This document shows, in pieces, positions 1 to 48,473 of a stretch of DNA of 48,473 nucleotides. The notes under the pieces were generated by a model. That model was not told the origin of the DNA and did no database searches. It saw nothing but the letters and a program-made list of their open reading frames with translations. The position numbers and the translations under genes were made by a program. The stretch's first letter is position 1. Each line of letters starts with the position of its first letter. The DNA comes from Thermoleophilia bacterium (GTDB taxonomy: Bacteria; Actinomycetota; Thermoleophilia; Gaiellales; Gaiellaceae), in contig JADGPE010000003.1 of the NCBI GenBank assembly GCA_017882605.1, forward strand, positions 1 through 48,473, given 5' to 3'.

Positions 1-183
1 GACGGCGAGCACGTGCTTCGCCTCGAGGTAGTCGCGCATGCGCGCCTCGAGCTCGGCCGTGCGCGGTCCCGTCGTCAGCCAGCCCGACCGCAGCGTCTCA
101 GCAACGGCGTCGATCTCCGCTTCGGAGATCGCGGGGGGCTGGAACGAGAGGAACTCAGTTCGCTTGGAGGAGAGCTCCGGCAT
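1..183 (-). CDS. DegT/DnrJ/EryC1/StrS aminotransferase, N-terminal part
   Basis: The 61 visible codons form the start of a PLP-dependent sugar aminotransferase; the rest lies beyond the window edge. The typical family N-terminus is visible: FLSFQPPAISEAEIDAV followed by LRSGWLTTGP, which leads into the first helix. The ATG at 183 gives a 29-nt overlap with the end of the ATP-grasp gene, so the two are probably translationally coupled. It is the last visible gene of the GT2-dehydratase-ATP-grasp operon. It would transaminate the 4-keto (or 3-keto) sugar nucleotide made by the dehydratase. The catalytic lysine is not in view, so the substrate cannot be predicted. Confidence 0.85.
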   Translation of the reverse strand, partial: MPELSSKRTEFLSFQPPAISEAEIDAVAETLRSGWLTTGPRTAELEARMRDYLEAKHVLAV

Positions 184-1354
184 CCGCGGTGACGAAGCGT
201 ATGCGCTCCGCGGTCGCCTCCGCCCGGGCGACGGCCTCCGTACGGCTCTCGCCGGTCACGAGCACCGCACCGGCGCGGTCGGAGCCACGACGCAACGGAG
301 CGATCACGAAGCCCGGTTCGCGGTAGATCCGCGCCTGGACACCGTCCGGCACCTCCACACGCTCGAGGACCCCCGTAGGCGCGACGAGGAAGCGGGTGAC
401 GGCGCCGCCCGCGCGCGGCTTGGGCTCGGGCACCGTGAGCGGAGCCCCGAGGGCCGCGTCGATCGCCAGGCCGTTCAGGTCGATGCCGACGGCGGCGTGG
501 ACGAGCTCGGCGTCGTGCCCTCCGCCGAGCCGGGCCGCCACCTCGATCACCCGCGGGCCTTCGGGGCCGATGCGGAGCTGGGTGTAGGACGGGCCGTTCG
601 TGATCCCAAGGGCGGCCACGGCCCGCTGAGCCACGTCCGGGGACTGTCCCCCGGCATGGCTCGGCCAGACGTGGGCCAGAGCGACACCAAAGGCCGGCGG
701 CTCCGCCGTGATCCGGTCGGTGACGGCGAGCGCCGTGAACACCCCGTCGACCGAGAACCCGATCACCGTCACCTCGGGCCCGTCGACGAGCTCCTCCACG
801 AGCGCGAGCCCGTTGCGCGCCGCGCTGCGGGCGACCTCGATCGCCGCCGGCAGCTCTGCCGCCGAGGAGACGAGCGTGAGTCCCTTCTGACCCTGCCGGT
901 CGGGGGCCTTGACGACGACCGGCCCGGAGATCTGCGGTGCGTCGTCGTCGCCCCCCACGACCCACCACCGCGGCTGCGGCACACCAGCAGCATCGAGCCG
1001 CTCGCGCTGGCGCAACTTGTTGGTGGCGAGCACCGCCGTCAGCGCCGAAATCGGGTGCGGCAGCCCGGCATGCTCCGCGATCCGGGCGGCGACGCCGACA
1101 GGCCAGTCGGTGCCCGGCGCGATGATCCCGTCGATCCCGAGTGCGCCGGCGAGCCGCTCGATCGCGGGCTCGTCCTCGGTCGAGAGGATGCAGCGGCGGT
1201 CGGCCAGCGGGAACCCGGGCGCGCCGGGGTCGCGGTCGACCACCGCCACCCAGAGCCCGCGCGCACGTGCGGCCTCGAGCAAACCGAGTTGTGCGGGGCC
1301 TGCGCCTAGGACGAGAAGGCGCGGGTTTCCCGAGCGAGGATCGCTCTCCACCAC
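155..1354 (-). CDS. ATP-grasp domain ligase of a surface-sugar operon
   Basis: A 399-residue ATP-grasp protein (carbamoyl-phosphate-synthase/PurK-like fold). It has an N-terminal pre-ATP-grasp Rossmann segment (LLVLGAGPAQLGLLEAAR), an ATP-binding middle (VVVKAPDRQGQKGL, then a VEELVDGPEVTV strand) and the metal-binding acidic strand RVIEVAARLGGG. Such enzymes activate a carboxylate as an acyl phosphate and join it to an amine or other nucleophile. The GTG at 1354 overlaps the upstream dehydratase gene by 49 nt; a start further inside is possible. The neighbours (GT2, dehydratase, DegT) suggest it acylates an amino sugar or makes a sugar precursor. The substrate is unknown. Confidence 0.85.
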   Translation of the reverse strand: MVESDPRSGNPRLLVLGAGPAQLGLLEAARARGLWVAVVDRDPGAPGFPLADRRCILSTEDEPAIERLAGALGIDGIIAPGTDWPVGVAARIAEHAGLPHPISALTAVLATNKLRQRERLDAAGVPQPRWWVVGGDDDAPQISGPVVVKAPDRQGQKGLTLVSSAAELPAAIEVARSAARNGLALVEELVDGPEVTVIGFSVDGVFTALAVTDRITAEPPAFGVALAHVWPSHAGGQSPDVAQRAVAALGITNGPSYTQLRIGPEGPRVIEVAARLGGGHDAELVHAAVGIDLNGLAIDAALGAPLTVPEPKPRAGGAVTRFLVAPTGVLERVEVPDGVQARIYREPGFVIAPLRRGSDRAGAVLVTGESRTEAVARAEATAERIRFVTADAGALLQAN

Positions 1355-2301
1355 GCCTCATTGTCGCGATACCACGCGACGGTGCGCTCCAGGCCGTCCT
1401 CGAAGGAGGTGCGGGCCTGCCAGCCGAGCAGCGCCTGCGCCTTGTCGACGGAGCCGATGTGGCGATCGACCTGACCCAGCCGCTCCGGGACGTTGCGGGT
1501 CAACTCGCTCGGCTTGCCGAGCACGTCGAGGACCAGCGCGGCGATGTCGGCAACCGAGATGTCGACTCCGGTCGCGACGTTGATCACCTCTCCTGCGATC
1601 GACTCGATCGGCGTCTCGATCGTCCGCTCGATCGCCTCCGCGTCGTCGAGCACGTAGAGCCAGTCGCGTGAGGCGTGCCCGTCGCCGTGAATCGTCAGCG
1701 GCTCGTCGGCGAGCGCCTGCGTGATGAAGCGCGGCACGACCTTTTCCGGATGCTGGCGCGGGCCGTAGTTGTTGAACGGCCGCACGATCACGATCGGCAG
1801 GTCGTACGTCGTCCAGTACGAGTAGGCGAGGCGGTCGGCTCCCGCCTTCGTCGCCGCGTAGGGCGAGCGTGGGTTGAGCGCATGTTCCTCGTCCATCGGT
1901 GCCGCTTCGGCGGTGCCGTACACCTCGCTCGACGAGATGAGGATGAAACGCTCGACCGGCGTCACCCGGATCGCGTCGAGCAGGATCTGCGTTCCCTCGA
2001 CGTTCGTCGTCACGAACTCCGACGCGCCGTGCTCGATCGACTTCTCGACGTGCGATTCGGCCGCGGCGTTGACGATCACGTCGATGCCTTCCACGAGCTC
2101 ACGCACGAGCGCCGCGTCGCGGATGTCGCCGTGCACGAAGGAGAGGCGCTCGTGGCTCATCACGTCCGCCAGGTTCTCGAGGTTGCCGGCGTAGGTGAGC
2201 GCGTCCAGCGTCACCACCTCGTACGGCGTGAACTCGAGCAGGTGCCGGATGAAATTCGACGAGATGAACCCTGCTCCACCCGTGACGAGTACGCGTTTCA
2301 T
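1306..2301 (-). CDS. NAD-dependent epimerase/dehydratase, dTDP-glucose 4,6-dehydratase-like
   Basis: A 331-residue extended short-chain dehydrogenase acting on a sugar nucleotide. It shows the N-terminal NAD-binding glycine motif (VTGGAGFISSNFIRHLL), the active-site strand SSSEVYG and YAATKAGAD (the Tyr-x3-Lys pair), and the RPFNNYGPRQHPEK loop typical of RfbB/RmlB-like enzymes. It most resembles a dTDP- or GDP-sugar 4,6-dehydratase, but an epimerase is not excluded. The ATG at 2301 follows a clear ribosome site (GAGGAG) and overlaps the GT2 stop as ATGA. The following ATP-grasp and DegT genes point to a modified amino-sugar pathway. Confidence 0.9.
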   Translation of the reverse strand: MKRVLVTGGAGFISSNFIRHLLEFTPYEVVTLDALTYAGNLENLADVMSHERLSFVHGDIRDAALVRELVEGIDVIVNAAAESHVEKSIEHGASEFVTTNVEGTQILLDAIRVTPVERFILISSSEVYGTAEAAPMDEEHALNPRSPYAATKAGADRLAYSYWTTYDLPIVIVRPFNNYGPRQHPEKVVPRFITQALADEPLTIHGDGHASRDWLYVLDDAEAIERTIETPIESIAGEVINVATGVDISVADIAALVLDVLGKPSELTRNVPERLGQVDRHIGSVDKAQALLGWQARTSFEDGLERTVAWYRDNEAWWRAILARETRAFSS

Positions 2302-3200
2302 AGCTCCTCTTCGATCGTGTACAACGGCCTGCCCTCGACGTCCCGCTGGATGCGGCCGAGGGACTCCCCGATCAGCGCCAGCACGAAGCCCTGGATGCCG
2401 AGCACGAGAACAATGCCTGCTCCGGCGAAGAGCGGCCCGGGGAAGTTGCTGTGCACGATCCAATAGGCCACGCCGTAGATCCCGAGCGCGGCGGCCGCGA
2501 GCGAGCAGAGGAGGCCGAGCGTGACCCCGATCCACTGCACCGGCTGCGGCCAGAAACCGGCCACGACGTGCAGGGCGAGCCGCACGAGACGCAGCGGCGA
2601 GTAGCGGGAGCCTGATGCGGCTGCAGCGTGCGAGACGTCGACCTCCTCGACGGAGACACCACTCGAGAGCACGAGCGCCTTCGTGAACTTCTGCCGGCCG
2701 ATCGCGCCGAGCATCGGCTCGATCGCCTCGCGGCGGTAGCCGTTGAACGCGCAGCCGAAATCGGAGATCGAGACGCCGGTGAAGCGACGCAGCAGGCCGT
2801 TGATGAAGCGGCTCGGCAGGGTGCGGCCCGGCGAGTCGCGGCGCGCGATGCGGCGCCCCGACGCGACGTCGGCACGGTCCAGCACCGCGAGCAGCTTCGG
2901 GATGTCCTCGGGCTCGTTCTGAAGGTCGCCGTCCATCGTCACGATCCGCGCACCGCGGGCACGCGCGAGGCCCGCGTGCATCGCGGGGTGCTGGCCGAAG
3001 TTGCGCTTGAAGCGCACGACCCGCACGCGCGGATCGGATTCGTGCAGCGCGCGCAGCCGCGCGTACGTGTCGTCCGTCGAGCCGTCATCGACGAAGATCG
3101 CCTCCCAGTCGCGGCCGTCCAGCGACGCTGCGATGCGCCGGTGGAGCTCGTCGACGGAACCCTCCTCGTTGAGCAAAGTGACAACAACCGATACGTCCAT
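2298..3200 (-). CDS. Family 2 glycosyltransferase with two C-terminal membrane helices (undecaprenyl-phosphate type)
   Basis: A 300-residue GT2 enzyme of the DPM/ArnC/GtrB type, which transfers a sugar from a nucleotide donor to polyprenyl phosphate at the inner membrane face. Visible are VVVTLLNEEGSVDEL, the VDDGSTDDT nucleotide-binding motif, the metal-binding MDGDLQNEPED, and FGCAFNGYRREAI. Two hydrophobic segments follow at about residues 225-250 and 260-285, the usual layout for this subfamily. It is the first gene of the operon running to the window edge. A TAGGGT box 8 nt before the ATG suggests a leaderless or nearly leaderless message. Confidence 0.9.
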   Translation of the reverse strand: MDVSVVVTLLNEEGSVDELHRRIAASLDGRDWEAIFVDDGSTDDTYARLRALHESDPRVRVVRFKRNFGQHPAMHAGLARARGARIVTMDGDLQNEPEDIPKLLAVLDRADVASGRRIARRDSPGRTLPSRFINGLLRRFTGVSISDFGCAFNGYRREAIEPMLGAIGRQKFTKALVLSSGVSVEEVDVSHAAAASGSRYSPLRLVRLALHVVAGFWPQPVQWIGVTLGLLCSLAAAALGIYGVAYWIVHSNFPGPLFAGAGIVLVLGIQGFVLALIGESLGRIQRDVEGRPLYTIEEEL

Positions 3201-3208
3201 CTCACAAG

Positions 3209-3214
3209 ACCCTA
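3209..3214 (-). promoter_or_regulatory. -10 box for the GT2 operon
   Basis: TAGGGT on the minus strand, 8 nt before the ATG at 3200. It forms one arm of a perfect inverted repeat (GACCCTA, 12 nt, TAGGGTC; 3208-3233) whose other arm is the matching box of the divergent gene. Confidence 0.5.
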
Positions 3215-3226
3215 ACCGGCGTTTCC

Positions 3227-3232
3227 TAGGGT
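3227..3232 (+). promoter_or_regulatory. -10 box for the DUF402 gene
   Basis: TAGGGT, 8 nt before the GTG at 3241. It is the mirror image of the GT2 promoter box; the 40-nt gap has no room for two fully separate promoters. Confidence 0.5.
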
Positions 3233-3240
3233 CGAGAGCC

Positions 3241-3813
3241 GTGTGGACCGAGGGACAGTTGGTGCTGCGTCGCGAGGTGCTGAACGACGGTCGCCCCTGG
3301 TTGGAGCTGCCGGTGATCGTTGTGCGCGACCAGCCCGAACTGCTTGCGACCTACATCCCCGAAGGGGCGCCGTTCCACTTCCCACCCGGCAAGTACCCGA
3401 CCCCAGACCAGAAGCACCCCTGGCACGGGCGCGAGCGCTGGCAGGGCCACGGCGTGCTGATGCTGCAGCGACCCGGCGAGGCGCATGCGATCTGGGTGTT
3501 CTGGCACGGTCACGAGCGCGAGTTCAGAGGCTGGTACGTGAACCTGCAGGAGCCGTTCCGGCGCACCGAGGCGGGCTACGACACCCAGGATCTCGAGCTC
3601 GACGTCTGGGTGCCGGCCGAGGGCGGCTGGGAATGGAAGGATGCGGACGTGCTCGAAGAACGCATCCGCGAAGGTCGGTACACCCCGGCGCAGGTCGAGG
3701 AGATCTGGGCCGAGGGGCGTCGGGTCGTCCGCGAGCTCGAGGCGGGCCGCCGCTGGTGGGACCCGCGGTGGGCGCTCTGGGAGCCCGACCCGGCCTGGTC
3801 GCGCGTTGACTAG
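3241..3813 (+). CDS. DUF402 domain protein
   Basis: A 190-residue soluble protein of the DUF402 family, which includes nucleoside tri/diphosphatases and FAU-1-like RNA-binding proteins. The family signature is clear in the C-terminal half: GWYVNLQEPFRRT, DTQDLELDVWV, then GWEWKDADVLEERI, and the helix RYTPAQVEEIWAEGRRVV. Asp and Glu residues in the second and third motifs are the usual metal ligands. The GTG at 3241 is chosen because the upstream open frame has no family similarity and a TAGGGT box sits 8 nt before it. The gene overlaps the next by 8 nt. A phosphatase activity is likely, but the substrate is not known. Confidence 0.85.
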   Translation: MWTEGQLVLRREVLNDGRPWLELPVIVVRDQPELLATYIPEGAPFHFPPGKYPTPDQKHPWHGRERWQGHGVLMLQRPGEAHAIWVFWHGHEREFRGWYVNLQEPFRRTEAGYDTQDLELDVWVPAEGGWEWKDADVLEERIREGRYTPAQVEEIWAEGRRVVRELEAGRRWWDPRWALWEPDPAWSRVD

Positions 3814-4303
3814 CCGGCAGCCCGTCCTCCACACCCCGCGCCTGACCCTCGAGCCCCTCTCCCTCCAGCACGAGGCCGAGCACGCGCTGGCGTCCGGCAG
3901 CGCGGCCGACGCCGCGCGGGACACCGGGGCCGCAGAGGTGCAGTGGCGAGAGCACGGCTTCGGCTCCTGGGCGATCCGGGACCGCCACGACGCGAGCCTG
4001 CTCGGCGTCGCCGAGTTGCGTTTCGCAGGCGAGGGCATCGAGGGGATCGCGCCCGACGAGGTCGAAGCGGGCTGGTGGGTGACCGAGCGGCGGCGCAACG
4101 AAGGCATCGCGACCGAGGCGATGCGCGTCGCGCTCGCCGACGTGTGGTCGCGCACCGGCACTGGGCTCGTCACGGCATACATCGCTCCCGGCAACCCGCG
4201 GTCGGAGCGCGTTGCGGCCAAGCTCGGGTTCGTCGTGCGCGGTCCCGGTGTCGGCCGCTCGGGCGAGCCGATGACCGTGTACGAGCTGTCCAGACGTGCC
4301 TGA
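3806..4303 (+). CDS. GNAT family N-acetyltransferase (RimJ/RimL-like)
   Basis: A 165-residue GNAT acetyltransferase. It begins with the family's TPRLTLEPLSLQ strand and carries the acetyl-CoA-binding region as WWVTERRRNEGIATEAMRVA, a variant of the usual Q/R-x-x-G-x-G/A loop. It ends with the NPRSERVAAKLGFV motif typical of RimJ/RimL and ribosomal-protein acetyltransferases. The TTG at 3806 overlaps the DUF402 stop by 8 nt; no better start is in frame. The MFS gene overlaps its end. The target could be a protein N-terminus or an amino sugar; nothing here decides between them. Confidence 0.8.
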   Translation: MTSRQPVLHTPRLTLEPLSLQHEAEHALASGSAADAARDTGAAEVQWREHGFGSWAIRDRHDASLLGVAELRFAGEGIEGIAPDEVEAGWWVTERRRNEGIATEAMRVALADVWSRTGTGLVTAYIAPGNPRSERVAAKLGFVVRGPGVGRSGEPMTVYELSRRA

Positions 4304-5423
4304 CGCCGGTTCGATCCCACGGCGCGCGCCGACCCTCGCCGGCTTCTTCTCGCTCGGCCTCTTCTGGGGCGCCTGGGCGGCGGTGCTGCCGAGCGTCCAG
4401 CACGCGACCGGCCTGTCGAAGGGCGCGCTCGGCGTCGCGATGCTCTTCGTCTCCGTCGGTTCGATCCCGGTGATGTTCCTGCTCGCGCCGCGCGCGATCG
4501 ATCGGTTCGGCGCGCGCTCCGTGGCGGTCGGCTGCGCCTGCTTCGCCGTCGCGACCCTCCTGCCCGGCCTCGCCACGTCGCTGCCGGCGCTCGTGCTCTC
4601 GCTCGCCGCGTGCGGGATGGCGACAGGCCTCGTCGACGTCTCGATCAACGCCAACGCGGGCAGGATCGAGAACGCGACCGGCCGCCGGCTGCAGCCGTTC
4701 GCGCACGGGACGTACTCGGTCGGCGTGCTGGTCGGCGCCGTCGGCGCAGGTCTCTCGCGAAGCGCCGGGGCCAACCGTGAGCAGATCCTGATCGTCGTCT
4801 CCGCCTGCATCGCGTTGACCGCGCTCCTCGTCTCGACCGACCGCGCGCGCGTCCCCGTGGAGCGGCCGGGCGGGCTGCGGTTCGCGCCCGGCCTCGTGCT
4901 GATCGGAGTCGTCGGCGCCGTGGCGTTCGTCGTCGAGGGAGGCACGGAGAGCTGGAGCGCGCTCTTCCTCGAGCGCCAGCTGCACGCCAGGCCCGCCGTC
5001 AGCGGGCTCGGCCCGGGCGTGTTCGCGGCCTCGATGGCATTCGGCCGCTTCTTCGGCCAAGCGGCGGGCCGCCTCTCCGACCGCGCACTGCTCGGGGGCG
5101 GAGCCGCGCTCGCCGCGGTGGGCTGCGTGATCGCCGCGCTCGCGCCGTCCGCGCCCGTCTGCCTCATCGGCTTCGCGCTCGCGGGCGGCGGCATCTCGCT
5201 GAACGCCCCGATCATCTTCGGCTTCGCCGGCCGCAGGTCGGATGCGGCCAAGGCCGTGGCCACCGTGACGACGCTGGGCTACGTCGGCCTGCTCGTGGGG
5301 CCGCCGCTCGTCGGCGGCGTCGCGCAGGCGACGAGCCTGCGCGTGTCGTTCATCGTGCTCGCCGTGGTCGCGAGCGCGGTCGTGGTGGCGGCTACCCGGC
5401 TGCGCTTCGATCAGGACGCCTGA
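4296..5423 (+). CDS. MFS transporter (12-helix)
   Basis: A 375-residue major facilitator protein in the cytoplasmic membrane. It has about 12 hydrophobic segments. The conserved loop after helix 2 is seen as APRAIDRFGARSVAVG, and RLSDRALLGGGAALAA occupies the matching place in the second half. It resembles small exporters of the YbjJ/fucose-permease-like group. The GTG at 4296 lies inside the GNAT gene, so DUF402, GNAT and MFS form one transcription unit. The substrate is unknown. Confidence 0.85.
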   Translation: MPDAGSIPRRAPTLAGFFSLGLFWGAWAAVLPSVQHATGLSKGALGVAMLFVSVGSIPVMFLLAPRAIDRFGARSVAVGCACFAVATLLPGLATSLPALVLSLAACGMATGLVDVSINANAGRIENATGRRLQPFAHGTYSVGVLVGAVGAGLSRSAGANREQILIVVSACIALTALLVSTDRARVPVERPGGLRFAPGLVLIGVVGAVAFVVEGGTESWSALFLERQLHARPAVSGLGPGVFAASMAFGRFFGQAAGRLSDRALLGGGAALAAVGCVIAALAPSAPVCLIGFALAGGGISLNAPIIFGFAGRRSDAAKAVATVTTLGYVGLLVGPPLVGGVAQATSLRVSFIVLAVVASAVVVAATRLRFDQDA

Positions 5424-5437
5424 TCAGCGAACACTTG

Positions 5438-5443
5438 TAGGAT
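5438..5443 (+). promoter_or_regulatory. -10 box before the methyltransferase, placing +1 at an ACG codon
   Basis: TAGGAT is followed after exactly 6 nt by ACG at 5450, which is in frame with the methyltransferase. The same box-to-start spacing occurs at many ATG/GTG starts here. See the finding on the ACG start. Confidence 0.4.
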
Positions 5444-5494
5444 CGCCGAACGCCTGCCGCCGACTCCCAGTACACGGAGCGGAAGCTCTGTCCG

Positions 5495-6373
5495 GTGTGC
5501 GCCACGGCGCCCGGCCGCACGCTCTACCGCTGTCGGTTCGCGGATCCCCCCATCCGCGAGTACCTGCTGAGCTTCTACCCCGGATTCGGCGAAGAGGACT
5601 TCGCGCTCCTCGCCGACGGTGAGCTCGTTCTCGAGGAGTGCTCACGCTGCTCGGCTGTCTGGCAGCGCTTCGCGCCCGCGGGACGGCTGCTCACCACGCT
5701 GTACGAGACGTGGGCGGCCGGAGACGGTGGCCTGGACCGGCACGACGACGTCGCCTACCACCGTGCGGCGGGGGAGGAAGTGCTGCTCGCGCTGGAGCTC
5801 GCGGGCCGGAGGCCGAGCGAGGCGTGCGTGCTCGACTTCGGGATGGGCTGGGGCCGCTGGCCACGCCTCGCAGCAGCGTTCGGCATGCAGGCGTTCGGTG
5901 TCGAGCTGTCGACTGCGCAGGCCACATACGCGGCAACCCAGGGCGTGAACGTCGTGTCGCTGGACGAACTGCCGCGAGCGAGGTTCCACTTCATCAACAG
6001 CGAGCAGGTGTTCGAGCACCTCGTGGAGCCGCGAGAGACGTTGCGACGGCTCGCCGACTCGCTCGCGCCCGGCGGCTGGATCAAGCTCGCCGTGCCGGAC
6101 GGCTCCGGGATCGCGGAGAAGCTGGAGCAGCCCGACTGGAGCAGCCGGGCGCTCAACCCGGTCGCGCCGCTCGAGCACCTGAACGCGTTCGGCCGGCCGG
6201 CGCTCGCCGAGCTCGGCGCGCAAGCGGGGCTCCGCCGCGTCCAGCCCCCGCTCGCCGCCTTCTACGCGTCGACGATCGGCCTGTGGCCGCCGAAGAGGAT
6301 CGCCCGGGGCCTCGCGCGCCCGCTCGTGCGGCGCGTTGCCCCCGGGGCGACCTTCTTCCGCGCGGCGCTCTGA
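5495..6373 (+). CDS. Class I SAM-dependent methyltransferase with N-terminal zinc-ribbon-like cysteines
   Basis: A methyltransferase of about 292 residues from the first GTG. SAM-binding motif I appears as VLDFGMGWGRWPRLA, followed by the acidic end of strand 2 (FGVELS) and SEQVFEHL, as in methyltransferase type 11/23 proteins. Residues just upstream of the GTG read KLCPVC in frame and would pair with CSRC about 45 residues later as a four-cysteine zinc site. The true protein therefore probably begins earlier, at ACG 5450 (307 codons), although no ATG, GTG or TTG exists in that stretch. It ends one base before the convergent MFS gene. It probably methylates a sugar or small metabolite. Confidence 0.8.
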   Translation: MCATAPGRTLYRCRFADPPIREYLLSFYPGFGEEDFALLADGELVLEECSRCSAVWQRFAPAGRLLTTLYETWAAGDGGLDRHDDVAYHRAAGEEVLLALELAGRRPSEACVLDFGMGWGRWPRLAAAFGMQAFGVELSTAQATYAATQGVNVVSLDELPRARFHFINSEQVFEHLVEPRETLRRLADSLAPGGWIKLAVPDGSGIAEKLEQPDWSSRALNPVAPLEHLNAFGRPALAELGAQAGLRRVQPPLAAFYASTIGLWPPKRIARGLARPLVRRVAPGATFFRAAL

Positions 6374-7786
6374 CTACGCCGCTTCGAACGACGGCTCGAG
6401 CTCGAGCACGTCGCGCTTGGGACGGCGCCTGATCGCGAACAGCGAGAGCGAACCGAGTGCGACGACGACCGCGCCGACCCAGACCGCCGGCGTCAGGCCG
6501 TCGACGAATGCGGTGCCGCTCGTGTAGCCGCCGTAGTGGCTGAACACCGACGCGAGGACTGCGACGCCGAAGACGCCGCCGAGCTCGCGTACGGCGTTGT
6601 TCGCGCCGGAGGCCTGGCCTTCTTCCTCACCGCGGACGGTCGAAAGGATCAGGTTCGCGATCGGCGCGAAGAAGAGCCCCATCCCGATCCCGGACAGCGC
6701 GAACGGCGCGACCAGGTCGACGTACGGCGTGGTCGGGGTCGACACCGCGGCGATCCACGCCAGGCCGATCGCCTGCAACGCGAGCCCCGTGCCGATGATG
6801 CGCGAGGGCGAGATGCGGTCGGAGAGCGCTCCCGCGATCGGCGCCACGATCATCGGCATCGCCGTCCACGGGAGGATGCGCAGGCCGGAGCCGAGAGGCG
6901 AGTAGCCCTGCACGGTCTGGAAGAACTGCGCGAGCAGGAAGACCGAGCCGAACATCCCGAAGCTCATCAGCATCGACCCGACGTTTGCGAGCGCGAACGT
7001 GCGGTTGCGGAAGAAGCGCATCGGCAGCATCGGATGCGGGGCCCGCAGCTCCCAGGCGACGAACGCGGCGACGAGCACGAAGCCGGCCGCCAGGGCGCCG
7101 GCGATCTCCGGCGTGGCCCAGCCGACCGAGTTGCCGCGCACGAGCCCCCAGACGATCCCGAAGAGCCCTGCGCTCACGAGGCCGAGCCCGGGCAGGTCGA
7201 CGCGCCCGAAGGGCCCCTTCGTCTCGTCGAGCCGCAGGAGTGCGAGCGGCACGAGCACGAGGCCGAGCGGAACGTTCAGCCAGAAGATCCAGTGCCAGGA
7301 GATGCCGTTGACGACGGCGCCGCCGACGAGCGGGCCGAACGCGACCGCGAGGCCGCTGATGCCGCCCCACGCACCGAGGAAGACACCGCGCCGCTCCGCC
7401 GGGACGCCCGCCGAGAGGATCGTCAGCGTCAGCGGCAGGACGATCGCCCCGCCGAGGCCCTGCAGCGCGCGGGCCACGTCGAGCGCGGCGATCGACGGCG
7501 CGAGCGCCGCGCCCGCCGAGGCGAGCGTGAAGATCCCGATCCCGATCGAGAACATCAGCCGGCGCCCGAACCGGTCGCCGAGCGCGGCGCCGGTCAAGAG
7601 GAGGACGGCAAAGACGAGCGTGTAGGCGTTCACGGTCCACTCGAGCCCGCTGAGGCCGGCATGAAGGTCGCGGCGGATCACGGGGATCGCCGTGGTCACG
7701 ACGAGGTTGTCGAGCGTGACCATGAAGAGCGCGGCCGACGTGATCGCAAATGTCCACCACATGCTCGCTTTTGCTTTGTGAGTCAT
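6374..7786 (-). CDS. DHA2-family MFS drug exporter (14-helix, EmrB/QacA type)
   Basis: A 470-residue proton-driven multidrug exporter with about 14 hydrophobic segments. Signature stretches are LDNLVVTTAIPVI in helix 1, the loop GAALGDRFGRRLMF, and motif C-like GGISGLAVAFGPLVGGAVV. The ATG at 7786 has a strong ribosome site (GGAGG, 7 nt away). The gene lies 30 nt downstream of the tetR gene on the same strand. A 19-nt sequence overlapping its start repeats the sequence upstream of tetR with two mismatches, so the TetR protein probably controls both genes. Substrates are probably hydrophobic antibiotics, but this is inferred from the family only. Confidence 0.92.
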   Translation of the reverse strand: MTHKAKASMWWTFAITSAALFMVTLDNLVVTTAIPVIRRDLHAGLSGLEWTVNAYTLVFAVLLLTGAALGDRFGRRLMFSIGIGIFTLASAGAALAPSIAALDVARALQGLGGAIVLPLTLTILSAGVPAERRGVFLGAWGGISGLAVAFGPLVGGAVVNGISWHWIFWLNVPLGLVLVPLALLRLDETKGPFGRVDLPGLGLVSAGLFGIVWGLVRGNSVGWATPEIAGALAAGFVLVAAFVAWELRAPHPMLPMRFFRNRTFALANVGSMLMSFGMFGSVFLLAQFFQTVQGYSPLGSGLRILPWTAMPMIVAPIAGALSDRISPSRIIGTGLALQAIGLAWIAAVSTPTTPYVDLVAPFALSGIGMGLFFAPIANLILSTVRGEEEGQASGANNAVRELGGVFGVAVLASVFSHYGGYTSGTAFVDGLTPAVWVGAVVVALGSLSLFAIRRRPKRDVLELEPSFEAA

Positions 7787-7796
7787 TACTTACCTC
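7778..7796 (+). promoter_or_regulatory. Operator-like repeat at the DHA2 exporter start
   Basis: GTGAGTCATTACTTACCTC spans the ribosome site and first codons of the exporter. It matches the minus-strand sequence upstream of tetR (8369-8387) at 17 of 19 positions. Confidence 0.45.
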
Positions 7797-7816
7797 CAGA
7801 TGAAAAAAAGAGACAC

Positions 7817-8362
7817 TTACTGGTCGGTCTTGCAGCCCTCGAGCAGCCGGCGGCCCCAATCCTCGGCCGGGGCCTCCATCGACGAAAGCACGTTCATCAA
7901 CATCCCGCTCGAGAAGAACTTCGCGAGCTCCACCGGGGAGACGCCCGAGACACGCTCGACGTAGTTGACGAGATCGCCGAAGCCGTCGCGGACGACGGCA
8001 CAGATCTCCGGGTCCTCGCAGGCCGCGTGGGCCTGCATCTGGGCCCGCAGGTAGACGCGGTCGGATTCCAGGAGCTCGCCGTAGGCCTTGCCGATCGCGT
8101 GCAGGGCCTCCTCGCCCCGCTTGCCCTCCGCCGCCCGCTGGAAGGTCTCGAGCGTCTGGCGGAAGCAGCGGGCGACGACGGCCATATAAAGCCCCTTCTT
8201 CGTCCCGAAGAGCCGGAAGACGTAGGGCTGCGAGATTCCCGCGAGCCGGGCGATCTCGTCGGTCGAGGCGCCGTGGAGGCCTTTCTCCGCGAACTCGGCG
8301 ACCGCGGCGTCGATGATCTCCTCGCGCCGCTCCTCCTTCGTCTTCCGTTCCGTCATGACCAT
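7817..8362 (-). CDS. TetR family regulator of the DHA2 exporter
   Basis: A 181-residue repressor. The N-terminal DNA-binding domain shows the TetR pattern: EEIIDAAVAEFAEKGLHG, then TDEIARLAGISQPYVFRLF for the helix-turn-helix, then KKGLYMAVV. The C-terminal ligand domain is less conserved and resembles TetR proteins linked to drug exporters. The ATG at 8362 is 10 nt after the aminotransferase stop; a second in-frame ATG lies at 8356. A TAACCT box 7 nt upstream overlaps the palindrome TAGTGA-tgac-TCACTA. It probably represses itself and the downstream exporter. Confidence 0.9.
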   Translation of the reverse strand: MVMTERKTKEERREEIIDAAVAEFAEKGLHGASTDEIARLAGISQPYVFRLFGTKKGLYMAVVARCFRQTLETFQRAAEGKRGEEALHAIGKAYGELLESDRVYLRAQMQAHAACEDPEICAVVRDGFGDLVNYVERVSGVSPVELAKFFSSGMLMNVLSSMEAPAEDWGRRLLEGCKTDQ

Positions 8363-8368
8363 ACCAGT

Positions 8369-8389
8369 GAGGTTAGTGATGACTCACTA
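8369..8389 (-). promoter_or_regulatory. TetR operator and promoter
   Basis: A perfect 6-bp inverted repeat (TAGTGA, tgac, TCACTA; 8374-8389) overlaps a minus-strand -10 box TAACCT (8370-8375), 7 nt before the tetR ATG. The operator lies over the last codons of the aminotransferase gene. A near copy occurs at 7778-7796. Confidence 0.55.
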
Positions 8390-9446
8390 GTTTGTCAAGC
8401 GCCTCCGCCACCCGGTCGAGGTCGCCGTCCGAGAGCCGCGTGTGGAACGGCAGTGCGAGCGCCCGCTCGAAGACGCGCCGGGCCCCCGGGAACTCGCCCT
8501 GGTCGCGGTAGGCACCGAGCAGCGGCAGCGAGTAGGTGCCGATCTGCGCCTCGATCCCCTGTCCGCGCAGCTCGGCGAGGACGCGGTCGCGGTCGTCGAC
8601 CTGCAGCACGTAGGCCTGCCACCCGTGGACGTCGCCCTCGTCGGCGCGCGGCAGGAGCACCGGCAGGTGCTCCAGGCGCGACGTGTAGCCCGCGGCGATC
8701 CGCGTGCGCGCCGTGAGCAGCTCCTCGAGGCGGCGGGCCTGCGGGATGCCGACCGCGCAGAGGATGTCGGACAGGCGGTAGTTGAGCCCCGGCGCCGGCA
8801 GGTCGGCCGGAGCGAGCGAGCGCCAGCCATGATTGCGCATCTGGCGCACGACGTCGGCAAACGAATCGTCGGAGGTTGTGACCGCGCCGCCCTCGCCGGT
8901 CGTGACGATCTTGCGCGGATGGAAGCTCAGGCAGCCCGCGATGCCGAGGCCGCCGCAGGCGCGGCCGCGGTAGCGCGCGCCGAGCGCGCCCGCCGCGTCT
9001 TCGAGCAGCGGCACGTCGGGCAGCTCGTGCAGCGGCAGCGGCCGCCCGAACAGATGCACGCCGAGCAGCAGCTTGGTGCGCGGCCCGACCCGAATCTGCG
9101 CCGGGTCGATGTTCATCGTCTCCGGGTCGACGTCGACGAGCACCGGCTTGAGGCCGGCGAGTGCGACGACGTTCGCCGTCGCGGGGAACGTGTAGGCGGG
9201 CACGAGCACCTCGTCCCCGGGCTCGAGCGCCGCGGCGAGCACCGCCAGATGGAGCGCCGCGGTGCCCGAGGTGACCGCGAGCGCGTGCTCCACCTCGCAC
9301 AGGCGCGCGATCTCGGCCTCGAACTCGAGCACCTTCGGGCCCATCGTGAGCATGCCGCTCTCCAGGACCCCGGCCACCTCGGCGAGCTCCTGCTCGCCGA
9401 CGTCGGGCCAGCCTAAGCGGATTGGAGCGTCTTCTCTCGATACCAC
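8373..9446 (-). CDS. DegT/DnrJ/EryC1/StrS aminotransferase
   Basis: A 357-residue PLP-dependent aminotransferase for keto-sugar nucleotides. It shows SGTAALHLAVLAA (phosphate-binding loop), VPAYTFPATANVVALAG, EDAAGALGA (the Asp that binds the pyridine nitrogen) and FHPRKIVTTGEGG with the catalytic lysine. The GTG at 9446 overlaps the epimerase end by 34 nt and is followed by a normal family N-terminus (IRLGWPDVGEQELAEV). It would aminate the product of the neighbouring epimerase/dehydratase gene. The tetR gene follows 10 nt later, so the operon may read on into tetR and the exporter. Confidence 0.9.
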   Translation of the reverse strand: MVSREDAPIRLGWPDVGEQELAEVAGVLESGMLTMGPKVLEFEAEIARLCEVEHALAVTSGTAALHLAVLAAALEPGDEVLVPAYTFPATANVVALAGLKPVLVDVDPETMNIDPAQIRVGPRTKLLLGVHLFGRPLPLHELPDVPLLEDAAGALGARYRGRACGGLGIAGCLSFHPRKIVTTGEGGAVTTSDDSFADVVRQMRNHGWRSLAPADLPAPGLNYRLSDILCAVGIPQARRLEELLTARTRIAAGYTSRLEHLPVLLPRADEGDVHGWQAYVLQVDDRDRVLAELRGQGIEAQIGTYSLPLLGAYRDQGEFPGARRVFERALALPFHTRLSDGDLDRVAEALDKLVSHH

Positions 9447-10381
9447 GCGATCGTCTTCTCGAGGCCCTCGTCGAGCTCGACCTGCGGCTCCCAGCCGAGC
9501 ACCTCCCGCGCCTTCTTCACGTTCGGGATCCGCAGCTCGACGTCCGCGTAGTGGAGCGGCTGGAAGACGATCTCGCCGGCGGCGCCGCTCAACCGCTTGA
9601 TCCGCTGGGCGAGGTCGAAGATCGTCACCGCAGCGCGCGGATTGCCGATGTTGAACGCCTGCCCGACTGCCGCCGGGTGCTCGAGGCAGAGCAGCACGCC
9701 CGCGACCATGTCGGTCACATACGTCCACGCCCGGATCTGCGAACCGTCGCCGTGGATCGTCAGGTCACGGCCGGCGAGCGCCGCCTCGATGAAGGCGCGG
9801 ATCGCCCCGCCGCCGATCTGGCCGGGGCCGAAGATGTTGAACGGATGCACGGTGACGGTCGGCAGGCCGAGCTCGTCGTGGTAGGCGTGAGCCATGTGCT
9901 CGCCCGCGAGCTTCGACACCGCGTACGTCCAGCGCGCCTCACCGACGGATCCGATCGTCGACACCTGGCCCTCCTCGACGTTCAGGGCGTGCGTGCCGAA
10001 CACCTCGCTCGTCGAGAAGTCGACGAACCGCTCGAGCGTGTCCAGCGTTCCGAGAGCCGCCTCGAGCGCGTTGTACGTGCCGATCACGTTCACGCGCATC
10101 GTCCGCACCGGGCTCGCGAGCACGGTGTCGACCCCGGCAATCGCCGCGCAATGGACGAGGTGGGTCGCGCCCCGGGCCGCCTCGGCGAAGTGAGCGGCAT
10201 CGAGGATGTCGCCCTCGATCAGCTGGAAGTTTGGATGCTCCGCGAGCTCGAGGCCGGAAAGGGCGTCGCGGTGGAGATTGTCGTAGGCGATCACCGTGTT
10301 CCGCTCGACGAGCTCCCGCGCGAGCGTCGTGCCGATGAAGCCCGCACCGCCGCTGATGAAGATTCGCTTGCCCTCGAGCAT
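9413..10381 (-). CDS. NAD-dependent sugar epimerase/dehydratase
   Basis: A 322-residue extended short-chain dehydrogenase. The NAD-binding motif is ISGGAGFIGTTLAREL. The active site appears as STSEVFG and YAVSKLAGEHMAHAY (Tyr-x3-Lys). A VHPFNIFGPGQIGGG loop and a C-terminal RIPNVKKAREVLGW segment are typical of UDP-glucose 4-epimerase/GDP-mannose dehydratase-like enzymes. It begins the minus-strand operon with DegT. The TACCCT box 7 nt before its ATG overlaps the promoter box of the divergent methyltransferase. Whether it epimerises or dehydrates cannot be told from sequence. Confidence 0.88.
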   Translation of the reverse strand: MLEGKRIFISGGAGFIGTTLARELVERNTVIAYDNLHRDALSGLELAEHPNFQLIEGDILDAAHFAEAARGATHLVHCAAIAGVDTVLASPVRTMRVNVIGTYNALEAALGTLDTLERFVDFSTSEVFGTHALNVEEGQVSTIGSVGEARWTYAVSKLAGEHMAHAYHDELGLPTVTVHPFNIFGPGQIGGGAIRAFIEAALAGRDLTIHGDGSQIRAWTYVTDMVAGVLLCLEHPAAVGQAFNIGNPRAAVTIFDLAQRIKRLSGAAGEIVFQPLHYADVELRIPNVKKAREVLGWEPQVELDEGLEKTIAWYREKTLQSA

Positions 10382-10388
10382 CCGCAGA

Positions 10389-10394
10389 AGGGTA
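10389..10394 (-). promoter_or_regulatory. -10 box for the epimerase operon
   Basis: TACCCT on the minus strand, 7 nt before the ATG at 10381. It shares two bases with the opposing box, and the whole divergent gap is only 23 nt. Confidence 0.5.
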
Positions 10395-10398
10395 GCTT
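10393..10398 (+). promoter_or_regulatory. -10 box for the divergent methyltransferase
   Basis: TAGCTT, 6 nt before the GTG at 10405. It overlaps the epimerase promoter box, so the two transcripts may compete. Confidence 0.5.
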
Positions 10399-10404
10399 CC
10401 CGCC

Positions 10405-11328
10405 GTGGACGAACGGCTCGCAGCCTGGCTCGGAGAGGAGGATCTCGATCCACTGTGGCGTCGCGTGCTCAAGCGGCCGATCGAGCCGGCCGAGCGCGAG
10501 ACGACCGACCAGCGCCTTCGCGCCGGCCTGTCGCGCTCGACGCTGCTGCGGGAGCTCGTCACCTCCGACGAGTTCGAGCACGTGAGGCGCCTGGACGACG
10601 CGGTCGCGTGGGCGGCAGCCCAGCGGGCCGAGGGTGCGCGTCCTCGCAATCTCCAGGCGTCGCCCGGGACGGACGAGCGCCCGGTCGAGATCCCGTGGTG
10701 CCTCGCACGCTACGCCGGCGAGCCGCGCGTCCTCGACGTCGGCTACGCGTTCGCCGAGCGCGCCTACCTCGCCGGCCTCGTGGGGATCGGCGCGCGGGAG
10801 CTCGTGGGCGTCGACCTCGTGTCGGCCGAGGTGCCGGGCCTTCGCAGCGTTCAGGCCGACCTGCGCGATCTGCCGTTCGGGAACGAGGAGTTCGACGTCG
10901 CGATCGCGATCTCGACGCTCGAGCACGTGGGCCGCGACAACACCCAGTACGGCCTCGGCGCAGAGGAGGGCGACACGCTCGACGGCGCGCTTCGCGAGCT
11001 GCGGCGCGTCTCCAAGCGGTTACTCGTGACCGTGCCGACGGGCGAGCGCGAACTGCTTCCGGAACAGTCGGTCTACACGCCGGCCGAGTGGGTCGAGCGC
11101 TTCACCCGCGCCGGCTTCGTCGTCTACGAGGACGAGCTGTACGAGCTCACCGACGACGGTTGGCGCTCGGTACCTGAGCTGACGCGCGGTCTGCGGTACG
11201 GCGCGCGCGGCCCCGGCGCCTCGGCGGTGCTCTGCGCCGAGCTCCGGCCCCGGACGGTCGGCGAGCGGGTGCGGCTAGCCGTCCGCGACCGGCGCCACCG
11301 CGGGGACATCCGGCGCGTTACCGGGTGA
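10405..11328 (+). CDS. SAM-dependent methyltransferase with an N-terminal DUF4214-like helical segment
   Basis: A 307-residue protein. Residues about 10-55 (LWRRVLKRPIEPAERET, then LLRELVTSDEFEHV) resemble the DUF4214/phycobilisome-linker-like helical repeat, often found joined to sugar-modifying enzymes. The rest is a class I methyltransferase with a modified motif I (VLDVGYAFAERAYLAGL), LVGVDLVSAEVPG, DLRDLPFGNEEFDVAIAIST, then LEHVGRDNTQYG. The GTG at 10405 is set by the TAGCTT box 6 nt upstream. Its end overlaps the convergent MFS gene by 54 nt. It probably methylates a sugar or glycan. Confidence 0.78.
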   Translation: MDERLAAWLGEEDLDPLWRRVLKRPIEPAERETTDQRLRAGLSRSTLLRELVTSDEFEHVRRLDDAVAWAAAQRAEGARPRNLQASPGTDERPVEIPWCLARYAGEPRVLDVGYAFAERAYLAGLVGIGARELVGVDLVSAEVPGLRSVQADLRDLPFGNEEFDVAIAISTLEHVGRDNTQYGLGAEEGDTLDGALRELRRVSKRLLVTVPTGERELLPEQSVYTPAEWVERFTRAGFVVYEDELYELTDDGWRSVPELTRGLRYGARGPGASAVLCAELRPRTVGERVRLAVRDRRHRGDIRRVTG

Positions 11329-12507
11329 TGCCCGCAATACGGCGGCGATGAAGAGCAGCGCGCCGACGCTCATGCCGCCGGCGATCTCGATCCAGACGGC
11401 GGCGTTCCCGCCGAGTCGGTAGAGCGGGCCGATCACGAGCCGGCCCGCCGGACCACCCAGGCCACTTGCCGCCATCACGGCGGTCATCACCTTCGCGCGC
11501 AGCGCCGCAGGTGGCCGAGTCGAGATGAGCCCCATCACCGGCGCGTTGATCAGCGGGACGAAGAGACCGCACAGCACGACCGCGAGGCCGACGACCGGCC
11601 AGGACACGGGCGCCACGACGATCCACAACGGGAGCGACGCCGCGACGATCCCGACGCACGCGAGGCGAAGCGCCGACACACGGTCGAGCAGCTTCACCAC
11701 GAGCACCGAGCCCATGATCGCTCCGACCCCGAACGCAGTGAAGATCCAGCCCGCGACGTGCGGGTTCCGGTCGTACCGCGTGAACGCCAGCAGCGGCACG
11801 GCAACGCTGATGCCGTTGGCGGCGCCGTCGAGCACGATCACGGTCAGCGTCATCGGGCCGAGCAGCTTGTCGCGCATGAGGTAGCGGACACCGGCAAGGA
11901 CACCGCGGCTCTCGTCATCCATCACGACCCGCCGTCCGCCCCGCACGAACCCGAGCACGACGAGGAACGCGAAGAGAAATGTTCCGGCGTCGACGACGAG
12001 GAGCGGCGACGTCCCGAGAAAGCCGATGAGGACGCCCGCGATCGACGGACCGATCACGATCGGCAGGTGCTGTGCCGCACCGAAGAGCCCCGATGCCTTC
12101 GAGACGGCATTCTCGTCGTCGCCGTAGAGCTCCGGCAAGATCGAACGCTGGGAGCTGATGTAGGGCGCGTTGAAGCAGCCGAGCAGGAAGACGATCGCGA
12201 GCAGCCCTGGGAAGCTCAGATGGCCCGTCCAGTGGAGGATCGGCACCAGCGCGACGAGCGGCGCGCGCACGAGATCGGAGATCAGCATCGTCGTGCGCGC
12301 ACCGAGGCGGGCGACGACAGAGCCGCTCGGAATGCCGAACAGGGCCATCGGGAGGATCTCGGCGGCAAGGACGACGCTCATCCGCGTCGGCGAGCCACCC
12401 GAGACGAGCACGAACCACGGCAGCGCAACGAAGGTCATCGCGCTCCCCGTGCTGGAGACGGCTTCGGCCGTGAGCAGTGCCGGCAGGGTCAGGTTCGAGC
12501 TCCTCAT
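11275..12507 (-). CDS. MFS transporter (MFS_3, macrolide/enterobactin exporter type)
   Basis: A 410-residue membrane transporter with 12 predicted helices. Helix 1 is TLPALLTAEAVSSTGSAMTF. The loop after helix 2 is SGSVVARLGARTTMLISD, and FNAPYISSQRSILPEL is typical of the MFS_3 group of MefA/EntS-like exporters. It is transcribed divergently from a tetR gene 43 nt away, the usual arrangement of a repressor and its efflux pump. Its promoter is the best in the window: TTTACA, 17 nt, TATTTT, with the ATG only 6 nt after the -10. The message is therefore probably leaderless. Confidence 0.9.
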   Translation of the reverse strand: MRSSNLTLPALLTAEAVSSTGSAMTFVALPWFVLVSGGSPTRMSVVLAAEILPMALFGIPSGSVVARLGARTTMLISDLVRAPLVALVPILHWTGHLSFPGLLAIVFLLGCFNAPYISSQRSILPELYGDDENAVSKASGLFGAAQHLPIVIGPSIAGVLIGFLGTSPLLVVDAGTFLFAFLVVLGFVRGGRRVVMDDESRGVLAGVRYLMRDKLLGPMTLTVIVLDGAANGISVAVPLLAFTRYDRNPHVAGWIFTAFGVGAIMGSVLVVKLLDRVSALRLACVGIVAASLPLWIVVAPVSWPVVGLAVVLCGLFVPLINAPVMGLISTRPPAALRAKVMTAVMAASGLGGPAGRLVIGPLYRLGGNAAVWIEIAGGMSVGALLFIAAVLRASPGNAPDVPAVAPVADG

Positions 12508-12513
12508 GCCGAT

Positions 12514-12542
12514 AAAATAGTACGTCCATCCGTTTTTGTAAA
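12514..12542 (-). promoter_or_regulatory. Promoter of the MFS exporter
   Basis: -35 TTTACA (12542-12537) and -10 TATTTT (12519-12514) with a 17-nt spacer. The ATG at 12507 lies 6 nt after the -10, so the transcript should begin at or next to the start codon. Confidence 0.65.
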
Positions 12543-12544
12543 GT
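12539..12544 (+). promoter_or_regulatory. -10 box for the divergent tetR gene
   Basis: TAAAGT, 6 nt before the GTG at 12551. It overlaps the -35 of the opposing MFS promoter, so one bound repressor could shut both. Confidence 0.45.
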
Positions 12545-12550
12545 GAAGGT

Positions 12551-13111
12551 GTGCCGAAGGTCTCGGAAGAGCATCGCGCCGGGCGCCGGCGCCAGATCGC
12601 GACGGGCGCGCGGCGCGCATTCGCCGAGCACGGCTACGCCGGCGCGACCGTCGAGGTGCTCGAGCGCGAGATCGGGCTCTCCCGCGGGGCGATCTTCAGC
12701 TATTTCCCGACGAAGCTCGAGCTCTTCCTCGCCCTTGCGCAGGAGGATCAGCACCGGATCCTCGAGCTGTGGCTCGAGAGTGGGCACGAGGCGGTCGTCC
12801 GGCACATCGTCGAGGACGACCCCGAGTGGCTCGCCGTCTATCTCGACGCCTCGCGCATGCTGCGAACCGATCCGGGGCTCCGCGACCGGTGGCACACGCT
12901 GAACCCGGACGCCCAGGCACAGCTCGAGCGGCACTACACCGAGCTTCAGTCAGCGGGCCGGATTCGGAGCGACGTGCCGCTCGAGACCGTCGGGCGGTTC
13001 CTCGGGGTCGTGTTCGACGGTCTCGCCGTGCAGCAGGCTGCGAGGTTCGGCCGGCCGATCGACGTTGACGGGACGATCGAGCTCCTGCGCTCGGCGCTCG
13101 CGCCGAAGTAG
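12551..13111 (+). CDS. TetR family regulator divergent from the MFS exporter
   Basis: A 186-residue TetR protein. The N-terminus (MPKVSEEHRAGRRRQIATGA) and the helix-turn-helix (ATVEVLEREIGLSRGAIFSYF) fit the family, and the C-terminal domain resembles TetR_C_6-like ligand domains. The GTG at 12551 is the only reasonable start and lies 6 nt after a TAAAGT box. It probably represses the divergent exporter and itself. The ATP-grasp gene follows after 12 nt, so the regulator may be co-transcribed with the glycan genes. Confidence 0.9.
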   Translation: MPKVSEEHRAGRRRQIATGARRAFAEHGYAGATVEVLEREIGLSRGAIFSYFPTKLELFLALAQEDQHRILELWLESGHEAVVRHIVEDDPEWLAVYLDASRMLRTDPGLRDRWHTLNPDAQAQLERHYTELQSAGRIRSDVPLETVGRFLGVVFDGLAVQQAARFGRPIDVDGTIELLRSALAPK

Positions 13112-13114
13112 CAT
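13109..13114 (+). promoter_or_regulatory. Possible -10 box for the ATP-grasp gene
   Basis: TAGCAT ends 9 nt before the GTG at 13124. It includes the TAG stop codon of tetR, which weakens it as independent evidence. Confidence 0.3.
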
Positions 13115-13123
13115 CCTTCGTCC

Positions 13124-14332
13124 GTGAGAACCGTCCTCTTCGTCGGCGCGGGGCGCCACCAGCGCCGGGCGATCCTGCGGGCCAAGGAGCTCGGCCTGCG
13201 GGTGGTCGCGGTCGACCGCAATCCCGAAGCGCCCGGCCTCGCGGAGGCGGACATCGCGAAGGTCGTCGACTTCGCCGATGCAGCCGCGGTGCTCAAGGCA
13301 ACGGCGCGGATCAAGCTCGACGGCGTCATGACCGTCAGCGCCGACCGCGCCGTTCCGATCGTCGCGGCGATCGCCGAGGCACGCGAGCTGCCCGGGATCG
13401 GCGTCGAGACGGCGCACCTGATGACGCACAAGATCGCAATGCGTACGCGGCTCGCCGACGCAGGCGTGCCGCAGCCGCGCTACGCAGCGGTGCGGTCGAT
13501 CGCGGAAACGCGTCGCGCCGCCAACGAGGTCGGCTTCCCGTCGGTCCTCAAGCCGGCGGACTCCGGCGGCCAGCGCGCGGTCTTCCGCGTCGAGTCGCTC
13601 GACGAGATCCACGCCCACCTGCATGAGGTCCTCGTGGCGTCACCGACCGGAGAGGCGATCCTCGAAGAGTTCGTCGACGGTGTCGAGATGAACGGGATCG
13701 TTGTCTCGCGAAACGGGGAGTCGATCCCCCTGACGCTGTCCGACCGGCTGCGCCCGCCGGGCATCGGCTTCGGCGTCGGCTGGATCCATGTGTATCCGGC
13801 GACGGCGTACGGCGAACAACTCGAGGAGTCGGAGCGGATCGCGGTGCACACCGTGCACGCTCTCGGGCTCAAGACGGGCATCGCGTTCCCGCAGTTGATC
13901 GCGACACGAGACGGCCGCGTCGTCGTCGTCGAGTGCGCGGCGCGCATCCCGGGCGGTCAGATGGCCGACCTCGTGCGGTGGGCGACCGGCGTCGACCTGG
14001 TCGAAGTGCAGATCCTGATGGCGCTCGGCGAGGACCTTCCCGACGAGCTCGTGCTGCCGAGGTTCAACCAGCCGCTCGCGATCCGCTTCTTCACCGCCGA
14101 GCCGGGGCCGCTGCCGGCCGGGCGCGTGAAGCGCATCGGCCCGCTGGACAAGGTGCTCGCGTTTCCCGGTGTCGTCCAGGCGGACGTCTATCTGCAGGTC
14201 GGCGAGACGATCCGCCCGGTGCGCGTCGACGGCGACCGGCGCGGCTACGTGATCGCCATCGCGGACACGAATCTCGAGGCGCTCGAGCGCGCCGAGGCTG
14301 CAGCGACGCTCCTCGACGTGGAGGTCGAATGA
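13124..14332 (+). CDS. ATP-grasp ligase, first of a pair in a glycan operon
   Basis: A 402-residue ATP-grasp protein of the PurK/biotin-carboxylase-like kind. It has an N-terminal Rossmann part (VLFVGAGRHQRRAILRAKEL), the ATP-binding FPSVLKPADSGGQRAV, the hinge ILEEFVDGVEMNGIVV, and the metal-binding VVVVECAARIPGGQMAD. The C-terminal domain ends with a GETIRPVRVDGDRRGYVIA segment, as in acyl-AMP-independent carboxylate-amine ligases. It overlaps the deacetylase-like gene as ATGA. With a second ATP-grasp gene two places on, it suggests that a glycan is decorated with amino acids or other carboxylates. The substrate cannot be read from the sequence. Confidence 0.87.
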   Translation: MRTVLFVGAGRHQRRAILRAKELGLRVVAVDRNPEAPGLAEADIAKVVDFADAAAVLKATARIKLDGVMTVSADRAVPIVAAIAEARELPGIGVETAHLMTHKIAMRTRLADAGVPQPRYAAVRSIAETRRAANEVGFPSVLKPADSGGQRAVFRVESLDEIHAHLHEVLVASPTGEAILEEFVDGVEMNGIVVSRNGESIPLTLSDRLRPPGIGFGVGWIHVYPATAYGEQLEESERIAVHTVHALGLKTGIAFPQLIATRDGRVVVVECAARIPGGQMADLVRWATGVDLVEVQILMALGEDLPDELVLPRFNQPLAIRFFTAEPGPLPAGRVKRIGPLDKVLAFPGVVQADVYLQVGETIRPVRVDGDRRGYVIAIADTNLEALERAEAAATLLDVEVE

Positions 14333-14970
14333 CCTGCGACTTCTCCCTCCCGCACTACCGTGAGCTGCTCCAGGCGGCGCAGCGCGGCGGCTACCGGTAC
14401 GCAGGATTCGACCGCGCGCCGGAGGCCGGCACGCTCATCCTCCGCCACGACGTCGACCTCTCGCTCGAGGGCGCGCTCACGGTCGCGGAGGCCGAGGCTG
14501 ACGAAGGGGCATGGTCGACGTGGTTCCTGATGACGCGCTCGGTCTTCTACAACCTTGCCTCTTCCGAGGGAGAGCGCACGATCGCGCGGCTGCGCAAGCT
14601 CGGACATCGCGTCGCACATCATGCGGTGTGGCCCCACGTCGACCTCGACGACCGTTTCGACCGGGTCTTCACCTGGCACAACCCGGAACCGGAGTACATG
14701 CAGGCGGAGATCCCCGGCGCGGTGAATGCGATGGGGGTCTCGTTCTTCGATCCCGGGCACTACCGCTCCGACTCGAACCAGCACTGGCGGCACGGATGCC
14801 CGCACGGCGAGCTCGAGCGCGGCGCGTTTCCGTGGTTGCAGCTGCTGACGCATCCGGAGATCTGGGTGTTCGACGGAGCGACGATGCGCGAATCGATGGA
14901 GTCGATGCTCGACGCCGACCGGGCGGCGCGCCTCGAGCATCTGCGACAGGACAGAATCGACCTCTCGTGA
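14329..14970 (+). CDS. NodB-like polysaccharide deacetylase family protein
   Basis: A 213-residue protein of the carbohydrate esterase 4-like fold. The metal- and base-containing motif LRHDVDLSLEGAL sits near residue 40, and a second histidine motif (HRVAHHAVWPH) near residue 95, as in NodB-type deacetylases. The usual C-terminal half is shortened. It carries HPEIWVFDGATMRESMESM, a segment seen in deacetylase-like genes of surface-polysaccharide clusters. ATGA and GTGA overlaps couple it to ATP-grasp genes on both sides. It may remove an acetyl group so that the freed amine can be acylated by a ligase. That sequence of events is inference. Confidence 0.8.
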   Translation: MTCDFSLPHYRELLQAAQRGGYRYAGFDRAPEAGTLILRHDVDLSLEGALTVAEAEADEGAWSTWFLMTRSVFYNLASSEGERTIARLRKLGHRVAHHAVWPHVDLDDRFDRVFTWHNPEPEYMQAEIPGAVNAMGVSFFDPGHYRSDSNQHWRHGCPHGELERGAFPWLQLLTHPEIWVFDGATMRESMESMLDADRAARLEHLRQDRIDLS

Positions 14971-15992
14971 GACCGATCACAGTCATGGTCACGGCATCGG
15001 GCGCGCCGGGGACGGCTGCGCTGCTGCGTGCGTTGCGCCAGAACGGTGAGCGCGAGCTGCGCCTGGTCGGAACCGACATGTGCGAGCGCTCCGTCGGCCG
15101 GCATCTCTGCGACACCTTTCACGTCGTCCCCGGAGGGGCCGATCCTGCGTTTCCGGACGCGATGCTCGCCGTGGCCAAGCACGAGGGAGTCGACGCGATC
15201 CTGCCGCAGTCGTCGTTCGACCTCGAAGGGCTCGCGGCCCACGTCGAGCGATTTCCGATGCCGGTGCTCGTCTCGAGCCCCGACGCGATCCACCGCTCGA
15301 ACGACAAGGCAGAGACCTACGAGTTCCTGCACCGCATCGGCGTGCACGCTCCGGAGTTCCGGCGTGTCAACGGCGCGCGAGAGGTCGAAGCCGCGGCACG
15401 CGAGCTCGGCTACCCGGACCGCCCGGTGTGCTTCAAGCCGGTGTTCTCGTCCGGCTCGCGCGGCTTTCGCATCCTCGACCCGACCGTCGACCGCGCGCAC
15501 CAGCTCCTGAACGAGCGGCCCGGGTCGGTTGCGATGCGGCTCGAGGAGGTGGTCGAGCTCCTCCCGGACGAGGGCGGGCCGGACCTGCTCGTGATGGAGC
15601 TCGCGACGGGCGGCGAGCGGACGATCGACGGCATCGGCAACGGCCGCGAGATCGTGCTCGGGCATCCGAAGACGCGCGAGGCGATGCGCGCCGGGCTCGC
15701 GATGTACTTCGTCACGCTGGCGGACGAGGAACTGATGCGCACCGCGAACCTGATCGTCGCCGAGCTCGGCATCGAGCACTTCTTCAACATCCAGCTCGTC
15801 GGCGAGCACGTGATCGAGATCAATCCGCGCATCTCGACGATCGTCTACCAGGAGGATCTGAACCTTCCGTACCTCGGCGTGAAGCGCGCACTCGGGGAGA
15901 TCACGGACGACGAGCTCCGGACGTACGCCGCCCGCATCCGCCCCGGCCGGACGGCGCTCCGCTACTTCGACCAGCTCGAGTTCGACCAGTGA
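14967..15992 (+). CDS. CarB-like ATP-grasp ligase, second of the pair
   Basis: A 341-residue ATP-grasp protein closest to short carbamoyl-phosphate-synthase large-subunit-like ligases. The N-terminal pre-ATP-grasp part (ITVMVTASGAPGTAALLRAL) is followed by FKPVFSSGSRGFRIL (ATP lid), LLVMELATGGERTIDG, and the metal-binding HVIEINPRISTIVYQEDLN. The GTG at 14967 overlaps the deacetylase stop. Such short CarB-like proteins are common in exopolysaccharide clusters, but few have a known reaction. The next gene follows after 151 nt containing two palindromes. Confidence 0.87.
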   Translation: MRPITVMVTASGAPGTAALLRALRQNGERELRLVGTDMCERSVGRHLCDTFHVVPGGADPAFPDAMLAVAKHEGVDAILPQSSFDLEGLAAHVERFPMPVLVSSPDAIHRSNDKAETYEFLHRIGVHAPEFRRVNGAREVEAAARELGYPDRPVCFKPVFSSGSRGFRILDPTVDRAHQLLNERPGSVAMRLEEVVELLPDEGGPDLLVMELATGGERTIDGIGNGREIVLGHPKTREAMRAGLAMYFVTLADEELMRTANLIVAELGIEHFFNIQLVGEHVIEINPRISTIVYQEDLNLPYLGVKRALGEITDDELRTYAARIRPGRTALRYFDQLEFDQ

Positions 15993-16024
15993 TCCTTCGA
16001 GCCAGGGCGCGCCGAGACGCGCCT

Positions 16025-16045
16025 CTTGGTCAGACCAAACTCGGC
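16025..16045. promoter_or_regulatory. GntR-type palindromic operator, copy 1
   Basis: TTGGTCAGACCAA (16026-16038) is a perfect inverted repeat that fits the FadR/PdhR/LldR-type GntR consensus TNGT-N3-ACNA. The 21-nt block CTTGGTCAGACC to TCGGC recurs at 16123 with two differences. Confidence 0.5.
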
Positions 16046-16049
16046 GGAA

Positions 16050-16067
16050 GTGGAACCATCCTTCCAC
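16050..16067. repeat. Short inverted repeat between the two operators
   Basis: GTGGAA, six bases, TTCCAC: perfect 6-bp arms. It may be a weak hairpin in the leader or part of a regulatory site. Confidence 0.3.
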
Positions 16068-16122
16068 GGCCGACCGCCGGCTTCCGCAGTTCATGTGTCA
16101 TCTGCCGGATTCGGACCAGACC

Positions 16123-16143
16123 CTTGGTCAGACCAAGATCGGC
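16123..16143. promoter_or_regulatory. GntR-type palindromic operator, copy 2
   Basis: CTTGGTCAGACCAAG is a perfect 15-nt palindrome ending 6 nt before the glycosyltransferase ATG at 16144. Its centre lies 98 nt from that of copy 1. Confidence 0.55.
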
Positions 16144-17097
16144 ATGAGCGAGACAATTCGTCCACAGGGCATACGCGTCACGCACTGCCCGGTGAACATC
16201 GCCGGGATCCCGTGGGAGAACGTGCAGGCTCTCCGGCGCAAGGGCGTCGACGCGCGGCTCGTCGTCTTCGAGCGCGGCAGGCTGCATCACGAGGCCGACT
16301 GGTCGCTCGACCGCCGCGGCCCACTGCCCGTGCGGCTCGCGCAGCAATTCGGCGCATTCGCAAGGCTCGCGCCGCAGACCGACATCTTCCATTTCTACTT
16401 CGGGCTGACGCTGATCCCGAAGTCGCTCCAGTTCCCGCTGCTGCGAACGCTCCGGAAGAAGAGCGTCTTCCACTACCTCGGGTCGGACATTCGCGGCAAG
16501 ACGCGCGGCGAGCTCGCATTCGGGAAGCGCGCCGACGCGGAGATCGTCGGCTCCTACGACGCAGCGCGCTGGGTCCCCGAAGCGCACGTGATCCCGCCGG
16601 GGATCGACCTGCGCGAGTTCACTCCGCAGGCGCCGTCGGACAGCCCGCGGCCGCTCGTCGTCCACGCACCGTCGAACCGCGAGAAGAAAGGCACGCAGTT
16701 CGTGATCGACGCCTGCGCGCACTTGCCGGTCGAGCTCGACATCGTCGAGGACGTGCCCCACGAGGAGGCACGCGCCCGCTATGCGCGCGCTGACATCGTC
16801 GTCGACCAGTTGAACGCGGGCTGGCACGGTGTCTTCGCCCTCGAGTCGATGGCGCTGGGCAAGCCCGTCGTCACCTACTTGAAGCCCGACGTGGTCGAAC
16901 GCAGCGCAGCCGGCTTCGGAATCCGCATCCCGATCGTGCCTGCGACGAAGGAGACGCTCGTCGACGCCCTGCGGCCCCTCGTGGAACAGCCCGCGCTACG
17001 CCGTGAGGTCGGCGCCCAGAGCCGCGCCTACGTCGAGCAGGTGCACGACATCGACCGCGTGGCCGACCGCCTGCTGGACCTCTACCGTTCCCTCTAG
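16144..17097 (+). CDS. Family 4-like glycosyltransferase
   Basis: A 317-residue GT-B glycosyltransferase. The N-terminal acceptor domain begins VTHCPVNIAGIPWENVQAL. The C-terminal donor domain starts at about residue 165 with VIPPGIDLREFTP, LVVHAPSNREKKGTQFVIDA, and the nucleotide-sugar-binding region WHGVFALESMALGKPVVTYL, in which the Glu before Ser-Met-Ala is the usual donor contact. An upstream ATG at 16093 exists, but a start there would put operator copy 2 inside the coding region; 16144 is preferred. The flippase follows directly. It probably adds a sugar to the lipid-linked glycan built by this operon. Confidence 0.85.
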   Translation: MSETIRPQGIRVTHCPVNIAGIPWENVQALRRKGVDARLVVFERGRLHHEADWSLDRRGPLPVRLAQQFGAFARLAPQTDIFHFYFGLTLIPKSLQFPLLRTLRKKSVFHYLGSDIRGKTRGELAFGKRADAEIVGSYDAARWVPEAHVIPPGIDLREFTPQAPSDSPRPLVVHAPSNREKKGTQFVIDACAHLPVELDIVEDVPHEEARARYARADIVVDQLNAGWHGVFALESMALGKPVVTYLKPDVVERSAAGFGIRIPIVPATKETLVDALRPLVEQPALRREVGAQSRAYVEQVHDIDRVADRLLDLYRSL

Positions 17098-18528
17098 TTG
17101 AGCCTCGCCTTTCAGATGCGGCGCCTTGCGCGCCACTCGGCGATCTACGGCATCGGCGGCCTCGTGTCGCGGATCCTCGCCACGATCCTGCTCCCGCTCT
17201 ACACGCACTACCTGCCGCCGAATGCCTTCGGCGAGGTCGAGATCATCACGGCCGCGACCGCAGTGCTCGCGATCGGGCTGCAGATGGGGATCGCGAGCGC
17301 GTTCTTCCGCTTCTACTTCGATGCGAAGGAGGAGCCCGAGAAGCTCACCGTCGTCCGCACGTCGTTCTGGTTCACGATGGCGACGGCGACCGTCGGCCTC
17401 GTGCTCGGCATCGTCTTCGCCGGCCAGATCAGCCACCTGCTCGGCCTCGGCCACGCCGTGTGGCTCGTGCGTGCCGGAGCCGTCGGGCTCTGGGCGCAGA
17501 CGAACTACCAGCAACTGACCGCGCTCTTCCGCGTCGAGGAACGGTCGACGGCCTACGCGATCGCGAGCATCACGAACGTCCTCGTGACGGTCGCGGCGAT
17601 GGTCGTCTTCGTCGCCGTCTTCCACTGGGGCGCGATCGGGCTCGTCGTCGGCAACTTCACCGGCACGCTCGTCGTCTACCTCGGGCTCATTGCCTACCGC
17701 ACAGAGCAGCTCGGGCTCGAGTTCGACCGCGCGCTCTTCCGGCGCATGCAGTCGTTCGGGATGCCGCTCGTGCCTTCGGCGCTCGCGCTCTGGATGATCA
17801 ACTTCATCGACCGTGAGTTTGTGTCCTGGTACAAGGGCAACGCTGAGGTCGGTGTCTACTCGGCGGCGGTGAAGATCGCGTCGGTGATCACCTTCGTGAT
17901 GATCGCCTTCCGCACCGCGTGGCCGGCGTTCGCATACTCGATCGAGGACGACCGCGAAGCGAAGCGCACCTATGCGTTCGTGCTCACCTACCTGCTCGCG
18001 TTCTCGTCGTGGGCCGCGCTGGCGCTCGGCGCGCTCGCGCCGTGGTGGACGAAGCTCCTCACCGCGCCGCAATACGAACGCGCACAGAACGGCGTCGCGC
18101 TGCTCGCCTTCGCAGGCGCGATCTACGCCGGCTACACGGTGCTCGCGATCGGCAGCGGCCGCGCGCGCCGCACACAGCTCAACTGGGTCGTGACCGGCGT
18201 CGGAGCGGGGGCCAACATCGCGTTGAACTTCTGGCTGATCCCGAAGTACGGGATGGTCGGCGCCTCGATCTCCACGCTCGCCGCGTACGTTGTCCTCTTT
18301 GCCGGGATGACGCTCTACGCCCAGCGCGTCTACCCCGTGCAGTACCAATGGCGGCGCGTCGTCACGGCCGTGGGCGCTGCGGCGGCGTTGAACATCGCCG
18401 CGCGCGCGACGGGATTGTCGTTGCTTCCGTCGCTTCTCTGCGTCGCGGTGTATCCGCTTGCGCTCGCCCTGCTCGGCTTCTACCTGCCGGCCGAGCGGGC
18501 CCGGCTCAGACGCCTAGCGGCGCCGTGA
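17098..18528 (+). CDS. Wzx-type polysaccharide flippase
   Basis: A 476-residue membrane protein of the MOP superfamily with about 12-14 hydrophobic helices. The N-terminus (YGIGGLVSRILATILLPLYT) and YLPPNAFGEVEIITAATAVL match oligosaccharide flippases that move lipid-linked repeat units across the membrane. It ends with a basic tail. The TTG at 17098 follows the glycosyltransferase stop with no gap; an ATG at 17116 is an alternative. With the ligase/polymerase at 23186-24637 and the sugar transferase at 35692, it suggests Wzx/Wzy-type assembly of a surface glycan. Confidence 0.88.
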   Translation: MSLAFQMRRLARHSAIYGIGGLVSRILATILLPLYTHYLPPNAFGEVEIITAATAVLAIGLQMGIASAFFRFYFDAKEEPEKLTVVRTSFWFTMATATVGLVLGIVFAGQISHLLGLGHAVWLVRAGAVGLWAQTNYQQLTALFRVEERSTAYAIASITNVLVTVAAMVVFVAVFHWGAIGLVVGNFTGTLVVYLGLIAYRTEQLGLEFDRALFRRMQSFGMPLVPSALALWMINFIDREFVSWYKGNAEVGVYSAAVKIASVITFVMIAFRTAWPAFAYSIEDDREAKRTYAFVLTYLLAFSSWAALALGALAPWWTKLLTAPQYERAQNGVALLAFAGAIYAGYTVLAIGSGRARRTQLNWVVTGVGAGANIALNFWLIPKYGMVGASISTLAAYVVLFAGMTLYAQRVYPVQYQWRRVVTAVGAAAALNIAARATGLSLLPSLLCVAVYPLALALLGFYLPAERARLRRLAAP

Positions 18529-19035
18529 GCGCGAATGCTTGACGCCGGCGCCGATCGCGCCCGCGGCGACGAGCGCCAGCGCAAGCCCCCCGAGCACGAG
18601 CACCGGCAGGGGGGTGCCGTTCGACGAGCTTGCAAGCGCGGCCCCATTCGCGGTCCGTCCCGCTGCCGTCGGACCGTGCGACGACGGCGAAGGATCGTGC
18701 GGGGACAGGGACGACCTCGACTGCGTGCGCGAAGCGGCCAGCACGTTCTGCGTGGTGAACCCGTGGCCGATCTCCTTCGGCACGACCTTGCCCTGCGCAG
18801 CCTGAGCGCCGGCGCGCATCGCGGCGGTGATGTCCTCGCGCAGGCTCGAGTACTCGTTCGCGTCGGTCGGGATGTGATGCAGCGCGTCGACGTAACACGC
18901 ATGGGTATACGTCGAGGCGATCTTCCCGTCGGCGAACCAATCGTTGAAGATCTTGTTCCGGCACGGAGCCGCTGCGTGCGCCTGCACCGGAACGGCAACG
19001 ACGACAAGCAGCGACAGGAGGAGCAGGCGCTTCAT
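18514..19035 (-). CDS. Small secreted protein with C-terminal membrane anchor
   Basis: A 173-residue protein I do not recognise. It starts with a signal peptide (MKRLLLLSLLVVVAVPVQAHA, cleavage near AAA). A small domain of about 80 residues follows with two cysteines (APCRNK, THACYV) that could form a disulfide. Then come a Ser/Pro-rich linker, a hydrophobic helix (VLVLGGLALALVAAGAIGAG) and a basic tail HSRSRRR. It is probably attached to the outer face of the membrane. The ATG at 19035 is chosen because it begins the signal peptide. Its end overlaps the flippase gene by 15 nt on the other strand. Confidence 0.75.
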   Translation of the reverse strand: MKRLLLLSLLVVVAVPVQAHAAAPCRNKIFNDWFADGKIASTYTHACYVDALHHIPTDANEYSSLREDITAAMRAGAQAAQGKVVPKEIGHGFTTQNVLAASRTQSRSSLSPHDPSPSSHGPTAAGRTANGAALASSSNGTPLPVLVLGGLALALVAAGAIGAGVKHSRSRRR

Positions 19036-19085
19036 CCAGGACTCATGTTCCCCGGCGGATCTCAAGATCCACCTGTGCGCCCGTA

Positions 19086-19102
19086 AGGCTTTCGTAAAGC
19101 CT
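19086..19102 (-). terminator. Small hairpin at the end of the decayed propeller gene
   Basis: AGGCTTT, ACG, AAAGCCT (minus strand): perfect 7-bp stem, 3-nt loop, directly at the stop codon. No clear T-run follows. Confidence 0.35.
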
Positions 19103-19586
19103 CAAAGCGGCAGGAAGCACGCGTCATGACACGAGCCGGCGACCCGCAGCACGCGAAGTGGGGCGCCGTGGCGATCGAGCACCGCGAGCGTTCCCTGCGA
19201 GAGCGAGGCCGTGATCACGAGCCCGTGCCCGAACTGCACGTTGTAAGACCCGGCCGGCACTGATGTGCGCCTCAGGATCCGCCGCCGTGATCCTGGACGT
19301 GGAGCGTCCCGGAGTCACCGCTCGTCACATAGGCGACGCCGCGCCCGAAGGTGACGTGCTGGGGCGCGAGGTCGGCCTGGTGCACCACACCGCCGACGGC
19401 GAGCTCGATCGACCGCGGGTCGGGCAGCGTCGCGATCGAGCGCACGGTGCGGTAGGAACCGAGGTCGACGACGGCGAGCCGCTCCTCGGCGTCGCAGGTG
19501 ACGAGCGCGGACGGCGCGCCCGCAAGGGCGGCCCGCAGGCCGAACGGCGCGGCGGCGGCGTGCAGGGCGAACTCACGGCGGTTCAC
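19102..19586 (-). pseudogene. Remnant of a secreted YVTN/WD40-like beta-propeller protein
   Basis: The first frame (19586-19272) begins MNRREFALHAAAAPFGL, which resembles a twin-arginine signal, then propeller-like strands (ALVTCDAEERLAVVDLGS, APQHVTFGRGVAYVTSGD). It stops at HVQDHGGGS. Shifting one base, the sequence continues plausibly as RTSVPAGSYNVQFGHGLVIT and ends SCHDACFLPL at 19102. A one-base loss in the GGC-rich stretch near 19280-19290 explains both parts. Even repaired, the protein would have only about 160 residues, far short of a full propeller, and the middle blades seem to be missing. I call it a decayed gene; a sequencing error would explain only the frameshift. Confidence 0.6.
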
Positions 19587-19629
19587 AAGGGTGGCTACGG
19601 CGCGGGAGGATCGGGAGGTCCCTGGTCGG

Positions 19630-19635
19630 TAGCGT
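19630..19635 (+). promoter_or_regulatory. -10 box for the helD-like gene
   Basis: TAGCGT, 6 nt before the GTG at 19642, consistent with a leaderless transcript. Confidence 0.45.
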
Positions 19636-19641
19636 GAGCTC

Positions 19642-21573
19642 GTGAGCCACCCCGAGCTGGCAACCGAACAGGCATACGTCGACCGGGCCTACGAGCACCT
19701 CGAGCGGATGCGCGACGTGCTCGCCTCGGCGGGGGACAAGGTCGACGGCGAGGTCGCCCAGGCGGCAATGGACGCGTGGGCGGCGAAGCGCCTTCGCACG
19801 TTCGAGGACGCGGAGCGCGGCCTGTGCTTCGGCCGACTCGACTTCGAGACGATGGTGAGACCGCTCTACATCGGCCGGCGCTGGGTGCACGACGAGGAAC
19901 AGCGGCAGCTCGTGATCAACTGGCAGGCGCCTGCCGCGCGGCCGTTCTACACCGCGACGCCGCAGGACCCCCACGGCGTGACGCTGCGCCGGCGCTTCCG
20001 CGCCGACGGGCGCCGGCTGCTCGATCTGGCCGACGAGGCCCTCGACGGTTCGATCGTCGACGGCGCAGCGGTCGGCGACTTCCTCCTCGAGGAGCTCGAG
20101 CGCAACCGCGACGTGCACATGCGCGACATCGTGGCGACGATCCAGGCCGATCAGTACCGGCTGATCACGCACCGCCCGGACACGCCACTCGTGATCCAGG
20201 GCGGGCCCGGGACCGGCAAGACCGCCGTCGGCCTGCACCGCGCGTCCTGGCTCCTCTACACGCAACGCGAGACGCTTCAGCACCGCGGCGTCCTCGTGAT
20301 CGGCCCCAACCGGACCTTCATGGAGTACGTCTCCCACGTGCTGCCCGCACTCGGCGAGGACGCGGTCGAGCAGCGCGCCATCGGTGAGCTCGTGGACGGC
20401 GTCGAGCCGCAACGGCGCGACCCTCCGGACGTCGCGCGATTGAAGGCAGACCTGCGGCTGGTCGACGTGATCGCCCGAGCCGCGGAACTGCGCCTCGAGG
20501 CGAATCCCGAGGAGCTCGTTCTACGTCTCGAGGGCTCGTTCGTCTCGGTTCGAAAGCGCGAGATCGAAGAACTGCTCGCCACCGTTCGCGCGGAGGCGGG
20601 CACGACGGTCGCGGCCCGCGACCGGTTCCGCATGAGCGTGCTGCGCCGTTTCTACGAGGAGTACGGACGGCTGCTCGGGGCCGGCGCGATCCGCAACTTC
20701 GACGAGGTCGAGCAGGCGCTGCGAGCGAGCGGCTATCTCGAACGCGTGCTCAGGGCCGCCTGGCCCGTCGTCTCACCCGACAGGCTCGTGCGGTCGCTGA
20801 CCGGCTCGCGAACATCGCTCGCTGTGGCCGCCGACGGGATCCTGACCGAAGCCGAGCAGAAGCTGCTCGTGCGCCGGAGCGCCGCCTGGTCGGACGGCGA
20901 CGTCCCGCTCCTCGACGAGGCGCGCGCGCTGCTCGGCACGCCGCCTCGCGCATTCGGTCACGTGATCGTCGACGAGGCGCAGGATCTGACGCCCATGCAG
21001 TTGCGGATGGTCGCCCGCCGGGCGCGCGAGGGAGCGCTGACGATCCTCGGCGACGTCGCACAGGCAACCGGCCCCGTGCGTTACCCCCGCTGGGACGACG
21101 TGCTGCCGCATCTGCCACACGGAGGCGAGGCCGATGTGGAAGAGCTGCGACATGCCTACCGCGTGCCGCGCGAGATCATGGAGGTTGCGCTGCCCCTGCT
21201 CAACACGATCGCACCTGATGTCGCGCCGCCGATCTCCTACCGCACCGGCGCTGACCCGCCGAACGTTCATCGGGTCGCCGAGGAGCACCTGCTGGCGGAG
21301 GCCTACCGGCACGCTGCCGCGGCGCCCGACGGGCTGCTGGCGGTGATCGTTCCCGACGAGCTCGTCGAGCAGCTGCCCACGGACGATCTCTGGAACGGCG
21401 TGCCCGCACTGACCCCGCGGGAAGCAAAGGGCCTCGAGTTCGACCACGTCGTCGTGGTCGAGCCGGCGTTGATCGAACTACGCGAGCTCTACGTCGCGCT
21501 GACACGCCCGACGAAGACGCTCGTCGTGGTTCACGCGCGGCCGCTGCCACGCGAACTTGCCTATGACAGGTAG
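19642..21573 (+). CDS. HelD/HelR-type SF1 helicase (RNA polymerase recycling ATPase)
   Basis: A 643-residue UvrD-like superfamily 1 ATPase with the HelD layout. An N-terminal arm carries YVDRAYEHLERMRDVLAS. The GRLDF and YIGRRWV segments are typical of HelD, followed by INWQAPAARPFY. Walker A is GGPGTGKTAVGLHRASWLLY (residues 187 onward) and Walker B is IVDEAQDLTPMQLRM near residue 443. The end has TPREAKGLEFDHVVVVEPA and a final YVALTRPTKTLVVVH. Actinobacterial members free stalled RNA polymerase and some (HelR) protect it from rifampin. At 643 residues it is shorter than most, so parts of the arms may be reduced. A TAGCGT box 6 nt upstream fixes the GTG start. Confidence 0.88.
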   Translation: MSHPELATEQAYVDRAYEHLERMRDVLASAGDKVDGEVAQAAMDAWAAKRLRTFEDAERGLCFGRLDFETMVRPLYIGRRWVHDEEQRQLVINWQAPAARPFYTATPQDPHGVTLRRRFRADGRRLLDLADEALDGSIVDGAAVGDFLLEELERNRDVHMRDIVATIQADQYRLITHRPDTPLVIQGGPGTGKTAVGLHRASWLLYTQRETLQHRGVLVIGPNRTFMEYVSHVLPALGEDAVEQRAIGELVDGVEPQRRDPPDVARLKADLRLVDVIARAAELRLEANPEELVLRLEGSFVSVRKREIEELLATVRAEAGTTVAARDRFRMSVLRRFYEEYGRLLGAGAIRNFDEVEQALRASGYLERVLRAAWPVVSPDRLVRSLTGSRTSLAVAADGILTEAEQKLLVRRSAAWSDGDVPLLDEARALLGTPPRAFGHVIVDEAQDLTPMQLRMVARRAREGALTILGDVAQATGPVRYPRWDDVLPHLPHGGEADVEELRHAYRVPREIMEVALPLLNTIAPDVAPPISYRTGADPPNVHRVAEEHLLAEAYRHAAAAPDGLLAVIVPDELVEQLPTDDLWNGVPALTPREAKGLEFDHVVVVEPALIELRELYVALTRPTKTLVVVHARPLPRELAYDR

Positions 21574-21734
21574 TAGACGGCCAGCGTGATCCCGAGCGCG
21601 ACGCCCACGATCACGATCAGCGCCAGGACGATCCCGCCGAGCACGATCGGGAGCGTCGCGGGCGCGTAGCCGTCTCTTGCGATCTCCTCGAGGTGGTGCT
21701 CCTCGGCGACCGCTTTCTGCACGAGAGAGGTCAT
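21561..21734 (-). CDS. Small single-pass membrane protein
   Basis: A 57-residue protein I do not recognise. A soluble, charged N-terminus (VQKAVAEEHHLEEIARDGY) is followed by one long hydrophobic helix (LPIVLGGIVLALIVIVGVAL) and a short tail. It overlaps the end of the helicase gene by 13 nt on the opposite strand. The length, clear membrane segment and clean start support a real gene, but nothing shows its job. Confidence 0.55.
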   Translation of the reverse strand: MTSLVQKAVAEEHHLEEIARDGYAPATLPIVLGGIVLALIVIVGVALGITLAVYYLS

Positions 21735-21765
21735 GGGACAATTGTGCCCCCAATCGTGCCGAATG

Positions 21766-22557
21766 TCACGTTTCCAGCACGAACTCGTTCCCCGACGGGT
21801 CCCGCAATTCGCCTCCGACGGCGGCGGCGATCCGGTCGCGCTCATCGTCGTCCGGGACGACGATCGTGAAGTGCGTCAGGCGAGCCGTGCCCGTGGGAGC
21901 CGGAGCCGCGCCGCGGCTCTCCCACGTGTTCGCACCGAGGTGATGGTGGTAGCCGCCGGCGCTCAGGAACGCGGCCTGGTCGCCCAGCTGCGCGATCAGG
22001 TCGAAGCCGACGACGTCCCGGTAGAAGCGGACGCTCTCCTCAACGTCGGCGACACGCAGGTGAACATGGCCCATCCGGGTGCGTTCGGGCAAGGCGCGTG
22101 CCGGCTCGGTGTTCGTGGCCAGCAGATCGTCGACGTCGAGCGGCCAGGTGCCGATGCGGTCGGCCTGCCCTTCCCAGAGACGCCGCGGCCGGTCGGCGTA
22201 GATCTCGATCCCGTGGTGGTCGGGGTCGCGCAGGTAGAGCGCCTCGCTGACGAAATGATCCGAGGCGCCGGTCAACTGGACCCGGTCACTGATCGCATGC
22301 TGCATCCAGCCGGCCAGGTCGCGGCGCTCGGGCACGAGCAGGGCGAAGTGGAAGAGACCGGTGTAGCCGTCGGCGGGCCGGGCGCCCGGCTCCTCGACGA
22401 GGTGCACGAGCTCGTGGCCGCCCGCCCCCAGGCTCGCCTCGCCGTCGCCGAACCCCAGCACGTCGAGCCCGATCGACTCGGTGTAGTAGGTGAGCGACCG
22501 CACGAGATCCGCCACGGTGAGCTGGACGGCGCCGACGGTGGTCGCAGGAGCGATCAA
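21766..22557 (-). CDS. Two-domain VOC/glyoxalase family dioxygenase-like protein (CatE-like)
   Basis: A 263-residue protein with two vicinal-oxygen-chelate modules. The first (about 1-120) has VGAVQLTVADLVRSLTYYTE and LYLRDPDHHGIEIY. The second (about 160-263) has MGHVHLRVADVEESVRFYRD, SAGGYHHHLGANTW and LTHFTIVVPD. The two His and the Glu expected to bind Fe or Mn in catechol 2,3-dioxygenase-like enzymes are plausible as the HVH histidine, a histidine in HHHLG and the Glu near the C-terminus. It overlaps the PIG-L gene as ATGA and closes the operon that starts at 25560. The substrate is unknown; the operon context is glycan rather than aromatic breakdown. Confidence 0.82.
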   Translation of the reverse strand: MIAPATTVGAVQLTVADLVRSLTYYTESIGLDVLGFGDGEASLGAGGHELVHLVEEPGARPADGYTGLFHFALLVPERRDLAGWMQHAISDRVQLTGASDHFVSEALYLRDPDHHGIEIYADRPRRLWEGQADRIGTWPLDVDDLLATNTEPARALPERTRMGHVHLRVADVEESVRFYRDVVGFDLIAQLGDQAAFLSAGGYHHHLGANTWESRGAAPAPTGTARLTHFTIVVPDDDERDRIAAAVGGELRDPSGNEFVLET

Positions 22558-23189
22558 GCGACCACCCGGTACACCTGGAACACCTCGGCATACTCACGAT
22601 TCACGTTGATGCCGTGGGTTCGGGCCACGTTCCAGACGTACTCCGAATTCGCGTAGCGCCGGTGCTGCTGCGAGGCGTACTTCTCGAGCGCGGCCACCTT
22701 GCGCTCGACGTGCCGCTGCTCCAGTGCGAGGTATGCCTGGTAGCTGAAGTCGAAGTTGTTCCACGGGATCTCGTAGCCGAGGATCGTCGTCCGCTTGAAC
22801 GCGCGCAGGCCTTCGTTCGCGATCGTCTGGTGATCCTGGTGGACGTCGTGCACGGACGGCATGAACACGCAGTCGGGCTGCCAGTCGCTCCAGATCTCGA
22901 TCAGCAGCTCCAGGATCTCCTGCCGGCGGTCGGGGAACGTGCGCACGTCGAAGTCGTGCACCGTGAGGTTCCCGGGTGGAATGCCGATCTCGGCTGTCGC
23001 CTCGCGGACCTCCCGCGCCAGGGTGTCGGGCGCGAAGCCCTCGGGCAGCGAGCGGGTCGCGATCGAGAAGGCGACGTAGCGCACGTCGGCGCCGGCCTCC
23101 ACCAGTCGGGCCATCGTCCCCCCGCAGCCGAACTCGCCGTCGTCGGTGTGCGGCGCGAGCACGAGCGCCCGCTCGATGCCGTCGATCAT
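22554..23189 (-). CDS. PIG-L/LmbE family N-deacetylase
   Basis: A 211-residue zinc-dependent deacetylase. The metal motif PHTDDGE is near residue 13 and the third ligand and base motif HDVHQDH is near residue 113. The family includes GlcNAc-PI deacetylase, MshB and BshB, plus many enzymes of surface-sugar clusters. ATGA overlaps link it to the O-antigen ligase gene upstream and the VOC gene downstream. It probably removes an acetyl group from an N-acetyl sugar of a lipid-linked or soluble intermediate. No mycothiol partner gene is seen in the window. Confidence 0.9.
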   Translation of the reverse strand: MIDGIERALVLAPHTDDGEFGCGGTMARLVEAGADVRYVAFSIATRSLPEGFAPDTLAREVREATAEIGIPPGNLTVHDFDVRTFPDRRQEILELLIEIWSDWQPDCVFMPSVHDVHQDHQTIANEGLRAFKRTTILGYEIPWNNFDFSYQAYLALEQRHVERKVAALEKYASQQHRRYANSEYVWNVARTHGINVNREYAEVFQVYRVVA

Positions 23190-24637
23190 CCGTCCGCCCC
23201 GGCGGTCGGCCTCCAGATGCGCGCGCCCACCGCGACCAGCCCGAGCAGGCCCCAGAACGAAGGGTCTTCGAAGAGCGCGTTGTAGAAGACGCAGTGCACG
23301 AGAATCGCGACCAAGGCTAGTCCGAATGCGAGACGGGCGGCGCCGTCGAAATTCCGGTCAGGCCGGCGGAACGCAAGCACCACGGCCGTCACGACAAGCC
23401 AGAGAAAGAGGAGCAGGCCGGGGAAGCCCAGCTCCGCCGCGACGGTGACCGGCGTCGTGTGCGACGCCGCCGCCCTCGGCTCCTTGCCGGGGAGGTGCGC
23501 CAGATCCGCGTAGGCGCGCTTGAAACCGCCGACCCCCACCCCGGTCACCGGATGGTGGTACGCGACCTTCACGCCCGTTGAGACGAGCGTCGAGCGGCCG
23601 CTCGTCAGGTGGGAGAGAGACGCCTTGTGCCGGACCGCCGGAAACGCGACGAGCGCGACGCCGAGCAGGACCATGACGGCGCCGACGAGCAGCAGGCTGC
23701 GCCGGCCCCACGCGACGACGAGGGCGATCGCGATCGCGACCATCAGCGCGAGGAAACTCGACTGCGAGAACGACGGCAGAAGGCCGGCCCAGGTGATCAC
23801 GATCGTCAGCGCCGCCGCGACCGACCACAGTGGATCGCCGCGCCGGAACAGCACGACGACGAGGCTCGGGAGGATTCCAAGCACGAGGAAGCGCCCGTAG
23901 ATCGAGGGGTCGTAGAAGACCGAGTTGACCCGGTAGAACCACCCCTTGGGGGCGTACGCGTTGTCGACACGGACCTTCGGGTTCCAGAAGATGGTGCGCG
24001 TCTCGTACTGGACGATTCCGATCACTGCGAAGACGAGCGCCATCAGCGCGAGCTGCACGTACAGGGTCAGCACCCACGCCCGCGACCAGACGAGCCGCGC
24101 GAGCACGACCGCCAGTAGACCGAACGGCAGCACGAAGAAGAGCAGTTCGATCGCGCCCTGCCGCGGATCCTTCGACCAGAGCAACGACAGGCCGTCCCAC
24201 GCGACGAACGCCGCGACCGGCCAGGCGAGCGGCCCAAGCTCGCGCGAGCGATTCGAGCCGTCGCCGCAGAGCTCCCACGCGAGCGCGAGCGCCGCCACGA
24301 CGACGACCCCGTAGAGCGGCACGAGCAGGTTCGCCTGCGTCGACCCGACATGGACCGGAATGCGCGCGGGCACGCACGCGAGGGTCGCAAGCGCGAGCAG
24401 CCACGGGACGCGGAGCACCGCCCAGGTGCCGCCGGCGGCGGCAACAGCCAGGAAGACGGCGGCGGCGGCGAGCAGGCGGTGATGGCCGTGCGGCGCGAGA
24501 TACACAGTGAGCCCGGCGCAGCCCAGCGCCCACAGGGCAAGGCCCGCGACGCGCAGGTCACGACGCGGTGCGACGACGACGAGTGCCAGCCCGAGCGCAC
24601 CGACCGCTCCCACGACCTGCGCCGCGCCCGCGCTCAT
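23186..24637 (-). CDS. O-antigen ligase/Wzy-like membrane protein
   Basis: A 483-residue protein with about 12 hydrophobic helices and a large central extracellular loop. It carries the Wzy_C-type signature HHPVTGVGVGGFKRAYADLA followed by SHTTPVTVAAELGFPGLLLF, as in O-antigen ligases and polymerases. The loop contains ETRTIFWNPKVRVDN and GWFYRVNSVFYDPSIYGRFL. The ATG at 24637 overlaps the stop of the secreted Ig-like gene. It probably polymerises the surface glycan or transfers it to its final carrier outside the membrane. The flippase and sugar transferase in this window are natural partners. Confidence 0.87.
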   Translation of the reverse strand: MSAGAAQVVGAVGALGLALVVVAPRRDLRVAGLALWALGCAGLTVYLAPHGHHRLLAAAAVFLAVAAAGGTWAVLRVPWLLALATLACVPARIPVHVGSTQANLLVPLYGVVVVAALALAWELCGDGSNRSRELGPLAWPVAAFVAWDGLSLLWSKDPRQGAIELLFFVLPFGLLAVVLARLVWSRAWVLTLYVQLALMALVFAVIGIVQYETRTIFWNPKVRVDNAYAPKGWFYRVNSVFYDPSIYGRFLVLGILPSLVVVLFRRGDPLWSVAAALTIVITWAGLLPSFSQSSFLALMVAIAIALVVAWGRRSLLLVGAVMVLLGVALVAFPAVRHKASLSHLTSGRSTLVSTGVKVAYHHPVTGVGVGGFKRAYADLAHLPGKEPRAAASHTTPVTVAAELGFPGLLLFLWLVVTAVVLAFRRPDRNFDGAARLAFGLALVAILVHCVFYNALFEDPSFWGLLGLVAVGARIWRPTAGADG

Positions 24638-25560
24638 GCCACCACCACCGCGCACCGCGCCACGTGCGTGCCGGCGAAGACGTAGAGGTTGAAGACGCCG
24701 CTCGACTTCGGCGCGCGGAGATGCAGGGTGCCGCGCGGGAGCACGCCGTGCCGGCCGTTCAGCTGCCAGCGGACGGTCGGCGTGTCGGTGGAGACGCGCA
24801 GCGCGAACCGGCCTCCGGGCGGAACGATGACGCGCTTCCGCGCGAGGACGATGTAGCGCACCTGCGCGATCGCGAACGGGTAGCCCTTGACCACGTTGCC
24901 GGCCGTGTCCTGGGCCGAGATCGAGAGCACGTAGCGCCCGGGGCGGGCACGCACCCCATTCTTCAGCCGGCCGTTCCAGGACAACTCACCCGTCGGCTTG
25001 CTCGTGTGCGTGAACAGCACCTGATCGCCCCGCACGAGCAGGATCGCGTGCGCCGGCTCGTCGATCGAGTAGCGGAAGGCGAACGCGTCGTGATGCCCGT
25101 CGCCGTCGGGCGAGATGATCGGGTACTGCGGATGCTTCACCGTGATCTTCGGCGCTGCCGTGTCCAGCCTGATCTCACTCGGCAGGGTGATCGTCCGGTG
25201 TGAGCGCAGGAGCTTCACGACCGGTCTGTAGACGCCGTCGGGAACGAGCAGCCCGGCAGCCGTGACGCCGTTCCACACGAGCTCGAGCCTCGTTCGCGCC
25301 TTGACCGTGCGACTCGAGAGGAGCGTCGCCACGGAGTCGCCGTGGCGATTCTCGATCGAGACGTCGACCCGCTCGTGCGAGCGCACGCGGAAGGAGATGT
25401 GCGCGACCGGCTTGATCTTCCCTGCAGGGGAGAAGACGGAATCGACGCGCGTGCCGTAGATCGGGGAGAGCTCGAGCTTGGCCCGCTCGGTTAGCGCGAA
25501 CGCCGCAGCCGTCGCCGCGAGCAGGGCGAGGACGAACGCCGTCGACAGGACCCGGGCCAC
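24634..25560 (-). CDS. Secreted protein with FlgD-like Ig domains
   Basis: A 308-residue exported protein. A signal peptide or N-terminal anchor (VLSTAFVLALLAATAAAFAL) is followed by two FlgD-like Ig modules. The first contains LELVWNGVTAAGLLVPDGVY and the second GELSWNGRLKNGVRARPGRY; both show the W-N/D-G ... G-x-Y pattern. A further C-terminal beta-rich domain ends the protein. It overlaps the O-antigen ligase gene as ATGA and heads that operon, so it may help present or anchor the glycan. The GTG start lies 9 nt after TAGAAT. No catalytic residues are evident. Confidence 0.75.
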   Translation of the reverse strand: MARVLSTAFVLALLAATAAAFALTERAKLELSPIYGTRVDSVFSPAGKIKPVAHISFRVRSHERVDVSIENRHGDSVATLLSSRTVKARTRLELVWNGVTAAGLLVPDGVYRPVVKLLRSHRTITLPSEIRLDTAAPKITVKHPQYPIISPDGDGHHDAFAFRYSIDEPAHAILLVRGDQVLFTHTSKPTGELSWNGRLKNGVRARPGRYVLSISAQDTAGNVVKGYPFAIAQVRYIVLARKRVIVPPGGRFALRVSTDTPTVRWQLNGRHGVLPRGTLHLRAPKSSGVFNLYVFAGTHVARCAVVVA

Positions 25561-25569
25561 GCCCGGAGG

Positions 25570-25575
25570 ATTCTA
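25570..25575 (-). promoter_or_regulatory. Possible -10 box for the Ig-ligase-PIG-L-VOC operon
   Basis: TAGAAT on the minus strand, 9 nt before the GTG at 25560. It contains the TAG stop of the TauE/SafE gene, so part of the match may be coincidence. Confidence 0.35.
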
Positions 25576-26463
25576 TGCGGGGTCGTGGGCTGGGACCCGG
25601 ACCGCCCGCGCGCGGAGCCGGCGGGCCTGGAGACGGCAGCCCGACCAGACCAGGAACGCCAAGACTCCCAGCCCGAACACGACCGCGATGATCAAATCGG
25701 AGTCGGGCAGCTTGACGATCTTGATTCCCGAGAGGATCAGCACGAAGCCGAACGCGATCCGCAGAGCCCGCTCCGGCACGCGGATCGACAGGTGCGAGCC
25801 GATCAGCACTCCGGGGATCGAGCCGACGAGGAGCCACGCCATCGCGTGCAGGTCGACGTTCCCGTGCAGGAGGTGGCCCGCGCCGGCCACCCAGAGAAGG
25901 AGTGCGGCGTGGAGCATGTCGGTGCCGACGATCCGGCTCGCGGAGAGCGGAAAGAGCAGCAGCATCGCCAGGCCGAAGAACGTGCCGGAGCCGACCGATG
26001 TCAGGCCGACCACGAAGCCGAACACCGCGCCGATCAGAACGGCGAACAGGCGGTCGCGCCGGGCGAGATCGAAGCGGGCGTCGATCACGTGCCCGCGCAG
26101 GAAGGTCTTTGCCAGGAAACCGAACCCGCCGATGATCAGCGTCGCGCCGACGACCTTGGCCATCGTCGACTGGGTGCCGTCGGAGAACGAGCTCGCGATC
26201 TGCACACCGACGAGCGACAGCGGCGCGGAGCCGACCAGCATCCACAGTGCGAGCGGCACGTGCACGTTGCCGAGTTGGCGGTGGCGAACGGCGCCGAACG
26301 ACTTGAACACGGCGCCATGGAGGATGTCCGTGCCGACCGCCGTCTTCGGATCGAACCCGAAGAGCAGGATCAGCATCGGCGTCATCAACGAGCCGCCGCC
26401 CATCCCGGTCATGCCGACGAGGACGCCGATCAGCAGGCCGGCGATGCTGAATTGCCACGTCAT
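25573..26463 (-). CDS. TauE/SafE family membrane exporter
   Basis: A 296-residue membrane protein with about 8 helices in two repeated halves. The half-start motif occurs twice: LIGVLVGMTGMGGGSLMTPM with GTDILHGAVFKSFGAV, and FVVGLTSVGSGTFFGLAMLL with GTDMLHAALLLWVAG. The family exports sulfite, sulfoacetate and other organosulfonates. It is the last gene of the sulfate-reduction/ComA operon, 7 nt after the DUF4395 gene, which favours a sulfur anion as cargo. Sulfite overflow or export of a finished C3 sulfonate both fit. Confidence 0.9.
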   Translation of the reverse strand: MTWQFSIAGLLIGVLVGMTGMGGGSLMTPMLILLFGFDPKTAVGTDILHGAVFKSFGAVRHRQLGNVHVPLALWMLVGSAPLSLVGVQIASSFSDGTQSTMAKVVGATLIIGGFGFLAKTFLRGHVIDARFDLARRDRLFAVLIGAVFGFVVGLTSVGSGTFFGLAMLLLFPLSASRIVGTDMLHAALLLWVAGAGHLLHGNVDLHAMAWLLVGSIPGVLIGSHLSIRVPERALRIAFGFVLILSGIKIVKLPDSDLIIAVVFGLGVLAFLVWSGCRLQARRLRARAVRVPAHDPA

Positions 26464-26470
26464 GCTTGGG

Positions 26471-26944
26471 TCATGCGCGGGGCGGGAGCGGACAGGAGAC
26501 GAACGGCCGGCCGCGGAGCAGACAGCCGAGCTTGTACGCCTCGCAGCCCGTGCAGAAGCCGGTGACAGCTGCGAGCAACGCGAGTGCTGCGACCAGGATC
26601 CCGAGCCCGGCACCGACCGTGTCCAGACCGATGGCGTACGCAACCGACGCGGCCGCGAGAACGACGAGCCCGACGACGTTGGCTGCACGTGGCGGCCGCG
26701 AGTCCTCGAGCGGGCCTTCGCCGAAGCGAGGCTGGATCAGCTCGAAGTACGCGACGCAGGCGAGGCAGAAGCGGCGACCGAACCCGAGGCCGACCGCGAG
26801 CTGCAACGCGAGGAGCGCGAGCAGCCACCACCAGCCGGTGGCAACGGCGAGCACCGAGACGAGCCCGATGACGGCCTGATTCGCCCGGGGGGCACGCGAG
26901 TCGATCACGTGGGTGTCGCGGTAGGGATCGGCGCTCGGCGTCAT
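26471..26944 (-). CDS. DUF4395 family membrane protein with two CXXC pairs
   Basis: A 157-residue protein of the DUF4395 family. It has about four hydrophobic helices (VIGLVSVLAVATGWWW, LLALLALQLAVGLGF, VVGLVVLAAASVAYAIG, LGILVAALALLAAVTG). Two CXXC motifs stand out, FCLACVAYFELI near residue 60 and FCTGCEAYKLGC near residue 133. An ATGA overlap joins it to cysN. The cysteines suggest redox or persulfide chemistry at the membrane, or metal binding, but no function is known for the family. It sits between cysN and the exporter. Confidence 0.82.
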   Translation of the reverse strand: MTPSADPYRDTHVIDSRAPRANQAVIGLVSVLAVATGWWWLLALLALQLAVGLGFGRRFCLACVAYFELIQPRFGEGPLEDSRPPRAANVVGLVVLAAASVAYAIGLDTVGAGLGILVAALALLAAVTGFCTGCEAYKLGCLLRGRPFVSCPLPPRA

Positions 26945-28221
26945 GGCTGAGCAGCAACGACCATGCCGGCGCCGACCGTCTCGTTGCTCGACTCGTCGAT
27001 CAGGATGAACGCGCCGGTACCGCGGTTGCGCACGTACGGGTCGACGACGAGCGGATCTGCGAGCCGAAACCGAACGACACCCAGATCGTTCAGCTCCATC
27101 TTGCCCGGGCTCGGCCGGTCCTCGAGTGTGTGGATGTCGACCACGCTGACGATCTCATCGACGCGGGCGGGAACCGTGCGTGTCGTGTGCTTGACGAGCA
27201 GGCGGGCACGTTCCTCGAGGGGGCGCTCTGACATCCAGCTGACACGCGCAGTGACCTCCCGCGCGACGGTCGGGGCAGTCTCCGGGTCGGCGAGCAGGTC
27301 TCCTCGCGAGACGTCGACATCGTCCTCGAGCAGGATCGTCACCGACTCGCGCGGGATCGCCTCGTCGAGCGGCCCTTCGGCGCTGTCGATCGCGGCGACG
27401 CGGCTGCGTAGGCCGGACGGCAGCACGACGACCTCGTCGCCGGCGTGCCAGACGCCGCCCGCGACGCGACCTGCATAGCCACGGTAGTCGTGGTGGTCAT
27501 CGGCCATCGGCCGGATCACCCACTGCACCGGGAACCGCCGGTCCTGGACGTTGCGATCGCCGTCGAGCTCGATCGTCTCGAGGTGCTCCAGCAGCGTCGG
27601 CCCCGCGTACCAGGGCATCGAATCGGTCCGATCCACGACGTTGTCGCCCTTCAGAGCCGAGAGCGGGATCACCGTCGCGTCCTCGATCCCGAGCTGCGAG
27701 CCGAGCTCGGCCAACTCGCGCGCGATCTCGTCGAAGCGCTCCTCGGAGAAGTCGACCAGATCCATCTTGTTCACGGCGTAGACAACGTGTGGCAGCGCGA
27801 GCATGCCGACGATGTAGGAGTGACGGCGCGTTTGCTCGATCACGCCCTTGCGCGCGTCGACCAGCACGACCGCGACATCCGCAGTGGACGCACCCGTGAC
27901 CATGTTGCGCGTGTACTGCACGTGGCCCGGTGCGTCGGCGAGCTGAAAACGGCGTCGCGGCGTGACGAACGAGCGATAGGCGACGTCGATTGTGATCCCC
28001 TGCTCGCGCTCGGCGCGCAGGCCGTCAGTCAGGAGCGCCAGGTCGACGTAGTCGTGGCCGCGGCGGCGCGACGCGTCTTCGATGTGCTCGAGCTGATCGA
28101 CGAGTATCTGCTTGGTGTCGTAGAGCAGCCGGCCGATCAGCGTCGACTTCCCGTCGTCGACCGATCCCGCCGTGACGAGCCGAAGCAGGTCCGTGTCGAG
28201 GAACTCTCTAGAAGTAGCCAA
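26941..28221 (-). CDS. cysN: Sulfate adenylyltransferase large subunit (GTPase)
   Basis: A 426-residue elongation-factor-like GTPase that drives APS formation from ATP and sulfate together with CysD. The G motifs are clear: AGSVDDGKSTLIGRLLYD (P-loop), GITIDVAYRSF, DAPGHVQYTRNMVTGAS and NKMDLVDF. Beta-barrel domains follow, with a C-terminal GVVRFRLADPLVVDPYVRNR. No APS kinase domain is fused; a CysNC fusion would be about 200 residues longer. The TTG at 28221 overlaps the cysD stop by 14 nt and starts just before the family N-terminus. Confidence 0.95.
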   Translation of the reverse strand: MATSREFLDTDLLRLVTAGSVDDGKSTLIGRLLYDTKQILVDQLEHIEDASRRRGHDYVDLALLTDGLRAEREQGITIDVAYRSFVTPRRRFQLADAPGHVQYTRNMVTGASTADVAVVLVDARKGVIEQTRRHSYIVGMLALPHVVYAVNKMDLVDFSEERFDEIARELAELGSQLGIEDATVIPLSALKGDNVVDRTDSMPWYAGPTLLEHLETIELDGDRNVQDRRFPVQWVIRPMADDHHDYRGYAGRVAGGVWHAGDEVVVLPSGLRSRVAAIDSAEGPLDEAIPRESVTILLEDDVDVSRGDLLADPETAPTVAREVTARVSWMSERPLEERARLLVKHTTRTVPARVDEIVSVVDIHTLEDRPSPGKMELNDLGVVRFRLADPLVVDPYVRNRGTGAFILIDESSNETVGAGMVVAAQP

Positions 28222-29137
28222 CGCGCTTCCTGTCCTCCATGGCGGCCTCGGAGACGCGATCGTCGGCACGGGTCTCGCCGCGCTCGGTGACGCGCGTTGC
28301 GGCGATCTCGGTCACGACCGCGTCGATCGACGCCGCCTCGCTGACGACGCCGCCAGTGCATGACATGTCGCCGACGGTGCGAAACCGAACGGACGCCGTG
28401 AACGGCTCCTCGTCGGGGTACCGCTCGACGAACTCCGAGACTGCGTAGAGCATCCCGTCGCGGCGGAACACCTCGCGATCGTGCGCGAAGTAGATCTTCG
28501 GCAGTTCGAGGTTTTCGCGCGCGACGTACTGCCAGACGTCGAGCTCCGTCCAGTTCGAGATCGGAAACACGCGGATCTGCTCGCCCTTGCGGATGCGCGC
28601 GTTGTAGATGTCCCACAGCTCAGGCCGCTGCGCGCGCGGATTCCACTGACCGAAGTCGTCACGAAAGCTGAAGATGCGCTCCTTCGCGCGGGAGCGCTCC
28701 TCGTCGCGCCGCGCGCCACCCATTGCTGCGTCGAAGCCGTGCTCCTCGAGGGCGTCGAGCAGCGTCGTCGTCTGGAGCTGGTTCCGGGACGCGCGCGGGC
28801 CCGTCTGCTCCTGCACGCGACCCTTGTCGATCGACTCCTGCACGCTCGCGACGACGAGTCGCTCACCGAGCTCCCGCACCCGGCGGTCGCGGTACTCGAT
28901 CACCTCGGGAAAGTTGTGCCCCGTGTCGACGTGCAGCACCGGAAACGGGAACTTCGCCGGCCGGAACGCCTTCTCCGCGAGTCGCAGCATCACGATCGAG
29001 TCCTTGCCGCCTGAGAAGAGCAGCACCGGGCGCTCACGCTCGGCGGCAACCTCGCGCATGATGTGGATCGCCTCGGCCTCGAGCTCGTCGAGATGCGAGA
29101 GATTCCGCCTCGCGGAATCTCTCGCGGAGGCGATCAT
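28208..29137 (-). CDS. cysD: Sulfate adenylyltransferase small subunit
   Basis: A 309-residue PP-loop ATP pyrophosphatase that adenylates sulfate with CysN. It shows LSHLDELEAEAIHIMREV, LLFSGGKDSIVMLRLAEKAF (PP-loop SGGKDS), FPVLHVDTGHNFPEV, GGARRDEERSRAKERIFSF and FPISNWTELDVWQY. The ATG at 29137 overlaps the cysH stop as ATGA. The first 12 codons, before the family N-terminus LSHLDELE, form an extra tail. Most of that tail is encoded by a perfect 14-bp hairpin (29095-29125). The hairpin begins 11 nt after the start codon and could affect translation. Confidence 0.95.
   Translation of the reverse strand: MIASARDSARRNLSHLDELEAEAIHIMREVAAERERPVLLFSGGKDSIVMLRLAEKAFRPAKFPFPVLHVDTGHNFPEVIEYRDRRVRELGERLVVASVQESIDKGRVQEQTGPRASRNQLQTTTLLDALEEHGFDAAMGGARRDEERSRAKERIFSFRDDFGQWNPRAQRPELWDIYNARIRKGEQIRVFPISNWTELDVWQYVARENLELPKIYFAHDREVFRRDGMLYAVSEFVERYPDEEPFTASVRFRTVGDMSCTGGVVSEAASIDAVVTEIAATRVTERGETRADDRVSEAAMEDRKRVGYF
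29095..29125. repeat. Perfect 14-bp hairpin inside the start of cysD
   Basis: GCGAGAGATTCCGC, a 3-nt CTC loop, and GCGGAATCTCTCGC form an uninterrupted stem. It covers roughly codons 5-14 of cysD and supplies most of the residues that extend CysD beyond the usual N-terminus. Confidence 0.85.
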
Positions 29138-29814
29138 GTCGGACTCGATTCGTGCAGACCACATTCGGTCCGGTCCGTTCCTGCCCAGCGGCCCTCGCGC
29201 CCCGGCCCGGGGATCGTCGAGTGGGTGTCGCCGATCGATTCGTAGCCGCGGTCGTGCAGCGCGTTGTACGGCAGCTCCCGCTCGCGGATGTACGTCCAGC
29301 AGTCGTCGTCGCTCCAGTCGGCGATCGGGTTCGCCTTCCACAGCTCGTGCGCCGCGTCCCAGCCGAGCTTGGCTGCGTTCGCGCGCGTGGCCGACTGGTC
29401 GCGCCGGACGCCGGTGATCCAGCAATCGAGACCGCCGAGGGCCCGAACCAGCGGCTCGACCTTGGCGATCGCGAGGTAGAGGTCCGGCTTGCGCTCCCAG
29501 AGGTTCTCCCCGTGGGTCGCAGTGAGCTCCTCGACGCTCGGGCCCTCGAACACCTCCACCTTCGTGTCGTAGCGCTCCTCGACCGTGCGCCAGAGCTCGT
29601 ACGTCTCGGGGAAGAGGTGATGCGTGTCGATCGCGAAGACGCGCGCCTTCGGCTCGATGGCGAAGAGCATGTCCAGCAGCACCGCCTCTTCCTTCTGGAA
29701 GGAGCACGCGAGCGCGACCTTGCCGTGGAACTCACGCAGGCACAGCGCGAGGATCTCCTCCGCCCCGAGCGCCTCGATTGACGCCGCGTCAGGAAGCGTG
29801 AACGTCGTCGCCAC
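29134..29814 (-). CDS. cysH: Phosphoadenylyl-sulfate reductase (PAPS type, no Fe-S cysteines)
   Basis: A 226-residue assimilatory reductase giving sulfite from PAPS with thioredoxin. Visible are ALACSFQKEEAVLLDML, AIDTHHLFPETYELW, WITGVRRDQSATRANA, and the C-terminal TECGLHE with the catalytic cysteine. The Cys-Cys before KVEPL is replaced by Tyr-Leu (LYLAIAKVEPL), and the CxxC before the C-terminus by GDTHST. This is the PAPS-reductase pattern, not the 4Fe-4S APS-reductase one. No APS kinase (cysC) lies in the window. The GTG at 29814 has a strong ribosome site (AAGGAGGTG) and overlaps comA by 26 nt. Confidence 0.92.
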   Translation of the reverse strand: MATTFTLPDAASIEALGAEEILALCLREFHGKVALACSFQKEEAVLLDMLFAIEPKARVFAIDTHHLFPETYELWRTVEERYDTKVEVFEGPSVEELTATHGENLWERKPDLYLAIAKVEPLVRALGGLDCWITGVRRDQSATRANAAKLGWDAAHELWKANPIADWSDDDCWTYIRERELPYNALHDRGYESIGDTHSTIPGPGREGRWAGTDRTECGLHESSPT

Positions 29815-30577
29815 GAAGCACCTCCTTGAGGGTGTCGCCGCGTAGCCCGAGTCGCAGGGTCTCGAGTGGGATCACCTCGTCGGGTGGGATGTTCCCGAGG
29901 TTGACGTTCGAGCCGAAGTGCTTGATGAACCAGGCCTGGCTGGACTTCGTCGGCGCCTCGAAGATCAGATCGCTGAGCGCGATCTCGTGTGCGATCTCGT
30001 CGATCAGTCCCGTGCGCATGTCGCCGTCCTTGCGGAAGATGCCCGCGGTGCCGCCCTCACGCGCCTCGGTGATCACCTTCCACGCTCCGGCCTCTTTCTC
30101 TTCCTTGATCCACTCGACCCACTGATAGGGGGGAAAGACGACGTCGGGGTCTTTCGAGCCGACCTCGGAAAGGACGGTGAAGTCCCGGGCGAAGTCCGCG
30201 ATGTACTCGAGCTTCTGCTCTCGCGGGATGTCGATGGTGCCGTCGGAGATCTCGACGTGCGAGAACCGGTGCTCGGTCAGCCACGACTTGAACTCGTCCA
30301 TGCGGCCGCGCACATACACCACCTCGAAGAGTGTCCCGCCGCAGACGACCGGAGTGTCGAACGACCGGAACAACGCGATCTTCTTCTCCAGGTTGTTCGT
30401 CACGTAGCTCGTGCCCCAGCCGAACTTGACGATGTCGACGAACTCGCCGCCGACATCGAACATCCCCTCGATCTCGCGCAGGTTCATGCCCTTGTCGATC
30501 ACGTGCGTGAGACCCTCGGTACGCGGCTTGCCGGGACGCTGCGGCAGGTCGAGGAAGCGGTCGTTAAAGCCGGGCAT
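29789..30577 (-). CDS. comA: Phosphosulfolactate synthase (ComA family)
   Basis: A 262-residue TIM-barrel enzyme of the ComA family, known to add sulfite to phosphoenolpyruvate giving (2R)-phospho-3-sulfolactate. Seen here: THVIDKGMNLREIEGMFD, then VDIVKFGWGTSYVTN, CGGTLFEVVYVRGR and SHVEISDGTIDIP, which match the family barrel strands. LSEVGSKDPDVVFPPYQW and IFEAPTKSSQAWFIKHFG follow. The ATG at 30577 has a strong ribosome site (GGAGGAG). It lies between a class I fumarase-like pair and cysH. The sulfite made by CysH would be its direct substrate, but no ComB phosphatase or ComC dehydrogenase is next to it. Confidence 0.88.
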   Translation of the reverse strand: MPGFNDRFLDLPQRPGKPRTEGLTHVIDKGMNLREIEGMFDVGGEFVDIVKFGWGTSYVTNNLEKKIALFRSFDTPVVCGGTLFEVVYVRGRMDEFKSWLTEHRFSHVEISDGTIDIPREQKLEYIADFARDFTVLSEVGSKDPDVVFPPYQWVEWIKEEKEAGAWKVITEAREGGTAGIFRKDGDMRTGLIDEIAHEIALSDLIFEAPTKSSQAWFIKHFGSNVNLGNIPPDEVIPLETLRLGLRGDTLKEVLRGDDVHAS

Positions 30578-31151
30578 AGAGCTCCTCCAGTTTCGCCTTG
30601 GCCCTGGTCTGCACATCGCGGTAGAGCGAGTTGCCATGCGCGTCGATGCCGACCGTGAGCGGGCCGAAGTCCTTGACGCGGAACTTCCAGAGGCACTCGG
30701 GCATCAGCTCCTCCCAGGCCACTTCCTCGATCTCCTCGATCTGCGTGGTCTCGAGCGCTGCAGCACCGCCGACGATCGCGAAATACACCATGCCGAGCCG
30801 GTGCATGGGCTCAATCGCTTCATCGGGAAAGCCGCCCTTGCCACAGATCGCCCGGACGCCGTACTGGCTGCCCAAAGGTTCGGTGAACCGAACCATGCGG
30901 GCGCTGGTCGTGGTGCCGATGCAGACCTTCTCGTACTTGTGCTCGGCGACCTTGCGCACGCCGGGCGCGGTATGGAGCAGGAACGCGCCCTTCAAGTCCA
31001 TCGGCGGCTCGACACCCTGGTCGAAGATCCGGATCTGCGTGCGGTCACGGATGCCGATGATGTGCCCCTGCACCGTGACCTCGTCTCCGGCCTGCAACTT
31101 GAGGATCTCCTGCGGATCGGTGATCGGGAACGTGACGACGTGATTGGCCAT
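30564..31151 (-). CDS. Class I fumarase/tartrate dehydratase-type beta subunit
   Basis: A 195-residue protein matching the C-terminal (beta) domain of class I fumarases and TtdB. It has VTVQGHIIGIRDRTQIRIFD near the start, IGTTTSARMVRFT (the GTTTSxRM substrate loop), GKGGFPDEAIEPMHRLGMVY and FKVKDFGPLTVGIDAHGNS-like residues (WKFRVKDFGPLTVGIDAHG). It pairs with the alpha subunit encoded just upstream, 2 nt away. It ends inside comA. The family adds or removes water at dicarboxylates such as fumarate/malate and tartrate. Next to ComA, sulfolactate/sulfoacrylate is a candidate substrate pair. Confidence 0.9.
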   Translation of the reverse strand: MANHVVTFPITDPQEILKLQAGDEVTVQGHIIGIRDRTQIRIFDQGVEPPMDLKGAFLLHTAPGVRKVAEHKYEKVCIGTTTSARMVRFTEPLGSQYGVRAICGKGGFPDEAIEPMHRLGMVYFAIVGGAAALETTQIEEIEEVAWEELMPECLWKFRVKDFGPLTVGIDAHGNSLYRDVQTRAKAKLEELYARL

Positions 31152-31153
31152 TG

Positions 31154-32059
31154 CTAGAACTCCCTGTCGAAGTCGACTGAACCGTCCGCGGCAATGTGCG
31201 CCGACGCGCGACGCGCAGCCCAGCACTGGTAGTTGACGGCAACCGGGTTGAGGGTCATGTGCGTGTCGGCGTGCTCGATGTGGCACTGCAGGACGGTGAC
31301 GTCGCCCCCGAGCCCCATCGGGCCGATGCCGGTCTCGTTCAGCAGGCCGTAGAGCTCGTCCTCGAGTTGGGCGACGAGCGGGTCGGAGTTGCGCGTGCCG
31401 ACCGGCCGGGTGATCGCCTCCTTCGCCAGGTACATCGCGTAGTCGGCGGTTCCGCCGATCCCGACCCCGACGATCCCGGGCGGGCACGGCTTGCCGCCGG
31501 CGCCGACGATCGACTCGAGCACGAACTGCTTGATCCCCTTCACGCCGTCGGCGGGCACGCACATCTTGAGGAAGCTCATGTTCTCCGAGCCGGATCCCTT
31601 CGGAATGCACTTGACGTCGAGGCCGTCCCAATCAGGGATGAACTCCCAGTGGACGATCGGCAGTCGGTACCCGATGTTGGGGCCGGTGTTCTCGCGCGTG
31701 ATCGTGTGCACCGCATTCGAGCGAAGCGGGTGCTCGACGGTGGCACGCGCGGTGCCGTCGCGCAGCCCTTCGTAGATGCGCGTGGGATGCAATGGGAAGT
31801 GCTCGCCGACGCGACAGGTGTAGACGGCGATGCCGGTGTCCTGGCAGACCAGGTTGTTCTGGCTGTCTGCGATGTTGACGTTCTTGTGGATCGTCTCGAG
31901 CACTCGCTTGCCGGGCACGGACGTCTCGCGCAGGCGCGCAGCCGCAAGTGCGTCGCGCAGGTCCTGTGGGATGTCCTTCAGCGCCCAGACATAGAGGTGC
32001 GCTGCCGCTTCCTCGACCACGTCGAGCAAGCGGCTAGAGGTGTCGGTGTCGATTGTCAT
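31154..32059 (-). CDS. Class I fumarase/tartrate dehydratase-type alpha subunit (4Fe-4S)
   Basis: A 301-residue Fe-S hydro-lyase subunit. The cluster cysteines are expected in NNLVCQDTGIAV (about residue 77), VKCIPKGSGSENMSFLKM and GGKPCPPGIVGVGIGGTADY. It ends with DTHMTLNPVAVNYQCWAARR, typical of the fumarase/tartrate-dehydratase alpha family. The ATG at 32059 directly follows the stop of the flavoprotein gene. Such enzymes convert malate to fumarate, but related ones use tartrate or mesaconate. True fumarase activity is a serious alternative to a sulfonate role. Confidence 0.9.
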   Translation of the reverse strand: MTIDTDTSSRLLDVVEEAAAHLYVWALKDIPQDLRDALAAARLRETSVPGKRVLETIHKNVNIADSQNNLVCQDTGIAVYTCRVGEHFPLHPTRIYEGLRDGTARATVEHPLRSNAVHTITRENTGPNIGYRLPIVHWEFIPDWDGLDVKCIPKGSGSENMSFLKMCVPADGVKGIKQFVLESIVGAGGKPCPPGIVGVGIGGTADYAMYLAKEAITRPVGTRNSDPLVAQLEDELYGLLNETGIGPMGLGGDVTVLQCHIEHADTHMTLNPVAVNYQCWAARRASAHIAADGSVDFDREF

Positions 32060-33256
32060 CTAGCTCCTAGCCTTCTCGAATGCACTACGACCAGCCCTCC
32101 GCCCGAACACGACACATTCGAGAAGGCTGTTACCCATCATGCGGTTGCGCCCATGCGTACCGCCGGCGATCTCGCCGCACGCATAGACACCCTCGAGCGT
32201 CGTCTCGGCGTCCGTGTCGATCACGAGACCGCCGTTTTGGTAGTGGAGGACCGGGTAGGTGAAGATCCTCTCCCTGAGCGGGTCGATGCCCGCGCCGCGG
32301 TAGCGGCGGAGCATGTAGGGCAGCGAGACCTCTGCGTCCTGCTCCGAGATCCGCGTCGTGTCCAGGTAGACCGCCGGGCGGCCGTCAGGCGTCGTGACTC
32401 CCTTGCCTTTCCCAACCTCGTCGAAGATCGCCTGGCTGACCGCGTCACGAGGGCCGAGCGAGTCGGTGAACTCCTCCCCGTCGGCATTCACGAGCACGGC
32501 GCCGTAGGCGCGGGTCGTCTCCGGGATCGAGTAGCCCTGCATGTTCGACGGCCAGGCACCCCCGTTCGGGTGGTACTGCAGCGCGTCCAGATCCCGCGCT
32601 TCGGCGCCGAGATCGAGCGCGATCCGCGTCACTTCGCCCGTCGCGTTTGGATGGTTGGTCGAAAGCTCCCCGCGTTGCTCGGCCTCGGCGTAACAGCGGC
32701 CTCCGGCGGCAAGAACGACCGTGCCTGCGTCGACGGTCTGCTCACCGACACGTGCACGCCAGAGGCCGTCGAGCTCGATCAGCTCGTAGAGGGGCGCATT
32801 CAGGTAACTCGTGCCGCTGCCCGCCTCCCAGGCTTCGCGGAGCTGCTTCGTGATCGCGTGGCCCGTCCGGTCGCCGACCTGGAGCAGCCGCTGGGCGCTG
32901 GCACCACCGCACTTGGCGAGGCGGTAGCCGCCGTGTTCGCGGGTGAACTCGACCCCGAGCTCCTCGAGCCAATGGATCGCCGACCGCGCATCCCCGGTCA
33001 GCACCTCGACGAGCCGAAGGTCCGCGGTCTCGTGCGAGGAGCGCCAGATGTCCTGGGCGTGCTGGTCCGGCGAGTCGTCCGCGCCGAAGGACGCCTGGAT
33101 GCCGCCCTGGGCCTTGGACGAGTTGTTGGCCTGGAGGGATCCCTTCGTCGCCAGCGCGACGCGCGCGCCGGCGCGCTCGGCCGAGACCGCGGCGGCGAGC
33201 CCTGCCGCGCCGCTGCCGATCACGAGCACGTCGAAGCTGTGAGCCGTCTCCGTCAC
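32060..33256 (-). CDS. FrdA/SdhA/NadB-type flavoprotein, short form
   Basis: A 398-residue FAD enzyme of the succinate dehydrogenase/fumarate reductase/L-aspartate oxidase family. The FAD site is VLVIGSGAAGLAAAVSAERAG, then NNSSKAQGGIQASFG. Catalytic residues appear as LQYHPNGG (His), GPRDAVSQAI (the Arg acting as proton donor), LHYQNGGLVI (His) and NRMMGNSLLE (Arg). The protein ends soon after, so it lacks the C-terminal helical domain of SdhA and NadB (540-590 residues). No iron-sulfur subunit gene is present. It is the first gene of the sulfur operon. It may reduce an unsaturated sulfonate, or be a soluble fumarate reductase or aspartate oxidase. Confidence 0.88.
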   Translation of the reverse strand: MTETAHSFDVLVIGSGAAGLAAAVSAERAGARVALATKGSLQANNSSKAQGGIQASFGADDSPDQHAQDIWRSSHETADLRLVEVLTGDARSAIHWLEELGVEFTREHGGYRLAKCGGASAQRLLQVGDRTGHAITKQLREAWEAGSGTSYLNAPLYELIELDGLWRARVGEQTVDAGTVVLAAGGRCYAEAEQRGELSTNHPNATGEVTRIALDLGAEARDLDALQYHPNGGAWPSNMQGYSIPETTRAYGAVLVNADGEEFTDSLGPRDAVSQAIFDEVGKGKGVTTPDGRPAVYLDTTRISEQDAEVSLPYMLRRYRGAGIDPLRERIFTYPVLHYQNGGLVIDTDAETTLEGVYACGEIAGGTHGRNRMMGNSLLECVVFGRRAGRSAFEKARS

Positions 33257-33262
33257 AGGTCG

Positions 33263-33282
33263 GACTATACCTGCTATTAGTC
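33263..33282 (-). promoter_or_regulatory. Promoter and candidate operator of the sulfur operon
   Basis: A minus-strand -10 box TATAGT (33269-33264) lies 7 nt before the GTG at 33256, so the message is probably leaderless. An inverted repeat GACTA-N10-TAGTC (33263-33282) overlaps it and could bind a regulator such as the nearby LysR protein. The remaining gap to 33354 shows nothing else clear. Confidence 0.5.
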
Positions 33283-33354
33283 AAAGTTATGCCTTGTTCA
33301 CCAGGCCAGTTGGCAAGCGCCGAACCGCCCGACGCCCCAGCCTCGGCCTCGGCC

Positions 33355-34302
33355 TCAGTAGATCTCGCGGAAGAGCTCCAGGATCTCCCCCGCGCTCGCG
33401 GGGCGCGGGTTGGCCTGGTTGCCGGCGCGCTGCGAGGCCGCCTCGGCGACCCGAGGCAGGTCGTCCTCCGGAACCCCGAAGTCGCGCAGGCGGTCGAAGC
33501 CACCGAGTAGCGCGAGCTCGCGCGAGCGCTGGACGGCGTCGCCGCCGACCGCCACGCCGAACCGCGCGACCTCGTCGGGCACGAACGCCGCGTTGAAGGC
33601 GAGCGCGGGCGGCAGGCAGAGCGCGTTCATCGCCCCGTGCGGCAGACCGTAGGTCCCGCCGAGCGCCTGCGCCATTGCGTGGGCGAGCGCGAGCCGGTTG
33701 AGGGCCAGCGCGTGACCGGCGTGTGCCGCGCCTGTGAGCAGATCGACGCGTGCGGCGCGATCGGCTGGATCTGCGAGCACGCGCGGCAGTGCGGCGGCAA
33801 TCAGCGGCGCGCCCGCCAGCGCCTGCTCGTCGCCTTCGGGTGAGTGCCCTTGCACGTAGAGCGCTTCGGCACAGTGCGCGAGCCCGTTCAACGCCGTGCC
33901 CGCGGTGATGTCGGCCGGCAGCTCGAGCGTCAGTTCGACGTCGTAGACGATCGCGACGGGGCGCGCGCCTCCTCCGTGACCGACGATGATGCGGTCGGGT
34001 GAGCGGATGCCGTAGGACGTCGTCCACTCGGCGCCGGAGTACGTCGTCGGCACGTGCACGACCGGCTTGCCGCTCTGGGCGGAGGCGTACTTGCCGGTGT
34101 CGATCGCCGAGCCGCCGCCCACCGCGAGAATGCCGTCCGCCTCGAGCGGGACCTCGACTTGTCCCGAGGGAACCTCCGTCCACCAGCCGGCGTGCGGCAG
34201 GTCGAGTGCCTGCCAGCGCGGGCTCGCGATCAGGAACGGGCGCTCGATGCCCACCTCGGCGAGCGTGGCGGGTAGCTCGTCGAGGCTCCAGCGGACGATC
34301 AC
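33355..34302 (-). CDS. Iron-containing alcohol dehydrogenase/maleylacetate reductase-like protein
   Basis: A 315-residue protein of the Fe-ADH superfamily, shorter than the usual 350-390. The NAD(P) motif is AVGGGSAIDTGKYAS, followed by VHVPTTYSGAEWTTSYGI. Metal-binding histidines are expected in NGLAHCAEALYV, HAMAQALGGTYGLPHGAMNA. The length and motif spacing are nearest to maleylacetate reductases, which reduce a conjugated double bond. The GTG start overlaps the lysR stop as GTGA. It ends 98 nt before the sulfur operon start and may belong to the same pathway. Confidence 0.85.
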   Translation of the reverse strand: MIVRWSLDELPATLAEVGIERPFLIASPRWQALDLPHAGWWTEVPSGQVEVPLEADGILAVGGGSAIDTGKYASAQSGKPVVHVPTTYSGAEWTTSYGIRSPDRIIVGHGGGARPVAIVYDVELTLELPADITAGTALNGLAHCAEALYVQGHSPEGDEQALAGAPLIAAALPRVLADPADRAARVDLLTGAAHAGHALALNRLALAHAMAQALGGTYGLPHGAMNALCLPPALAFNAAFVPDEVARFGVAVGGDAVQRSRELALLGGFDRLRDFGVPEDDLPRVAEAASQRAGNQANPRPASAGEILELFREIY

Positions 34303-35192
34303 TGCAGCCGGTCGCGGGCGTAGTCGACGAACGCGCGGGCCGCGCGCGTCTCCGAGCGCCCGCTCGCGCGGACGAGCAGGATCTCTCGTTCGAGCTCGAG
34401 CCCGGCCACGCGCGCTTCGACGAGTGTTCCGGCAGCGAGGTCGTTCTCGACCGACGAGCGCGAGATGAACGTGACGCCGTACCCACCACGCACCGCGCTC
34501 GTCACGGACTCCTGCAATCCGAGCTCGAGTCGCACGTCGAGATCACGCAGCTTCACCCCGGCCCGGCGGAGCTCGTCCTCGATCATCTGACGCACGCCCG
34601 CACCTTCCTGCATCACGATCAGCTGCTCGTCGCGCAGGTCCATGAGCGTCACCGTTTGGCCCCCGAACCGGTGACCGGGAGGGCACGCGAGGATCACGGT
34701 GTCGCGGAAGAACGGCTCGTATTCGACTGCGCGATGGCGCGGCGCGGCACCGACGACGCCGAGCTCGAGCGTGCGGTCGGCGACGTGCTCGACGACGGTC
34801 TGCGTGTCGAACACGCTCAGGGCGATATGGATCCCCGGATGTGCTGCGGCGAACTCGCAGAGCAGCCGGGAGAGGACGACACCGCCCGGCCCGGTCGACG
34901 CGCCGATCGCGAACGTGCCGTCGAGCGCGCCGGTCGCCTCGTCCGCGAGCTCGCCGGTGATCTCCTCCTCCAGCGCGATCAGGCGCTGGGCGCCGCGGTA
35001 GAGCCGAAGCCCGGCCTCGGTCGGCTCGACCCGCCGGCCCGAGCGGTCGAGGAGCTGCAGGCCGAGCCGCTTCTCGAGTGCGCGCACCTGCAGGCTGACG
35101 GCCGGCTGGGTCACCCCGAGGCGCTCTGCCGCCTGGGAGAACGACTTCCGTTCGACCACCTCGCAGAACGCACGGAGCTGACGTGTGTCCAT
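34299..35192 (-). CDS. LysR family transcriptional regulator
   Basis: A 297-residue LysR protein. The N-terminal winged helix-turn-helix reads LRAFCEVVERKSFSQAAERL and TQPAVSLQVRALEKRLGLQL, and a periplasmic-binding-protein-like ligand domain follows (IGASTGPGGVVLSRLLCEF onward). It resembles CysL/CbbR-type activators. It is followed directly by the Fe-ADH gene and then by the sulfur operon on the same strand, so it is the obvious candidate regulator of both. A TAAGCT box lies 6 nt before the ATG. The REP-like palindromes lie just upstream. Confidence 0.92.
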   Translation of the reverse strand: MDTRQLRAFCEVVERKSFSQAAERLGVTQPAVSLQVRALEKRLGLQLLDRSGRRVEPTEAGLRLYRGAQRLIALEEEITGELADEATGALDGTFAIGASTGPGGVVLSRLLCEFAAAHPGIHIALSVFDTQTVVEHVADRTLELGVVGAAPRHRAVEYEPFFRDTVILACPPGHRFGGQTVTLMDLRDEQLIVMQEGAGVRQMIEDELRRAGVKLRDLDVRLELGLQESVTSAVRGGYGVTFISRSSVENDLAAGTLVEARVAGLELEREILLVRASGRSETRAARAFVDYARDRLQ

Positions 35193-35198
35193 AACGGA

Positions 35199-35204
35199 AG
35201 CTTA
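35199..35204 (-). promoter_or_regulatory. -10 box for lysR
   Basis: TAAGCT on the minus strand, 6 nt before the ATG at 35192, pointing to a leaderless transcript. The first REP-like palindrome begins 5 nt upstream of it. Confidence 0.45.
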
Positions 35205-35208
35205 TAGA

Positions 35209-35244
35209 GGAACCTGGTTGCCGGCGAAGCCGGAACCAGGTTCC
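35209..35244. repeat. REP-like palindrome A (pair 1)
   Basis: GGAACCTGGTT and AACCAGGTTCC arms (11 bp) continue inward as CCGGC/GCCGG with a single bulged G and a GAA loop. It is one half of a double palindrome repeated at 41115-41215. Confidence 0.85.
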
Positions 35245-35268
35245 TGTCTCAAACGATCGTCGAAGACA

Positions 35269-35304
35269 CGAACCTGGTTTCGCCTGCGGCGAGAACCAGG
35301 TTCG
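35269..35304. repeat. REP-like palindrome B (pair 1)
   Basis: CGAACCTGGTT and AACCAGGTTCG arms with an inner CGCC/GGCG stem and TGC loop. Its reverse complement matches 41115-41150 at 35 of 36 positions. It lies directly after the VOC gene stop. Confidence 0.88.
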
Positions 35305-35306
35305 GG

Positions 35307-35684
35307 CTAGGCCTGGCGGAACTCGAGGCGGTTGCCGAACGGGTCGGCGGCGTGGAAGCGCGCCGTGCCGGAGATCGAATCGTCCGGATCGACGACGATC
35401 CCCGCGTCCTGCAAGCGCCGAGCGAGCGTGGCGAGATCGGAGACGACGAGGCCTGGATGTGCTTTGCGGGCCGGTGCGAAGGGCTCCTCGACCCCGACGT
35501 GCAGCTCCTGCGGGCCGGCCCGGAACCAGCAGCCGCCGCGCGCACGCAGGGACTCAGGCTTCGTGAGCTCCTCGAGCCCGAGCAGCCCGCCGTAGAACGC
35601 GCGCGCCTCCGCCTCGCAACCGGGAGGGGCGGCGACCTGGACATGGTCGATTCCGAGGACGCTCACGGCCTCACGGTCTACCAT
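35307..35684 (-). CDS. Single-domain VOC/glyoxalase family protein
   Basis: A protein of about 125 residues (119 if the GTG at 35666 is used) with one vicinal-oxygen-chelate module. It has LGIDHVQVAAPPGCEAEARA, FYGGLLGLEEL, CWFRAGPQELHVGVEE, HPGLVVSDLATLARRL and a final FHAADPFGNRLEFRQ. The His of GIDHVQ, the His of ELHVG and the Glu of RLEFRQ are the likely metal ligands, as in glyoxalase/bleomycin-resistance proteins. The ATG at 35684 overlaps the promoter box of the divergent sugar transferase, so the later GTG may be the true start. The substrate is unknown. Confidence 0.82.
   Translation of the reverse strand: MVDREAVSVLGIDHVQVAAPPGCEAEARAFYGGLLGLEELTKPESLRARGGCWFRAGPQELHVGVEEPFAPARKAHPGLVVSDLATLARRLQDAGIVVDPDDSISGTARFHAADPFGNRLEFRQA
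35679..35684 (+). promoter_or_regulatory. -10 box for the sugar transferase
   Basis: TACCAT, 7 nt before the GTG at 35692. Confidence 0.42.
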
Positions 35685-35691
35685 CGACCGC

Positions 35692-36366
35692 GTGGCAACG
35701 GCGCCGCCACCGCTCGAGGACACCCTCGTCAGCGGGTACACGAGGCTCGCGTCCCAGGCGGAGCATCGGGGGATCGACCTCGAGCTGCGCCTGCTCGACA
35801 TCTTCTTCGCCGGCGTGTTCGGGATCCTCCTCGCGCCGGTCGGGCTCGTGATCGCAGCCGTGATGCTCGTCACGAGCGGCCGCCCCATCCTCTACCGCGG
35901 CGAGCGTGTCGGCCGCCGCGGGCGCTTCTTCCAGATGCTGAAGTTCCGCACGCTCCGCCCAGGCGCCGAGGATCGAATCGGCCAGTACCTCGGCGAGGAG
36001 CTCGTCCAGCGCACCGAGGTGGAGCTGACGGGATTCGGGCGGTGGCTGAAGGCGTCGCAGCTCGACGAGATCCCGCAACTCTGGAACGTCCTGCGCGGGG
36101 ACATGTCCTTCGTCGGACCTCGCCCGATCCGGCCGCGGTTCTTCGCGGAGCTCGCACACGACCTGCCCGCGTACTGGCAGCGCCTCGTCGTGCGGCCCGG
36201 CCTGACCGGCTTCGCACAGGTGCGGCGAGGCTATGAGACATCGATGGCCGAGAAGCTCGCGCACGATCTCGAGTGGATCGCCGACCGCTCGCTGCGGCTC
36301 TATCTGCGCACGCTCTTCGTGACCGGCGTCCGGGTGCTCGCCCAGACGCTCGGACGCCGCACCTAG
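35692..36366 (+). CDS. Undecaprenyl-phosphate sugar phosphotransferase (initiating enzyme)
   Basis: A 224-residue bacterial sugar transferase that begins glycan assembly by moving a sugar-1-phosphate onto undecaprenyl phosphate. It has one membrane segment (LLDIFFAGVFGILLAPVGLV), then PILYRGERVGRRGRFFQMLK with the KFRT motif, QLDEIPQLWNVLRGDMSFVG with the PRP loop, and WQRLVVRPGLTGFAQV. This is the short PglC/WcaJ-core form without the large N-terminal domain. The asparagine synthetase-like gene follows after 9 nt. It would start the glycan that the flippase and ligase in this window process. Confidence 0.92.
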   Translation: MATAPPPLEDTLVSGYTRLASQAEHRGIDLELRLLDIFFAGVFGILLAPVGLVIAAVMLVTSGRPILYRGERVGRRGRFFQMLKFRTLRPGAEDRIGQYLGEELVQRTEVELTGFGRWLKASQLDEIPQLWNVLRGDMSFVGPRPIRPRFFAELAHDLPAYWQRLVVRPGLTGFAQVRRGYETSMAEKLAHDLEWIADRSLRLYLRTLFVTGVRVLAQTLGRRT

Positions 36367-36369
36367 ACT
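36364..36369 (+). promoter_or_regulatory. Possible -10 box for the asnB-like gene
   Basis: TAGACT, 6 nt before the ATG at 36376. It contains the TAG stop of the sugar transferase gene, so it is weaker evidence than boxes free of stop codons. Confidence 0.35.
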
Positions 36370-36375
36370 GGCCGC

Positions 36376-38250
36376 ATGTGCGGGATCTGCGGGATCGCCA
36401 GCAGCCGCGGCGCCGTCGACCCCGAGCGGCTCCGGCGCATGTCGGCGACCCTGTTTCACCGAGGGCCCGACTCCGAAGGGGCGCACCTCGACGGCCCGGT
36501 CGGGATCGCAGCGCGCCGGCTCGCGATCATCGACTTGACCGGCGGTGACCAGCCGATCTCGAACGAGGACGGGACCGTCGTCGTCGTCCAGAACGGCGAG
36601 CTCTACAACTACCGCGAGCTAATGCACGAGCTCGAGCGCGCAGGGCACCGGTTCCGCTCCCGCTGCGACACCGAGGTGCTCGTGCACGGCTACGAGGAGT
36701 GGGGGCCACGCCTGTGGGAGCGCCTGCGCGGGATGTTCGCGGTCGCCGTCTGGGACGGGCGCGAGCGCAGGCTCGTGCTCGCGCGCGACCGCTTCGGGAT
36801 CAAGCCGCTCGCCTATCGCGTCGAAGGCGAGGAGCTTTCGTTCTCCTCCGAGCTCGACGCGCTGCCGCAGGGCGAGATCGACCTTGACGCGCTCGAGGCG
36901 TTCCTCGCCTTCAACGTCGTGCCCGCACCCCTGTCGATCTTCAAAGAGATCCGCAAGCTGCCGCCGGGCCACACGCTGACCTGGCAGGACGGCCGGATCT
37001 CGATCGATCGCTTCGCGCGCACGGGGCCGCTGCCTGCGCGACACGACGAGGACGAGGCCGAGCTGGTCGAGGAATGCCGCGCGCGGCTGCGCGACTCGGT
37101 TCGTGCCCACCTGATCGCCGATGTCCCGGTCGGCGTGCTGCTCTCGGGTGGCGTGGACTCCGGTGCGCTCACGGCGCTCGCCGCGGAGGAGTCCTCCGAA
37201 GCAGTGCGCACCTTCTCGATCGGCTTCGAGGAGGCATCGTTCAACGAGCTCGACGGGGCGCGGGCGGTAGCGGAGCGCTACGAAACGCTCCACCGCGACC
37301 TGACGCTGCGCCCGGACGCCGCGCTCCTGCTCCCGGCGCTCGCCGACGCATTCGACGAGCCGTTCGCGGACTCGTCGGCGCTGCCGACCTATCTCGTCTC
37401 GAAGCTCGCGGCGGAGGACGTGAAGGTTGCGTTGTCCGGCGAGGGCGCCGACGAGCTCTTCGGCGGCTACTACACCTACGTCGCCGACCTGCTCGCCGAG
37501 CGCTTCGGTCCTCTCGCTGCTCGCGCACGGCCGCTCGTCGACCGACTTCCCTCCTCGACGCGCAAGGCGAGCCTGGACTACCGGCTGAAGCGGTTCACAC
37601 GCGCCGCCGGGCTGCCGCCGCTCGAGCGGCACCACACCTACAAGGAGATCTTCGCCGCCGACGTTCGCGCAGAGCTGACCGGGCGCCGCAGCGACTTCGA
37701 CCCTCTGACCGGCTATCGCGAGCGGTTCGCACAGACCGAGGAGCACGAGCTGCTGACGCGCCTGCAGGACATCGACTTCGGCCTCTACCTCGTCGACGAC
37801 CTACTGACGAAGACCGACCGCGCTTCGATGGCGTGGTCACTCGAGGCTCGCGTACCGTTCATGGACACCGTCGTCACGAACTTCGCGTTCTCGCTTCCGG
37901 CGCGCCACAAGGTTCGCGGCTTCTCGAAGAAGCGGCTGCTCCGCAAGGCGATGGAGCCGCTGTTGCCGCACGAGATCGTGCACGGCAAGAAACGGGGCTT
38001 TTCGATCCCGGCCGCCGCGTGGCTGCGCGGCGAGCTCGAGCCGTTCGCGCGCGAGACGCTGTCGACCGACACGCTGCGCCGTCAGGGCTTCCTGCAGCCG
38101 GCCGCCGTGACGCGCGTGATCGACGACCACGTCGCCGGCCGCGAGGACCTCTCGCGCCAGCTCTGGGGCCTGCTCGCCTTCACGCTCTGGTACGAACGGC
38201 ACGTGGAAGGTGTCACGCGCGACGTCTCACTCGAAAGCGTGTTGATGTGA
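36376..38250 (+). CDS. asnB: Glutamine-hydrolysing asparagine synthetase-like amidotransferase
   Basis: A 624-residue two-domain enzyme. The N-terminal glutaminase begins MCGICGIAS with the catalytic Cys2 and continues LFHRGPDSEGAHLDGPV, RLAIIDLTGGDQPISNEDG, ARDRFGIKPL. The C-terminal ATP-binding domain has VPVGVLLSGGVDSGALTALA, FSIGFEEASFNELDGARAVA, ALSGEGADELFGGYYTY and LTKTDRASMAWSLEARVPFM. Members in polysaccharide clusters often amidate a uronic acid or other carboxylate rather than make asparagine. Here it lies between the initiating sugar transferase and a DUF354 protein, which supports that role but does not prove it. Confidence 0.92.
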   Translation: MCGICGIASSRGAVDPERLRRMSATLFHRGPDSEGAHLDGPVGIAARRLAIIDLTGGDQPISNEDGTVVVVQNGELYNYRELMHELERAGHRFRSRCDTEVLVHGYEEWGPRLWERLRGMFAVAVWDGRERRLVLARDRFGIKPLAYRVEGEELSFSSELDALPQGEIDLDALEAFLAFNVVPAPLSIFKEIRKLPPGHTLTWQDGRISIDRFARTGPLPARHDEDEAELVEECRARLRDSVRAHLIADVPVGVLLSGGVDSGALTALAAEESSEAVRTFSIGFEEASFNELDGARAVAERYETLHRDLTLRPDAALLLPALADAFDEPFADSSALPTYLVSKLAAEDVKVALSGEGADELFGGYYTYVADLLAERFGPLAARARPLVDRLPSSTRKASLDYRLKRFTRAAGLPPLERHHTYKEIFAADVRAELTGRRSDFDPLTGYRERFAQTEEHELLTRLQDIDFGLYLVDDLLTKTDRASMAWSLEARVPFMDTVVTNFAFSLPARHKVRGFSKKRLLRKAMEPLLPHEIVHGKKRGFSIPAAAWLRGELEPFARETLSTDTLRRQGFLQPAAVTRVIDDHVAGREDLSRQLWGLLAFTLWYERHVEGVTRDVSLESVLM

Positions 38251-39257
38251 AGATCTGGGTCGACTTCACCGCCTCGGCGCACCCGCTGGTGTTCCGGCCG
38301 CTCGTGCAACTGCTCGAGCAGCAGGGGCACGAAGTGGAGATCACGGCGCGCGAATACGCGCAGACGCTGCAGCTGATCGAGTCGCACGGGATGACCGCGA
38401 CCGTGATCGGGCACCACGGCGGGCGGTCGGCGCTCGGCAAGGCGGCACAGATGCGCACCCGTCTGAAGGCGCTGCGGCGTTGGGCCAAGGGTCGCAACTT
38501 CGACCTGGCGCTGGCCCACGGCTCGCACGAGCTGACGATGACGGCGCGGCGACTCGGCATCCCGAGCTCGACGACCTTCGACTACGAGTGGGCGTGGCTG
38601 CAGCACCAGCTCGGCTGCCGCGCCGCAACGCGCGTCGTCGTCCCGGCGGCGATCCCGGCCGAGCGCTTGAAGACGTACGGCGCCGTCCCGCCGAAACTGC
38701 AGCACTACCCGGGGCTGAAGGAGGAGTACTACCTCTCGGACTTCGAGCCGAACGATTCGGTGCTGACCGACTGGTCGGTCGACCCGGAGCGGGTGCTCGT
38801 GGTGCTGCGCCCGCCGCCCGACGTCTCGCTCTACCACCGGCATTCGAACCCGCTCTTCCCGATGACGCTCGAGCATCTCGGCCGCTCGGACCACGTGCAT
38901 GCGTTCGTGATCCCCCGCACCGAAGAACAACGCGACTTCGTGAAATCACTTGCGCTGCCGTCGGTGATCGTCCCCGAGCGCGCTGTCGACGCGCAGAGCC
39001 TGATCGCGCTCGCCGACCTCGTCGTCTCCGCAGGCGGAACGATGAACCGCGAAGCTGCCGCGCTCGGCGTGCCGGTGTACACGACCTACGGCGGACGTCT
39101 CGGCGGTGTCGACGAGCAGCTGATCCGCGAGGGGCGCCTGCGACCGCTCACCGATCCGCGTGCGCTCGAACTGCACAAGCGCGACCGCGTCGCCGAGACG
39201 CGCGAGCGCCGCGATCCGCAGCTGATGCTCGACCTGCTGCTGTCGGCGCTCGACTAA
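38247..39257 (+). CDS. DUF354 family glycosyltransferase-like protein
   Basis: A 336-residue protein of the DUF354 family (GT-B/UDP-GlcNAc 2-epimerase-like fold). It begins KIWVDFTASAHPLVFRPLVQ, with FDLALAHGSHELTMTARRLG, PSSTTFDYEWAWLQHQLG, LRPPPDVSLYHRHSNPLFP and LIALADLVVSAGGTMNREAA near the C-terminus. These match archaeal and actinobacterial genes near surface-glycan loci. The GTG overlaps the asnB-like stop as GTGA. The reaction is not established; glycosyl transfer or sugar epimerisation are both possible. The gene ends 4 nt into the opposing helicase gene. Confidence 0.8.
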   Translation: MKIWVDFTASAHPLVFRPLVQLLEQQGHEVEITAREYAQTLQLIESHGMTATVIGHHGGRSALGKAAQMRTRLKALRRWAKGRNFDLALAHGSHELTMTARRLGIPSSTTFDYEWAWLQHQLGCRAATRVVVPAAIPAERLKTYGAVPPKLQHYPGLKEEYYLSDFEPNDSVLTDWSVDPERVLVVLRPPPDVSLYHRHSNPLFPMTLEHLGRSDHVHAFVIPRTEEQRDFVKSLALPSVIVPERAVDAQSLIALADLVVSAGGTMNREAAALGVPVYTTYGGRLGGVDEQLIREGRLRPLTDPRALELHKRDRVAETRERRDPQLMLDLLLSALD

Positions 39258-41062
39258 GCGATGAGCGCCAGCACGTCGGTGCCGTAGCGCTCGAGCTTCG
39301 CCGGGCCGACACCCGCGATCTGGGACAACTCGCCGAGCGACGACGGGCGCGCGTCCGCGATCGCATGCAGCACGCTGTCGTGGAACACGACGTACGGCGG
39401 GACGTTGTCCGCCTTCGCGCGTTCGAGGCGCCAGTCACGGAGGCGTTGTGCGCCTGCAGTCCACTCGCGCTTCTCCGCCGGAGCGATCTCGGTCACGCCG
39501 AGCTCCTGCAGGAAACGCGACCGCTTGCCCGACCAGGTCAGCCACAGGACGCGCTTCGCGCGCGTCATGCCGACATAGAGCAGCCGGCGCTCCTCCGCGA
39601 TCTCCGCCGGAGTGCGCGCCTGCTTCGACGGCAGCTCCTTCTCTTGCAGGCGCGGGATGAACACGGCCTCGAACTCGAGGCCCTTCGCGCGGTGCAGCGT
39701 CAGCAGGTTGACCCCGTGCGCGCTGTCGCCGCCCGAGGCGAAGCGCTTGCGCAGATCCTCGACGAACGCCGCCGCGTCTCCGTCGAACATCGACGAGAGC
39801 TGCACGAGCCGCGCGAGGTCCTGCTGGCGCACCGCTTCGCGCTCGCCGAGCTTGTCGGGCACGCGCTCGAGCCACCCGGCTTCGAGCGCCGCCGCACGGA
39901 CCGCCTCGCGCGCGGGCGCTCCCGTACGCTCCAGCCGCCGCGCCAGCCGGCGCACGGCATCGCGTTCGAGCAGCGACGAGCCCTGAAAGGGAATTCCGGC
40001 ATCGTGCAGCAGCTCTTCGAAGTCGGTCAGGCGGGCATTCGTGCGCGCGAGGATCGCGACCTCCTCGAGCGGACAAGCGAGCGCGCGGATCTCGGCGACG
40101 ATCGCCGCGCCCTCGTCCTCGGGCGCGGGAAACGGCCGCACGACGGGCTCGGCGCCGTCCGGAAGCACCGAGCGCAGCGTCTTCTCCGCGCCGCCGAGGT
40201 TCGGGACGAGCCTGTTCGCGAACGCGAGCACCTGGGGCGTCGAGCGGTAGTTCTCCTCCAGCCGCACGACGAGCGCGTCGGGAAAGCGCTGCGGCATCGC
40301 CAGCAGGTAGTCGGGGCTCGCACCCGTGAAGCCGTAGATCGATTGGTAGTCGTCACCCACGACGCAGAGGTCGTCCCGGTCGCCGAGCCACAGATCGAGC
40401 AGCTCCTGCTGGAGCAGGTTCACGTCCTGCACCTCGTCGACGGTGAACGCCAGGTACTGCGCACGGAACGTCTCGCGCACCTCCGCGTTCTCCTCGAAGA
40501 GCCGCACCGTGAGCTCGAGCAGGTCCTCGAAGTCGACCAGGCTGTCGGCGGCCTTGCGCCGCTCGTACTCCCGGTAGACGCGCTGCATCAGGTCGAGCGG
40601 GATCGGCGGCTCGCGGCCGTCGTAGCGGTCGGGGGAGATCCGCCGGTTCTTCGCCCACTCGATCTCGGTCGCGAGATCGCCCGCCGGCCGGAACTTGAAC
40701 GGCGCCGGCAACGAGTTCGCGATCTGGCGGAGCGCCAGCGCCTTCGACGGCAGGATGCGCCCGACCGCGTCCGGCGCGAAGTGGCGCAGCTGCCGCAGCG
40801 CCGCGGAGTGGAAGGTCGAGGCGCGCACCCCGGAGACCCCGAGCGCCCCGAGCCGCCCCTTCAGCTCGCCGGCCGCCTTGTCGGTGAACGTCACCGCCAT
40901 GATCTGCGCAGGCGCGAACGCGCCGGCCGCGACCTGCTGCGCGATACGGCGGGTGATTGTCGTCGTCTTGCCCGAGCCGGCCCCGGCGAGAATGCACACC
41001 GGGCCGCGCACAGCCTCCGCTGCGCGGCGCTGCTCGGGATTCAGGCCGTCGAGCGGGTCCAT
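39254..41062 (-). CDS. UvrD/PcrA-family DNA helicase with C-terminal HRDC domain (UvrD2-like)
   Basis: A 602-residue superfamily 1A helicase. Visible motifs are LNPEQRRAAEAVRGPVCILA (Q motif) and AGAGSGKTTTITRRIAQQV (Walker A), IMAVTFTDKAAGELKGRL, FTVDEVQDVNLLQQELLDLW (Walker B with DEVQD), VVGDDYQSIYGFTGAS, NYRSTPQVL, NLLTLHRAKGLEFEAVFIP and LLYVGMTRAKRVLWLTW. The end contains an HRDC domain (FHDSVLHAIADARPSSLGEL, then SQIAGVGPAKLERYG). This layout matches actinobacterial UvrD2-like repair helicases. The ATG at 41062 follows TACCGT by 6 nt. An open frame continues upstream through the palindromic repeats but is not coding. Confidence 0.93.
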   Translation of the reverse strand: MDPLDGLNPEQRRAAEAVRGPVCILAGAGSGKTTTITRRIAQQVAAGAFAPAQIMAVTFTDKAAGELKGRLGALGVSGVRASTFHSAALRQLRHFAPDAVGRILPSKALALRQIANSLPAPFKFRPAGDLATEIEWAKNRRISPDRYDGREPPIPLDLMQRVYREYERRKAADSLVDFEDLLELTVRLFEENAEVRETFRAQYLAFTVDEVQDVNLLQQELLDLWLGDRDDLCVVGDDYQSIYGFTGASPDYLLAMPQRFPDALVVRLEENYRSTPQVLAFANRLVPNLGGAEKTLRSVLPDGAEPVVRPFPAPEDEGAAIVAEIRALACPLEEVAILARTNARLTDFEELLHDAGIPFQGSSLLERDAVRRLARRLERTGAPAREAVRAAALEAGWLERVPDKLGEREAVRQQDLARLVQLSSMFDGDAAAFVEDLRKRFASGGDSAHGVNLLTLHRAKGLEFEAVFIPRLQEKELPSKQARTPAEIAEERRLLYVGMTRAKRVLWLTWSGKRSRFLQELGVTEIAPAEKREWTAGAQRLRDWRLERAKADNVPPYVVFHDSVLHAIADARPSSLGELSQIAGVGPAKLERYGTDVLALIA

Positions 41063-41068
41063 CGGGTC

Positions 41069-41074
41069 ACGGTA
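41069..41074 (-). promoter_or_regulatory. -10 box for the helicase gene
   Basis: TACCGT on the minus strand, 6 nt before the ATG at 41062. Confidence 0.42.
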
Positions 41075-41114
41075 CCGGCACGCCCGGCGAGCGCTGTGAC
41101 GGGAGTGCAACAGC

Positions 41115-41150
41115 CGAACCTGGTTCTCGCCGCAGGCGAAACCAGGTTCA
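41115..41150. repeat. REP-like palindrome C (pair 2)
   Basis: GAACCTGGTT and AACCAGGTTC arms with inner CGCC/GGCG and GCA loop. It is the reverse complement of palindrome B at 35 of 36 positions. Confidence 0.88.
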
Positions 41151-41179
41151 GGTCTGTGACGGTTCGAACGGCTGAAGAC

Positions 41180-41215
41180 GTGAACCTGGTTCCGCTGCGC
41201 GGCAACCAGGTTCAC
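41180..41215. repeat. REP-like palindrome D (pair 2)
   Basis: GTGAACCTGGTT and AACCAGGTTCAC, perfect 12-bp arms, with inner CCGC/GCGG and a TGC loop. It closely resembles the reverse complement of palindrome A and lies 3 nt from the end of the CapD-like gene. It could act as a terminator there. Confidence 0.88.
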
Positions 41216-41218
41216 CCG

Positions 41219-43099
41219 TCAGTGCAACGTGTCTTCCAGAACCGCTTCGCGGCCGGTGCGCACGGGTTCCGCGACCATCGCGCGCAGCTTGGCGACGACC
41301 TGGAGCGTGTCGCCCTCCTCGACGAGCCGCTCGAGTGACGCAAGGGACTCCTCCAGCCAGGCCGAGTCGATCTGCGGCCGGGCGGCGCGCATGATCTTCG
41401 GGTGCGACGTCGGCCCGACGGCCTCGCCTTCGTTCCAGAGCACCTCGTGCACCTTCTCGCCGGCGCGCGCTCCCGTGAAGATGATCGGCACCTGCGACTC
41501 GTCCTTGCCCGAGAGGTGGATCATCTGCCGGGCCAGGTCGAGGATCTTCACCGGCTCACCCATGTCGAGCACGTAGACCTGGCCACGCCCACCCATCGCG
41601 CCCGCCTGCACGACGAGCGAGGAGGCTTCGGGAATCGTCATGAAGAAGCGCGTCATCTCCGGGTCGGTCACCCTCACCGGGCCGCCGCGCTCGATCTGCT
41701 TGCGGAAGATCGGGATCACCGATCCAGATGAACCGAGCACGTTGCCGAAGCGGACGGCGACGAAGCGCGTGTCGACCTCGGGATGGAGTGCGAACGACTC
41801 GATGATCCACTCGCACACGGCCTTCGACTGCCCCATCACGTTCTTCGGGTTCGCCGCCTTGTCGGTGGAGATGAGGACGAAGCGCTCGACACCGAACTCG
41901 ACTGCGACCTCGGCCAGCGTGCGCGTTGCGAGCACGTTGTTCGACACGGCCTGCAGGGGATTCGCTTCGAGCATGCCGACATGTTTGTACGCAGCGGCGT
42001 GGAAGAGCACCTGCGGCCGGTAGCGCTCGAACACCTGGCGCAGCTTCGCCTTGTCACCCGTGTCGGCCAGCACGGGGATCGCGGCCGTGAAGTCGCGCTC
42101 GTCGACGAGCTCGCGCTCGATCTCGAACAGCGCCGACTCAGCCTTGTCGACGAGCACGAGCCGCGCCGCGCCGAGCCGCGAGAGCTGGCGGCAGAGCTCC
42201 GAGCCGATCGAACCGCCGGCGCCCGTGACGAGCACCGTCTTGTCCTTGACGTACGACGCAACGAGCCGGAGGTCGACCTCGACCTGCTGGCGGCCGAGCA
42301 CATCCTCGACCTGTACCGGCCGGATCTGGGCGCCGAGATTGAGGTCGCCGGCGATCAGCTCGTGCAGGCCCGGCAGCGTCTTGACGACCACGTGCTCGGC
42401 CAGGCACGTCTCGACGATCTTCTGGCGCACTCGTCCCGGCGCCGACGGGATCGCGATCAGCACCTCGTCGGGCTTGTTGTCGCGCAACAGGTGTGCGAGG
42501 TCGTCGGTGGTGCCGAGCACCTTCACGCCGTTGATGCGATCACCGCGCTTGCGGGGGTCGTCGTCGACGAAGCCGATCGGCGTGTAGTGAAGCTGCCGGT
42601 TGCGCTGCAGCTCGCGCACCATCAACTGGCCGGCGTCGCCGGCACCGACGATCAGCACCTCCTTGCCATGGGCGACGAGCCCGGCGGGCGGCCGCTCGAT
42701 CAGCGTGCGCGCAAGGAGCCGCGTCCCGGCGACGAAGGCGAGCAGCAACAGGAAATCGAGCGCCGCGATCGAGCGCGGCAACCGGGAGGTGTGGACGGGC
42801 GGGAACGCGTAGAGCACGAGGTAGGCGAGCAGTGACGCAACCGTGACGCCGCGCGCTGCGCCCCACATGTCGCGTGTGGAGACGTAGCGCCACCAGCGGT
42901 TGTAGAAGCCGAAGACGACGAACGTCGCCAGCTTGATCGCGACGATCAGGGCGACGACTTGCCAGTCGAGCAAGTGCCGGTAGAAGACGGGCGTCGCCTG
43001 GTCGAAGCGCAGGAAGAACGTCAGCCGCCAGGCGGCGACGATCAGGACCGCATCGAACGCAAGTTGCCAGACCCGGTGTCGATTGACCGGGAAGTGCAT
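41219..43099 (-). CDS. Membrane-bound polysaccharide biosynthesis protein (FlaA1/CapD-like 4,6-dehydratase)
   Basis: A 626-residue protein. Four N-terminal membrane helices (about 1-130) precede a CoA-binding-like Rossmann domain (EVLIVGAGDAGQLMVRELQR, IGFVDDDPRKRGDRINGVKV) and a C-terminal NDP-sugar dehydratase (VLVTGAGGSIGSELCRQLSR, FHAAAYKHVGMLEANPLQAV, ISTDKAANPKNVMGQSKAVC, AVRFGNVLGSSGSVIPIF). It is likely a UDP-GlcNAc 4,6-dehydratase. The ATG shares one base with the stop of the DegT gene, its probable partner: dehydratase and aminotransferase would give a UDP-4-amino-6-deoxy sugar such as in bacillosamine synthesis. No acetyltransferase is adjacent. Confidence 0.92.
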   Translation of the reverse strand: MHFPVNRHRVWQLAFDAVLIVAAWRLTFFLRFDQATPVFYRHLLDWQVVALIVAIKLATFVVFGFYNRWWRYVSTRDMWGAARGVTVASLLAYLVLYAFPPVHTSRLPRSIAALDFLLLLAFVAGTRLLARTLIERPPAGLVAHGKEVLIVGAGDAGQLMVRELQRNRQLHYTPIGFVDDDPRKRGDRINGVKVLGTTDDLAHLLRDNKPDEVLIAIPSAPGRVRQKIVETCLAEHVVVKTLPGLHELIAGDLNLGAQIRPVQVEDVLGRQQVEVDLRLVASYVKDKTVLVTGAGGSIGSELCRQLSRLGAARLVLVDKAESALFEIERELVDERDFTAAIPVLADTGDKAKLRQVFERYRPQVLFHAAAYKHVGMLEANPLQAVSNNVLATRTLAEVAVEFGVERFVLISTDKAANPKNVMGQSKAVCEWIIESFALHPEVDTRFVAVRFGNVLGSSGSVIPIFRKQIERGGPVRVTDPEMTRFFMTIPEASSLVVQAGAMGGRGQVYVLDMGEPVKILDLARQMIHLSGKDESQVPIIFTGARAGEKVHEVLWNEGEAVGPTSHPKIMRAARPQIDSAWLEESLASLERLVEEGDTLQVVAKLRAMVAEPVRTGREAVLEDTLH

Positions 43100-44169
43100 C
43101 AGGACCGGACGAGACCCGAGGCGCGCTTCAAGACGGAGACGACCTCCGCCTGCTGCTCCCCGGTGATCCCGGCCCACAGCGGCAGGCAGAGATTCTCGCG
43201 CGACGCCTTCTCCGTCTCGGGGAAGTCGCCCTCGGAGTACCCGAGATAGCGCAGCGCCGGCTGCAGGTGCAGCGGCGGCTGGTAGTAGATCGCACAGCCG
43301 ATGTCGGCTTCCTTCAGCGCGGCGGCGAGCCGGTCGCGCTCGGGCGAGCGGATGCAGTACATGTGGTAGACGTGGCCGTCGTCGTCAACCGGAGTCTCGA
43401 CGAGCCCGTCGAGGAGCTCTGTGTACAGCGCGGCCGCCTCGCGGCGTTGATGGTTCCAGTCGTCGATGTGCCGCAGGAAGATACGCAGGAACGACGCCTG
43501 CATCGCATCGAGGCGCGAGTTGTAACCGATGTAGAGGAACTCCTTCTTCGCCGCGGAGCCGTGGAAGCGCAACATGCGGATGCGCTGCGCGAGCTCGGGG
43601 TCGTTGACCGCGACCAGGCCGCCGTCGCCGAGCGCGAAGAGGTTCTTCGTCGGAAAGAAGCTGAAGGTCGATGCCACGCTGGTCGCGATGCCGCCGGCGC
43701 CGAACGCCTGAGCGGCGTCCTCGATCACCGGCAAGCCGAAGCCGCTGAGGTCCGGAGCCGGGCGGCCGAACAGGTGCACCGGCATGATCGCCTTCGTGCG
43801 CCCGGTGATCCGCCGTTCGACGTCGGCCGGGTCGAGGTTGAGAGTGACCGGATCGATCTCGGCGAACACGGGCGTGGTGCCGCGCCGCGCGATCGACTCC
43901 GCGGTCGCGTAGAAGGTGAACGCCGGGCAGATCACCTCGTCACCGGGGCCGATCTCCATTGCGTCCATGACGAGCACCAGCGCGTCGGTGCCGTTGCCGC
44001 AGCTCACCGATTCCGTCGTGCCGAGGAACTCGGCCGCTTCGCGCTCGAACGCTTCGACCTCGGGCCCGAAGATGAAACGGCCGCTCTCGAGTGTGCGGGC
44101 GAAGGCCTCCTGGAGCTCCGGGATCAGCGGGGCGTACTGCGCCTGAACGTCAACGTGGGGAATCGTCAT
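43099..44169 (-). CDS. DegT/DnrJ/EryC1/StrS aminotransferase, partner of the CapD-like dehydratase
   Basis: A 356-residue PLP enzyme. It begins IPHVDVQAQYAPLIPELQEA, with SCGNGTDALVLVMDAMEIGP, CPAFTFYATAESIARRGTTP, VIEDAAQAFGAG and FSFFPTKNLFALGDGGLVAV containing the catalytic lysine. It is closest to the WecE/PglE/WbpE-like group that aminates 4-keto or 3-keto UDP sugars. The ATG at 44169 overlaps the DedA gene by 20 nt, and its stop overlaps the dehydratase start. This third DegT gene implies that several amino sugars, or one used at different steps, are made here. Confidence 0.92.
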   Translation of the reverse strand: MTIPHVDVQAQYAPLIPELQEAFARTLESGRFIFGPEVEAFEREAAEFLGTTESVSCGNGTDALVLVMDAMEIGPGDEVICPAFTFYATAESIARRGTTPVFAEIDPVTLNLDPADVERRITGRTKAIMPVHLFGRPAPDLSGFGLPVIEDAAQAFGAGGIATSVASTFSFFPTKNLFALGDGGLVAVNDPELAQRIRMLRFHGSAAKKEFLYIGYNSRLDAMQASFLRIFLRHIDDWNHQRREAAALYTELLDGLVETPVDDDGHVYHMYCIRSPERDRLAAALKEADIGCAIYYQPPLHLQPALRYLGYSEGDFPETEKASRENLCLPLWAGITGEQQAEVVSVLKRASGLVRS

Positions 44170-44797
44170 CGGCGGGGACAATCGTAGCCGTGCGGCGAAG
44201 CCGCAGTGCCCAATACGCCGCCGCAACGAGGATTCCCGCCACCACGGCGTACTCGACCCAGCGGAAGTCCTTGTGGAAGGTATCCCAGTTCGAGCCGAGC
44301 GCCCAACCGGCCGCAGCGAGGGCGAGGCACCAGATCGAGTTGCCGGCGAGCGTCAGAACGTTGTAACGCGGGAACGGGCTCTCGAAGACCCCGGCGGGGA
44401 TCGAGACGAACGAGCGGGCGACCGGAGTGATCCGCCCGACGAAGACCGCCCAGTCGCTCCAGCGCGCGAACCAGCGCTCGGCCCGCTCGAACTTCGCCTG
44501 CGTGAGGTGGAACCAGCGGCCGTACCGGTGCACGAACGGCTCGCCGCCGTGGTCGCCGATCCACCAGCCCCCCACCGCGCCGACCTGGTACCCAAGCACA
44601 CCTGCAGCAACGACGGCGGCGTACGCCCCGAGCCCGGTCGCATGCCAGCCGAGGACGTCGAACCGGTGGGCGAGCGCGCCCGAGGCGAGCGCACCGCCGT
44701 ACACCATCACGAGCTCACTGGCCGCCGGGAACACGGCGTCGATCATCATCAGGAAGAACACGGCGATCACGCCGTAGTGTGCGAGCCAGGACGTCAC
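44150..44797 (-). CDS. DedA family membrane protein
   Basis: A 215-residue DedA/SNARE-associated (VTT) protein with about 5 hydrophobic segments. It has GVIAVFFLMMIDAVFPAASE, YGGALASGALAHRF, YQVGAVGGWWIGDHGGEPFV, and the conserved VFVGRITPVARSFVSIPAGV (the G-R-x-x-P motif). The family is tied to flipping of undecaprenyl phosphate and other lipid carriers. Placement ahead of an aminotransferase and a lipid-linked sugar enzyme fits recycling of that carrier. The GTG at 44797 lies 6 nt after TAGAGT. Confidence 0.9.
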   Translation of the reverse strand: MTSWLAHYGVIAVFFLMMIDAVFPAASELVMVYGGALASGALAHRFDVLGWHATGLGAYAAVVAAGVLGYQVGAVGGWWIGDHGGEPFVHRYGRWFHLTQAKFERAERWFARWSDWAVFVGRITPVARSFVSIPAGVFESPFPRYNVLTLAGNSIWCLALAAAGWALGSNWDTFHKDFRWVEYAVVAGILVAAAYWALRLRRTATIVPADDDSPR

Positions 44798-44803
44798 GGC
44801 TCG

Positions 44804-44809
44804 ACTCTA
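44804..44809 (-). promoter_or_regulatory. -10 box for the dedA-degT-capD operon
   Basis: TAGAGT on the minus strand, 6 nt before the GTG at 44797. The TAG stop of the upstream secreted-protein gene is part of the box. Confidence 0.38.
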
Positions 44810-46504
44810 GCCAGTGCGCCTGAACGAAAACGGAACAGCGAGGTCCGACGTGCCCACCGAGCTCGTGACGAAGAGGTGCGCGACGTACCGGCCCCCGTAG
44901 GCGCGCGTGCCGTGCGGCAGCCTCCCGTCCCAGATCACGGACTGAGCGCCCGCCGGCAGGCTGACTGGCGGCACCTCGCGAACGAGCACACCGTTCGGGG
45001 TCTCGATGCGCAGCTTGACGGTCGCGGCCCGCGAGAGTGTGAACCGGATCGCGGCGGTCCCGCGGGCGAGCTTCGGCGCGCTGAGCCCGCGCAGTGTCGT
45101 GTCGTACCGGAACGTGCGGTCGATCGTCGACGTGCGCTTCAGGTCGTCGGTCGCGGTGACGTTCCAGTGCCACGTCCCTTCAGCGTCGAAGGTGGAGTAC
45201 GTGAACGGATACGAGCCCGGGTCGTGCTGGACGCCGGCCTCGAGAACGCGCGGCCGGCCGTCGGGGCCGATCAGCTGAGCGGTCACCTGCGACGGACGGA
45301 CGAGCTTGTAGGACAACTGTTCCTGTGTCCTGCCGGCTTCCCCGGTCAAGAGCGCCACGGGTGGCGGCGCGGCGTAGACGCCGAAGTACTCGACGAGCAG
45401 CGCTTCTCTGACCGCGCGCTCGCCGGTGCTCGGCCGGTTCAGCAGCTGCCCGTCGAAGGCGACGGTGACGTCCGGCCCGGGCTCGAGCCCCGCCGCGGTG
45501 ACGGCGCCGAGGCGCGCCATCGTCTGCGCCAGTTCGAAGCTCGAGAGGCCGACGCTGTAGCCCGGCTGGCCACCGTCGACCGCGACGAGGATGACGCGGC
45601 CGTCTGCGAGTTGGCCGACGGCGGCCCGCGGCGTGCGCGCGGCGATCTGGTCGTTCGTGAAGTCCTCCAGCGACCGGAACACCGGTGCCGAACTGCGCAC
45701 GAGGACCGGCCCGCCGCCGAGAGCCGCCACGACGTTCGTCCACGCAGGCTGCAGGATCAGGCGGGCGGCGATCTGCGTGCCGACCGGTGCCTCCGCCTGG
45801 AGCTTCGCGGCCGCCGAACCGGCTGCCTGGATGATCGCGCCGCCGGGCGGGATCGGCTCGCCGCCGTTGACGCCGACCGAGCTGACAGCGGCCGAGAGGG
45901 CGGCGTTGGGAGTCGCCGCAGGAAACGACTGCAGCACGATCTCCACCGATCCGGAGACCGCCGGAGCCTTTGGCCCGAACGCCGGTGTCAGCAGCACGAA
46001 CTGCCCCTGCGCCGGCACCTGGTTGAGCCCGCTGAGCGTGCGCCGCTGCCCCGTCCCCTGCCAGGTGCCGAAGAACTTGACCCGGTCGACGTGCAAGCCC
46101 CCGGCCGAGTCGATGCCGATCGAGGAGCGCGAGCCGAAGGGCGGATGCGCCAGGACGCCGCCCGCCATGAAGATCCCCGCCGGATGCCCGTCGCCCGGGC
46201 TGAACAGGTCACCGTTGATGCCTGCGACCGTCGCCTGGGCGGAGACGTCCTGCTCGATCTGCGTGACCGGCTCGCGGCCACCGAGCACCGTCCCGTGGGC
46301 CAGCACCGGCGCGAGCTGAAAGAGGCCGTCCTGGTCGCCAGGCCGCGGCGCGGTCAGCACGTGCACCGCGACGGCGCCGTGCGGCGTGAACTCGACCGCC
46401 TGCTCGTAGGTGACACCAGGCAGCAGCGTCGTTCCCTGCGCGTGGGCGGCGGGCGCCGCGAATGCCGCCGCCAGCACCAAGAGAGTCGAAACACGGCGCA
46501 CCAT
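44807..46504 (-). CDS. Secreted phosphodiester-glycosidase (NAGPA)-like protein with altered active-site loop
   Basis: A 565-residue exported protein. A signal peptide (RRVSTLLVLAAAFAAPAAHA) leads to a domain of about 340 residues resembling the phosphodiester glycosidase/exopolysaccharide family (VAGINGDLFSPGDGHPAGIF, ARTPRAAVGQLADGRVILVA, VDGGQPGYSVGLSSFELAQ). Where the family normally has Leu-Asp-Gly-Gly-Gly-Ser, this protein reads LEPGPDVTVAFDGQLLNRPS. C-terminal FlgD-like Ig modules follow (VIWDGRLPHGTRAYGGRYVA). The altered loop may mean lost or changed activity. The ATG begins the signal peptide, 10 nt after TACCCT. Confidence 0.78.
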   Translation of the reverse strand: MVRRVSTLLVLAAAFAAPAAHAQGTTLLPGVTYEQAVEFTPHGAVAVHVLTAPRPGDQDGLFQLAPVLAHGTVLGGREPVTQIEQDVSAQATVAGINGDLFSPGDGHPAGIFMAGGVLAHPPFGSRSSIGIDSAGGLHVDRVKFFGTWQGTGQRRTLSGLNQVPAQGQFVLLTPAFGPKAPAVSGSVEIVLQSFPAATPNAALSAAVSSVGVNGGEPIPPGGAIIQAAGSAAAKLQAEAPVGTQIAARLILQPAWTNVVAALGGGPVLVRSSAPVFRSLEDFTNDQIAARTPRAAVGQLADGRVILVAVDGGQPGYSVGLSSFELAQTMARLGAVTAAGLEPGPDVTVAFDGQLLNRPSTGERAVREALLVEYFGVYAAPPPVALLTGEAGRTQEQLSYKLVRPSQVTAQLIGPDGRPRVLEAGVQHDPGSYPFTYSTFDAEGTWHWNVTATDDLKRTSTIDRTFRYDTTLRGLSAPKLARGTAAIRFTLSRAATVKLRIETPNGVLVREVPPVSLPAGAQSVIWDGRLPHGTRAYGGRYVAHLFVTSSVGTSDLAVPFSFRRTG

Positions 46505-46520
46505 CCCTCGACCGAGGGTA
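46505..46520 (-). promoter_or_regulatory. Promoter region of the secreted glycosidase-like gene
   Basis: A -10-like TACCCT (46520-46515, minus) ends 10 nt before the ATG at 46504. The spacer holds the palindrome CCCTCG-ac-CGAGGG (46505-46518), a possible operator. Confidence 0.35.
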
Positions 46521-46544
46521 GCCAAGGCCCCGGGAAGGCGGTGC

Positions 46545-46562
46545 TTTACGTCCGTTTTACGT
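46545..46562. repeat. Direct repeat TTTACGT in the divergent gap
   Basis: TTTACGT occurs twice, 11 bp apart (46545 and 46556), about one helical turn, in the 130-nt gap between two secreted-protein genes. It could be a regulator site. Confidence 0.3.
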
Positions 46563-46634
46563 TTCCCTTGCGGGCAGCGCACGACCCGCGGCCAAGGTCA
46601 GGGCAATCGCTCTCAGCCCAACTGGAGGAATTGA

Positions 46635-47378
46635 ATGCGCAAGTTGACCTACATCGCCGCGCTGCTCGTCGCGCTCGTCGCGACCGGCTATGCCGTGGCG
46701 GACGGAATGGAGGGCGCGAAGAGTGTCAGCGCCGTCGCGGGCACCTTCACGGCGACCGGCACGAGCACCTCGAGCCGCACGTGCACGACGACGGACGGCA
46801 AGACGGTCGTCGTGACCGACGGCAAGTACACCGGGACCGCCACGGGCGATCCCGACCTCACGGGAGCGATCACCCTGCGCGCACGCAGTGTGATCAACAC
46901 GACCGACAACGTCGGCGTCGTCAGCGGCCAGTTCCGGATCGCCCAGGCATCCGGCCGCGACACCGCGACCGAGTACTCCGCGGTCTACGACCACGGCACG
47001 ATCGCGGGCCTCGCGAGCGGCCGGGCGCACGCCCCGTCCGCGCGGCTGGTCGCGAACCTGTCGGCGTCCTTCTCGGGTGCAACCGGGTTCACCGGCGGCA
47101 AGCTCGGCGGAGGCACCTCCGGCGGCTCGGCCGTCGAGGTCGGTGGCAGCTCCTGCCAGCCGTCGCACACGACGCCCGAGAAGAGCGAGGCACGCGGAAC
47201 GATCTCCGCTCTCTCGACCACGTCGATCACCGTTGCGGGCCTGACCTGCGCGATCCCGGCGGACAAGTCCGCCGACGTGAACGCCAAGTTCAAGCAGAAC
47301 GACGTGGCGCAGATCCGCTGCTCGCTCACGAGCGGCGTGAACACGCTGACGAGCATCAGCGGCAAGACGCATCACTGA
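46635..47378 (+). CDS. Secreted beta-rich protein of unknown function
   Basis: A 247-residue exported protein I do not recognise. A signal peptide (RKLTYIAALLVALVATGYAV) is followed by Thr/Ser/Gly-rich sequence expected to be mostly beta-strand. Four cysteines occur (SRTCTTT, SSCQPSH, AGLTCAI, QIRCSL). A C-terminal module from about residue 185 (ARGTISALSTTSITVAGLTC) resembles the small beta-barrel DUF5666-like fold in which TSITV-type strands are common. The ATG has a strong ribosome site (GGAGG). A 17-bp hairpin follows the stop, so it is probably a single-gene transcript. Confidence 0.72.
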   Translation: MRKLTYIAALLVALVATGYAVADGMEGAKSVSAVAGTFTATGTSTSSRTCTTTDGKTVVVTDGKYTGTATGDPDLTGAITLRARSVINTTDNVGVVSGQFRIAQASGRDTATEYSAVYDHGTIAGLASGRAHAPSARLVANLSASFSGATGFTGGKLGGGTSGGSAVEVGGSSCQPSHTTPEKSEARGTISALSTTSITVAGLTCAIPADKSADVNAKFKQNDVAQIRCSLTSGVNTLTSISGKTHH

Positions 47379-47384
47379 AGGCAA

Positions 47385-47426
47385 GGCTGACAGTGCGCCG
47401 GGTGGATGGCCGGCGCACTGTCAGCC
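47385..47426 (+). terminator. Strong hairpin after the secreted-protein gene
   Basis: GGCTGACAGTGCGCCGG and its exact complement form a 17-bp perfect stem with an 8-nt GTGGATGG loop, 7 nt after the stop codon. No T-run follows, so it may work as a hairpin-only terminator or protect the mRNA end. Confidence 0.7.
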
Positions 47427-47486
47427 CGATTCAGCGGACGGGCGCTTCCTGCTCCCTAGGCGCGGCGGCCGGGGCGGCCAGGACGC

Positions 47487-47492
47487 TAGGTT
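47487..47492 (+). promoter_or_regulatory. -10 box for the radical SAM gene
   Basis: TAGGTT, 6 nt before the GTG at 47499. Confidence 0.42.
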
Positions 47493-47498
47493 GACGGT

Positions 47499-48473
47499 GT
47501 GAGCGTCCGCACCGAACTGGTCGAAGGCCTGATGGCGCGGTTCCCGCACATCCCGCCCGAGGCCGTGCTGAAAGAGGACCTCCTGCGCACGGGCATGGCC
47601 TTCGAGGATGCCGCGCTGACTGACAACCTCGACGGCGAGGTCAAGCCGAAGTCGTACTTCATCTTCTCGTTCGACCAGAAGCCGCTCACCCAGCTCGGCG
47701 AAGCAGCAAGGCGACGCCCACCCGAGGAGATCGCGCTGACCGGCGGCCCTTACGCGCTACGGCGCACGATCGTCTCGGTGCGCGTCAACCCCGACTCACC
47801 GTACCGCGTCACGCGCGGCGAGGACAGCACGCTGCGTCTCACGCTCGACGGCCGGGCGATCGCCGAAGTCGGCCTGCCGCCGATGCCCGAGTACTACCGC
47901 CACGAGCTCGCGAACGGGAAGACGGTGATGGAGACCGCACCCACGATCCAGTGGGGCTACCTGATTTATCTGACCGTGCTGCGCCTCTGCCAGTACTTCG
48001 GCGCCAAGGAGGAGTGCCAGTTCTGCGACATCAACCACAACTGGCGCCAGCACAAGCAGGAGGGCCGGCCGTACACGGGCGTGAAGCCCGTCGAGGACGT
48101 GCTGGAGGCGCTGGCGCTGATCGACCGGTACGACACCGCGAAGGTTTCGAAGGCATACACGCTGACCGGCGGCTCGATCACGAGCACCGTCGACGGTCTC
48201 GCAGAGGCCGACTTCTACGGACGCTACGCGCAGGCGATCGAGGAGCGGTTCCCGAACCGGTGGATCGGCAAAGTCGTCGCGCAGGCGCTCCCGAAGGCGG
48301 ACGTGCAGCGCTACAAGGATTACGGGATCACGATCTACCACCCGAACTACGAGGTGTGGGACAAGCGGCTCTTTGAGCTCATCTCACCGGGCAAGGAGCG
48401 GTATGTCGGGCGCGAGGAGTGGCACCGCCGCATCTTCGACGCGGCCGACGTATTCGGCGCCCGCTACGTGATC
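47499..48473 (+). CDS. Radical SAM-like protein with a wide CX8CX2C cysteine motif, 3' end missing
   Basis: 325 codons are visible and the frame is open at the window edge. After an N-terminal domain of about 150 residues (beginning VRTELVEGLMARFPHIPPEA) there is IQWGYLIYLTVLRLCQYFG followed by AKEECQFCDINHNWRQH. The three cysteines are spaced CX8CX2C instead of the usual CX3CX2C. TLTGGSITSTVDGLAEADFY resembles the GGE region of radical SAM barrels, and IYHPNYEVWDKRLFELISPG is typical of the later part of the barrel (as in BioB-like proteins). The GTG start lies 6 nt after TAGGTT. The reaction is unknown. Confidence 0.75.
   Translation, partial: MSVRTELVEGLMARFPHIPPEAVLKEDLLRTGMAFEDAALTDNLDGEVKPKSYFIFSFDQKPLTQLGEAARRRPPEEIALTGGPYALRRTIVSVRVNPDSPYRVTRGEDSTLRLTLDGRAIAEVGLPPMPEYYRHELANGKTVMETAPTIQWGYLIYLTVLRLCQYFGAKEECQFCDINHNWRQHKQEGRPYTGVKPVEDVLEALALIDRYDTAKVSKAYTLTGGSITSTVDGLAEADFYGRYAQAIEERFPNRWIGKVVAQALPKADVQRYKDYGITIYHPNYEVWDKRLFELISPGKERYVGREEWHRRIFDAADVFGARYVI

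Follow-up and report, generated by a model that had tools for sequence, protein, structure and literature searches.

The amine of an amino sugar is bared and then acylated in several described pathways. In lipid A synthesis (LpxC/LpxD), a UDP-sugar amine is deacetylated and then N-acylated, by a deacetylase of a different fold from the one considered here and a thioester-using acyltransferase. In mycothiol and bacillithiol synthesis (MshB/MshC and BshB/BshC), PIG-L deacetylation is followed by the joining of cysteine to the bared amine, and the ligases are not known to be of the ATP-grasp type. PylC (3-methylornithine-lysine ligase) and the L-amino acid ligases (BL00235, BacD/YwfE) are ATP-grasp amide ligases that, as far as is known, use amino acids rather than amino sugars as acceptors. 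For the Wbp/Vim pathway, which makes a linking sugar in Porphyromonas gingivalis and Tannerella forsythia, the proposal is that VimE, a putative CE4 deacetylase, takes off an N-acetyl group and that the acyltransferase VimA puts Ser or Gly on the freed amino-sugar amine (PMC7468200).

Here we analyze a cassette of three genes, A, B, and C, in a 48,473-nt stretch of DNA from a member of the Gaiellales (herein the window). The cassette would share with the Wbp/Vim pathway a CE4-type deacetylation followed by placement of an amino acid on the freed amine. There, a GNAT/FemAB-type protein adds the amino acid, and the sugar is a 2,3-diamino uronic acid made by Wbp enzymes, whereas the window has the ATP-grasp protein C; the part of the account used here describes no second ligase (PMC7468200). 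The initial annotation knew of no such cassette; the gene set as such was not found in the literature searched, whereas the logic of its chemistry has this precedent.

The A-B-C Cassette and Its Surroundings

Two ATP-grasp ligase genes flanking a NodB-like deacetylase gene with 4-nt overlaps, a glycosyltransferase and a flippase behind them, and a third ATP-grasp gene elsewhere had been annotated initially; a sequence check found all of these in place (Table 1). A gene call based on codon usage gives the same ends for A and B and other starts for C (14985), the glycosyltransferase (16192), and the third ATP-grasp gene (1249).

Table 1. Features of the window and the basis of their assignment
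Feature	Position	Strand	Basis or remarks
DegT-like gene start, truncated by window end	1–183	-	Reading of translation
Third ATP-grasp, LAL type	155–1354	-	PF18603 above cut-off; 37% identical to A
RmlB/LegB-like SDR of second module	1306–2301	-	
GT2 glycosyltransferase of second module	2298–3200	-	PF00535, E 1.3e-31
DegT-type sugar aminotransferase	8373–9377	-	NCBIfam PseC/ArnB models, below cut-off; N terminus may begin further upstream
NAD-dependent SDR, nucleotide-sugar enzyme	9413–10381	-	Motifs STSEVFG, YAVSK; conserved beside cassette
A, ATP-grasp, L-amino-acid-ligase type	13124–14332	+	GTG start, 402 aa; PF18603 and CPSase_L_D2, Pfam above cut-off
ATGA overlap, A stop with B start	14329–14332	+	Sequence
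B, CE4/WbmS-like putative de-N-acetylase	14329–14970	+	ATG start, 213 aa; motifs RHDVD, H98, WHNP, RSD, LTHP
GTGA overlap, B stop with C start	14967–14970	+	Sequence
C, ATP-grasp, CPSase/PylC-like ligase	14967–15992	+	GTG start, 341 aa; PF15632 and PF02655 above cut-off
GT4-family glycosyltransferase, operon of A-B-C	16093–17097	+	PF00534 above cut-off; conserved beside cassette
Wzx-type flippase, operon of A-B-C	17098–18528	+	PF01943, E 3.4e-23; conserved
PIG-L gene (PF02585 family)	22554–23189		
O-antigen-ligase domain protein	23186–24637		

As regards the WbpA, WbpB, WbpD, and WbpE set of the Wbp/Vim pathway, one SDR gene and one DegT gene were seen beside the cassette, and no Gfo/Idh/MocA or hexapeptide gene was recognized at 8373 through 18528, where part of the genes were tested against Pfam. 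The best PDB sequence match of the SDR, and its nearest solved relative, is 8vr2 (E 2.4e-111); the DegT protein matches perosamine synthetase and ArnB. A literature search for 8vr2 found no paper, and the STSE motif suits both decarboxylases and dehydratases; we therefore leave the sugar unnamed. A second SDR-DegT-ATP-grasp module, which has no deacetylase, lies at 1 through 3200, and full modules of this second type, including DegT, occur in related loci (e.g., L069 and L075). PIG-L genes such as that of the window are common in the glycan islands of this lineage, which tells against giving much weight to a PIG-L gene beside C.

Conservation in Gaiellales

The initial annotation made its proposal depend on conservation of the three-gene cassette, which is indeed conserved. 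Sufficient flanking sequence on either side was available at 49 B loci; of these, 36 carry A-B-C, 8 carry A-B, 2 carry B-C, and 3 carry B alone. Two weak B matches in low-GC genomes (L153 and L154) were left out of the counts. The order SDR-DegT beside A-B-C-GT4-Wzx is conserved. The gene order of the cassette is found again in dozens of genomes over ∼50 to 90% protein identity, more often than chance would give. A-B is found on a single-contig genome (G030), and A-B-C on a 3.28-Mb contig (G054). In a phylum-wide search, B turned up in 6 of 346 genomes and C, at E 1e-25, in 3 of 346, which makes the complete cassette essentially a trait of the Gaiellales. Within the class to which the genome of the distant locus L140 belongs, B was found in 2 of 246 genomes.

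An MFS and TetR gene pair often adjoins SDR-DegT. A link to exosortase/PEP-CTERM was dropped because PF09721 is absent from the window's own genome (82.55% complete) and is matched in 3 of 101 genomes overall, above the cut-off in 2.

B Is Very Probably a De-N-acetylase

The AlphaFold2 model of B (pLDDT 95.6) has a NodB-type (β/α) fold. Its best structural match is WbmS (3hft), likewise the product of an O-antigen gene, from Bordetella (Z 11.0, rmsd 3.4, 167 residues aligned, 12% identity), followed by other CE4 enzymes with Z from 11.0 to about 8. The VIA-align comparisons for B and C re-rank Foldseek's own matches, so that families absent there may still be relatives, and the Foldseek E value for B (5.1e-3) marks a remote match. 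Residues D41, D43, H98, H117, D148, and H175 are invariant in 54 of 54 B sequences and recur in bacterial and archaeal homologs; in a sequence alignment that takes in distant homologs, D41, D43, H98, H117, and H175 stand in all 13 rows. These five are candidates for the Asp base, the Asp-His-His metal site, and the acid His of CE4 enzymes, although the HxxxH motif known from that family is not in canonical form in B.

At E 0.01, B has no Pfam or NCBIfam match. It does not reach the gathering score of PF01522 (Polysacc_deac_1 is touched by 2 of 24 aligned B sequences, with a best E of 0.17), has no match to the WbmS family PF22537, and is CE4-like rather than a PIG-L (MshB-type, PF02585) protein. 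A profile comparison of B with WbmS-like sequences was uninformative (hhalign probability 3.6 with a two-row profile). As B lacks a family match, its reading as a deacetylase is based on the modeled fold and the conserved residues, which together make it very probably a de-N-acetylase. The NodB-like assignment made initially thus agrees with the fold, as a remote match, and finds no counterpart in Pfam or NCBIfam.

The gene next to distant B homologs encodes another acylating enzyme: a PF13480 GNAT/FemAB-type protein in L140, and, for L150, L175, and L177, an acyltransferase of LpxD-like or hexapeptide type, the former a likeness to the lipid A pathway. Among the loci examined, L140 alone has a PF13480 protein beside the deacetylase, in the slot of VimA, which C takes in the window.

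C Pairs with Two Kinds of Deacetylase

Residues K114, K157, E211, E284, N286, and R288 are invariant in 42 of 42 C sequences, as expected of the ATP-grasp superfamily with its two lysines and acidic metal ligands. In a Foldseek search with the AlphaFold2 model of C (pLDDT 90.7), the best match is the uncharacterized 2pn1 and the next is PylC (4ffr; about 20% identity). Carboxylases are about as close to C as PylC is (Z 25.0 for biotin carboxylase, 24.7 for PylC, and 23.8 for PurK), and the nearest NCBIfam models are carbamoyl phosphate synthase-like, all below cut-off. C could accordingly be a carboxylase or carbamoyl-forming enzyme, or use something other than an amino acid, to give a carbamate, urea, or other acyl amide. 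We consider this unlikely, as the best Foldseek match after 2pn1 is an amide ligase, B homologs are coupled to N-acyltransferase-like genes, and the other ligase, A, is of the LAL type. No known unrelated reaction, which would have told against the initial annotation, was identified for the family of A or of C.

Gene coordinates read in 101 genomes show B followed by C within 1 kb downstream in 36 of the 56 genomes that bear C. A PIG-L deacetylase, unrelated to B and of the kind used in mycothiol and bacillithiol synthesis, lies directly upstream of C in 5 further genomes. The two genes overlap by 4 nt in three of these (L080, L163, and L165) and are 29 nt (L164) or 62 nt (L081) apart in the others. 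C is therefore coupled to some deacetylase in 41 of 56 genomes. Because these deacetylases are of two unrelated kinds, we assign C to the B-freed amine: it is very probably the partner ligase of B, with N-acylation of that amine as its predicted reaction.

The tie between B and C is not a strict one: in four genomes (G007, G009, G012, and G059), A lies next to C with no B, and A-B occurs without a nearby C at 8 of the 49 B loci. Of 19 C genomes without an adjacent B or any B, 8 have no recognizable deacetylase-like neighbor (G007, G009, G012, G042, G047, G064, G067, and G022, the last at a contig edge). Near C in G017, G024, G059, and G048 lie DUF7033-type or similar genes that look CE4-like by eye (LTHDVD stretch); two of them (L156 and L157) have a DUF7033 Pfam match, two (L160 and L161) have no Pfam match, and all four were left out of the deacetylase counts.

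Counterparts occur on haloarchaeal plasmids; the plasmid records viewed were 6 of the 17 matching the L140 B protein and 6 of the 87 matching C, one record being in both sets. A Halobaculum plasmid carries a PIG-L gene and a C homolog (35.6% identical) with a 4-nt overlap, and a Haloarcula plasmid carries a B homolog, a glycosyltransferase, and a C homolog (39.2%) in succession; four Haloferax plasmid C homologs have no deacetylase gene alongside.

A Accompanies an SDR-DegT Pair

A contains the LAL_C2 domain of L-amino acid ligases (PF18603, 59.4 bits against a cut-off of 29.4). Residues K103, K143, E181, D207, E270, and R274 are invariant in 19 of 19 aligned A sequences, all of which have Ala at position 272, where Asn usually follows the metal Glu. 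Both SDR and DegT lie within 4.5 kb at 17 of 21 A loci with room, as against 1 of 16 loci for C without A (Fisher p 6.7e-6, in a test that ignores shared ancestry). In L140, an acetyltransferase resembling PglD (PglD_N, scoring above cut-off) comes after the SDR-DegT pair, in the slot that A has in the window. Given its association with the SDR-DegT pair, A more likely acylates the transaminase-made amine than the B-freed one. Together with the deacetylase-free module at the start of the window, this association is better matched by a separate amine source for each ligase than by a single amine that receives both carboxylates. The initial annotation had envisaged deacetylation and then ligation of both acids to the freed amine; the sequence of reactions agrees with the pairing of C with B or PIG-L, on two haloarchaeal plasmids as well, and the genomic company of A makes its action on that amine the less likely choice.

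A and C might instead act in series, building a dipeptide-like chain on the transaminase-made amine, to which A would join the first amino acid and C the next acid; B would then work at another place or remove an acetyl cap. The four genomes with A and C adjacent in the absence of B would suit such a chain, as would the presence of SDR or DegT near C in 14 of the 17 cases where C occurs with A. We nevertheless judge it rather improbable: B has C or another acylating enzyme as its direct partner, and in the five genomes where C without A is next to PIG-L, no SDR/DegT pair is in reach, so that C is there independent of the product of A.

A Predicted Route to a Decorated Amino Sugar

We conclude that this gene set of Gaiellales, an order of soil actinobacteria, probably strips an acetyl group from a surface sugar and attaches to the nitrogen so exposed an acid that may be an amino acid, with the second ligase acting on another nitrogen. 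In the proposed route, the SDR and DegT proteins would build a sugar bearing a new amine. A would turn a carboxylic acid, which is most likely an amino acid, into an acyl phosphate and join it to this amine; B, from its fold and conserved active-site residues, would remove acetyl from another N-acetyl position, and C, judging from its coupling to deacetylases, would link a second acid to the amine thus freed. The GT4 protein and Wzx would then assemble and flip the product. We give even odds that a decorated amino-sugar glycan precursor is made and exported in this way, with A serving the transaminase amine and C the deacetylase amine. More tentatively, the genes may encode a route in which the two ligases yield a diamino sugar acylated twice, giving a surface glycan with two amide-linked amino acids; deacetylase (CE4-like or PIG-L) and ATP-grasp ligase would then form an exchangeable, not yet described module in Thermoleophilia and haloarchaea.

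The product could also be a small exported or intracellular molecule, such as a mycothiol-like pseudo-disaccharide, and not a surface glycan. A glycosyltransferase, a deacetylase, and an amine ligase follow the logic of mycothiol and bacillithiol synthesis, and the MFS and TetR pair near SDR-DegT would be in keeping with it. Those pathways are not known to include a flippase, whereas a Wzx-type flippase shares the operon of the cassette; the window also encodes an O-antigen-ligase domain protein, and B is CE4-like, not PIG-L type as MshB and BshB are. We regard a small molecule as quite improbable. That the genes are no more than neighbors in a glycan island and do not act on a common molecule is highly improbable, since, even though A, B, and C each occur without one of the others, the 4-nt overlaps and near-constant order persist across 50 to 90% protein identity and the B/C and PIG-L/C pairs recur in Archaea.

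Implications

If the reading of A, B, and C as a decoration cassette is true, amide-substituted surface sugars could be recognized by a genomic signature in those bacteria and archaea whose glycans are, to our knowledge, little studied. It would also give a reading for ATP-grasp genes that lie in sugar operons and carry no annotation beyond carbamoyl phosphate synthase-like. The pair of one deacetylase and one ligase, encoded by overlapping genes and acting on one amino sugar, would be a clean case for enzymology.

Fold and Conserved Residues of B, C, and A

The B protein encoded at the center of the A-B-C cassette has neither a Pfam or NCBIfam match (E 0.01) nor a PDB sequence match (E 10). 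An AlphaFold2 model based on 54 sequences (pLDDT 95.6) gave weak Foldseek similarity, the best match being a chitin deacetylase (2iw0, E 5.1e-3); a second structural comparison placed Bordetella WbmS at the top (3hft; Z 11.0, rmsd 3.4, 167 residues), and most of the rows below it are CE4 enzymes. Six residues (D41, D43, H98, H117, D148, and H175) are invariant in the 54 sequences. They are equally invariant across 13 aligned rows, among them haloarchaeal, alphaproteobacterial, and Longimicrobiaceae homologs (27 to 42% identity). The predicted roles are base for D41, metal ligands for D43, H98, and H117, and acid for H175.

C contains PF15632 and PF02655, both above cutoff, and its model (pLDDT 90.7) is nearest to 2pn1, followed by PylC, biotin carboxylases, L-amino acid ligases, and PurK. 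C thus looks to be an active ATP-grasp enzyme, with amide ligase and carboxylase inseparable by fold alone. A carries an L-amino acid ligase C-terminal domain. Lysines and acidic residues are kept in all aligned sequences of A (19) and C (42); in A, the residue after the metal Glu is Ala rather than the common Asn (19/19).

Genomic Layout and Conservation of the Cassette

The source genome comprises 2.1 Mb in 109 contigs and is 82.55% complete; the window is contig C56 (69.4% G+C). The table summarizes the features. The second sugar module, on the (-) strand, contains no deacetylase gene, and modules resembling it occur in two related loci (L069 and L075).

Features of the window and of related loci
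Feature	Positions	Strand or arrangement
ATP-grasp A	13124-14332	4-base overlap with B
B	14329-14970	4-base overlaps with A and with C
ATP-grasp C	14967-15992	4-base overlap with B
GT4 gene, then Wzx-type flippase gene		directly after C in gene order
TetR gene	12551-13111	between A and SDR/DegT pair
MFS-like gene	11275-12507	between A and SDR/DegT pair
Methyltransferase gene	10405-11328	between A and SDR/DegT pair
SDR	9413-10381	opposite to cassette
DegT aminotransferase	8373-9377	opposite to cassette
EmrB-type MFS exporter and TetR-like gene	6374-8362	(-); adjoin DegT/SDR, likewise in many related loci
Second sugar module: GT2, RmlB/LegB-like SDR, LAL-type ATP-grasp, DegT-like gene start	1-3200	
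PIG-L deacetylase gene and O-antigen-ligase-domain gene (PF04932)	22554-24637	(-); 4-nt overlap
Further amino-sugar region	36376-44169	AsnB-type amidotransferase with DUF354 (+); large CapD/PglF-like dehydratase with DegT gene (-)
APH-type kinase gene, L083	3959-4648	between B and C
APH-type kinase gene, L084	3646-4392	between B and C
APH-type kinase gene, L095	4027-4758	between B and C
C matching in two pieces, L085 / G008:C173	5699-6557	(-)
HAD or PHP phosphatase-like gene, L150	11526-12119	immediately after C homolog
HAD or PHP phosphatase-like gene, L172	11080-11751	immediately after C homolog
HAD or PHP phosphatase-like gene, L173	9068-9724	immediately after C homolog

In a set of 101 genomes, made up of the window's own and 100 relatives, B is found in 40, C in 56 (E 1e-15), and A or its paralogs in 67 (E 1e-20). 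Scanning species genomes with the B alignment yielded 61 named loci, whose public labels are mostly Thermoleophilia, Actinobacteria, Gaiella, Gaiellaceae, and Gaiellales, with a few others, so that a Gaiellales bacterium is the probable host of the window; a six-frame HMM search retained the B match in 60 (the exception is L125). Gene order was counted in the 49 of these 60 that have 1.5 kb or more of flanking sequence on either side, scoring a gene as present if it was on the same strand and no more than 1.2 kb away: A-B-C in 36, A-B in 8, B-C in 2, and B alone in 3. Some genomes are represented twice, and many of the 61 loci are contigs already matched in the 101-genome set, so the locus counts are not independent of the genome counts. 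One locus scored A-B (L110) does carry C, past the flippase gene.

A SAM methyltransferase gene lies immediately upstream of B in 10 loci, and an APH-type kinase gene separates B from C in at least three Gaiellales loci (PF01636 was checked for L083 only). The A proteins of family f3 share only ∼30% identity with the window's A. In L085, C matches as two pieces with ∼56 query residues unmatched between them, reflecting either disruption of the gene or misassembly.

Gene Partnerships in Gaiellales

B lies within 1 kb upstream of C on the same strand in 36 of the 56 genomes with C, and 2.3 kb from it in another (G037). The surroundings of C were inspected in all 19 remaining genomes. Five (G061, G070, G088, G093, and G098) have a PIG-L deacetylase gene (PF02585 confirmed), of a family unrelated to B, directly upstream of C; it overlaps C by 4 nt in three of these genomes and is separated from it by 29 and 62 nt in the other two. 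Three more (G014, G039, and G048) have a PIG-L gene within 2.5 kb, arranged differently. A adjoins C with no B between them in G007, G009, G012, and G059.

A wider neighbor count, restricted to loci flanked by 4.5 kb in each direction, found SDR and DegT genes both near A in 17/21, against 1/16 for C without A. B or PIG-L is near C without A in 12/16 (B in 4, PIG-L in 8); PIG-L is near neither C with A (0/17) nor A (0/21). Fisher P values for the neighbor counts are 6.7e-6 and 3.3e-4, ignoring kinship and with classes chosen after the loci had been seen. LAL-type paralogs of A have SDR nearby in 16/19 and DegT in 12/19, most of these loci being at contig edges.

Homologs beyond Gaiellales

Eleven distant B loci have readable neighbors. 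The next gene is acylating or WbqC-family in six: PF13480 in L140; LpxD-like or hexapeptide in L150, L175, and L177; and WbqC in L152 and L181. An acylating/WbqC-family or ATP-grasp gene lies within three genes of B in four others (L171, L172, L176, and L182); L151 has none among its near neighbors. A Haloarcula plasmid carries, in order, acyltransferase, DegT, hydrolase, B homolog, GT, C homolog, and HAD genes; on a Halobaculum plasmid a PIG-L gene overlaps the C homolog by 4 nt, with a PHP gene next. Four Haloferax plasmid C homologs have no adjoining deacetylase. In L150, L172, and L173 the gene immediately after the C homolog is HAD or PHP phosphatase-like.

Proposed Pathway

The initial annotation envisaged deacetylation, then the joining of two carboxylates to the freed amine by two ligases. 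Judging by fold and residues, B would strip an acetyl group; gene coupling suggests that C may join an acid to the amine thus bared and that A may join one to the amine that the aminotransferase installs. The most direct argument for the predicted roles of A and C comes from one Longimicrobiaceae locus (L140), where the order SDR, DegT, PglD-like acetyltransferase ... B, PF13480 protein parallels SDR, DegT, A ... B, C, so that the two ligases would occupy the slots of two acyltransferases. Loci where B or C is missing oppose a strict pathway.

In Porphyromonas and Tannerella, VimE, a putative CE4 protein, and VimA, which is GNAT/FemAB-like, are proposed to swap N-acetyl for seryl or glycyl (PMC7468200). 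PMC2824669 predicts that a metazoan ATP-grasp ligase domain, found in fusion with an esterase, adds amino acids or peptides to surface polymers, and in the passages of PMC3849452 that were covered WbmS occurs as a gene name only. A search of the open-license literature on ATP-grasp proteins with deacetylases or surface sugars turned up no description of the A-B-C gene set.
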